From contig JAFUVS010000001.1 in assembly GCA_017471175.1 (NCBI GenBank), positions 1 through 37,457 of the forward strand: DNA of 37,457 nt, read 5' to 3'. The notes beneath the pieces were generated by a model. It was given only the letters and a program-made list of their open reading frames with translations, was not told where the DNA came from and did no database searches. Both the position numbers and the translations under genes were made by a program. Positions 1 to 37,457 of the stretch are shown here, piece by piece; the first letter of the stretch is position 1, and every line of letters starts with the position of its first letter. The stretch is from Paludibacteraceae bacterium. Lineage in GTDB: Bacteria; Bacteroidota; Bacteroidia; Bacteroidales; Paludibacteraceae.

Positions 1-112
1 AAATGCGTAAGGAAAAGAATTCCACTCACCCACTTTCTCTTGTATGTCAGAAAATTGTTGTACCTTTGCAAGCGAAAATGCACATTACACCATGACGTTT
101 GAACTGTTCTAA

Positions 113-343
113 TCCAAAAGCGGACGGCAACCGCAGAATTGCGACAGCAAGCACGAAGTGATGACCTCGGACGACAATCCGCCCATCGGTTTGCTTTTGT
201 GCGCAGACAACGGCGAGACGGTTGTCAAGTATGCAACCGGGCGGTTGAAGCCGAATTTGTTTGTACAGAAATATCATATCCAGCTGCCCACCGGAGAAGG
301 AATCAAGGCGTTTATTGCCCAAAGTATCCGCTCAGCGGAATAA
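113..343 (+). pseudogene. Remnant of a DUF1016/YhcG-type PD-(D/E)XK nuclease gene (C-terminal piece)
   Basis: An open frame of about 75 codons ends at the TAA at 341-343 and is closed upstream by an in-frame TAA at 110-112. From about 149 its product carries K-H-E-V, then D-D-N-P-P-I-G-L-L-L-C, then V-V-K-Y-A, then L-F-V-Q-K-Y and a final L-P-T. This series is what I know from the C-terminal nuclease part of DUF1016 (YhcG-like) proteins. The family is normally about 330-380 residues long, so only the last fifth remains, with no convincing start codon; GTG at 158 is the first candidate. Such genes often accompany restriction-modification loci, but nothing of that kind is present here. I infer a decayed mobile-type gene. 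Family assignment rests on remembered motifs, not on an alignment. Confidence 0.6.
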
Positions 344-534
344 AATCCCATCCTCCTCCGAGCGGTGCTTCCGAGCACTCCGGGAAAGGAGAAAAACATT
401 AAACATAAAGACAAGCGCAAAGCGTTGCGCTAATTAAATAAAAACAAAGCATTACTATTATTTCGCGTTTACCGAAAGTGTCAGAAGCTTAAAAGGAATA
501 ATCAGTCGAAATAATAAATAGGCAGCATACTAAT
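344..534. other. Non-coding stretch with two short hairpins
   Basis: No coding frame is credible here. A hairpin at 364-379 has a 6-bp stem (one G-U pair) and loop TCCG. A second at 414-431 has the 7-bp stem AGCGCAA/TTGCGCT with a 4-nt loop, followed by an A-rich tract. Neither is followed by a T-run on the + strand, so they are at best weak terminators for the remnant gene upstream. I found no promoter matching TTTG/TAnnTTTG. Confidence 0.4.
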
Positions 535-721
535 GCACAAAATATTTGTGCTGTAAAGGTATACCTTGTTCATCCGTAATAGATGCTTACACATTTAGTG
601 TGAGTTTCTTAGGATGGACGAAGGCTCCTTTCTGACACTGCCTTGGTAACGCGATAAGAAACTCGCACTTTTCTTATCGCAACGATTGATAGTATGCCCA
701 ACAAAGTAATTACTATCAATC
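535..721 (+). promoter_or_regulatory. Hairpin-rich leader in front of the MBOAT gene
   Basis: Four perfect or near-perfect inverted repeats follow one another. Positions 535-541 pair with 545-551 (GCACAAA). Positions 586-592 pair with 598-604 (7 bp, one wobble). Positions 651-661 pair with 670-680 (GCGATAAGAAA, 11 bp). Positions 684-694 pair with 711-721 (GATTGATAGTA, 11 bp, 16-nt loop). The last stem ends exactly at the base before the ATG at 722, so it would occlude the start site. A competing pairing exists: AGTTTCTTA at 603-611 is complementary to TAAGAAACT at 655-663, which overlaps the third stem. Mutually exclusive pairings plus a start-site stem suggest post-transcriptional control. 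That is inference, and no known riboswitch class is recognised. Confidence 0.45.
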
Positions 722-2275
722 ATGCTATTTAATAGCCTGGAATTTGCATTCTTTCTGCCGATAGTGTTTCTGCTCTATTGGTTTCTGACGCCCTCCGGCA
801 CAAACGGACCGCGCTACTCGCTCTTTCATTATTGGCATGTGAGCGAACAAACGGCACTGCGCATCCAGAATGCCTTTGTCCTTGTCGCCAGTTACATCTT
901 CTATGGCTGGTGGGACTGGAGATTTCTGCTGCTGATTGCTTTTACCTCTTTCTGCTCATGGGGTAGCGGTCTGCTTATCGGCAAATCTGTTTCATCCGGT
1001 CAATCTGTGGGCGGTCATAAAAAAGCCAAAGCATGGATGATAGCAAACATCATTCTCAATCTCGGCATCCTCGCCGTTTTCAAATACTATGACTTCTTTG
1101 TCTCGGAGTTCGGGCAGTTGTTCGGTATCAGCACGGATAGCCTTTTGCTCAAAATCATTCTGCCTGTCGGCATTTCGTTTTATACCTTCCAAGCCCTGAG
1201 TTACTCGATAGATGTTTATCGCCAAAAGATAGAACCGACCAAAGATATTATTGCGTTCTTTGCGTTTATATCTTTCTTCCCGCAACTGGTGGCAGGTCCT
1301 ATTGAACGAGCCACCAACCTCTTGCCGCAGTTCCTGCAACAACGCACGTTCTCGTATGACCAAGCGACAGACGGAATGCGCCAAATTCTATGGGGCTTGT
1401 TCAAGAAGATAGTAGTAGCCGACAACTGCGCGACCTATGTCGATCAAGTCTGGGCAACATACGACACCCAGACCGGTTCTACACTCCTGTTAGCAGCCAT
1501 TCTCTTTACCTTCCAGATTTACGGCGATTTCTCCGGATATAGCGATATAGCCATCGGAACTGCCAAACTCTTTGGTATAAAGTTGATGCGCAACTTCAAC
1601 AATCCGTATTTCTCGCGTGACATTGCAGAGTTCTGGAGAAGATGGCATATCTCTTTGACCACTTGGTTTCGCGATTACGTGTATATTCCGTTGGGAGGTT
1701 CTCGTCCTGAAATCCCTGCAAACATCCAAAATCCCGACCGCTACAAGAAACTAATCATCATCCGCAACACCTTTGTCATCTTCCTTTTGTCGGGCTTCTG
1801 GCATGGTGCCAACTGGACATTTATTGCTTGGGGCGCATATCACGCACTTCTCTTCCTTCCTCTCATCCTCCTTGGCAAGAACCGCAAATACACGAATCAA
1901 GTAGCCGAAGGTCGGTTATTGCCTACATGGAAAGAGAGCGGGCAGATGCTTTTTACTTTTGTGCTTGTAGTGATAGGCTGGATCATTTTCAGGGCTGAAA
2001 CAATTGGTCAAGCATGGGATATTTTAGGTAGTATTTTTAGTAAAAGTTTGTTGACTGTCCCATGGTTACATAACCGCTATTTTTACATCCCCCTATTTGG
2101 ATGTTTAATTCTACTAATTTTTACAGAATGGATAAATCGACATAAAACTCATTCATTAGATTTATCTTCTATCAATAATCACGCTATAAAATACTTTATA
2201 TATTTAGTGATTATTACGCTAATTATATTTTTTACTCCTGCGACACCATCTCCTTTTATTTATTTCCAATTTTAA
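722..2275 (+). CDS. MBOAT family O-acyltransferase (AlgI/DltB-like)
   Basis: A 517-residue polytopic inner-membrane protein of the membrane-bound O-acyltransferase family. These enzymes carry acyl (usually acetyl) groups across the membrane for transfer to an exported polysaccharide. The N-terminus (M-L-F-N-S-L-E-F, then a membrane segment) is typical, which supports the ATG at 722. The family core is visible as W-R-R-W-H-I-S-L-T-T-W-F-R-D-Y near residue 309, and the conserved catalytic-type His lies in S-G-F-W-H-G-A-N-W at residue 361. Length is normal for AlgI-like members. The next gene starts 8 nt downstream and encodes an SGNH-like protein, the usual partner. Base composition becomes markedly AT-rich from about 1960 onward, inside the gene. 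The substrate polysaccharide cannot be told from the sequence. Confidence 0.92.
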   Translation: MLFNSLEFAFFLPIVFLLYWFLTPSGTNGPRYSLFHYWHVSEQTALRIQNAFVLVASYIFYGWWDWRFLLLIAFTSFCSWGSGLLIGKSVSSGQSVGGHKKAKAWMIANIILNLGILAVFKYYDFFVSEFGQLFGISTDSLLLKIILPVGISFYTFQALSYSIDVYRQKIEPTKDIIAFFAFISFFPQLVAGPIERATNLLPQFLQQRTFSYDQATDGMRQILWGLFKKIVVADNCATYVDQVWATYDTQTGSTLLLAAILFTFQIYGDFSGYSDIAIGTAKLFGIKLMRNFNNPYFSRDIAEFWRRWHISLTTWFRDYVYIPLGGSRPEIPANIQNPDRYKKLIIIRNTFVIFLLSGFWHGANWTFIAWGAYHALLFLPLILLGKNRKYTNQVAEGRLLPTWKESGQMLFTFVLVVIGWIIFRAETIGQAWDILGSIFSKSLLTVPWLHNRYFYIPLFGCLILLIFTEWINRHKTHSLDLSSINNHAIKYFIYLVIITLIIFFTPATPSPFIYFQF

Positions 2276-2283
2276 TTGATACA

Positions 2284-3204
2284 ATGAAAAAGTTCCTATT
2301 ACATATTTTATTGTTTGCTACCATTTTACTCAGCATACTCATAGTTGAAGATATTGTAGTTACAAGTAAATACCATTCAAAGGAGACACGAAAATATGCC
2401 GTGTGGAATGATATTCTGCATACTAACATAAATGCAGATCTGCTTATTATTGGGAATTCGAGAGCTTGGTGTCAATATTCGCCACAAATCTTAGATTCGA
2501 TTCTTGGCACAAATTCATATAACATTGGGTTAGAAGGAAGTGCTTTTAATCGGCAAAAAGCACGCTATGACATATATAGACATTACCAGAAGATAAAACC
2601 TAAATATATCATACAAAATGTAGAATTCTTTACCTTAAGCGGATATACAGTTGGTTATGAGAGAGAACAATTTATGCCATATTTGATGTATCCTTATTAT
2701 CGCAATAGAATTAAACAAGAAGAACTATTCAGTTTTGGAGAACTATACATACCGATGTATCGCTATTACATGAATAATGTTTATGATGATTATTTTAAGT
2801 TTGACTACATTATTAACAAAGGATATTTGGGTCAAGATCTCGCATGGGATGATAGCAAGCTAAAAAGTACTAAGCCTTATATTGCAAATATTGACACAAC
2901 ATTATTACATTTATTTTCTGATTACATAAAAGAATTGCAAAGTGATAGCATAGTTCCAATATTGGTTGCTGCTCCTGTGTATGTTGGAGCAACAGAAATT
3001 GTGATTAATATAAATGATATTAATAATGTGTACAAACAACTTGCAGAACAATATAATATTCTATTCTTGGATTATTCAAATGTGATGCTATCTCTGGATA
3101 CCACATACTTTTATAATGCGACACATATGAATAAAAAGGGAGCAGAGCTGTTTTCTATCCAGCTCGCAAATGATTTAGATTCATTGGGAATAATTTCACA
3201 TTAG
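2284..3204 (+). CDS. SGNH-hydrolase-like partner of the MBOAT acyltransferase
   Basis: A 306-residue protein with one N-terminal membrane segment (about residues 4-21) and the rest probably periplasmic. The SGNH block I is G-N-S-R at 57-60, with Ser59 as the expected nucleophile. A second block reads Y-N-I-G-L-E-G at about residues 80-86. The C-terminal block is N-A-T-H-M-N-K-K-G with His281. In related proteins I would expect Asp-x-x-His there, and this one has Asn278 in place of the Asp. MBOAT-SGNH pairs O-acylate cell-surface polysaccharides (AlgI with AlgJ/AlgX, DltB with DltD), and the 8-nt spacing implies a shared transcript. The whole gene is AT-rich and uses A/T-ending codons far more than the gene block after 3.5 kb. 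Family assignment is by motif only. Confidence 0.75.
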   Translation: MKKFLLHILLFATILLSILIVEDIVVTSKYHSKETRKYAVWNDILHTNINADLLIIGNSRAWCQYSPQILDSILGTNSYNIGLEGSAFNRQKARYDIYRHYQKIKPKYIIQNVEFFTLSGYTVGYEREQFMPYLMYPYYRNRIKQEELFSFGELYIPMYRYYMNNVYDDYFKFDYIINKGYLGQDLAWDDSKLKSTKPYIANIDTTLLHLFSDYIKELQSDSIVPILVAAPVYVGATEIVININDINNVYKQLAEQYNILFLDYSNVMLSLDTTYFYNATHMNKKGAELFSIQLANDLDSLGIISH

Positions 3205-3474
3205 GTTCTCCCTTTCATAGCATGGCTTTTTCTATTAGTTGAGCACAAAAGACTGCATAAATCCGTGAATGAGTGAACCTTAATAATCGTCCTTGACTTG
3301 TATAAGAGTGGCGTGAGAGTGGCTGATTGACGGCTACAATTTAGCGAGGCGAACAATGCACCCGAATCTTAATAATCGGAAATTCCTACATCTATTTTCA
3401 ATTAGCAACTATACTTTATATTTTCAACAAAAACATTAAAAATATTAAATATACTTTATATTTTTGCAAAATAA
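3205..3474. other. AT-rich intergenic stretch with direct repeats
   Basis: No coding frame is supported. The 15-bp sequence TATACTTTATATTTT occurs at 3410-3424 and again at 3450-3464, 40 bp apart, just upstream of the promoter of the ATPase gene. The 11-mer CTTAATAATCG also appears twice (about 3279 and 3368). No hairpin with a T-run follows the SGNH-like gene, so its terminator is not identified. Confidence 0.5.
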
Positions 3475-3506
3475 TTTGCATATATCAATAAAATGTAATA
3501 ATTTTG
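3475..3506 (+). promoter_or_regulatory. Bacteroidota-type promoter of the AAA_14 ATPase gene
   Basis: TTTG at 3475-3478 is followed by exactly 20 nt and then TAATTTTG at 3499-3506. This is a full match to the Bacteroidota -33/-7 consensus (TTTG, 19-21 nt, TAnnTTTG). Transcription would begin near 3513, only about 9-18 nt before the candidate ATG codons at 3522 and 3531, giving a very short leader. The 15-bp direct repeat lies directly upstream and could be an operator. Confidence 0.75.
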
Positions 3507-3521
3507 TGGCGGATTTAGAAA

Positions 3522-4748
3522 ATGCGTACTATGGAAGAACTATTACGCAGAGAGTTTTACTCGCAAGCCATCGCTCAATGGTTGGGCAAGCAAATCATCA
3601 TCGTGCTTACCGGGCAACGTCGCGTGGGAAAGAGTATGTGTCTGCGTTTGTTGGCACAAGAGAAACAGGCAGACCCCAATGCAAATATCATCTATATTGA
3701 CAAGGAAGATGCTGCGTTTGATACCATCACCACGCATGAGGAGTTGAACGCGTACCTCTCAGCTCATATTGCGCAAGGAAAGCATAACTATATTCTCATA
3801 GATGAGATACAAGACATTACTGGTTTCGAGCGTTCTCTGCGGAGCTGGATCAAGCAACCGGAAACAGATGTGGTGGTAACCGGCAGTAATGCTAAAATGC
3901 TCAGTAGCGAGTTATCCACACTTCTTGCTGCACGGTACATTGAGATACCCATTCACGCACTCAGTTATACGGAGTTCCTCTATTTCCATCAGTTGCAGGA
4001 CAGCGATGAGGCGTTGGAGAAATATCTGCTTTGGGGCGGTCTGCCGTACTTGCGGTTAATAGGGTTGGAACATACGGAGCAGATGAGGAACTATATCCAA
4101 AGCGTATATGACACCGTTGTATTGAAAGACATTGTGCAGCGGGAACAGATACGGAATGTCACTTCGTTTATCAACCTCAGCCGTTTTGTGAGTGACAGTA
4201 TCGGCAAGTTGGTTTCGCCTAATTCCATTATGAAATACCTTCGTTCGCAGGGCGAGAACCTTTCTTCGGTTATCATTCAGAATTACCTCAAATACCTTTG
4301 CAACGCGTATCTGACTTACCGGGTTCAGCGGTATGACATTCACGGCAAACAGCTGTTAGAGAGCAACGACAAGTATTATTTTGAGGATTTGGGAATACGC
4401 AATAAGCTTGTGCGCACACGCCAAACGAATGATATAGAGAAACGGATTGAGAATGCGGTGTATCTGCATCTGTTGAGGTTGGGGTATTCCGTGCGTGTCG
4501 GGCAGTTGCGGAATGCGGAGATTGATTTTGTGGCAGAAAAGGATGAGCAGACCATCTATGTGCAGGTAGCCTATATGATTGCAGATGAGGAGACCGAAAA
4601 ACGCGAGTTTGGTAATCTGCAAGCCATCAAAAACAACCACCCGAAGATAGTTATTTCAATGAATCCTCTCAATACTATTTCTGATGTAGAAGGCATAAAA
4701 CACATCCATCTGCGGCATTTCCTAAATATGAAAGATTTGAAATCTTAA
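3522..4748 (+). CDS. AAA_14 / DUF4143 family ATPase
   Basis: A 408-residue P-loop ATPase of the AAA_14 plus DUF4143 type, an abundant but poorly understood family in bacteria and archaea. Walker A is G-Q-R-R-V-G-K-S at 31-38, and Walker B is Y-I-L-I-D-E at 90-95. A sensor-like V-V-T-G-S-N-A-K follows. The C-terminal DUF4143 region has the nuclease-like fold signature E-I-D-F-V-A-E followed about nine residues later by V-Q-V-A. This resembles a PD-(D/E)XK core in which the usual E-x-K is altered, so cleavage activity is doubtful. The ATG at 3531 could replace that at 3522. A strong promoter lies immediately upstream, and comF follows after 1 nt. The cellular role is unknown to me. Confidence 0.88.
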   Translation: MRTMEELLRREFYSQAIAQWLGKQIIIVLTGQRRVGKSMCLRLLAQEKQADPNANIIYIDKEDAAFDTITTHEELNAYLSAHIAQGKHNYILIDEIQDITGFERSLRSWIKQPETDVVVTGSNAKMLSSELSTLLAARYIEIPIHALSYTEFLYFHQLQDSDEALEKYLLWGGLPYLRLIGLEHTEQMRNYIQSVYDTVVLKDIVQREQIRNVTSFINLSRFVSDSIGKLVSPNSIMKYLRSQGENLSSVIIQNYLKYLCNAYLTYRVQRYDIHGKQLLESNDKYYFEDLGIRNKLVRTRQTNDIEKRIENAVYLHLLRLGYSVRVGQLRNAEIDFVAEKDEQTIYVQVAYMIADEETEKREFGNLQAIKNNHPKIVISMNPLNTISDVEGIKHIHLRHFLNMKDLKS

Positions 4749-4749
4749 G

Positions 4750-5454
4750 ATGGACATCATACGCCAATATCTGTCCTCCGTTCTCTTTCCTGCACATTGT
4801 GCCGGTTGCGGACAACCGACCGAAACACAATCATTGGCTATACCCAATCCTGCTATCTGCCCGGAATGTATCGAACGCTTGGAGCGAACCGAACAATTCG
4901 CCCTGCGCAACAATCTAACGGAAGACTTATTCGCGCAGAACAAACAATTTGAGCGCGCGGCAACTTTCTGCTTTTACGACAAGCACGACCTCGTCAGCTG
5001 CCTGATACAGAAAGCCAAATACGGAAGGCATCCTGAAATCAACCTCGAATTGGCACGCTTGGCTGCCTTAGACGGACTGCAATCGGATTTCTTTGAGGAC
5101 ATTGATGTCATTATTCCCATTCCTCTTCATACACGCCGCTACAAACAACGCGGATACAACCAGTCGGACTATATAGCCCGAGGACTAAACGAAATCCTGC
5201 ATATCCCGATTGACACAACGCACATAGAACGCGTCAGAAACAATCCGCAACAAGCTCTGACTACAGGGAAAGAACGAGAACGAAACGTGGAAAACATCTT
5301 TGCCGTGAACCACCCCGAAGAGATGTACCGCAAGCATATTCTGCTGGTGGACGATGTGATAACGACCGGAAGTACTATCCGCTCCTGTATGGAGGCTATG
5401 TCGGCTTTTCGCGGTGCACATATCAGTGTGTTTGCGCTTGCCAAAACAAGGTAA
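4750..5454 (+). CDS. comF: ComF family phosphoribosyltransferase-like protein
   Basis: A 234-residue protein of the ComF/GntX family. An N-terminal zinc-finger-like pair, C-A-G-C (Cys17, Cys20) and C-P-E-C (Cys37, Cys40), is followed by a type I phosphoribosyltransferase fold. The PRPP-binding loop reads L-L-V-D-D-V-I-T-T-G-S-T at about 198-209, with the diagnostic acidic pair Asp201-Asp202. The length is typical. ComF proteins are linked to DNA uptake in naturally transformable bacteria; in Bacteroidota the role is largely inferred from homology. It starts 1 nt after the stop of the ATPase gene, so the two are probably cotranscribed, although a functional tie is not established. No clear terminator follows. 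Confidence 0.9.
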   Translation: MDIIRQYLSSVLFPAHCAGCGQPTETQSLAIPNPAICPECIERLERTEQFALRNNLTEDLFAQNKQFERAATFCFYDKHDLVSCLIQKAKYGRHPEINLELARLAALDGLQSDFFEDIDVIIPIPLHTRRYKQRGYNQSDYIARGLNEILHIPIDTTHIERVRNNPQQALTTGKERERNVENIFAVNHPEEMYRKHILLVDDVITTGSTIRSCMEAMSAFRGAHISVFALAKTR

Positions 5455-5737
5455 TCCACCCATACACTATTACCCGAAGGACACAAAAAAAGCACCGCAA
5501 AACACTTTACTCGAGAAAACTCCTAATGAAAGGATTTGAGGTGTAATGCGCCTTTGTAATCCGACCACCGCTTTTGCTACCGCTCCGAAAAGCGGGTCAC
5601 GGCAGAGCGTATCGGCACGCCATCAGTTCATTATGTACCTCGGTGTAAAAAATTCTGTTGAGTTTTCCGGTCTCTTGGTTTTGCAGTGCTATACAGCAGA
5701 AATAGTTTCTGATATTCGTATTATAAAATGTCGTTTT

Positions 5738-7213
5738 CTAATCTCTTGTGTGCCAACCCAAAGTAAGCACTATATTGTGGGTCATGGAAATCATATCATA
5801 CGCATCGGGCGTAACCACTTTGGAAACAAAGGGATAAATCTCGTAGTTTTGGTAACGGAAACGATACGCTACTTGCGCAATGAAGTTCTGATTGCGGAAG
5901 CCTATTCCCAAACCTGCCATGTGGCTCAAACCCACGGTGCGATACTCAGCATCGGTACGCACATCATTATCGGCTAACAGGGTAGGCTGCTCGTTCTTGA
6001 CGAAAGCCGACTCGAACGCATAACCGCAATTTAAGAAGAGGTTATTGCTGATTACCAACTCACCGCCGACTTTCATCGTATGCATATCCTGCGTCAGCCG
6101 CGAATGACGGAAGTCATATTGGAGCGACAGCAAACCGCGTTTCCCCGCAATGAATGTCATACCGGCGGTGGCGCGCAAAGGCTGCGTCAAACGGTCGGTA
6201 TAGCGATAGATAAGTGTCTCTTCGTAGGCATCGATTGGAGAATCTTTAAGCGTCATATTAGCATCCGTTCGCGTAGTAAGATTAAAGGCTACCGGTGTCT
6301 GAAGAGAGAGGGCAAGACGCAAAGACTGAATGGGCTGATACAGCAAACCGATGGTACCGCTCACCCCTACCCCGCTCATTGTGAGGTAGGTATTAGCGTG
6401 CATATAGGATGTATTGTTTTCACTAAAAGCCTCTTCATACTCAGTAGTCTTGCTGTAAGAAAGCGAACGGATATTGAGTCCTAAGCCCAGTGCCCAATGA
6501 TGCGTAAAAAGACCCGCCCAATGGACATTAAACTCGTTTAAGCCGCCTTTCTCATAAATCTTAACCGCATTAACGGGAACTGTTCCATAATAGGAAGTCC
6601 ATACGCCCCAAACGGTATCTCCGTTCTGATTGATATCGTAGGGGTCTATCATATAGGTCTGATATCCCAACCGGCTGAGCCAACCTACTCTGTCATCGTT
6701 GTAGGCATTGTCGCTTGCCACATCGCTTTCGCTCAAACGCACCGTGCCATCGTCATTATAAACCTGATCCAACATCACCTGCGCTATGGTAGGCTGATTG
6801 TTGGCATGCCCGAGCGATGTACGATTGAACGTATGCAAGCGGTTGAAAGAGAACATAAAGTTACAGAAACGCATTGCCGACTCCTCGCGGTGGTTCTCAA
6901 AAGCCAACACAAAATTAGCATTCGGAAGCATAAAGGAGGACTTGAACTCGTCGCCCTTCACGCCGCGTTGCCGCGTATAGTCCAACTGCTCGTGGAGCGT
7001 AAGCGAAACGCCTAACCTCCGATAAAGAGCCAGACCGGCAGGGTTATCCAATACGGCACTCGGGTCAGCCCCGACAGCTGCCATTGCGCCTGCCATAGCC
7101 GTATAACGAGCCGTACCTATATAGTCGCGTGCGTCAAGCAGTTGGGCATCTTGCGCACGAACAACCAACGGCAACATAACAGCCGTCAGAACGCAGTAGA
7201 AAAGCCTGCGCAT
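5738..7213 (-). CDS. Outer-membrane beta-barrel protein, OMPP1/FadL/TodX-like
   Basis: I place the start at the ATG at 7213. It gives M-R-R-L-F-Y-C-V-L and a clean signal peptide ending around V-V-R-A before Q-D-A-Q. The longer frame from 7243 adds ten residues ahead of the positive n-region. The mature part begins with Y-I-G-T-A-R-Y-T-A-M-A-G-A-M-A-A-V-G-A-D and then D-N-P-A-G-L-A-L-Y, the N-terminal plug-like signature seen in Bacteroidota OMPP1/FadL-type proteins. Many alternating aromatic strands follow, and the protein ends in an aromatic-rich strand (T-L-G-W-H-T-R-D), consistent with a barrel of about 490 residues. Members transport hydrophobic compounds or have unknown roles. It lies just downstream of a small exported protein in the same direction. 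The substrate cannot be inferred. Confidence 0.8.
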   Translation of the reverse strand: MRRLFYCVLTAVMLPLVVRAQDAQLLDARDYIGTARYTAMAGAMAAVGADPSAVLDNPAGLALYRRLGVSLTLHEQLDYTRQRGVKGDEFKSSFMLPNANFVLAFENHREESAMRFCNFMFSFNRLHTFNRTSLGHANNQPTIAQVMLDQVYNDDGTVRLSESDVASDNAYNDDRVGWLSRLGYQTYMIDPYDINQNGDTVWGVWTSYYGTVPVNAVKIYEKGGLNEFNVHWAGLFTHHWALGLGLNIRSLSYSKTTEYEEAFSENNTSYMHANTYLTMSGVGVSGTIGLLYQPIQSLRLALSLQTPVAFNLTTRTDANMTLKDSPIDAYEETLIYRYTDRLTQPLRATAGMTFIAGKRGLLSLQYDFRHSRLTQDMHTMKVGGELVISNNLFLNCGYAFESAFVKNEQPTLLADNDVRTDAEYRTVGLSHMAGLGIGFRNQNFIAQVAYRFRYQNYEIYPFVSKVVTPDAYDMISMTHNIVLTLGWHTRD

Positions 7214-7255
7214 TGGTGCAAAAGAAAAGCAATTCGGACGCATAATAAAAAAGAA

Positions 7256-7576
7256 TTACTGATTATTACGATGAATAACGGCTTTCACCACCGTATCCTG
7301 TACTTGAATAAACTCTACCTTGGGTGTAACGGGTCGCCGCGCTGCCTTCTGCTTCTCTGTGGTATCCTCTGTCTTTTGGCGAGTAGCGGATTGGGAAACA
7401 GTAGGAACTTTCTTTACCGTGGTCGTTACTACATCTTTAGAAGCAGACTCGGCAGAAGAACGCACCACCGGCATCGGACCATCCCAATAATAGGCATCAT
7501 CCACATAGTCATCTGCCGACAACGGACATAAGGCTAACCCTAATATGACGGACACTAAAAGAAATGTTTTCTTCAT
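7256..7576 (-). CDS. Small exported protein of unknown function
   Basis: A 106-residue protein that I do not recognise. It has an N-terminal signal peptide (M-K-K-T-F-L-L-V-S, hydrophobic to about residue 20, probable cleavage after L-S-A). An acidic, aromatic patch (D-D-Y-V-D-D-A-Y-Y-W-D) follows, then a Lys/Thr/Gln-rich low-complexity middle and the end V-K-A-V-I-H-R-N-N-Q. There is no lipobox Cys. It sits between trpS (47 nt upstream) and the OMPP1-like barrel (42 nt to its preferred start), all in one direction. It may therefore act with the barrel at the envelope, which is inference from position only. Confidence 0.65.
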   Translation of the reverse strand: MKKTFLLVSVILGLALCPLSADDYVDDAYYWDGPMPVVRSSAESASKDVVTTTVKKVPTVSQSATRQKTEDTTEKQKAARRPVTPKVEFIQVQDTVVKAVIHRNNQ

Positions 7577-7623
7577 ATTGTTCTCGATTTTGGTTGAACG
7601 CTATACGTTTCTTTTCAGCCTTT

Positions 7624-8610
7624 TTACGCTCTGAAACCTATAATTTGGCGTACCTCACTCAACGTCTTGGCAGCACTTTCCGAAGCTCTTTCCGCCCCTT
7701 GACGGGCCACCTTCAGTATGTACGCGTCATCGCTTTGGAAGGCAAGAATACGCTCACGGATAGGCGCGCAGAAAGCGTTAATATCAGCAGCCAACTGCTT
7801 CTTCATATCGCCGTAGCGGATGGTCATTTGGTTGTATTGGTCGTTGAAATAGTCGTAGGTATCCTTCGAGGAAACCAACTCCATCAGCGTAAACAGATTC
7901 TGAATGACTTCCGGCTTCTCTTGATTGAGTTGGGTAGGTCCCGAGTCGGTAACGGCTTTCATTACCTTCTTGCGGATAGTGGCTTCGTCATCGCACAGGT
8001 AAATGCAGTTGCCGTTGGACTTGCCCATCTTGCCCGTTCCGTCTAATCCGGGGACTTTGACAGCCGTCTTATAGAAATGGTACGACTCAGGCTCCTTGAA
8101 GAAATCGACATTGTAAATCCGGTTGAACCGCCGCGCGAAGAGACGCATCATCTCCATATTCTGCTCCTGATCCTTCCCCACCGGCACCTTATCGGCTTTG
8201 TGCGCCAACACATCAGCTGCCATCAGCGTCGGATAAGTCAGCAGACCGGCATTCACATTGTCAGGCTGCGTACGCGCTTTCTCCTTAAACGTTGTAACGC
8301 GTTCCAACTCACCAAGATAGGCGTTCATATTAAGATAGAGATACAATTCCAATACCGGCTTTACATCGCTTTGCACATAGATGGGTGCTTTCTCGGGGTC
8401 TATACCGCAAGCAAGATACTCGCAAAAAATAGTGCGGACCGACTGACGTATATTCTCCGGCGTAGGATGCGTCGTAAGCGAATGCCAATCGGCTATGAAG
8501 AACATACAGTCATACTCATTCTGCATCTGCAAAAAACTCTTCACCGCGCCGAAATAATTGCCCAAGTGCAGGTTGCCGGTCGGACGTATGCCGCTGATTA
8601 CTTTTTCCAT
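7624..8610 (-). CDS. trpS: Tryptophanyl-tRNA synthetase
   Basis: A 328-residue class I aminoacyl-tRNA synthetase that charges tRNA-Trp in the cytoplasm. The HIGH-type motif is T-G-N-L-H-L-G-N-Y at 11-19, and the KMSKS-type motif is K-M-G-K-S at 194-198, in the form usual for TrpRS. The N-terminus M-E-K-V-I-S-G-I-R-P-T-G is characteristic of the family, which fixes the start, and the length is normal. It follows the Lrp-type regulator gene by 45 nt in the same direction and precedes the small exported-protein gene by 47 nt. The single tRNA-Trp it serves is encoded at 28.2 kb in this window. Confidence 0.97.
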   Translation of the reverse strand: MEKVISGIRPTGNLHLGNYFGAVKSFLQMQNEYDCMFFIADWHSLTTHPTPENIRQSVRTIFCEYLACGIDPEKAPIYVQSDVKPVLELYLYLNMNAYLGELERVTTFKEKARTQPDNVNAGLLTYPTLMAADVLAHKADKVPVGKDQEQNMEMMRLFARRFNRIYNVDFFKEPESYHFYKTAVKVPGLDGTGKMGKSNGNCIYLCDDEATIRKKVMKAVTDSGPTQLNQEKPEVIQNLFTLMELVSSKDTYDYFNDQYNQMTIRYGDMKKQLAADINAFCAPIRERILAFQSDDAYILKVARQGAERASESAAKTLSEVRQIIGFRA

Positions 8611-8655
8611 AATGACAACAATATTCTATTCATTACTATCCCCTTACAGATAGAT

Positions 8656-9126
8656 TTATTCGATGGGAAGTGTGCGGTCGATATGTTGCTCAAGGGATGT
8701 GAGTGTTTCCGTCTTGCTCACGCCGGGAATCATCTGTATCTTCGAGTTGAGCAGTGCCATCAAATCGCGGTCATCACGGGCATACAACTTAATGAGCATT
8801 GAGAATGAACCCAACGTAAAATGACTCTCTACCACCTCGGGAATCTGCTCCAAAGCACGAACCACATCGTTATACATAGACCCCTTTTCCAGCGTGATAC
8901 CCACATATACACAAAGGTTGTAACCCAGCATCTTGGGATTAACTTGATAGCCGCTGCCGATAATGACACCCGTATCAAACAGTTTCTGTACACGCTGATG
9001 AATAGCGGCACGGCTTACTCCACATTGCTCCGCAACATCTTTGAAGGGGATACGGGCATTCAACGTGATAATCTTCAAAATCTTACGATCTAACGTATCA
9101 ATTCTTTCAATCGTATTTACTTCCAT
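8656..9126 (-). CDS. Lrp/AsnC family transcriptional regulator
   Basis: A 156-residue regulator. Residues about 8-60 form the AsnC-type winged helix-turn-helix (L-D-R-K-I-L-K-I-I, then F-K-D-V-A-E-Q-C-G-V-S-R-A-A-I-H-Q-R-V). Residues about 70-150 form the RAM/Lrp ligand-binding domain, where the Gly-rich turn T-L-G-S-F-S-M is visible. Proteins of this family assemble as dimers to octamers and respond to amino acids. The gene is divergent from the O-methyltransferase gene across a 169-bp region with promoter-like boxes on both strands, and trpS lies 45 nt downstream. Autoregulation and control of the divergent gene are plausible from layout only. The effector is unknown. Confidence 0.93.
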   Translation of the reverse strand: MEVNTIERIDTLDRKILKIITLNARIPFKDVAEQCGVSRAAIHQRVQKLFDTGVIIGSGYQVNPKMLGYNLCVYVGITLEKGSMYNDVVRALEQIPEVVESHFTLGSFSMLIKLYARDDRDLMALLNSKIQMIPGVSKTETLTSLEQHIDRTLPIE

Positions 9127-9175
9127 AGTTGTAAATTATTTTCAAATTGTTATTATTTTTTCTTAAAATCAGGCA

Positions 9176-9206
9176 CAAAGATACGGCTCTTTTTTAGAAA
9201 TTCAAT
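9176..9206 (-). promoter_or_regulatory. Probable promoter of the Lrp-type regulator gene
   Basis: Reading the minus strand, ATTG (9203-9206) is followed by 19 nt and TATCTTTG (9176-9183). The -7 box is a full match to TAnnTTTG, while the -33 box has one mismatch to TTTG. Transcription would start near 9169, about 43 nt before the ATG at 9126. Confidence 0.55.
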
Positions 9207-9223
9207 AATTCATCGTATTTTTG
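9192..9223 (+). promoter_or_regulatory. Possible promoter of the O-methyltransferase gene
   Basis: TATTTTTG at 9216-9223 matches TAnnTTTG, with TTTT (one mismatch) 20 nt upstream at 9192-9195. It overlaps the divergent promoter of the Lrp-type gene, so one bound regulator could affect both. The leader would be about 65 nt. Confidence 0.4.
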
Positions 9224-9295
9224 TGCGCATTTTGTTATTTTTTCTTATAAAAAGTAGAAAAATGTATTGCCAAAACCCTTAAAATAACTTCCTCT

Positions 9296-9952
9296 ATGCT
9301 TCGCACATCCGACCTCTTGTTAGCCGAGTATATTGAGCAACATTCGTCCGCCGAACCTGCTTATTTGCAGACCATAGCGCGCACCACCTATCAACACGCA
9401 GTCAATCCACACATGCTTTCCGGACACGTACAAGGACGACTGCTGGCAATGTTGAGCCGTATGATACGTCCGAAACACATCCTTGAGATAGGCACCTATA
9501 CCGGTTATTCGGCATTGTGCCTCGCCGAAGGATTAGCCGAAAAGGGGCATTTGATTACCATCGAGCGGAACGATGAAATAGAGGAACAGATTCGTCATAA
9601 CTTGTCACTCTCCGAATTGGGACAACATATCGACCTGCGGATAGGCGATGCCCTCCAAATCATTCCGTCATTGCCCATAGACCAACCGTTCGACCTCATT
9701 TTCATAGACGGCGACAAAAGAGAGTACCTATCTTATTGGAATGTAGTAAAAGACCTCCTGACAGCGGATGGATGGATTATCGCGGACAATACGCTTTGGG
9801 ACGGGCATATCATTGACCCCGCCTACGATCGCGATGCACAAACCAAAGGACTGCGGGCGTTCAACAATGAAGTAGCCGGAGATACAGAATGGAACAAAGT
9901 AATCATTCCCATTCGCGACGGGCTGACCCTGCTGACAAGAAAGACTACATAA
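9296..9952 (+). CDS. Class I SAM-dependent O-methyltransferase (YrrM/COMT-like)
   Basis: A 218-residue methyltransferase. SAM-binding motif I is I-L-E-I-G-T-Y-T-G-Y-S-A-L at about 60-73. The metal/substrate region carries D-L-I-F-I-D-G-D-K-R-E-Y at about 140-150, and D-N-T-L-W-D-G follows, as in the caffeoyl-CoA O-methyltransferase-like group (COG4122). Bacterial relatives include YrrM/TrmR, a tRNA wobble-uridine O-methyltransferase, but most are uncharacterised. The gene stands alone on the + strand, divergent from the Lrp-type regulator. Its last 8 nt overlap the 3' end of the opposing cinA-like gene. The substrate is not deducible. Confidence 0.88.
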   Translation: MLRTSDLLLAEYIEQHSSAEPAYLQTIARTTYQHAVNPHMLSGHVQGRLLAMLSRMIRPKHILEIGTYTGYSALCLAEGLAEKGHLITIERNDEIEEQIRHNLSLSELGQHIDLRIGDALQIIPSLPIDQPFDLIFIDGDKREYLSYWNVVKDLLTADGWIIADNTLWDGHIIDPAYDRDAQTKGLRAFNNEVAGDTEWNKVIIPIRDGLTLLTRKTT

Positions 9953-10718
9953 GATAAGCCTGCACCAAAGTCCGCAACTGCGCAAACTGTCTTTCCACTT
10001 CCTCGCTCGTACATTCGCCGTAACTGCTAAGTCGCAACCGAATCGTTCCGTCTTTCGGCAGATAAGCCAAATGCAACCCTTCGGGCAAAGCACTCTCCCA
10101 AGCCTCCAACTCAATAGCCAACGCTGATTCGGGAATACCCTTCACGGTAAGGGTACGATGATAGATATGCGTATTGATACCGCGTGCGTGAAGACGCTGC
10201 TGCAAGAAAGGCAGAACCTGCTCGTCCATTGCCACTTGCATCTCTTTCGGTACACCGGGCATACTTGCCACTATTTTCTCCCCCTGCTCCCATACCATAA
10301 TAGGTGCACTTCCGATGCGATTCTCCAAGATAATCGCCGACTCGGGCACGAGCCACTGCGTGGCTGTCAGACGGTTAAGTACATTCGGTCGATTAGCATA
10401 CAACTGCTCCACGTGCCGTTTCACCACTTCACTCTCCACTAATCTTGTCTGGAAGAAGTCGCACAAAACACGCTTGGTAATATCGTCCTTGGTAGGTCCT
10501 AATCCGCCCGTAAGCAACACAATATCCACCCTACTCAACGCATCCGACAGGACTTGACGTATATGCTCTGCCGAATCATGAACGGAGGTGATTTGATAGA
10601 CGGCTATATCGGCGTGATTGAGTTGCTCCGCCATCCAAGCCGAATTGGTGTCCACTACTTGACCTATCAACAGCTCGTCACCTATGGTGATAATCTCTGC
10701 TTGCACTGTTTTTTCCAT
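9945..10718 (-). CDS. CinA-like protein, N-terminal (COG1058) part only
   Basis: A 257-residue protein matching the N-terminal two-thirds of CinA. It begins with A-E-I-I-T-I-G-D-E-L-L-I-G near the start and has the MoaB-like nucleotide-binding signature T-G-G-L-G-P-T-K-D-D near residue 70. The linking domain follows up to the stop. Full CinA proteins are about 400-420 residues and end in a PncC nicotinamide-nucleotide amidase domain, which is absent here. The frame ends at TAG (9945-9947) against the opposing methyltransferase gene, so there is no downstream remnant. The start lies 37 nt inside the DUF3109 gene, implying coupled translation. COG1058 domains of this sort have been linked to ADP-ribose/CoA pyrophosphatase activity. 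The function here is uncertain. Confidence 0.85.
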   Translation of the reverse strand: MEKTVQAEIITIGDELLIGQVVDTNSAWMAEQLNHADIAVYQITSVHDSAEHIRQVLSDALSRVDIVLLTGGLGPTKDDITKRVLCDFFQTRLVESEVVKRHVEQLYANRPNVLNRLTATQWLVPESAIILENRIGSAPIMVWEQGEKIVASMPGVPKEMQVAMDEQVLPFLQQRLHARGINTHIYHRTLTVKGIPESALAIELEAWESALPEGLHLAYLPKDGTIRLRLSSYGECTSEEVERQFAQLRTLVQAYLM

Positions 10719-11284
10719 TCTGTTGCCGTTAATTCAAGTTCGTCATACCACTCCTGCCCGAACCGTTTGATAAGCGGTTCTTTTAGGAATTGATACAACG
10801 GTATATTCTTTTTCTTTCCCAATAAACGTGCCGGATAACATATATCCCAGCGATGATACTCCACGCCCACTCTCTCGCCGACTTTGGTTAATCGGATAGG
10901 ATAAAGCGCACAAGAAATAGGTTTACGCCAACTTGTTTTCCCCTGCTCATGCGCTTGCTCAAGCAGGCAATAACACCATCGGTGGCTATCGCGCTGCATA
11001 AAGATACACTCCGCTCCATCTACGATAGAGAGTACCTGTTCGCCGGACGGGTCAAGATAACTCAGTCCCTGCTCTGACAGAACTTTTCGCGCCTTACGAG
11101 CCATTAGAGGTTCCACTACGGGCAGCACCTTTCTAATCTCCTCCAACTCATCATCGCTCACAGGCGCACCGGCATCACCCTCTACGCAACACTTGCCGCA
11201 ACATGCGGCAAGGTCACACGAAAATTCTTTTTCTAGAACATCCAAACTGACTAATGTGTCTTGGATAATAAACATATCAATCAC
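10682..11284 (-). CDS. DUF3109 family cysteine-rich protein
   Basis: A 200-residue protein recognised from its start (D-T-L-V-S-L-D-V-L-E-K-E-F-S-C-D-L) and the cysteine cluster C-C-G-K-C-C-V-E-G-D-A-G-A-P around residues 28-41. Further Cys residues occur at C-I-F-M, C-Y-C and C-A-L-Y. This pattern is that of DUF3109, a Bacteroidota family related to the YkgJ-type putative Fe-S/zinc-binding proteins. The biochemical role is unknown. It begins 18 nt after the tyrosine-kinase gene and overlaps the cinA-like gene by 37 nt. An alternative start is the ATG at 11275. Confidence 0.88.
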   Translation of the reverse strand: MIDMFIIQDTLVSLDVLEKEFSCDLAACCGKCCVEGDAGAPVSDDELEEIRKVLPVVEPLMARKARKVLSEQGLSYLDPSGEQVLSIVDGAECIFMQRDSHRWCYCLLEQAHEQGKTSWRKPISCALYPIRLTKVGERVGVEYHRWDICYPARLLGKKKNIPLYQFLKEPLIKRFGQEWYDELELTATEWKKQCKQRLSP

Positions 11285-11302
11285 TTTGTCTATACTGACG
11301 AC

Positions 11303-13975
11303 CTATGTATCGTCATCGTCCATATAGTAGTGAACCTCTTCCTTATCTTTCTTACGGAAGATGCGGTTGTAGTACTGACCGTACTTATACCTCCAGCTGT
11401 TCTTACGTCTGCCATAACCATAGCCGTAACCATAGCCATAACCGTAGCCCGAACCGTTACCATAACCGTAACCGTAAGACGAACCGTAGCCATAACCGTA
11501 ACCATAACCGTATCCGTAACCATAACCACGATGGAAACCTTCCGTCGGCACGTCAGAGAGAACCAGATTGATCTTGCTGCGGTGGTCAATAGCTAACTGC
11601 TTAAGCGTCTGCTTGCAGAACGACTTACTCGTTTGCAGACAACGGATGACGAAGAGCGTCGTATCTGTCTGCTCTATCACCGAATAAGCATCCGGCACCT
11701 GACCGATAGGCGAAGTATCTATTATAATGAAGTCGTACGTCTGCTTGAGTTTGTCCAACATATACGTCAGCCTGTCGGAGTGAATCAACTCACCCGGGTT
11801 AGGAGGTGTAGTACCCGCCGGAATAATGTCAAAATCAAACGGCGCATGATGCAGGATCACATCCTCCATCTCACAATCGCCATTCAGGTAATTGGACATA
11901 CCCGTTGTATAATCAATCAAACCTAACTTGGTGTGGATATTCGGTTTACGAATATCAAGGTCTATCAAGATAGTTTTCTTGCCGGTCATCGCATACAAGG
12001 CTGCGAAATTGGTACACAAGAACGTCTTACCATCACCGGACTCGGTAGAAGTGATACAGATGGAGATTCCCGTCTTCTTGGCAGTAATGAACTCTACGCG
12101 CGTTCTTATAGCGCGTAGCATTTCCGCATACGACGAGCGAGGAGATGTCTTGACCAATGTCGGATTCTGCGTTTTGGCATGACGCACAGACCCGATCAGA
12201 CGGAAATTACTCAAACTTTCCGCCTCACTTGGCGTACGAACTTTATCATTCGTCAACTCCGTAAGAATGATTAAGCCTAACGGAATCAGCAGACCGATGA
12301 CAAGACAAGTCGTAGTGGTTTTCTTCTTGCTGTTCGCATTGACGATAAACATCGGGCGCGCCCTATCCATAATCTCGTTGTCGGGCGTATTACTTGCCTT
12401 CTGAATTTCCGCCTCTGCACGTTTCTGAAGGAAGAATGTATAGTAATTGTCGTCCACCCGATAATTACGCTCTATACTGATCATCTCCAACTCCTTCTCC
12501 GGCAGTTTCTTCATATCCACTTCCACCTCCTCGTACCGCTTTTGCAGGTCCGACTTTTCAATCTCAAGGGTGGCGCGCATAGACTTAACCACCTCTTCAA
12601 TCGTTATCTTAACATTGTTGATGTCGTTGGTCAGTTTGGCGTAATAGACGTTCTTCTCGCTCAATTCGCCACGTTGCAGTTGCAAGGCATTCAATTGAGC
12701 CACCAACGTACTGAGCGTACCTTCCGTCAAACCGAGCGAAGAAGGCGAGGCTATCGTCCCTTCCTCAATGGACTCTTGCAGGTAATTGGTCAGGTAGTTG
12801 AGATACGTTTCCTTAAGACGTAACCCCATCTGCTGCTCATCGTAAGTATTGATTTTACCTACTAAACGTGAAGCATGCGAACTGACATCCACAAAATTAT
12901 TGGCATTACGGAATTGTGTCAAAGCATCTTCGCTCCGCTCCAACGAACCTTGCAGGGCATCCAACTGCTCGTTGATAAAAGCAATGGACTTATTGGCAAC
13001 CTCGTTCTTTTTCTCCAAATTTTGAGCCAAATAGACTTCTGCCAACTTATTGATAAAATCGCAGTCGCGCTGCGGTGTCTGACTTCGGAGCGTGAGCCGC
13101 AGCACCGAACTGCCGTCCATCACGAAATCGTGACGCATACGGCTTTGGAACTCGTTAATCAGACCATCTCTTGTACGGAATCGAAAATAGATTTGCCCGG
13201 ACTGGCTGATATGCTCGCTGGGCCAAAAAGTGGCAGAGAAATAGGGCGATTCAACCCGTTCACCATAGTGAACATCGGCTTCATACGGACGCTTCTCATC
13301 CGTGGAGTGGATATGCATCACACCATCTCCCTTGAATGTAACTTGAAAGAGCAAACCCTTCACTGACTCCTGGATATATTCAGGCTCAATGATAACCGGC
13401 GTATTGCGATAGAGATTGCGCGTCTTGAAACGTCCTTGCGTATAGTAGTCCACCTGCAAGAAAGGTATGGAATCCACCACGCGCGCTAACAGGTCATACG
13501 AACCGAGCATAACCAACTGGTTGTTGATATTGTTATATACAGGTTCCAGACCGAAGCCTTGAAATAACCCCCTTTGACTCGCCAACTGACTGCCCGACTC
13601 CTTAATCAAAATCGTACCGCTCGACTCAAACTCTTCAATCCACTTGCGGTTCAGCAAAGCAGCCACACCGTATGCCAAAGCCGCTGCTATAACGAACAGA
13701 TACCAATAATGGACTACCCGAACAAGCCATTCTACAAGATTGAAACTACTTTTCGGTTCATCATCTTCCGGCGCCCCGCCCGGTGCTCCGGGCACATTCA
13801 TATAGGGGTTCTGGTACGGATTGGCATACGGATTCACGTATGGGTTCGCATACGGATTAGCATACGGATTGGTCGGGTCGTACGGATTCTTATGCAACTC
13901 GGCATAAGGATCAATAAGCGGATTTTGACCGGGATCCTTATACGGATCAGTATAGTATGGATTATCTTTAGCCAT
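11303..13975 (-). CDS. Polysaccharide co-polymerase / tyrosine autokinase (Wzc-like) with Tyr-rich ends
   Basis: An 890-residue Wzc-type protein that controls export and chain length of a surface polysaccharide. The order is as follows. Residues 5-58 are a cytoplasmic NPY-rich tail (eight N-P-Y, tetrad spacing at 36-58). Residues about 90-108 are membrane segment 1. A periplasmic Wzz domain with coiled-coil stretches follows, then membrane segment 2 at about 556-578. The BY-kinase has Walker A with Lys650, Walker A' with Asp672 and Asp674 (L-I-D-L-D-I-R-K-P) and Walker B with Asp753. The C-terminus is a (Gly-Tyr)n tail at 817-855 plus further Tyr to residue 884, 22 Tyr in all, the expected autophosphorylation cluster. 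Two Wza-like genes lie directly upstream (21 nt). The N-terminal NPY tail is unusual for the family. Confidence 0.93.
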   Translation of the reverse strand: MAKDNPYYTDPYKDPGQNPLIDPYAELHKNPYDPTNPYANPYANPYVNPYANPYQNPYMNVPGAPGGAPEDDEPKSSFNLVEWLVRVVHYWYLFVIAAALAYGVAALLNRKWIEEFESSGTILIKESGSQLASQRGLFQGFGLEPVYNNINNQLVMLGSYDLLARVVDSIPFLQVDYYTQGRFKTRNLYRNTPVIIEPEYIQESVKGLLFQVTFKGDGVMHIHSTDEKRPYEADVHYGERVESPYFSATFWPSEHISQSGQIYFRFRTRDGLINEFQSRMRHDFVMDGSSVLRLTLRSQTPQRDCDFINKLAEVYLAQNLEKKNEVANKSIAFINEQLDALQGSLERSEDALTQFRNANNFVDVSSHASRLVGKINTYDEQQMGLRLKETYLNYLTNYLQESIEEGTIASPSSLGLTEGTLSTLVAQLNALQLQRGELSEKNVYYAKLTNDINNVKITIEEVVKSMRATLEIEKSDLQKRYEEVEVDMKKLPEKELEMISIERNYRVDDNYYTFFLQKRAEAEIQKASNTPDNEIMDRARPMFIVNANSKKKTTTTCLVIGLLIPLGLIILTELTNDKVRTPSEAESLSNFRLIGSVRHAKTQNPTLVKTSPRSSYAEMLRAIRTRVEFITAKKTGISICITSTESGDGKTFLCTNFAALYAMTGKKTILIDLDIRKPNIHTKLGLIDYTTGMSNYLNGDCEMEDVILHHAPFDFDIIPAGTTPPNPGELIHSDRLTYMLDKLKQTYDFIIIDTSPIGQVPDAYSVIEQTDTTLFVIRCLQTSKSFCKQTLKQLAIDHRSKINLVLSDVPTEGFHRGYGYGYGYGYGYGYGSSYGYGYGNGSGYGYGYGYGYGYGRRKNSWRYKYGQYYNRIFRKKDKEEVHYYMDDDDT
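11411..11527 (-). repeat. Hexanucleotide (Gly-Tyr codon) repeat in the kinase gene
   Basis: The region coding for residues 817-855 is a run of GGY-TAY hexamers (seen on the + strand as CATAACCGTAACC-type units), interrupted at Ser-Ser and Asn-Gly-Ser-Gly. Slippage in units of 6 nt would change the number of phosphorylatable tyrosines without breaking the frame. Confidence 0.8.
13802..13870 (-). repeat. 12-bp coding repeat for (Asn-Pro-Tyr-x)n
   Basis: Residues 36-58 of the kinase are six N-P-Y units, five of them in a strict 4-residue period with Ala, Val, Gln or Met as the fourth residue. At DNA level the + strand shows repeated CATACGGATTNG-type blocks of 12 bp. Length changes in multiples of 12 bp would stay in frame. 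Confidence 0.8.
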
Positions 13976-13996
13976 ATCGCAGTATATTAGCTAATT

Positions 13997-14767
13997 TTAT
14001 TTCATCGGAATATAATTAAGCACAGACACTAACAGGGCTACAGAACTGGTAATAAGTCCTATGAAGCCCGTATAACTTTCTTGCTTAAAGAAAGCCCCCG
14101 GCTCACGACTGACATAAATCAAGTCATTGGGATAGATATAATAGTACTTGGAATCTATCAGCGTATTGGTACGTATATCAAACTCCAAAACTTCCGGCTG
14201 TGCATTGCCGTGCGGACGGATGATTCGGATATGTTGCCTATCGCCCGAATTAAGTACACGCCCGGACATTGCCAAAGCTTGGTAAATAGTCATCCGCTCC
14301 TTGTAGATGTATCTTACACCCGTACCGACTTCACCCAAGACGGTAAAATACTTATTGTACAACGCCAACTTAATCTCCGCATCGGGTATCAATTCGCGCA
14401 TATACCGCTTGATTGTGTCCTGAGCTTCCAATTCGGTCAAACCCTCCAATCGAATCGGATCAAGAAAAGGAAGATTGACCGTTCCGTCCGAATAAATTCG
14501 ATACGGATAGGCATTACCATACCCCGCACCTGTACTGCTACTCAAATTCTGCGCAAGCGTTTTGCCTAACGTCTCGTCAAGCGTTATGATTCGATAGATT
14601 ATTTCATCGTTCACCTGCATCCGATACGGTTGATAGCCCACGCTATCGTAATGCGGCAAGTCATCGCGGTCTTGCAATAATCCTACCTGCCGATGCCCGT
14701 AACATCCCGTAAACAATACAGTCAAGAGAGCAAGAAGACAAAATGCACTATACTTTTTCATTTTCAT
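13997..14767 (-). CDS. Polysaccharide export lipoprotein, Wza-like (second copy)
   Basis: A 256-residue outer-membrane lipoprotein of the polysaccharide export (OPX/Wza) family. The signal peptide ends in a lipobox, L-F-T-G-C, with Cys22. The Poly_export domain begins near Y-R-M-Q-V-N-D-E-I, and SLBB-like segments include L-G-E-V-G-T-G and P-N-D-L-I-Y-V-S-R-E-P-G-A. A C-terminal hydrophobic segment (S-S-V-A-L-L-V-S-V-L) would span the outer membrane. It is shorter than E. coli Wza (379), as is common in Bacteroidota. The start at 14767 overlaps the upstream gene's stop in an ATGA arrangement (14764-14767), which supports this start and coupled translation. The kinase gene follows after 21 nt. 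Confidence 0.9.
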   Translation of the reverse strand: MKMKKYSAFCLLALLTVLFTGCYGHRQVGLLQDRDDLPHYDSVGYQPYRMQVNDEIIYRIITLDETLGKTLAQNLSSSTGAGYGNAYPYRIYSDGTVNLPFLDPIRLEGLTELEAQDTIKRYMRELIPDAEIKLALYNKYFTVLGEVGTGVRYIYKERMTIYQALAMSGRVLNSGDRQHIRIIRPHGNAQPEVLEFDIRTNTLIDSKYYYIYPNDLIYVSREPGAFFKQESYTGFIGLITSSVALLVSVLNYIPMK

Positions 14768-15672
14768 TTGGCTGCATTGATTATACGTTGAACAATACCA
14801 TACACAAATCCGCCAAACGAAATGGTCGTTGCCGTAACAGCTATAGCAGCTGTCAGCCTGTTGATACCAAAAGCCTTACCTTTCAACTGCTGCACATAAA
14901 TCACATCATTGGGCTCAACATAATAGTATTCGGAGTTGATAATGTCTTTGGAGCGTATGTCAAATTCGATGACCTTGGTAACACCTTCTTTTTCACGCAC
15001 AATCTTCACTTTCGAGCGATCCGACCACTCACCCAAGTCACCGGCTTGCGCTATGGCTTCGTAGATAGTCATCTTCTCACGTCGTATAGAATAGTTGCCC
15101 GAACCTCGCTCGCTTATTACGCTATACATACGCTGAATCACATTCACGTCCACCGACACCATCTTGTAGTCGCCATAGTCCTTGATGTACGTTGCTAACT
15201 CATCTTCTAAACGATACTTAATCTGACGAGTGTTCATTCCGCGTACATACAATTTGCCTATCAGCGGAAAATCAATCGTGCCGTCTTCCAGCACGAGATA
15301 AGTATATAACTCATTGGCATAGCCTTGATTGAGATTGCCTGTGAATGCTTGGTTGTTCACGGCAAAATTATCCCCTCTCCCCGCGCCATATCCCATCGCA
15401 GCGGAGAATAACCGCTGCACTTGCTGATCCACAGAGTGAACACGGATATGAAGCCGATCCCCCGTACTCAACTCATAGTCGGCATAAGGAATCGTATCAG
15501 TATAGGAAGGTATGCGGTTGTCCTTGGTCGGTTCTTGCATCAAATTGATCTTCTTGCTGGTTACACAAGAAGACAACATACAAGCCACTACCACGGCTAT
15601 CGTCAACAGCCACCGCGAAAAAGATATGGATTGCAGTCTTTGCATTGTGCCGAAAAGTTTATCTTTTTTCAT
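14764..15672 (-). CDS. Polysaccharide export lipoprotein, Wza-like (first copy)
   Basis: A 302-residue lipoprotein of the same OPX family, with lipobox M-L-S-S-C and Cys36 as the lipid-anchored residue. The export domain starts at Y-E-L-S-T-G-D-R-L-H-I-R-V, and a P-N-D-V-I-Y-V-Q-Q segment and a C-terminal membrane stretch close the protein. From the ATG at 15672 it overlaps the sugar dehydrogenase gene by 14 nt. The ATG at 15645 gives a more usual lipoprotein n-region and no overlap, and is an equally good start. The two tandem OPX genes share the P-N-D-x-I-Y-V motif but differ in length and sequence. They could form a mixed export channel or serve two polymers. Confidence 0.88.
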   Translation of the reverse strand: MKKDKLFGTMQRLQSISFSRWLLTIAVVVACMLSSCVTSKKINLMQEPTKDNRIPSYTDTIPYADYELSTGDRLHIRVHSVDQQVQRLFSAAMGYGAGRGDNFAVNNQAFTGNLNQGYANELYTYLVLEDGTIDFPLIGKLYVRGMNTRQIKYRLEDELATYIKDYGDYKMVSVDVNVIQRMYSVISERGSGNYSIRREKMTIYEAIAQAGDLGEWSDRSKVKIVREKEGVTKVIEFDIRSKDIINSEYYYVEPNDVIYVQQLKGKAFGINRLTAAIAVTATTISFGGFVYGIVQRIINAAK

Positions 15673-16645
15673 CCCATCCGAACGGGTGAGGTGCTAACGG
15701 AAGACGTGCCAAAGGATGATAATCGCCCACTAATCCAATAGGTTGCGTATGACGTATTTCACTCACTATCTCTATACACGGACGAGCCTCTGCTATGCGA
15801 AAGCCCTGACCTGATAATATGCGGCGGTACGACTCGGTATGCAATTCCGTAAAACCTTGCGAGAACTCAAACTCCTCACCATCAATAGACAGCGTTCGAT
15901 ACGTCTTTTTCTCGCCCTGCACGGCATTCTGAGGCAGACAATCCGCATTGATACTGAGAAAATAACGGACACGCGCCTGCTCCAATTCCAAATAACCAGC
16001 CACTCGGTCAAACGACATCACGTGCACCACATTTCGCTTCACTTTACCGAACACCCACTGAAGCATATCGTAAAAATGAACACCGATGTTCGTGGCTATT
16101 CCGCCCGATTTATGCACATCGCCTTTCCAACTCGAGTAGTACCACTTACCGCGCGAGGTAATATACGTCAAATCCACATCGTACACTTTATCCTTCGGAC
16201 CGATTTCCACTTTCTTCTTCAGACTGGCTATCGCCTCGTGCAAACGGAGTTGGAGTATCGTATAAGCCTGTTGACCGGTTTCCTGCTCCAATTCAAGCAG
16301 ATTATCGATATTATACGGATTGAGAACCAGCGGTTTTTCGCAAATCACATTCGCTCCGAGACGCAAACCGTAACGTATGAACGCATCGTGCGTGTAGTTA
16401 GGTGTACAAATACTGACCCAATGTAACGGATTGGAAGTCCGCATCTGCTTGGAGCAGAACCTGTCGAACTGCTCATTCTCCGTAAAGAACGAACAATCCG
16501 GGAACGAACTGTCTAATCGTCCTACGGAATCAAACTTATCGTATGCCACCAACAGGTTATTCCCCGTATCGGCTATCGCCTTTATATGGCGCGGGGCTAT
16601 ATAGCCTGCCGCGCCTATAAGGGCAAAATTGAATGGTTGAGTCAT
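15659..16645 (-). CDS. Gfo/Idh/MocA oxidoreductase, WbpB/WlbA-like sugar dehydrogenase
   Basis: A 328-residue NAD-dependent dehydrogenase. The Rossmann motif is A-L-I-G-A-A-G-Y-I-A at 8-17, and the family's catalytic E-K-P is at 103-105. The stretch V-D-L-T-Y-I-T-S-R-G-K-W-Y-Y followed by S-G-G-I-A-T-N-I-G-V-H-F-Y-D is what I know from WbpB/WlbA enzymes. These oxidise UDP-GlcNAcA at C3 on the way to 2,3-diacetamido-mannuronate sugars of O-antigen and capsule. I choose the ATG at 16645 (M-T-Q-P-F-N-F-A-L-I-G) over one at 16699, which would run 53 nt into rpoC. It lies 1 nt after the rpoC stop. The partner genes (WbpE, WbpD, WbpI types) are not in this window. The precise substrate is inferred from similarity. 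Confidence 0.82.
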   Translation of the reverse strand: MTQPFNFALIGAAGYIAPRHIKAIADTGNNLLVAYDKFDSVGRLDSSFPDCSFFTENEQFDRFCSKQMRTSNPLHWVSICTPNYTHDAFIRYGLRLGANVICEKPLVLNPYNIDNLLELEQETGQQAYTILQLRLHEAIASLKKKVEIGPKDKVYDVDLTYITSRGKWYYSSWKGDVHKSGGIATNIGVHFYDMLQWVFGKVKRNVVHVMSFDRVAGYLELEQARVRYFLSINADCLPQNAVQGEKKTYRTLSIDGEEFEFSQGFTELHTESYRRILSGQGFRIAEARPCIEIVSEIRHTQPIGLVGDYHPLARLPLAPHPFGWDEKR

Positions 16646-16646
16646 A

Positions 16647-19600
16647 CTACTCTTCGTTAGCGTTTTCTTGTTGTGCACGAGCGGCTTGCAGTTCAGCATA
16701 CTCCGCTTTGTTGTGCACTACCAAACGTTGGAATTCGCGCAATCCGGTACCGGCAGGAATGAGATTACCGCAAATCACATTCTCTTTCATACCTTCGAGC
16801 GTGTCCACACGACCCTGTATAGCCGCTTCGTTCAGCACCTTCGTAGTCTCTTGGAAGGAAGCTGCTGACATAAAGGACTTGGTGCCCAATGCCGCCTTAG
16901 TGATACCTTGCAGAATCTGCGAAGCCGTAGCACATTCGGCATCACGAGCTTCAACCAATTTGCGGTCACGGCGACGAAGTGCCGAGTTCTCATCGTGCAG
17001 ACGACGGGCGGTAACAATCTGACCGGCTTTCAGCACTTCCGAATCACCGGCATCGGTTACAACTTTCTTACCCCATATACGGTCGTTCTCCTCCAAGAAG
17101 TCGAACTTGTCCACAATCTGGTTCTCCAAATAGCGAGTATCGCCTGCCTCGTTGATTTGCACTTTGCGCATCATCTGACGAACGATAATCTCAAAATGTT
17201 TATCGTTAATCTCCACACCTTGCAGACGATAAACAGACTGAGCCTCATTGACGATGTACTCTTGCACGGCGGTCGGACCTTGGATACGCAGTATATCATC
17301 GGGAGTGATAGCACCGTCAGACAATGCCACACCGGCACGTACATAGTCACCCTCTTGCACCAGAATCTGCTTGGAAAGCGGGATAAGATACGACTTGGTC
17401 TCGCCTTGACGGGAAGTAACCGTAATCTCACGATTACCACGCTTGATCTTACCATAACTTACCTCACCGTCAATCTCAGCTACAATAGCAGGATTGGACG
17501 GGTTGCGAGCCTCAAAGAGCTCCGTAACACGAGGCAGACCACCCGTAATATCGCCTGCTGTACCAAACACACGAGTTTGCGTGAACAAGTTGTCACCCAC
17601 TTTGACCTCTGCACCATCAGGATGAACCAGCATCGCCTTAACCGGCAGGTTATACGAACGAAGCACGTTACCATCCTTGTCCGAGATATGTGCCATAGGC
17701 ATCTTGCTCTTATCCTTGGTATCGGTAATAACTACTTCTTTCTTACCTGTCTGTTCGTCACTTTCCGTCTTGGCCGTTACACCTTCTATGACATCACTAT
17801 AGTGAAGCGTACCCGCCGTTTCAATAACCAAAGCAGCTTTATACGGATCCCACTCGCAAACCACTTGACCTTTTTGATATTCCTCACCGGGAGTAACAAA
17901 CAGTTTGGAAGCATACGGGATGTTGAATGTGGTCAGAATAACGCCCGTTGCCGGATCCACCAGTCGCATATCGTTCAGACGGCTAACCACAATCGTGTCG
18001 CCTGCCTCAGTGGTGATGGTACGCAACTCATCTATCTCAATGCGACCGTCACGCGGAATGGCATACGTATTCTCGGTAGCGGCATTACCTGCCACACCAC
18101 CCGAGTGGAACGTACGGAGCGTCAACTGCGTACCGGGTTCACCGATAGCCTGCGCGGCTATCACACCGACAGCCTCACCTTTCTGTACCATCTGACGGGT
18201 CGCAAGGTTGTGTCCATAGCACTTGGCACATACACCATGCTTGGCTTCGCAAGTCAATACCGAACGGATCTCCACTTCCTCTATACCTGCTTTTTCGATT
18301 GCCTCACATTGTGCTTCACGTATCTCCTCGCCGGCTGCTACAATAATGTTGCCGTCAAGGTCTTGTATATCGTGTACACTCACACGACCCAAGATACGTT
18401 GCGACAAAGTAGCCACCACATTATCATTCTGTTTGATGGCGTGAGCCGTCAAGCCGCGTAGCGTACCGCAGTCCTCTTCGGTAATGATGACATCGTGCGA
18501 TACATCCACCAAACGACGAGTCAGATAACCGGCATCTGCCGTCTTCAATGCCGTATCCGCCAAACCTTTACGGGCACCGTGCGTCGAGATGAAGTACTCC
18601 AACACGCTCAAGCCCTCCTTGAAGTTCGACAAGATCGGGTTCTCAATCGTCTGACGACCTTCAGCGGCGCCGGCTTTTTGCGGTTTTGCCATCAAGCCAC
18701 GCATACCTGCCAACTGCTTGATTTGCTGCTTCGAACCACGGGCACCCGAATCCATCATCATATAGACGGAGTTGAAACCCTGGTCAGCTTCCTCCATATG
18801 CTTCATCAGCACGTCCGTAACAGCCGCATCGACCTTGTTCCATGCGCCAACCACGTTGTTATAACGCTCATCATCAGCCATTTCACCGAAGTTGTACATC
18901 TCCGTGATTTGCTCTACTTCCGCATTACCTTTGGCTACAAGGTCGGCCTTTTCTTCAGGAATCAGAATATCGTTCAAGTTGAAACTCAAACCACCCTTGA
19001 ATGCCATCTTATAACCGAGGTCTTTGATGTCATCCAAGAACTTCGCCGTGCGAGCCACACCACAAATCTTAATCACTTTCGATATGATGTTCTTCACGGC
19101 ACTCTTCTTCAAAGTAACATTCTGATAACCTACTTCTTCCGGCACATACTGATTGACCATCACACGTCCAGGAGTAGTTTCTATCAACTCGCCCTTTACA
19201 CGCACCTTGATATTGGCGTGGATACCCACTTTGCCCTCGTTCAAAGCCACAAAGCACTCTTCGGGACTATAGAAAATCAAGCCTTCACCTTTCTCGTTCT
19301 TGCGAGGTTTGGTGATATAGTACAGACCCAAAATCATATCCTGCGAAGGAACAGTGATAGGATTACCGTTGGCAGGATCCAAGATATTGTGCGAGCCGAG
19401 CATCAGCAACTGCGCCTCCAGGATAGCCTCAATGCTCAAAGGCAAGTGTACCGCCATCTGGTCACCATCGAAGTCGGCGTTGAATCCGGCACAAGCTAAC
19501 GGGTGCAACTGAATAGCTTTACCCTCAATCATTCGCGGCTGGAATGCCAATATACCATGACGGTGAAGCGTCGGGGCACGGTTCAAAAGAACAGGGTGAC

Positions 19601-20909
19601 CTTGCATCACATACTCTAAAATATCCCAAATAACAGGGTCTTTGCGGTCAATAATTTTCTTGGCAGATTTAACCGTCTTTACCAATCCGCGCTCAATGAG
19701 CTTGCGGATGATAAACGGTTTATAAAGTTCTGCTGCCATATCTTTGGGCAGACCGCACTCGTGCATCTTCAATTCGGGACCTACTACGATAACCGAACGT
19801 GCCGAATAGTCCACACGCTTACCCAACAAGTTCTGACGGAAACGTCCTTGCTTACCTTTCAGCGAATCGCTCAACGACTTGAGCGGACGGTTGGCATCCG
19901 ACTTGATGGCAGTCGTCTTACGCGAGTTGTCGAACAGACTATCCACAGCCTCCTGCAACATACGTTTCTCGTTGCGCAGAATCACATCCGGAGCCTTAAT
20001 CTCAATAAGACGTTTCAGACGGTTATTACGGATGATAACCCGACGATAGAGATCGTTCAAGTCAGACGTGGCAAAACGACCACCGTCCAACGGAATCAAA
20101 GGACGCAACTCAGGCGGCGTAACAGGAATCACTTGCAGAATCATCCATTCCGGACGATTTCTGTTTTTCGATGCACGGAAAGCCTCTACGATTTGCAGAC
20201 GTTTCAAGGCTTCCTGTTTGCGCTGTTGCGAGCCGTCTTTGGCAGCCGTGTCGCGCAGCGAATAACTGAGTTCGTCAAGGTCAATACGGCAGAGCATATC
20301 GTAGATAGCTTCCGCACCCATCTTGGCAATGAACTTCTGCGGGTCGGTGTCTTCCAACTGGTCATTGCCTTCAGGCAGACGGGTGAGCAAGTCTTCCAAG
20401 TCCTCCTCTTCAAGCAACATTCTGTCCTCCACTACACCATCATTGGTCTTCTGACCTGCCATCACACCGGCTTGAATAACCACGAACTTCTCATAGTAAA
20501 TGACCGATTCCAATTTTTTGGTAGGGATACCTAACAAGGCAGCCATCTTGGAAGGCAGCGAACGAAGATACCAAATATGAGCCACGGGAACGGCAAGACG
20601 GATATGTCCCATACGCTCACGGCGCACTTTCTTCTCCGTTACTTCCACGCCGCAGCGTTCGCACACGATGCCTTTATAACGAATACGTTTGTACTTACCG
20701 CAATAGCACTCATAGTCGCGAGTAGGACCAAAAATGCGCTCGCAGAACAAACCATCGCGCTCGGGCTTATAGGTACGGTAGTTAATGGTTTCGGGCTTCA
20801 GAATCTCGCCGGAAGAAAGGTTCATTATCTCATCGGGCGAAGCCAAACCAATAGAAATCTTGGTGAAACCGCTTTTCTTAATGTTATCTTGTTTATTATT
20901 GTAAGCCAT
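16647..20909 (-). CDS. rpoC: RNA polymerase subunit beta'
   Basis: A 1420-residue beta' subunit. The N-terminal zinc-binding knuckle is visible (C-Y-C-G-K-Y-K-R then C-E-R-C-G near residue 68-87). The catalytic Mg-binding loop N-A-D-F-D-G-D-Q holds Asp479, Asp481 and Asp483. The second zinc site is seen as [13 protein letters not shown], and the bridge-helix/trigger-loop region is recognisable around [16 protein letters not shown]. The gene follows rpoB by 42 nt. The stop TAG (16647-16649) is separated by one base from the ATG of a sugar-dehydrogenase gene, so no terminator can lie between them. Confidence 0.99.
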
Positions 20910-20951
20910 ATTCTTATTCTTTACGATTGGACAATATAGTGCTCATTTTGC

Positions 20952-23900
20952 TTACTCCATCGTAATGGACAATGCCAAACCTTGCAGTTCGTGCAGTAAG
21001 ACATTCAACGATTCGGGAAGCCCGGGAGTAGGCATCGGTTCACCTTTAACAATTGCTTCATAGGTGCGTGCACGACCGGTTACATCGTCCGACTTGACGG
21101 TCAAGATCTCTTGTAGCACGTGAGCGGCTCCGTGAGCCTCCAATGCCCAAACCTCCATCTCACCGAAACGTTGTCCACCGAATTGCGCCTTACCGCCTAA
21201 CGGCTGTTGAGTTATCAGACTGTACGGACCAATCGAACGGGCGTGCATCTTGTCGTCCACCATGTGACCTAACTTCATAAAGTAAGTTACGCCCACAGTA
21301 GCCATCTGGTCAAACGGCTCACCGGTGCCGCCATCATAGAGTTGCGTCTTACCGGCACGAGGCAGACCTGCCTTATCCGTCCATTCGTTCAGATTATCGA
21401 GCGTGCAACCATCAAAGATAGGCGTAGCGAATTTGACACCTAACTCCTTGCCTGCCCAACCGAGAACCGCCTCAAAAATCTGACCGATATTCATACGCGA
21501 AGGCACACCCAACGGGTTAAGAACAATATCAACAGGCGTTCCGTCTGCCAAGAAAGGCATATCCTCAATACGGACAATCTTCGATACAATACCCTTGTTT
21601 CCGTGACGACCCGCCATCTTATCGCCGACACGAATCTTACGCATCTTGGCCAAATATACCTTCGCCAACTTCAAAATACCGTTGGGCAGTTCATCGCCGA
21701 TGGTAAGATTGAAATTACGACGTTTGAGGTCGGCTTCAAGTCGCTTAACCTGTTCCAAGTAGTTGGTCACGCAACGTGAACACAATTCGTTCTTATGTGC
21801 GTCCGTAGTCCAACCCTCTTGCATAACCGTCTCAAAGTCAATCTGACCGAGACGCTCTTTGGTAAAGGTCTGACCCTTGGCAATGATCTCTGTTCCGAGC
21901 AGGTCAACCACACCTTGTGAGGTGCGACCTTTGAGCAAAGTGGATAATTTGCCAATCAGTATCTGACGAAGGTTCTCGACCTTATTGTCATGCTCCTGGC
22001 GCATTGCTGCCAACTGGTCTTTCTCCTCCGCTTTTTCTTTGCGGTCTTTCTGCTTGCGCTCATACAGACGACGCTCTATAACCACACCTTCCAACGATGG
22101 TGTTGCCTTGAGTGAAGCGTCTTTCACATCACCCGCCTTGTCGCCGAAAATGGCTTTAAGCAGTTTCTCTTCGGGCGTCGGATCAGACTCTCCCTTCGGA
22201 GTAATCTTACCTACTATAATATCGCCGGGCTTGATGTGTGCACCGATGCGGATGATACCGTTCTCGTCCAAATCTTTAGTGGCATCTTCACTGACATTAG
22301 GTATATCGGCTGTCAGCTCCTCCATACCGCGCTTGGTGTCGCGTACTTCAAGCAGGTTCTCTACCACGTGAACAGAGGTGAACATATCTTCACGAACAAT
22401 ACGCTCGCTCAATACAATAGCATCCTCGTAGTTGTAACCCTTCCACGGAATGTACGCCACCTTCAAGTTCTTACCGAGTGCCAATTCACCGTTCTGCGTA
22501 GCGAAACCTTCCGTCAGAATCTGACCTTTCTCCACCTTGTCGCCTTTGCGAACAATAGGATGAAGGTCGATCGTGGTGTTTTGGTTGGTCTTCTGGAATT
22601 TCGGCAACATATATTCTTTCTCTGCCGACTCGAAGGATACAAACTCTTCCTCTTCGGTACGGTTATAACGAATACGTATCGTATCGGCATCCACAAACGT
22701 TACTTCGCCTTCGCCTTCCGCCTCTATTTGCGTACGCGAGTCACGAATCAATTGACCCTCGATACCTGTTCCGACAATAGGTGCTTCCGGACGCAACAAG
22801 GGTACACCCTGACGCATCATGTTCGAACCCATCAAAGCACGGTTGGCATCATCATGCTCCAAGAAAGGAATCAAGGCTGCAGCAATAGAAGCAATTTGCG
22901 AGGGCGATACGTCCATCGCGTCAATCTGCTCCGGCTCTACAACAGGGAAATCAGCTTCATAGCGAGCCTTTACCTTATTCATCAAGAACTTGCCGTTCTC
23001 GTCCAAAGGCGCATTACCTTGCGCCACGGTCATATTCTCTTCGTCCTCCGCCGTGAGGTACATGATATGTTCGTTATCAAGGTCAACCACACCGTTCTGC
23101 GCCTTACGATAAGGAGTCTCAATGAAACCGAGATTATTGACCTTCGCATAGATACAAAGCGACGAAATCAAACCGATATTCGGACCTTCCGGTGTCTCAA
23201 TCGGACACAAACGACCATAGTGCGTATAGTGTACGTCACGCACCTCGAATCCGGCACGGTCACGACTCAAGCCGCCGGGACCTAATGCCGACATACGACG
23301 CTTGTGCGTAATCTCTGCCAACGGGTTCTGCTGATCCATAAACTGGCTCAGTGCGTTCGTACCGAAATAGGAATTGATAACCGAAGAAATAGCCTTATTG
23401 TTAATCAAGTCGGTAGGAGTGAACACCTCGTTATCACGGACGTTCATACGCTCGCGGATGGTACGACCCATACGAGCCAAACCTACACCGAACTGATTGT
23501 AGAGCTGCTCACCGACGGTGCGGACACGACGGTTAGACAAGTGGTCTATATCGTCCACATCGGCGTTCGAGTTAATCAACTCAACAAGGTATTGGATAAT
23601 CTTTATTATATCATCGTTGGTAAGCGTGCGCTTACTCATTGGCGTTTTCATATCAAGTTTGCGATTGATACGATAACGTCCTACCTCTCCGAGGTCATAT
23701 CGTTTTTCGGAAAAGAAGAGGTTCTGTATCATTTCGCGCGCTGTAGGTTCATCGGCAGGCTCTGCATTACGCAACTGACGATAGATGTACAGCACAGCCT
23801 CTTTTTCAGAGTGCGTCGGGTCTTTCTGCAAGGTATTGAAGATAATCGAATACTTGGCTTCACCCGTTTCCTGCTTGTGCAGCAAGATGGTTTTTGTATT

Positions 23901-24764
23901 GGTTTCCAATATACGTTCCACCAATTCGGGAGTCAGTTCTTCTTCGCGCTCGATGATAATCTCGTTACGCTCAATGGAAACAACCTCACCGGTGTCCTCA
24001 TCCACGAAGTCTTCAGCCCAAGAATTAAGCACATTACCGGCAAGCGTCCTGCCGATAGCAGCTTCAAGGTTCTCACGGGTGCACTTAACCTCTTCTGCCA
24101 AACCGAAACAATCCAAAATATCCTTATCCGACTCGTAACCGATAGCACGCAACAAGGTCGTTACCGGCAATTTCTTCTTACGGTCGATATAGGCATACAT
24201 CACATTGTTGATGTCGGTGGCAAACTCTATCCACGAACCGCGGAACGGTATGATACGGGCAGAATAAAGCTTGGTGCCGTTCGAGTGCATCGAAGTGCCG
24301 AAGAATACACCCGGAGAACGGTGCAACTGGCTCACAATCACACGTTCAGCACCATTGATAACGAACGTACCCTTCGGGGTCATATACGGGATTGTCCCCA
24401 AGAACACATCTTGAATGACGGTATCAAAGTCCTCATGGTCAGGGTCGGTGCAATACAACTTGAGTTTGGCCTTCAAGGGTACTGCATAGGTCAGACCGCG
24501 CTTGATACACTCGTCTATGCTGTAGTTGGGATGGTCAATGTAATAGTCAAGGAACTCGAGGATAAAATTGTTGCGTGTGTCAGCTATCGGAAAATTCTCA
24601 CTGAACACTTGGAACAAACCTTCTTTGCGTCGCTCTTCAGGGGTAGAGTCAATCTGGAAAAACTCACGGAACGATTTAATCTGAATATCCAAAAAGTCAG
24701 GATACGGGAATTGCTGCTGCATCGCCGAGAAATTGACTCTTTGTGTGGTGTGATTGGTTGCCAT
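20952..24764 (-). CDS. rpoB: RNA polymerase subunit beta
   Basis: A 1270-residue beta subunit, the usual Bacteroidota size. The rifampicin pocket reads [20 protein letters not shown], then A-L-G-P-G-G. The Asp, His and Ser residues most often changed in rifampicin-resistant strains are all present in the sensitive form. The active-site segments [12 protein letters not shown] and the C-terminal [13 protein letters not shown] are intact. It starts at the ATG 24764, after a 144-nt spacer from rplL that holds two tandem hairpins, and rpoC follows after 42 nt. Confidence 0.99.
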
Positions 24765-24827
24765 TTGATTTTATATTATTTAAACTTAAATGGTGTCTTT
24801 TAACCTATTTTTTAATCCGGTTAAGAC

Positions 24828-24883
24828 TTTTCTCTTTTTGAGAGAAAAAGGTTTAGACCTCGTTTTTGCACGAGATCTAAACC
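24828..24883 (-). terminator. Attenuator-like tandem hairpins between rplL and rpoB
   Basis: Positions 24850-24857 pair with 24876-24883 (GGTTTAGA/TCTAAACC), and after one mismatch 24859-24863 pair with 24870-24874 (CTCGT/ACGAG), leaving a 6-nt loop. On the minus strand the stem is followed directly by TTTTT. A second hairpin, TTTTCTC/GAGAAAA (24828-24834 with 24842-24848), comes next. This is the shape of a leaky rho-independent terminator. It is placed where E. coli also lowers transcription from ribosomal-protein genes into rpoBC. Confidence 0.7.
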
Positions 24884-24908
24884 GTTGTTTCGTTACTTAC
24901 GAACGGGA

Positions 24909-25283
24909 TTATTGCAGTTCTACTACTGCGCCTACTTCTTCAAGGGCTTTCTTCAGGGCTTCAGCACCTGCTTTGTCCATACCCTCTTTAATCTTCGAAG
25001 GAGCAGCATCTACCAAGTCCTTAGCCTCTTTCAGACCCAGACCGGTTTGCTCTTTAACTGCCTTAACGACTTGCAGTTTCTGTGCACCTGCCTCTTTGAG
25101 GATTACATCGAACGATGTCTTCTCTTCTACGGCGGCTGCCTCAGCGGCTGCGGGAGCTGCTACTGCAACGGCTGCAGCTGCGGGTTCAATACCATACTCC
25201 TCTTTCAGTACTTGAGCGAGTTCGTTAACTTCTTTTACGGTAAGGTTTACCAATTGTTCAGCAATAGCTTTTACGTCTGCCAT
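24909..25283 (-). CDS. rplL: Ribosomal protein bL12 (L7/L12)
   Basis: A 124-residue stalk protein. It has an N-terminal dimerisation helix ([13 protein letters not shown]), an Ala-rich hinge at about 35-52, and the C-terminal factor-binding domain beginning E-K-T-S-F-D-V-I-L with K-x-x-V-V-K-A-V-K and [11 protein letters not shown]. It recruits translation GTPases to the ribosome. It follows rplJ by 50 nt and precedes the attenuator-like hairpins before rpoB. Confidence 0.99.
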
Positions 25284-25333
25284 AACTTTATTTTTTTAAG
25301 ATTTGTTTTTTAATTTGATTGTTTTGTAGAGGA

Positions 25334-25870
25334 TTATGCCTCTTCTCTTTCACCCAGGGTAGTAAGAACACCGTGGATGGTAGTTGCACCTGACTGAAGT
25401 GCACTGATAACGTTCTTAGCGGGCGATTGCAACAGAGCAATAACGTCTGCAATAAGTTCGTTCTTGGACTTGATAGCCGACAGCAACTCCAGGTTCTCGG
25501 CACCCATATAGACCGTCTCTTCTACGTATGCGGCTTTCAACTGGGGCTTAACGTCCTGTTTGCCTTTCTCCTTCTTCAGGATCTCTTTGATGAGCTTGGC
25601 GGGAGCATTACCCGTATTGCTCAACATAAGAGCCGTATTGCCCTTCAACGCATCGAACATCTGTGCATCGATACCTTTCTTTTCAAGGGCTTTCTTCAGA
25701 AGCGTGTTCTTGGCTACAATAAGCTTGATATCATTCTTGAAGCACTGACGACGCAGGTTGCTCGTTTGCTCTGCATTCAGACCCTCGATGTTCGTGAGGT
25801 AGAAATGAGAGTACTCACCCAAAACGGTTTGCAGTTGCTCAATGATTATACCTTTATCTTCCTTTTTCAT
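25334..25870 (-). CDS. rplJ: Ribosomal protein uL10
   Basis: A 178-residue L10, the base of the ribosomal stalk that anchors L7/L12 dimers. The N-terminal rRNA-binding part has Y-L-T-N-I-E-G-L and L-R-R-Q-C-F-K-N-D-I-K-L-I-V-A-K-N-T-L, and the C-terminal helix that binds L7/L12 is present. In many bacteria L10-L12 represses its own mRNA through a long leader. Here only 17 nt separate rplA from rplJ, so that leader form is absent. Confidence 0.98.
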   Translation of the reverse strand: MKKEDKGIIIEQLQTVLGEYSHFYLTNIEGLNAEQTSNLRRQCFKNDIKLIVAKNTLLKKALEKKGIDAQMFDALKGNTALMLSNTGNAPAKLIKEILKKEKGKQDVKPQLKAAYVEETVYMGAENLELLSAIKSKNELIADVIALLQSPAKNVISALQSGATTIHGVLTTLGEREEA

Positions 25871-25887
25871 GGTCGTTACTCCTTAAA

Positions 25888-26580
25888 TTATTCGATGGTT
25901 TTGGGATCAATCTTAATACCTTTGCTCATGGTACTCGAAAGATAAATACTCTTGATATACGTACCCTTGCTGGCAGCCGGTTTGAGTTTGATGATGGTTT
26001 GGATGAACTCGTTGGCATTTTGTGCAATAGCATCGGGCGTAAAACTTACCTTACCGATAGAGGTATGTACAATACCGAATTTATCAACCTTGAAGTCAAT
26101 CTTACCTTGCTTAACCTCCTTAACGGCCTTCGCTACATCGGGAGTAACCGTACCGCTCTTTGGGTTAGGCATCAAGCCGCGAGGACCGAGAATACGACCT
26201 AACGCACCAATCTTACCCATATACTGGGGTTGCGTAATCATTACATCGAAATCTGTCCAACCGCCTTTGATTTTCTCTACGTATTCGTCCAAACCGATAT
26301 AGTCGGCACCTGCCTCTTTGGCAGCAGCTTCCTGGTCGGGACCAACGAGAGCCAACACGCGAGTTACCTTACCCGTTCCGTTCGGCAGCGATACAACGCC
26401 ACGAACCATCTGGTTGGCCTTACGAGGGTCAACGCCCAAACGAACATCGATATCCACGCTCGCATCGAACTTCGTATGCGTAATCTCTTTTACCAATGCG
26501 GCAGCTTCTGCCACAGAATAGAGCTTGCCTGCTTCAATCTTCTCAGCAGCCAGCTTTTGATTTTTTGTCAATTTTGCCAT
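25888..26580 (-). CDS. rplA: Ribosomal protein uL1
   Basis: A 230-residue L1 of normal length. It contains the conserved segment [19 protein letters not shown] and the end [10 protein letters not shown]-type strand (here [12 protein letters not shown]). L1 forms the L1 stalk and in many bacteria represses the rplK-rplA mRNA. It follows rplK by 17 nt. Confidence 0.99.
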
Positions 26581-26597
26581 AGTTGTGAGAATTTTGA

Positions 26598-27020
26598 TTA
26601 TTTAACAGTGATACCCATACTGCGAGCAGTACCCTTGACCATCTTCTCGGCACTCTCTACCGTGAAGCAGTTAAGGTCAGCCATCTTGTCCTGTGCGATT
26701 TGCTTGCATTGCTCTTCGGTAATCGAACCTACTTTCTTACGGTTTGGCTCAGCCGAACCGCCCTTCAGCTTGGCTGCCTCAATGAGTTGAACAGCTACAG
26801 GAGGAGTCTTAACAATGAAGTCAAACGACTTGTCAGCATAAACGGTAATTACAACGGGAAGAACTTTCCCTGCTTTGTCTTGAGTTCTGGCATTGAACTG
26901 CTTGCAGAACTCCATAATGTTCACACCCTTCGATCCGAGTGCCGGACCTACCGGAGGTGCAGGATTGGCAGCTCCACCTTTAATCTGGAGTTTGATGAAT
27001 CCTGAAACTTCTTTTGCCAT
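26598..27020 (-). CDS. rplK: Ribosomal protein uL11
   Basis: A 140-residue L11 with the N-terminal [21 protein letters not shown] signature, including the thiostrepton-region prolines, and the C-terminal rRNA-binding domain ending G-T-A-R-S-M-G-I. It binds the GTPase-associated centre of 23S rRNA. A 185-nt spacer separates it from nusG, by far the longest gap within the ribosomal-protein part, and that spacer could hold an internal leader. Confidence 0.99.
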
Positions 27021-27205
27021 TTTTTTGTAATAGTTTTTGCAATTCTAACGACTCTCTTGTGGTTTCTATCAGCAACGCACGTCACTTTAACGCTGCTATA
27101 ATCTTATATTGATTGAATTTTGCCGATGGAAACTACAATATATAAGTCTCTTGCTGTTAATAAATAAACTACCCGAGTAGTACTTGCGACTCGTAACAGC
27201 GTCTC
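27021..27205 (-). promoter_or_regulatory. nusG-rplK spacer with a leader-type hairpin
   Basis: This spacer has no coding frame. On the minus strand AGCAGCG (27097-27091) can pair with CGTTGCT (27077-27071), 7 bp with one G-U pair and a 13-nt loop, followed about 50 nt later by the rplK ATG. A small 5-bp repeat (CGAGT/ACTCG, 27174-27193) lies just after the nusG stop. I see no TAnnTTTG promoter. L1 commonly binds the L11-mRNA leader, so an autoregulatory site is plausible, but I cannot match the L1 motif with certainty. Confidence 0.3.
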
Positions 27206-27757
27206 CTACTCTTTATCTACTTGTGAGAAACTGAGTTCAAGCGGCGTTTGACGGTCAAAGATAGTAACCACTACGCGCAACTTGTGCTTCTCTTGCATCA
27301 CCTCTTGGATGACACCGCTGAAGCCGTTGAACGGACCCTCTATAACCTTTACTTTCTCGCCCGCGAGGAAAGTCTCGTCAAGCTGCAAGTTCAATTCAGT
27401 CTCGTCCACCGTACCGACCATCTTATTGATTTCCGATTGCGAAACAGGAGCAGGCTTAATATCCTTGCGACCATCGCTCAAGAAACCCAATACGTTCGGT
27501 ATATTACGCAACAGAGGGTAACATTCGTCCGTCAGGTTACATTCTACTAATACATAACCGGGCAGTTTGTTACGCTCTTTGATGGTGCGTTTGCCACGAC
27601 GCAGTACTACTACTTTTTCCGTTGGAATCAGTACCTGGGACACATACTCCTTGAAGAGCGACGAAGTCTGCAAGGCACCTTCGATATATTCGCGCACCTT
27701 GTTTTCCTTACCGCTGATAACGCGGAGTACATACCACTTGAAATCATTTTCGGCCAT
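27206..27757 (-). CDS. nusG: Transcription termination/antitermination factor NusG
   Basis: A 183-residue NusG. The NGN domain begins W-Y-V-L-R-V-I-S-G-K-E-N-K-V and includes L-P-G-Y-V-L-V-E. The C-terminal KOW domain has F-L-A-G-E-K-V-K-V-I-E-G-P-F-N-G-F-S-G-V-I-Q-E-V. It is the housekeeping form, since it is placed between secE and rplK; UpxY-type paralogs belong to capsule loci. It acts on RNA polymerase elongation and coupling to the ribosome. It starts 48 nt after secE. Confidence 0.98.
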   Translation of the reverse strand: MAENDFKWYVLRVISGKENKVREYIEGALQTSSLFKEYVSQVLIPTEKVVVLRRGKRTIKERNKLPGYVLVECNLTDECYPLLRNIPNVLGFLSDGRKDIKPAPVSQSEINKMVGTVDETELNLQLDETFLAGEKVKVIEGPFNGFSGVIQEVMQEKHKLRVVVTIFDRQTPLELSFSQVDKE

Positions 27758-27805
27758 ATCTAAACATTCAGATGATGTTCAACACTCGTTTACTATTCCT
27801 TCTGT

Positions 27806-27994
27806 TTAGAACAGACCGTAAATGAGAGTCATAAGATTCTCGAAACACCAGTCCATCAGCCACACGATGAGTGCTAAAATAATGGAAGCAACTAACACTA
27901 ACACCGAGCTTTGTCCTAACTCCTTGCGGGTAGGCCAACTGACTTTGTTGACCATTTCGTTGTACGATTCCTTTACGCTTTCTACCAGTTTCAT
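27806..27994 (-). CDS. secE: Preprotein translocase subunit SecE
   Basis: A 62-residue single-span SecE. It has the conserved amphipathic helix with V-N-K-V-S-W-P-T-R-K-E-L, followed by one transmembrane helix (L-V-L-V-A-S-I-I-L-A-L-I-V-W-L). The short, one-helix form is the usual one outside the gammaproteobacteria. It is part of the SecYEG channel. It lies between tRNA-Trp and nusG, as elsewhere in Bacteroidota. Confidence 0.96.
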   Translation of the reverse strand: MKLVESVKESYNEMVNKVSWPTRKELGQSSVLVLVASIILALIVWLMDWCFENLMTLIYGLF

Positions 27995-28188
27995 ATAAAT
28001 AGATTTGTCTTTTGTTCACTGCTACACGCGCCCTAGAACGCCTTGTTACTTACACACATATAGACACCCCAATATCGGCATCAACGCGCAACCTTCTCTT
28101 ATGTGAGATTTACCCCGGAACTGATTTCTGTTCCTCTCACTGGCGATACGGCGGTTTGACGTCGAATGGAAGCTATGTCTGTAACAAG

Positions 28189-28259
28189 CACGGAAGGCAG
28201 GAATCGAACCCACATTAACGGTTTTGGAGACCGCTCTCCTACCATTGGAGGACTTCCGT
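28189..28259 (-). tRNA. tRNA-Trp (anticodon CCA)
   Basis: On the minus strand the acceptor stem is ACGGAAG/CTTCCGT with discriminator G. The anticodon arm is GCGGT-CTCCAAA-ACCGT with CCA at the centre, and the T-loop is TTCGATT. The 3' CCA is not encoded. It stands between tuf and secE. Confidence 0.95.
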
Positions 28260-28320
28260 ATATTCCTTGCACTGATTGTGTATCAACGAATGCGAAGGAA
28301 TAATACTATCTTTTCAGTTA

Positions 28321-28365
28321 TCATAACATTCTGCTGAACCTCAATACTTCAGCAGAATGTTATGA
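28321..28365 (-). terminator. 18-bp perfect hairpin after tuf
   Basis: Positions 28321-28338 pair without a mismatch with 28348-28365 around a 9-nt loop, starting 9 nt beyond the tuf stop. On the minus strand no T-run follows, so it is not a standard rho-independent terminator. It may be a 3'-end stabiliser, a processing site separating tuf mRNA from the tRNA-Trp-secE part, or a partial terminator. Confidence 0.6.
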
Positions 28366-28374
28366 ATGAATGGT

Positions 28375-29562
28375 TTAGTCAAGAATCTTCGTGATTTGAC
28401 CCGAACCTACGGTACGACCGCCTTCACGGATAGCGAAACGCAGACCTTCAGAGCAAGCTACCGGATAGATGAGTTTAACTTGAATCTCGAGGTTGTCGCC
28501 GGGCATAACCATCTCGGTTCCTTCGGGAAGAGTAATCTCACCGGTAACGTCCATCGTACGGATGTAGAATTGAGGACGATAGTGGTTGTGGAACGGAGTG
28601 TGACGACCGCCTTCCTCTTTCTTCAGGATATATACGGAAGCCTTGAACTCCTCGTGAGGCTTAACGCAACCCGGATGGGTAATAACCATACCGCGCTTAA
28701 CCTCGTCCTTGTCGATACCACGGAGCAACAGACCTACGTTATCGCCGGCTTCACCTTGATCCAACAGTTTGCGGAACATTTCAACGCCGGTTACAACGCT
28801 CTTCTTACCTTCCGCACCGAGACCTTCCAATTGAACTTCGTCACCTACTTTGATGACACCGGTCTCAATACGACCTGTAGCCACTGTACCACGACCCGTG
28901 ATTGAGAATACGTCCTCAACAGGCATCAAGAAGGGTTTGTCGATAGCGCGAGGAGGCAGTTGAATCCATGTATCAACAGCGTCCATCAACTCCATCACCT
29001 TGTCTTCCCACTCAGGTACACCGTTCAATGCACCAAGAGCAGAACCGCGAATAACAGGAGTATTGTCGCCATCGAACTCATAGAAACTCAAAAGCTCACG
29101 CATTTCCATCTCAACGAGGTCAAGCATCTCGGGATCGTCCACCATATCGCACTTGTTCATAAATACAACAAGACGAGGAACGTTCACTTGGCGGGCGAGC
29201 AGGATGTGCTCACGGGTTTGAGGCATAGGACCATCGGTAGCTGCTACTACGATGATAGCACCGTCCATCTGGGCAGCACCCGTAACCATGTTCTTTACAT
29301 AGTCAGCGTGCCCCGGGCAGTCAACGTGCGCGTAGTGGCGGTTTGCTGTTTGGTACTCAACGTGGGCGGTGTTGATAGTGATACCACGCTCTTTCTCTTC
29401 AGGAGCATTGTCGATTGAATCGAACGAACGAACTTCACTCAAACCTTTCTTGGCGAGTACTTGGGTGATAGCGGCGGTCAATGTCGTTTTGCCGTGATCT
29501 ACGTGACCGATAGTACCGATGTTAACGTGCGGTTTCGAACGGTCAAATTTCTCTTTTGCCAT
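28375..29562 (-). CDS. tuf: Elongation factor Tu
   Basis: A 395-residue EF-Tu carrying aminoacyl-tRNA to the ribosome. The GTPase motifs are all present: G1 G-H-V-D-H-G-K-T at 18-25, the effector Thr in R-G-I-T-I-N-T-A, G3 D-C-P-G-H, and G4 N-K-C-D. Domains 2 and 3 complete the normal length. It is flanked by tRNA-Thr(GGT) 115 nt upstream and tRNA-Trp downstream. No separate promoter was found directly in front, so transcription probably comes from the tRNA promoter near 30.3 kb. Confidence 0.99.
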
Positions 29563-29677
29563 AATTCTAGAATTTTGTTTTATTAACGTTAATAACTATT
29601 TTTTTCTTTTCCTTATTGATTATGCATATAAGACCCACCGTCTAACCGACAAGGCAGCCTCATTACGCTTAACAGAG

Positions 29678-29749
<72 letters not shown>

Positions 29750-29785
29750 AAAATATACTTTCATCACAAGAGCTTTCACTCTTTG

Positions 29786-29858
29786 AGCGGAAAACGGGAC
29801 TCAAACCCGCGACCCCCAGCTTGGAAGGCTAGTGCTCTATCGACTGAGCTATTTCCGC
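29786..29858 (-). tRNA. tRNA-Gly (anticodon TCC)
   Basis: The acceptor stem is GCGGAAA/TTTCCGC with discriminator T. The anticodon loop CTTCCAA gives TCC, and the D-arm is AGCTCAGTCGATAGAGC. No encoded CCA. Confidence 0.95.
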
Positions 29859-29973
29859 AAAATCCTGTGTCGCACAACATTTCGCGGGAGCTTGGCTACG
29901 CCGTATCGCTAAAGCAAGCTTTAGCCGGCTTGCACAAGGCTTCCGCTTGGCATTTCTATAATTGTGCAATCTG
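29859..29973. other. 115-nt spacer between tRNA-Tyr and tRNA-Gly with inverted repeats
   Basis: This spacer is longer than its neighbours. GCTAAAG-CAAG-CTTTAGC (29908-29925) is a perfect 7-bp hairpin, overlapped by GCAAGC/GCTTGC, and several GCTTG-type motifs recur. The transcript would carry a stable structure here that might guide tRNA processing. Alternatively it is the relic of a small repeat element. Confidence 0.4.
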
Positions 29974-30056
29974 TGGGTGCGGATGGATTCGAACCACCGA
30001 AGTCGAGAGACAGCAGATTTACAGTCTGCCCCATTTGGCCACTCTGGAACACACCC
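29974..30056 (-). tRNA. tRNA-Tyr (anticodon GTA)
   Basis: The acceptor stem is GGGTGTG/CGCACCC (one G-U pair) with discriminator A. The anticodon loop CTGTAAA gives GTA. The long variable arm of a class II tRNA is present, giving 83 nt. No encoded CCA. Confidence 0.95.
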
Positions 30057-30139
30057 GTATTTTCAAAGAGCATTCAGTTTTCAGCTTTCAGCACTCTACT
30101 TCTTGCCAACTGACCACTGACTTCTGACAGCTTTTTATG
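30057..30139. repeat. tRNA spacer built of CTGA/TCAG-type short repeats
   Basis: Between tRNA-Thr(TGT) and tRNA-Tyr the + strand reads as imperfect 7-8-nt copies: CAGTTTTCAG, CTTTCAGC, CAACTGAC, CACTGACT and TCTGACAG. It looks like a short degenerate tandem-repeat tract rather than unique spacer DNA. No gene is seen. Confidence 0.45.
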
Positions 30140-30212
30140 AGCCTCTAGTCGGACTCGAACCAACGACCGCTGGATTACAAATCTAGTGCTCTACCAACTG
30201 AGCTATAGAGGC
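30140..30212 (-). tRNA. tRNA-Thr (anticodon TGT)
   Basis: The acceptor stem is GCCTCTA/TAGAGGC with discriminator T. The anticodon loop TTTGTAA gives TGT, and the T-loop is TTCGAGT. It is the first gene of the tRNA-tuf-rpo block, about 70 nt after the predicted start of transcription. Confidence 0.95.
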
Positions 30213-30289
30213 GTTACGACCTGCATTCAGGATTGACGCTTCCGAGGTCATACACCACGTTTTCGCATTCCTTTAGTCGAAATCGGCTG

Positions 30290-30320
30290 CAAAAGTACGG
30301 CGTTTTTTTATACTGACAAA
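30290..30320 (-). promoter_or_regulatory. Promoter of the tRNA-tuf-ribosomal protein-rpoBC block
   Basis: Reading the minus strand, TTTG (30320-30317) is followed by 19 nt and TACTTTTG (30297-30290), a full match to the Bacteroidota consensus. A/T-rich DNA lies directly upstream (30321-30360). Transcription would start near 30283. It is the only convincing promoter I see for the block. Confidence 0.8.
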
Positions 30321-30565
30321 ACTTTTTGTAAAAAAAAATCACTAAAACTGCATTTTTTTACTCTTTCTTCACAAATCCTACCCTATTTTGCCGCCTCCAT
30401 CCTCCTAACCGATTCCAATACATTCTCCCCTATTCCCCGACATTCTCCCCCTTTTCCCCTTTCACTCCCGCATATAAAGCACGTCATTAGCGGGTGATTA
30501 GCGGGTGATTCGGCGACACAATCCGAAGCAGCGCAACAGCCGTACCATTCTCAGCAAGCAAAAAA
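30321..30565. other. Intergenic region with C-rich tract and 11-bp repeats
   Basis: No coding frame. After an A/T-rich stretch there is a C-rich tract (30427-30459) with four runs of four or more C, and ACATTCTCCCC twice at 20-nt spacing. Then follow two copies of an 11-bp unit (30486-30507) and the terminator of the adhesin operon beyond. Confidence 0.6.
30486..30510 (-). repeat. 11-bp tandem repeat, two units (AATCACCCGCT on the minus strand)
   Basis: The + strand reads ATTAGCGGGTG twice, then ATT. The unit begins AATCAC on the minus strand, as does the 3-unit repeat at 36962-36994. Eleven base pairs is close to one helical turn. Confidence 0.8.
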
Positions 30566-30597
30566 GTCGCCCGACTTCGTAGAAGAAGTCAGGCGAC
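30566..30597 (-). terminator. Rho-independent terminator of the giant-adhesin operon
   Basis: GTCGCC/GGCGAC and, after one mismatch, GACTTC/GAAGTC form a 13-position stem with a 6-nt loop. On the minus strand it is followed by six T (30565-30560). It lies 24 nt after the stop of the 53-residue peptide gene. Confidence 0.9.
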
Positions 30598-30621
30598 TCG
30601 ACATTACATATCCACACAAGC

Positions 30622-30783
30622 TTACTTACTCGGCTCCTGGCGTGGGAAATAAGACTCGCGCGCAGGTGCACCCGGATACGAGGGCGTAAAGGGAAGACCC
30701 GAATCCCCGGAGGATGTGGTTTGCAGTACGGACTGAACTGTCAGATTAACCTCTTGTGTCTGAGGTTGCATATACTTTTTCAT
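30622..30783 (-). CDS. Small peptide of the M-K-x-Y-x-Q-P type, 53 residues
   Basis: A short frame from ATG at 30783 to TAA at 30622-30624. The N-terminus is M-K-K-Y-M-Q-P-Q-T-Q-E-V-N-L, the middle has S-S-G-D-S-G-L-P-F, and the C-terminal third is rich in Pro, Ser and Arg. It has no signal peptide or membrane segment. A second gene in this window (37185-37349) shares nine of the first fourteen residues and the G-D-x-x-L-P element, so both are real and related. It follows the giant secreted-protein gene by 34 nt and is followed by a strong terminator, so it is the last gene of that operon. I know of similar unexplained short proteins starting M-K-K-Y-x-x-P in Bacteroidales. Function unknown; a precursor-peptide role is speculative. 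Confidence 0.75.
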   Translation of the reverse strand: MKKYMQPQTQEVNLTVQSVLQTTSSGDSGLPFTPSYPGAPARESYFPRQEPSK

Positions 30784-30817
30784 AGTTTGCGTATTCTTTA
30801 GAGATTAATTTTTTCAT

Positions 30818-33800
30818 TTACTTCATTTCGCGTCCTTGCGCATCGTACAGTTTGCCTTCGCGGACAATATAGAGAACGCCGTTGCGAATGACTTTCTGTA
30901 CATTCTCATTTCCTGTGGCTGCCTCATCGATAGCGGTTGGCATACCGTGTTTGCCAATCACGCGGATAGCGTATGCCGTGGTCGTGCCGCGAGCAAGGTC
31001 AAGCGTATAATCGCCGCGAGTCAAATCAGCAACCTCAACGCCGTTGTACATAAGCACAACCTGCGTACCTGCTTCACACTGAGGAGCGGCTATCGTATAT
31101 GCACCTGCCTGAGGAGCGAAGATGCCAAGAGGATACTCGGATATCTCGTTCTCGCCGGTCGCTATCGTATTGACACACAACTTGCTGTTATAGCGATTAA
31201 CCCACATCTGAGCCACCTTGCCGCTTACCGACACTTTAGCAAGGTCTTGACCTATAACGTACTCATCAAGTGCGTCTTCACTGGTATGCAGATATACGCG
31301 GTCGGTCATCTTTGTATTGTCTGACAGTGTTACTACGCACTCGCTGTTCTCTTCCGACATACGGCGAACGGGCGCACCGGAAGCAAACGGTTGAGCAGAT
31401 ACCGTAGCACTCGACTCTACCTGAACAAAGACAGGTTTACCCACATAGAAATGCTCGTTAGCGAGTTCTCTTACATCGTAACTATCGCTTTCGGGTTGAT
31501 AGAACTGTCCATATACTACCGTTCCGGCATTCAGTTGGGCGGTATAGAGCTTCCAGTTGGCTATGCCGTTCCAGTTCTTCGCCTTTTCGGTGGCTGCACC
31601 GCCGTTGTCATATTCATTAACCGTAACCGAACCGCTATAAACAAGGTCTGCACCGGCTTTCTTCATAAAGGTTACATCGTTTTGTGCGGCATAGAAATAG
31701 ATCATATACAGACGACCCGGAACGAGTGTCTTATCGTTCTGCTTCGAGAGGAACTCCCAAGCCGAATTGTCGGTAGCCGCATCTTCATCGGCAATGGTGG
31801 CACGGGTGGCACCGTTGAAGCTGATGATATGATAGTCTTTACCCAACGTGAGCGTCTTGTTGCCTGCCTTCACAGTCGCACCATCGCACTCAAACGGAAC
31901 GGCAAAGTCGTACCACAAGGCAGCGGCTGCGTTGAATACATACTTATAATATACATTACCGCCGGCGGCTATCTGTATGTTCTCCGCACCGATAATTTGA
32001 CCGGCAGCCGTTGCACTTGCCTCTATTGTCAGGTCTGCATAGGTCGTCGTTTCCTCTATCGTTACCACATCATTGATAGATACCACCTTGCTTTCGGGCT
32101 CTTCCGGCGTATCGGGTGTATCGGGTTCGTCATCTTTCGTTCCGGTGGCAGTCAGCGTTACATCACCCGTAACAGTGAAGGTCTTGTTACCCGTCGTGTT
32201 GTCGTTCCACTTAACCGCCACATAGCCTTCGGCAGGTACTACCGACAGGGTTACGCTTGCGCCGTATTCATACGTACCCGCACCGATTACCGTACAATTC
32301 TCCGCCGTAACTTTCACCGTATATTTATTCTTCTCAGCCGTGATATCTGCCGAATAAGTAACAGGATCATCCGAAATGACTGCAGCCACAGCAGGTATCC
32401 ACGCTACCGTATAGGTATATTCAGCCGTTGCATCTTTTGTATATACGGGAGCAACAGGAGTTTGACCGATTTCTACGGTTTGCGCATCACCTATTTGGTT
32501 TCCGTTTTCGTCCTCGAATGTAACAACTGCCGACTTACGCGCTGTCGAATATTGAGCCGTGAAACTCATATCTTTCGTAGCTGCCGTCACTGCAGTTATA
32601 GCCGGTTGCCAACCGGTGAACGTATAAGTATATTCGGTAGTTGCCGGTTTAGTCGGAACGTTGCTATACAAACCTGCCAAGAGCGTTCCTTCGCGCACGT
32701 TGTCAAAACTTTGCAGTACTGAACCGTCATAGTTCTTGAAGGTGATAGTGAACTCAGTGGGCGGTTCGGGAGTGAACACAGCCTGATAAGTCTGATTACC
32801 TACAACTGCACCTATGCCGGGCGACCATGTAAGGAAGTAACCTGTCTTGGCGGGAGTGTTTTCACACTCAGGCATCTCATCGCGCGTTAAGAAATGACGC
32901 TCTATCTCTTTACCCGTCTCATCAAGGAAGATGATAGTATATTTGCGCTGCGTAGCCTCGTAAGTGGCTGTATAGGTAGCATCCTCGGTAACAGCAACAA
33001 ATTCCGGAGTCCAGCCGGTGAACGTGTAGGTATAGTCCACATCCTCCGCGCGGGTCGGGTTCGTACCATTATAGAAAGGCATTGTGCCGTACGACAGCTC
33101 ATAAATTGTGGCATCAGCCTCGCTGTTAGCTATATCCGATCCGTCCCAATTAACGAACTGAACCATAAACTGACGTTCGTGCCAGCGCGGCTCATCGTAT
33201 GCGCCATCGTTGTCGTCATAAACATAGTACTTACCGTTCGTGCCGCGATAGAGGTTATTAACCAATGTTACCTCCCACCATTGGTTCTCCACCAGGATGA
33301 ACAGCCTGCCTTCTCCTGCTGCATCGCTATACGTATGGTCGGCATTGATACGTGGCTCCGTGCCAATAACCTCCGTTTCACTGGACTGCGTAGCTATAGA
33401 CACGTATGCACCCGGCTTCACATACCAAGCACCATAGTTGTCATATACGAACGGATCGGCATCCGTCATCATACGCCATCTGTCTTCTACAAAGCAGTAC
33501 GCTTGACCGGCAGGCGTTTCCGCTGAATTAGCAAATGCCGGATCCTGACCCGCATTATTGCGCAACAGAGCCGGAATAGTGGCTATCGGAGTCAAATTGT
33601 TCACATTCGCCCCGACTTTGAACTGGTAAAGTTTGTCATCTGCCGAAGCCGGAGCGGCTGTCGTGAAACGAACCGTACCGGCATCCGCATTCGTTGAGAA
33701 GATATTGGCACCCGAAGTAGTGGTCAGCAAACGTCCTTTGATATCAAACGTACCATGTACATTCAGCTTAGCATCCCCTATCGCTTCCAACGAAGACACG

Positions 33801-36670
33801 TCGCGAACCGTCGGCTTACCGCCCCAAGAAGGCGTGAAACCGATTACTTGGGCGTATGCATTGCGCGCGTACTTATCCCATTGGTCGGTATCGTACATAT
33901 ACAGCGACACACCCGCATTGATGGTTACCGTGGCTTCTTTATCCACCTCTATCTCCGTACCGGGCAGCATCTCCGTATTCTGCGTAATATCCATAGCACC
34001 CGTCAGCAGGTGAATCTTCATATTACTCGTCAAGGGAAGCACAAATTTCTTCGAATCGAAACTATCCATACCCAACGCACGAAGCATCGGTAATGCAATC
34101 ACCATCGAACCAAGGTGCGCACCGCTATTCACGTCATACACCTGTTTGTCATTTGTTACATCATACCACTTACGAACCCACGTATTTTCGGCATCTGCGG
34201 CAGGATCCATCAAGTACATAGCATTTTCACCCGACAAACCGACTATCTGTATATTGTCTGCTGCTGCTGTTATACCCGCACCCGTCGCCGCAAATGACGT
34301 ATAAAGACGAGAACCCGGATGATAAACCGTGGCGGCTTCTACATTCTGAATAAAGTACTGATTGAGCGGAAACAATTTGTAGTCGTTCGCTTTCTGATAC
34401 ATATTGAAAGCATTACCCGCACCGGGCCAGTCATACACTTGGAAGAACTCGCGAACCTGAGATCCGCGGCGCGCATGTATCTCACCTTCACCCGTTACAT
34501 AACCCCAAGCATACATCACCGCTCCGTCTTCCAACGTCATCGTACTACCCGCATTGAGCGCAATCAAACCGTATGCACCTGTCGATGTAGCACTTGTACC
34601 GGGCTGCGTCACTTGACCGCAATACTGATAACCGCCCGTTTCTACTTTTCCATATACATCTAAGTGTGCACCGGAAGCAAGAGTCAGACGAAGATACTCA
34701 CTATGCGGAACAGACGACAACGTACGTAACACCTTGCTGCCGGCACCCTCACGCTGCGAATCCGATGCAGGCACCAACAACGTAGCATTTGCCGGTAATG
34801 TATAGTAACCGGCAGGAAGCGTATAGTTGTTCACCATCAGAATGGTCACCACCTCGCTCGGATTATTCTGCGCGTACAGCAGAGCCTCCTCCAACGTACC
34901 ATAAGCCGTTGTGCCGATTGCACATACGCTCACCGCATCATCCTTTGCATTCTCGCTCGTACCGACAAAGTAGCGGTAACCGTCTGTATAGGCCTGACCC
35001 GCACCTATGTTATATATGGTCTGGTTGGCAGCCAACGTATAACTGTTCACAAAATCGTTCACTACAAAATAGCCCGATACCAACGTCACTTTGTTGCCGC
35101 TGTTGGTAACCTCCGACATATTGCCGTCCGTATTCTTCGCACTGAAACGGGCTCCGTCTATCGTCACTTCACTGCCCGCTTTTAACGCCACAGCACTGCC
35201 GTAACCGCCCGTTGATGCCGACAAGACAGCATACTGACCCAGACTGACCGTACCGCCGATCACATCCATCGCTACAGGACTCGTACCCGTCGCACGTATC
35301 GTTACATTATGAGCATTCAACGTACCGGCATTGACAACTACGCCACGACCGCTCGCACCGCTGACCGATGCCGTGATCTTGCCGCCTTCCAAACTTACCG
35401 AACCGCCCATTACTTGAACACCTGCCGCCGCGGAAGTGGAAGATACGTTAATCTCACCGCTCGACATCTGAACGGTACCTTCATTATTGATACCGGCTGT
35501 CGTCGCTGTCAATATTCCATCCACAAAATAGAATGAACCGCCTGCCGATACCGATACAGCCGTCACGCCGATAATCTCGCCGCGTTTCAGCGTCAACGAA
35601 CCCGACTCTACCGTCACAGCCACACCGTCCGACTCCAACACGCCTATCAACTTGCTGTCTATAATCGCAACATCGCTATTCACCGCCAGCGAACCGGACA
35701 AACGACGACCATTCAAGTCCAAGGTCATAGCCTTCGCTATACCCTGTGTGGCAGCCATATTCACATCACGAAGCAACTGCACCGTATCACCGGCCATCGC
35801 TTGAGCCATCGCATCCGCCCAAGACAAAGTCAATTGCTTCGCTCCGTTCTTCACCATCACGTCATTGGCAGCAGCAGGCTCAACCACCACTTTTATCGTA
35901 GCCTTAAACGATGAACCACCCTTGGAAGCAAGCGTCAAATCAGCTGTATACGTACCTACCGAAGCAGCCGTAAACGACACCGGCACAATAACCATATCGT
36001 CTTCAAGCACCGCTCCCGACCAATCAACCGCATACGAACCGCCCGCTGTAGCATTAGCGAAAACCGGCTCCTCAAAGTCATCCAACGAAACGGCATAACC
36101 CGTCGAGAATATCACTTGCCACTCCTTGTTCTCATTTGCCGTTGCATAGGCCAACTGACCCTCCGTGCAACTATATACGGGAATAGACTTAAACACTGCC
36201 TTATAAGCACTCAATGCAGGATAACTGTCCTTGAATGTCTCCTCCAACGGATAAAAATAGGGCGTACCCGTCCCATCAAAATTGGAAGTCGTAGCTGCAC
36301 TGAAAACAGAATCCTTACGAGGCATCTCCTTGAAGGTTTCGCCTGTTTCCACCTTAAGCCAGTGGTCAAAATAATAACCCTCATTCGGAGTAGCATAGAA
36401 ATATACTTTTACATACAAACCGCCACCCGATAACGCATCCAAAGTAGAACCTTTTTCCGAAAACACTTCCGTCACTTCATCGCTCTGATAATCCGGGCGA
36501 TCCGTCAATTCAGCCGATAAAGCCACCTCACCATTCCCATCTGTCTGAACCTTTGCTTCTGCAAAAGCCGTTATACTGGATGGAAGGCTCTGACCATTCA
36601 TTTGCAGCACACCACAGGTAATCAAACCTATAAGAACCGCAGAAAAACGAATCATACGTTTCATAATCAT
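30818..36670 (-). CDS. Giant secreted beta-helix / Flg_new-repeat surface protein
   Basis: A 1950-residue protein with a signal peptide (M-K-R-M-I-R-F-S-A-V-L-I-G, about 26 residues; the ATG at 36664 is an equally good start). Residues about 270-560 alternate short Gly/Ser/Val strands (L-D-L-N-G-R, S-L-T-L-K-R-G, S-V-S-L-E-G-G-K-I) in the manner of a right-handed parallel beta-helix. Residues about 1165-1480 hold Listeria-Bacteroides (Flg_new/InlB B-type) repeats marked by Y-T-Y-T-F-T-G-W. An acidic D-x-P-D-T-P linker follows near 1515, then a beta-rich domain. The last 25 residues (V-I-R-N-G-V-L-Y-I-V-R-E-G-K-L-Y-D-A-Q-G-R) resemble the end of Bacteroidota secreted proteins with type IX-like sorting regions. 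I infer a cell-surface adhesin. No enzyme motif is seen. Confidence 0.85.
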   Translation of the reverse strand: MIMKRMIRFSAVLIGLITCGVLQMNGQSLPSSITAFAEAKVQTDGNGEVALSAELTDRPDYQSDEVTEVFSEKGSTLDALSGGGLYVKVYFYATPNEGYYFDHWLKVETGETFKEMPRKDSVFSAATTSNFDGTGTPYFYPLEETFKDSYPALSAYKAVFKSIPVYSCTEGQLAYATANENKEWQVIFSTGYAVSLDDFEEPVFANATAGGSYAVDWSGAVLEDDMVIVPVSFTAASVGTYTADLTLASKGGSSFKATIKVVVEPAAANDVMVKNGAKQLTLSWADAMAQAMAGDTVQLLRDVNMAATQGIAKAMTLDLNGRRLSGSLAVNSDVAIIDSKLIGVLESDGVAVTVESGSLTLKRGEIIGVTAVSVSAGGSFYFVDGILTATTAGINNEGTVQMSSGEINVSSTSAAAGVQVMGGSVSLEGGKITASVSGASGRGVVVNAGTLNAHNVTIRATGTSPVAMDVIGGTVSLGQYAVLSASTGGYGSAVALKAGSEVTIDGARFSAKNTDGNMSEVTNSGNKVTLVSGYFVVNDFVNSYTLAANQTIYNIGAGQAYTDGYRYFVGTSENAKDDAVSVCAIGTTAYGTLEEALLYAQNNPSEVVTILMVNNYTLPAGYYTLPANATLLVPASDSQREGAGSKVLRTLSSVPHSEYLRLTLASGAHLDVYGKVETGGYQYCGQVTQPGTSATSTGAYGLIALNAGSTMTLEDGAVMYAWGYVTGEGEIHARRGSQVREFFQVYDWPGAGNAFNMYQKANDYKLFPLNQYFIQNVEAATVYHPGSRLYTSFAATGAGITAAADNIQIVGLSGENAMYLMDPAADAENTWVRKWYDVTNDKQVYDVNSGAHLGSMVIALPMLRALGMDSFDSKKFVLPLTSNMKIHLLTGAMDITQNTEMLPGTEIEVDKEATVTINAGVSLYMYDTDQWDKYARNAYAQVIGFTPSWGGKPTVRDVSSLEAIGDAKLNVHGTFDIKGRLLTTTSGANIFSTNADAGTVRFTTAAPASADDKLYQFKVGANVNNLTPIATIPALLRNNAGQDPAFANSAETPAGQAYCFVEDRWRMMTDADPFVYDNYGAWYVKPGAYVSIATQSSETEVIGTEPRINADHTYSDAAGEGRLFILVENQWWEVTLVNNLYRGTNGKYYVYDDNDGAYDEPRWHERQFMVQFVNWDGSDIANSEADATIYELSYGTMPFYNGTNPTRAEDVDYTYTFTGWTPEFVAVTEDATYTATYEATQRKYTIIFLDETGKEIERHFLTRDEMPECENTPAKTGYFLTWSPGIGAVVGNQTYQAVFTPEPPTEFTITFKNYDGSVLQSFDNVREGTLLAGLYSNVPTKPATTEYTYTFTGWQPAITAVTAATKDMSFTAQYSTARKSAVVTFEDENGNQIGDAQTVEIGQTPVAPVYTKDATAEYTYTVAWIPAVAAVISDDPVTYSADITAEKNKYTVKVTAENCTVIGAGTYEYGASVTLSVVPAEGYVAVKWNDNTTGNKTFTVTGDVTLTATGTKDDEPDTPDTPEEPESKVVSINDVVTIEETTTYADLTIEASATAAGQIIGAENIQIAAGGNVYYKYVFNAAAALWYDFAVPFECDGATVKAGNKTLTLGKDYHIISFNGATRATIADEDAATDNSAWEFLSKQNDKTLVPGRLYMIYFYAAQNDVTFMKKAGADLVYSGSVTVNEYDNGGAATEKAKNWNGIANWKLYTAQLNAGTVVYGQFYQPESDSYDVRELANEHFYVGKPVFVQVESSATVSAQPFASGAPVRRMSEENSECVVTLSDNTKMTDRVYLHTSEDALDEYVIGQDLAKVSVSGKVAQMWVNRYNSKLCVNTIATGENEISEYPLGIFAPQAGAYTIAAPQCEAGTQVVLMYNGVEVADLTRGDYTLDLARGTTTAYAIRVIGKHGMPTAIDEAATGNENVQKVIRNGVLYIVREGKLYDAQGREMK

Positions 36671-36847
36671 CTCTTTTTATTTATTTTCTATTGTTATATT
36701 ATATCCTTTGGTATTCTACTCTCTATCCTACTATATCTACTCTCTACCTTATGGCCTCTATTTTATACGATACTACTAACAATCACTATCGCCCTTTCCC
36801 AACGTTTTCACCCCTCCTGCCATACCGCACAAGATAGTAAAATCGCG
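36671..36847 (-). promoter_or_regulatory. Long 5' leader of the giant adhesin gene
   Basis: From the predicted transcription start (about 36841) to the ATG is about 170 nt. It is rich in A and purines on the minus strand near the start codon. The 11-mer TCTACTCTCTA (+ strand) occurs at 36715-36725 and 36736-36746, 21 nt apart. No known riboswitch is recognised. Confidence 0.4.
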
Positions 36848-36879
36848 CAAAAGTAAGGCTTTATATTAAAATACGCAAA
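36848..36879 (-). promoter_or_regulatory. Promoter of the giant adhesin operon
   Basis: On the minus strand TTTG (36879-36876) is followed by 20 nt and TACTTTTG (36855-36848), a full consensus match. Its -7 box is identical to that of the tRNA/tuf promoter at 30290-30297. Confidence 0.8.
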
Positions 36880-37184
36880 TAAAAAATCGCACCAACCACG
36901 AATTATACCATCTTCTGCTATTTACACATTACATTCCCATCCCTCCTCGCCCCGTTACTATATTATGTGATTATTATGTGATTATTATGTGATTCCGCTA
37001 TGTACTCGCAATATGCCGCAGATAATCTGATAGATACAAAAGTGCAAAAAACACACAAAACAACCATTCGACACTCCAAGGTCTATAAACTCAACCTCGA
37101 AGCATCGAATGATTTATTCTCCAAGCCTGCCGTAAGACACGCCCTCACAGGGCGCACCGCCTCCCCGGCGAGCGCAAATCTCGC
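36880..37184. other. Intergenic region upstream of the adhesin promoter
   Basis: No coding frame. From low to high coordinate it holds a pyrimidine-rich, C-rich tract (about 36929-36956), the 11-bp repeat (36962-36994), an unremarkable A/T-rich stretch, and a GC-rich hairpin cluster (37132-37188) abutting the stop of the 54-residue peptide gene. Confidence 0.6.
36962..36994 (-). repeat. 11-bp tandem repeat, three perfect units (AATCACATAAT on the minus strand)
   Basis: ATTATGTGATT occurs three times in direct succession on the + strand. On the minus strand each unit begins AATCAC, as in the repeat at 30486-30510, while the other five bases differ (ATAAT against CCGCT). Confidence 0.9.
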
Positions 37185-37188
37185 TTAC
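37132..37188 (-). other. GC-rich hairpin cluster after the 54-residue peptide gene
   Basis: CGCCCT/AGGGCG (37140-37145 with 37149-37154) is a 6-bp hairpin. CGCC/GGCG (37158-37161 with 37167-37170) and GCGAG/CTCGC (37168-37172 with 37180-37184) are neighbouring alternatives. GTAAG/CTTAC (37132-37136 with 37184-37188) could close the whole. No T-run follows on the minus strand, so it is not a standard terminator. Confidence 0.4.
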
Positions 37189-37349
37189 AGTTGGCGCCGC
37201 TTGTTGCCCGGCGCGTCCATCATCAACGAACCGCTATCCTGACCGCCCGCAGCTACGTTTTCAGGCAAGGATGCATCACCTGCCACCTTCATCACAAATT
37301 CCGATAACAACAGCACTTCCGTCGTCTCAGGTTGAATGTATGCTTTCAT
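37185..37349 (-). CDS. Small peptide of the M-K-x-Y-x-Q-P type, 54 residues
   Basis: A frame from ATG at 37349 to TAA at 37185-37187. It begins M-K-A-Y-I-Q-P-E-T-T-E-V-L-L, carries A-G-D-A-S-L-P, then a Gly/Ser/Met-rich part, and ends in a basic patch (N-K-R-R-Q-L). It is clearly related to the 53-residue peptide at 30622-30783. There is no signal peptide. No consensus promoter is seen in the 108 nt upstream that remain in the window. By analogy with the other copy it may be the last gene of an operon lying beyond the right edge. Function unknown. Confidence 0.7.
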   Translation of the reverse strand: MKAYIQPETTEVLLLSEFVMKVAGDASLPENVAAGGQDSGSLMMDAPGNKRRQL

Positions 37350-37399
37350 AGTCTTTCTGTTTTTTTCGTTTTGTTAGTATCGTTTTTTCGGCATTTCGA

Positions 37400-37435
37400 T
37401 ATATCGGTATCTCGTCATTCCGACATACCGATATA
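37400..37435. repeat. 11-bp inverted repeat near the right edge
   Basis: TATATCGGTAT (37400-37410) is the exact complement of ATACCGATATA (37425-37435), with a 14-nt loop. Related CCGAC/CCGAT motifs recur around it. It lies about 50 nt upstream of the peptide ATG and has no T-run on the minus strand side, so it is more like an operator or leader hairpin than a terminator. Confidence 0.5.
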
Positions 37436-37457
37436 CCGACTTATCTCCGTTATTCTA

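Follow-up and report, generated by a model that had tools for sequence, protein, structure and literature searches.

Among described RiPP systems, the closest to the genes analysed here are the linear polyphosphorylated peptides (LPPs; lpp gene clusters), which were described as restricted to Bacillota and whose function was left open by the authors who described them (PMC13381572, 2026). LPP loci combine a discrete RiPP recognition element (RRE), an archaeal-type signal-peptidase-like Ser-His-Asp protease and an HprK-like kinase with short precursors that carry a YxxP leader (consensus YxxPxVLxHQxIxFETxxS) and differing C-termini; in LppB, residues N33, Y60 and D70 contact the leader (PMC13381572). 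The lasso peptide systems with split B1/B2 proteins (fusilassin, paeninodin) also pair a leader, of the YxxPx[LVI] type, with a discrete PqqD-type RRE, and the paeninodin group has tailoring by an HprK-like kinase and an NTP-transferase (PMC13381572). Short C-terminal T9SS signals, described for Prevotella intermedia, comprise about 40 aa downstream of a site with the consensus PT/GI (PMC11969387).

Here, we compare with these systems two short genes on a 37,457-nucleotide contig of a Paludibacteraceae bacterium (JAFUVS010000001.1), the whole of which is referred to below as the window. In our view, the two mini-proteins are likely to be precursor peptides for an LPP-like RiPP pathway that acts in trans and whose proteins would bind, cleave and phosphorylate them. 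New relative to the described LPPs are the occurrence in Bacteroidota, the scattering of the precursors and their coupling to surface cargo.

Both reading frames of the original prediction are present at the predicted lengths, 53 and 54 codons, and on the predicted strand (Table 1). Reading of the two sequences also bears out the shared N-terminus, with 9 of the first 14 residues identical (M K. Y. Q P. T. E V. L), and the GDxxLP element common to both, which is rare in the family at large (3 of 63 distinct members, these being the window pair and one relative of mini-gene 2). Mini-gene 1 starts 34 nt after the gene for a 1950-aa protein and is followed by a terminator-like hairpin, again as predicted. 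Neither mini-protein has a match among Pfam and NCBIfam models at E <=5. Taken alone, the similarity of the window pair is weak (E = 0.17 in a one-genome search), but their membership in a family makes the likeness far greater than chance would give; mini-gene 1 matches the family profile at E 5.8e-21 (9-row version) and 2.6e-12 (65-row version), being a seed row in both.

Table 1. Features in the window, and the candidate enzyme set elsewhere in the same genome (G000)
Feature	Position	Strand	Description
Mini-gene 1	30622..30783	-	53 aa, with YxxP at residues 4-7; predicted RiPP precursor
Predicted leader, mini-gene 1	30712..30783	-	residues 1-24, to P+17; boundary predicted from the fixed register
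Predicted core (tail), mini-gene 1	30625..30711	-	conserved among close relatives
Terminator-like hairpin after mini-gene 1	30599-30564	-	15 pairs
1950-aa probable surface protein (cargo)	30818..36670	-	InlB-type B-repeats (Pfam)
Cargo C-terminal tail, putative short T9SS-CTD-like signal	30821..30934	-	38 aa after a PT/AI cleavage-like site
Mini-gene 2	37185..37349	-	54 aa; predicted RiPP precursor
Predicted leader, mini-gene 2	37278..37349	-	residues 1-24; predicted boundary, register as in mini-gene 1
Own-genome enzyme set (RRE, protease, kinase)	G000:C21:84806-86397 (RRE in the region of 85666-85857)		

The window mini-genes are under constraint and belong to a large family that is found in a genus of uncultured Paludibacteraceae. 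With the 65-row profile (E <=0.1), the family is found in 47 of 61 genus genomes, with 1-23 matches in each (median 6) and 11 in the window's own genome; the 9-row profile gives matches in 46 of the 61 at E <=10. These genus-wide matches support the earlier view of a family whose N-terminus is constant and whose tails diverge, although the tail is variable only in the sense that it differs between paralogues; among the close relatives of either window gene it is conserved. Over all aligned codons, pN/pS is 0.33-0.44 for mini-gene 1 and two relatives (G012, G073; G numbers denote genomes) and 0.28-0.41 for mini-gene 2 and two relatives (both G012), and for the tails the values are 0.19-0.30 in the first set (three sequences) and 0.19-0.32 in the second. 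Other pairs compared include one at 0.76 (pS 0.26, tail 0.94) and one at 0.86 (pS 0.03), and therefore constraint is not seen everywhere. The original prediction had staked itself on the existence of homologues and of coding constraint; homologues were found and constraint is present, by which chance open reading frames are ruled out. Among Pfam and NCBIfam models, none matched more than one of the 65 members, and no such match was better than E 0.02; one of them was to a lasso model (0.12). One member (G026), whose frame continues into lipoprotein-like sequence, was excluded from A2 and trimmed to 60 residues for the counts.

The constant part follows the pattern K-x-Y-x-x-P-x-T-...-L/M over about residues 1-24 and, as judged from sequence, its YxxP matches the motif read by discrete RREs. 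YxxP is present in all 63 distinct members examined (partly by selection), and a fixed register extends downstream of it: 62 of the 63 have a hydrophobic residue at P+13 (shuffles: mean 17, maximum 27), and a small-x-small motif stands at P+15/P+17 in 31 of 63 (shuffles: mean 10.6, maximum 19). Ser or Thr occurs within P+14..P+18 in 58 of 63 members, which is suggestive only with regard to the multiple phosphates that LPPs carry on a core Ser. The leader differs from that of LPPs in that the remaining consensus, HQxIxFET, is absent from the composition of the 63 members, and in that the distance from Pro to the presumed cut is about 17 residues here vs 12 in LPPs.

The three types of protein that characterize the LPPs have counterparts here. 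The RRE matches PF05402 at 3.8e-14, its AlphaFold2 model (pLDDT 87.5) comprises three strands and three helices, and its invariant residues N35, Y64 and D74 align with the leader contacts of LppB (residues counted by hand). Among PDB entries it matches the lasso-peptide RRE TfuB1 best (E 7.8e-6), followed by TbiB1 (0.06), LppB (0.13, a weak similarity) and PbaB1 (0.19). The protease, whose type was assigned by profile match, has as its best NCBIfam match TIGR02228 (archaeal signal peptidase I; 1.3e-7, below cut-off); its Ser, His and Asp do not vary in alignments of 12 rows (12/12) and 30 rows (30/30), and a PDB search with the protease profile gave no match at E <=0.1. The own-genome kinase matches HprK models only below cut-off.

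Matches of the RRE to TfuB1 and TbiB1, a further weak match to the NCBIfam lasso PqqD model and the YxxP leader itself would all suit mini-proteins that were ordinary lasso peptide precursors. We nevertheless consider this very unlikely. Neither the macrolactam synthetase (cyclase) nor the B2 cysteine peptidase was recognised within ~3.5 kb around the 20 genus PqqD loci read by eye from ORF ends; the protease adjacent to the RRE is of a different, signal-peptidase-like family; and the tails are Gly/Pro/Ser-rich, with no fixed ring acceptor visible on inspection.

The organization of the genes departs from that of LPPs, in which the precursor lies inside the enzyme cluster. Enzyme loci in the genus were found via the protease, and the best 80 of 135 were analysed; 9 of these 80 are <9 kb, two (L244, L294) come, by their titles, from one assembly, and some are contigs of the genomes considered here (e.g. 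L231, which by its length is G032:C4) and hence not independent of the 61. Among the best 80 of 135, the RRE and protease frames are <=928 nt apart in 80/80 and <=200 nt apart in 75, with the two on opposite strands in one locus, and the kinase lies within 32 nt of RRE/protease in 27/80. Within ~6 kb of the enzymes, a recognised mini-gene is present in 1 of these 80 genus loci, 9 of them <9 kb, and outside the genus also in G146. An NTP-transferase and an ABC exporter, as in LPPs, occur in some Bacteroidales loci; beside the RRE they are uncommon, however, the former being found in 3 of the best 80 of 135 loci and an MsbA-like exporter in 1 at E 1e-30 and 11 at E 1e-5. PF14907, the NTP-transferase model, matches in L126 and L176. 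ABC proteins are also found near the RRE in G113, G141 and G146.

Precursors and enzymes, mostly apart in the genus, co-occur across its genomes. RRE, protease and kinase are present in 43, 42 and 42, respectively, of the 47 mini-positive genus genomes, and each in 0 of the 14 mini-less genomes; for mini-gene and RRE, Fisher's test over the 61 genomes gives 1.4e-10, with labels clustered on the tree. When only the 26 genomes that are >=90% complete and <=5% contaminated are considered, the same 15 have all four traits and the other 11 have none (read off tables). Completeness is 59-84% in every mini-positive genome without RRE (four), protease (five) or kinase (five). G004, which is mini-positive and near-complete, has just one mini-gene match, a weak one (E 0.014). 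The original prediction of a common partner, possibly a processing or modification enzyme, is supported by a candidate set (RRE, protease, kinase) that co-occurs with the mini-genes and would act on them.

The co-occurrence rests on few independent changes on the PorV tree, where presence and absence are clustered with only 5-7 changes; independent pairs comprise 4 concordant, 0 discordant and 1 with no difference (p 0.125, with 0.05 unreachable). It could therefore reflect a clade effect, in which chance or ecology led to the joint loss of both traits and the substrates of the RRE are others. The clustered labels, with independent pairs too few for significance, would fit such an effect, as would the order-wide distribution, in which 95 of 148 genomes are PqqD-positive and only 5, the own genome included, have profile matches to mini-genes. 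PqqD alone thus does not imply mini-genes, and the finding that all four other mini-gene genomes of that set are PqqD-positive adds little. We regard a clade effect as improbable, however, given that the tree forces 5 changes or more, with zero discordant pairs, that PF05402 was picked on leader-motif grounds before its genome distribution was known, and that mini-gene and enzymes are physically linked in one distant genome, G146. The gene order there is cargo (with a TIGR04183 match), RRE, mini-gene, HprK-like gene, S24/S26-like gene and ABC genes. The mini-gene lies 41 nt after the RRE gene and has the leader register of the genus; the kinase and protease matches are weak and below cut-offs (PF07475 0.0046, PF00717 0.0093), and ~1.1 kb separates kinase/protease from the ABC gene.

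Besides the enzymes, the mini-genes keep company with large genes for putative surface proteins. Of 64 evaluable mini-genes, 60 stand directly behind a gene whose product ends with a T9SS-like tail, a usual place that supports this part of the original prediction; three of the 64 lack an upstream cargo gene (two in G079, one in G072). Some G113 and G079 members precede lipoprotein genes, and some members stand alone. Other parts of the original prediction fared less well. Bracketing of one adhesin by two mini-proteins as a unit proved to be a contig-end artefact, seen only in this window because the contig ends just beyond mini-gene 2, at 108 nt; the cargo gene of mini-gene 2, if any, is located past that end, and each of the two G012 relatives of mini-gene 2 has its own large tail-bearing gene 54 nt upstream. 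The label adhesin goes further than the Pfam matches (E <=5), which are InlB-type B-repeats and one match below cut-off, and a promoter proposed between mini-gene 2 and the 1950-aa gene was not upheld, with 2 promoter-like sites vs 2.5 expected by chance.

The 1950-aa protein is probably secreted, to judge by the appearance of its N-terminus and by its C-terminal tail. In 35 of 38 cases, cargo tails measure 36-41 aa after a PT/GI-like site, and in this they resemble the Prevotella intermedia signals, from which the order of tail motifs appears to differ (here GxLYI first, YNAxGQ last) (PMC11969387). Pfam gives no meaningful match on the cargo tails, the 1950-aa protein matches neither TIGR04183 (type A sorting domain) nor any other NCBIfam model, and when six further proteins or tails of cargo were scanned, TIGR04183 matched the G146 cargo alone. 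The 1950-aa protein is its own genome's best match (E 1.8e-19) to a tail profile, A4, to whose seed it belongs; as A4 was built from mini-associated cargo, it cannot rank cargo with vs without mini-genes. A second profile, built on 24 cargo tails of the own genome that have no mini-gene behind them, was meant to lessen this bias, yet its tails were found with A4; in other genomes it matches 52/59 genes upstream of mini-genes vs 15/139 other genes.

The T9SS component PorV is present in 61/61 genus genomes, including all 14 mini-less ones, and T9SS presence is thereby ruled out as the cause of the patchy spread of mini-genes. Tail matches number 3-69 per genome in the 14 mini-less genomes vs 33-113 in 15 mini-positive genomes. 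These counts bear on whether the mini-proteins might serve the upstream T9SS-type cargo as small chaperones or as targeting factors, remaining unprocessed and binding a secretion component through their N-terminus, as their position behind cargo genes and the conservation of their tails among close relatives might suggest. Such a role seems unlikely to us, since PorV and tail-bearing genes persist in the mini-less genomes and secretion as such does not, therefore, need mini-genes; furthermore, the N-terminus is a YxxP leader that co-occurs with the RRE-protease pair, and members that stand alone or before lipoprotein genes have no place in this scheme.

In the LPP-like pathway that we favour instead, the discrete PqqD-type RRE would bind the constant leader and present it to the signal-peptidase-like protease, which may cut near the small-x-small motif, after the P+13 hydrophobic residue; the HprK-like kinase would probably phosphorylate a Ser (or Thr) near the cut, and the gene-specific tail would be released as the product. 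In the window's own genome, one enzyme set would serve about ten scattered precursors. The pathway would differ from the LPPs in its host, Bacteroidales instead of Bacillota, in its scattered precursors (a median of 6 and up to 23 matches per mini-positive genome), presumably served in trans, and in the placement of precursor genes behind T9SS-type cargo. Most precursor genes examined come last, after the gene of a T9SS-type surface protein; through presumed co-transcription, cargo and peptide would thus be produced jointly, and the peptide may act at the cell surface. By extension, the RiPP enzymes might provide a general surface-protein service, with a dedicated precursor attached to many T9SS-type cargo genes, supplying in trans several to about twenty cargo-matched (phospho)peptides per genome that act with, mark or anchor the cognate protein; we offer this tentatively, as possible but somewhat doubtful. 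A search of the open-access literature (PMC) found no paper linking such peptides with tail-bearing surface proteins.

If the proposed pathway is correct, LPP-like RiPPs are not confined to Bacillota, and a herbivore-gut lineage carries scattered precursor sets instead of one cluster. Tools that look for a precursor beside the enzymes would miss such peptides, because only one of the best 80 of 135 enzyme loci has a recognised precursor nearby. The link to surface proteins would also give a handle on the role of LPP-like peptides, with dozens of peptide-cargo pairs available for study.

The two short open reading frames that the original prediction placed in the window are both present (table), and mini-gene 1 lies, as claimed, 34 nt past a 1950-aa gene for a tail-bearing, probable surface protein (hereafter cargo) and has a terminator-like hairpin downstream. 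The window is one entire contig of 37,457 bases from a 1.81-Mb, 78% complete genome, and its genus, to judge by the 80 named relatives of its protease, is an uncultured Paludibacteraceae lineage of the herbivore gut. The start of mini-gene 2 is 108 nt from the contig end. Between the polysaccharide genes and the cargo/mini-gene unit lies the rpoC-tuf stretch, together with tRNA genes.

Coordinates of features in the window
Feature	Position	Strand	Content
MBOAT acyltransferase with GDSL-like protein	722-3204		
Polysaccharide export genes	11303-15672		two Poly_export proteins, one AAA_31 protein
rpoC-tuf stretch	16647-29562		rpoC, rpoB, rplJ, rplA, rplK, tuf
tRNA genes	28188-30212		
Mini-gene 1	30622-30783	-	53 aa, predicted RiPP precursor
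Cargo gene	30818-36670	-	1950 aa
Mini-gene 2	37185-37349	-	54 aa, predicted RiPP precursor

Both mini-genes and their relatives are under purifying selection. Comparison of mini-gene 1 with relatives in genomes G012 and G073 gives a pN/pS of 0.33-0.44 when all codons are counted, and the same comparison of mini-gene 2 with two relatives in G012 gives 0.28-0.41; the tails (0.19-0.30 and 0.19-0.32, respectively) are constrained at least as much as the leaders. Five other sets comprise one of four members (0.08-0.33 among differing pairs), two pairs at 0.35 and 0.38, a weakly constrained pair at 0.76 (pS 0.26), and a pair at 0.86 whose divergence (pS 0.03) is too small to judge. The frames were also predicted to have homologs elsewhere, and the family reaches well past this locus. 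A single-protein query returned few and mostly weak matches, but several of them aligned at K-x-Y-x-x-P. Of the 61 genus genomes, 46 were matched by a 9-row profile (E <= 10) and 47 by a 65-row profile (E <= 0.1), the latter with 362 matches in total, a median of 6 and maximum of 23 per positive genome, and 11 in the window's own genome. No Pfam or NCBIfam family searched with the mini-proteins covers them.

Among 63 distinct members, spacing after the proline of the YxxP motif is constant and gap-free. The second residue after this proline (P+2) is Thr in 46 members, positions P+7 and P+13 are hydrophobic in 59 and 62, respectively, and P+17 is Ser in 27; beyond this comes a Gly/Pro/Ser-rich tail of varying sequence. 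YxxP itself is present in 63/63, a count due in part to selection for it by the profile. Signal peptidases classically prefer small-x-small sites, and such pairs peak at P+15/P+17 (31/63; shuffles, mean 10.6, maximum 19), with P+17/P+19 nearly equal (30/63).

Neighbourhoods were retrieved for the 65 best 9-row-profile matches, 64 of them evaluable, mini-gene 2 being at a contig end. In 60 of the 64, the mini-gene is directly behind a same-strand gene with one of two C-terminal tails (GxLYIIRxGKxYNAxGQxVK in 56, LPAGVYVVNGVKIVK in 4), with gaps that range from -4 to 258 nt and have a median of 39; the 60 include the second member of a tandem pair. In another (L092, G074:C75, ~7335), cargo gene and mini-gene are separated by a gene whose product is a helix-turn-helix protein of 134 aa; this protein is HTH_3 and HicB-like by appearance, and in a G016 relative the cargo gene and mini-gene are uninterrupted, 93 nt apart. 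A tail-bearing gene upstream is absent in three of the 64 (two in G079, one in G072). As a less circular check, a second tail profile used only 24 own-genome cargo tails without a mini-gene behind them. In other genomes it matched 52 of the 59 genes upstream of mini-genes, compared with 15 of 139 remaining genes from these neighbourhoods; two or more of the 15 are themselves upstream of further mini-genes, and four of the seven missed upstream genes carry the second tail type. Of 73 tail matches in the own genome, seven precede a listed mini-gene, and the mini-genes therefore serve a subset of cargo. The proposal that two members bracket one adhesin was dropped, because the two G012 relatives of mini-gene 2 each trail their own large gene with the same tail by 54 nt, so that mini-gene 2 fits the general rule.

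Other arrangements were also seen. At L098 (G026:C129:21282) the mini-gene frame begins 4 nt within the cargo gene's end and runs without a stop into lipoprotein-like sequence (open frame, 205 aa), possibly a natural fusion. Two G079 mini-genes (L110, L111) directly precede lipoprotein-like genes rather than following T9SS-type cargo, as do both G113 mini-genes read (L151, L153), which suggests a second kind of surface partner; two of three G165 mini-genes read follow large proteins with T9SS-like ends.

The cargo tail itself appears T9SS-like. PorV is encoded in 61/61 genus genomes, and a T-[small or acidic]-[hydrophobic] site lies 36-41 aa before the C-terminus in 35 of 38 tails and in 12 of the 24 own-genome tails without mini-genes. 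A study of Prevotella intermedia describes short signals with a PT/GI cleavage consensus (PMC11969387); the cargo tails resemble these in having a PT/GI-like site, but their motif order appears different. TIGR04183 matched neither the window protein nor five of six other cargo proteins or tails scanned, and a Pfam scan of the tails gave no meaningful match.

In lasso and linear polyphosphorylated peptide (LPP) pathways, YxxP is the leader motif that discrete RiPP recognition elements (RREs) recognise (PMC13381572, PMC12710340); genomes with mini-genes were therefore predicted to encode such an RRE. PF05402 (RRE) was found in 43/61 genus genomes; all 43 are mini-positive, and the 14 mini-less genomes gave no match. 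Completeness is 59-84% in the four genomes that have mini-genes but no PF05402 match. A signal-peptidase-like protease and an HprK-like kinase were each found in 42/61 and 0/14 (Fisher p vs mini-genes: RRE, 1.4e-10; protease and kinase, 5e-10). Restricting the set to completeness of at least 90% and contamination of at most 5% leaves 26 genomes: 15 have mini-genes, RRE, protease and kinase together, one of them (G004) being mini-positive by a single weak match, and 11 have none of the four. Tail matches still number 3-69 in each of the 14 mini-less genomes, fewer than the 33-113 counted in each of 15 mini-positive ones. A PorV tree, from which five genomes with partial PorV were excluded, covers 56 genomes and requires seven changes of the mini label, five of them forced by well-supported branches; of five independent pairs, four are concordant, none is discordant and one lacks a difference (p 0.125, significance being unreachable). 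The pattern is strong, yet built on few independent events.

At the loci of the best 80 of 135 protease-profile matches, RRE and protease frames are always within 928 nt (75/80 within 200 nt; on opposite strands at L297), and a kinase is within 32 nt of either in 27/80, otherwise often being elsewhere in the genome. The same best 80 rarely include an NTP-transferase (3/80), an ABC exporter (1/80; 11/80 at a looser cut) or a mini-gene (1/80). In the own genome, the protease, RRE and kinase genes are consecutive. At L125, L127, L130 and L141, a 174-200-aa protein with a secreted-looking N-terminus and C-terminal C-x-C motif is encoded directly upstream of protease and RRE, with no kinase adjoining. 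The protease is small (best NCBIfam model TIGR02228, below cut-off), mainly beta in an AlphaFold2 model, and invariant across aligned rows at Ser, His and Asp, like the catalytic S29, H68 and D93 given for LppS in the LPP report (PMC13381572). The RRE is modelled with three strands and three helices; its profile matches TfuB1, TbiB1, LppB and PbaB1 among PDB entries, strongly for TfuB1 alone. By hand count, its invariant N35, Y64 and D74 align with LppB N33, Y60 and D70, the leader contacts according to the same report (PMC13381572).

Outside the genus, a G146 locus contains, in order, cargo (TIGR04183, 4.2e-10), RRE, a 52-residue mini-gene with identical leader register, HprK-like (PF07475, 0.0046) and S24/S26-like (PF00717, 0.0093) genes, each below the Pfam cut-off, and, after ~1.1 kb, an ABC transporter gene. 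A G113 locus has genes for an RRE (contig edge), an NTP-transferase (PF14907, 1.3e-44) and an ABC transporter, plus one for a P-loop protein resembling the genus kinases; a G141 locus has RRE, HprK-like, S24-like and ABC genes, with an NTP-transferase-like gene on the opposite strand. L186 and L188, elsewhere in the order, look like lasso-type loci, with PqqD and asparagine-synthetase-like and sulfotransferase-like genes.

LPP clusters encode an RRE, SipW-like protease, HprK kinase, NTP-transferase and MsbA-like exporter, with precursors of 35-200 aa bearing YxxP leaders and variable C-termini; one Ser is phosphorylated repeatedly, and LPPs are described as confined to Bacillota, their role left open by the authors (PMC13381572). 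The core of the mini-gene system appears to work like this pathway. The genus system departs from LPPs in three features, namely the remaining leader consensus, clustering of the precursor and a linked exporter, and is therefore filed as a probable Bacteroidota variant of the LPP-type pathway rather than a strict LPP. Cargo and mini-gene would be co-transcribed, given the gap of 34 nt between them and the hairpin past the mini-gene; motif, contact residues and co-occurrence make it very probable that the RRE binds the leader. The protease probably cuts near residue 24, and the kinase may, with even chances, phosphorylate Ser/Thr near the cut. More speculatively, the product might act at the cell surface with its cargo.
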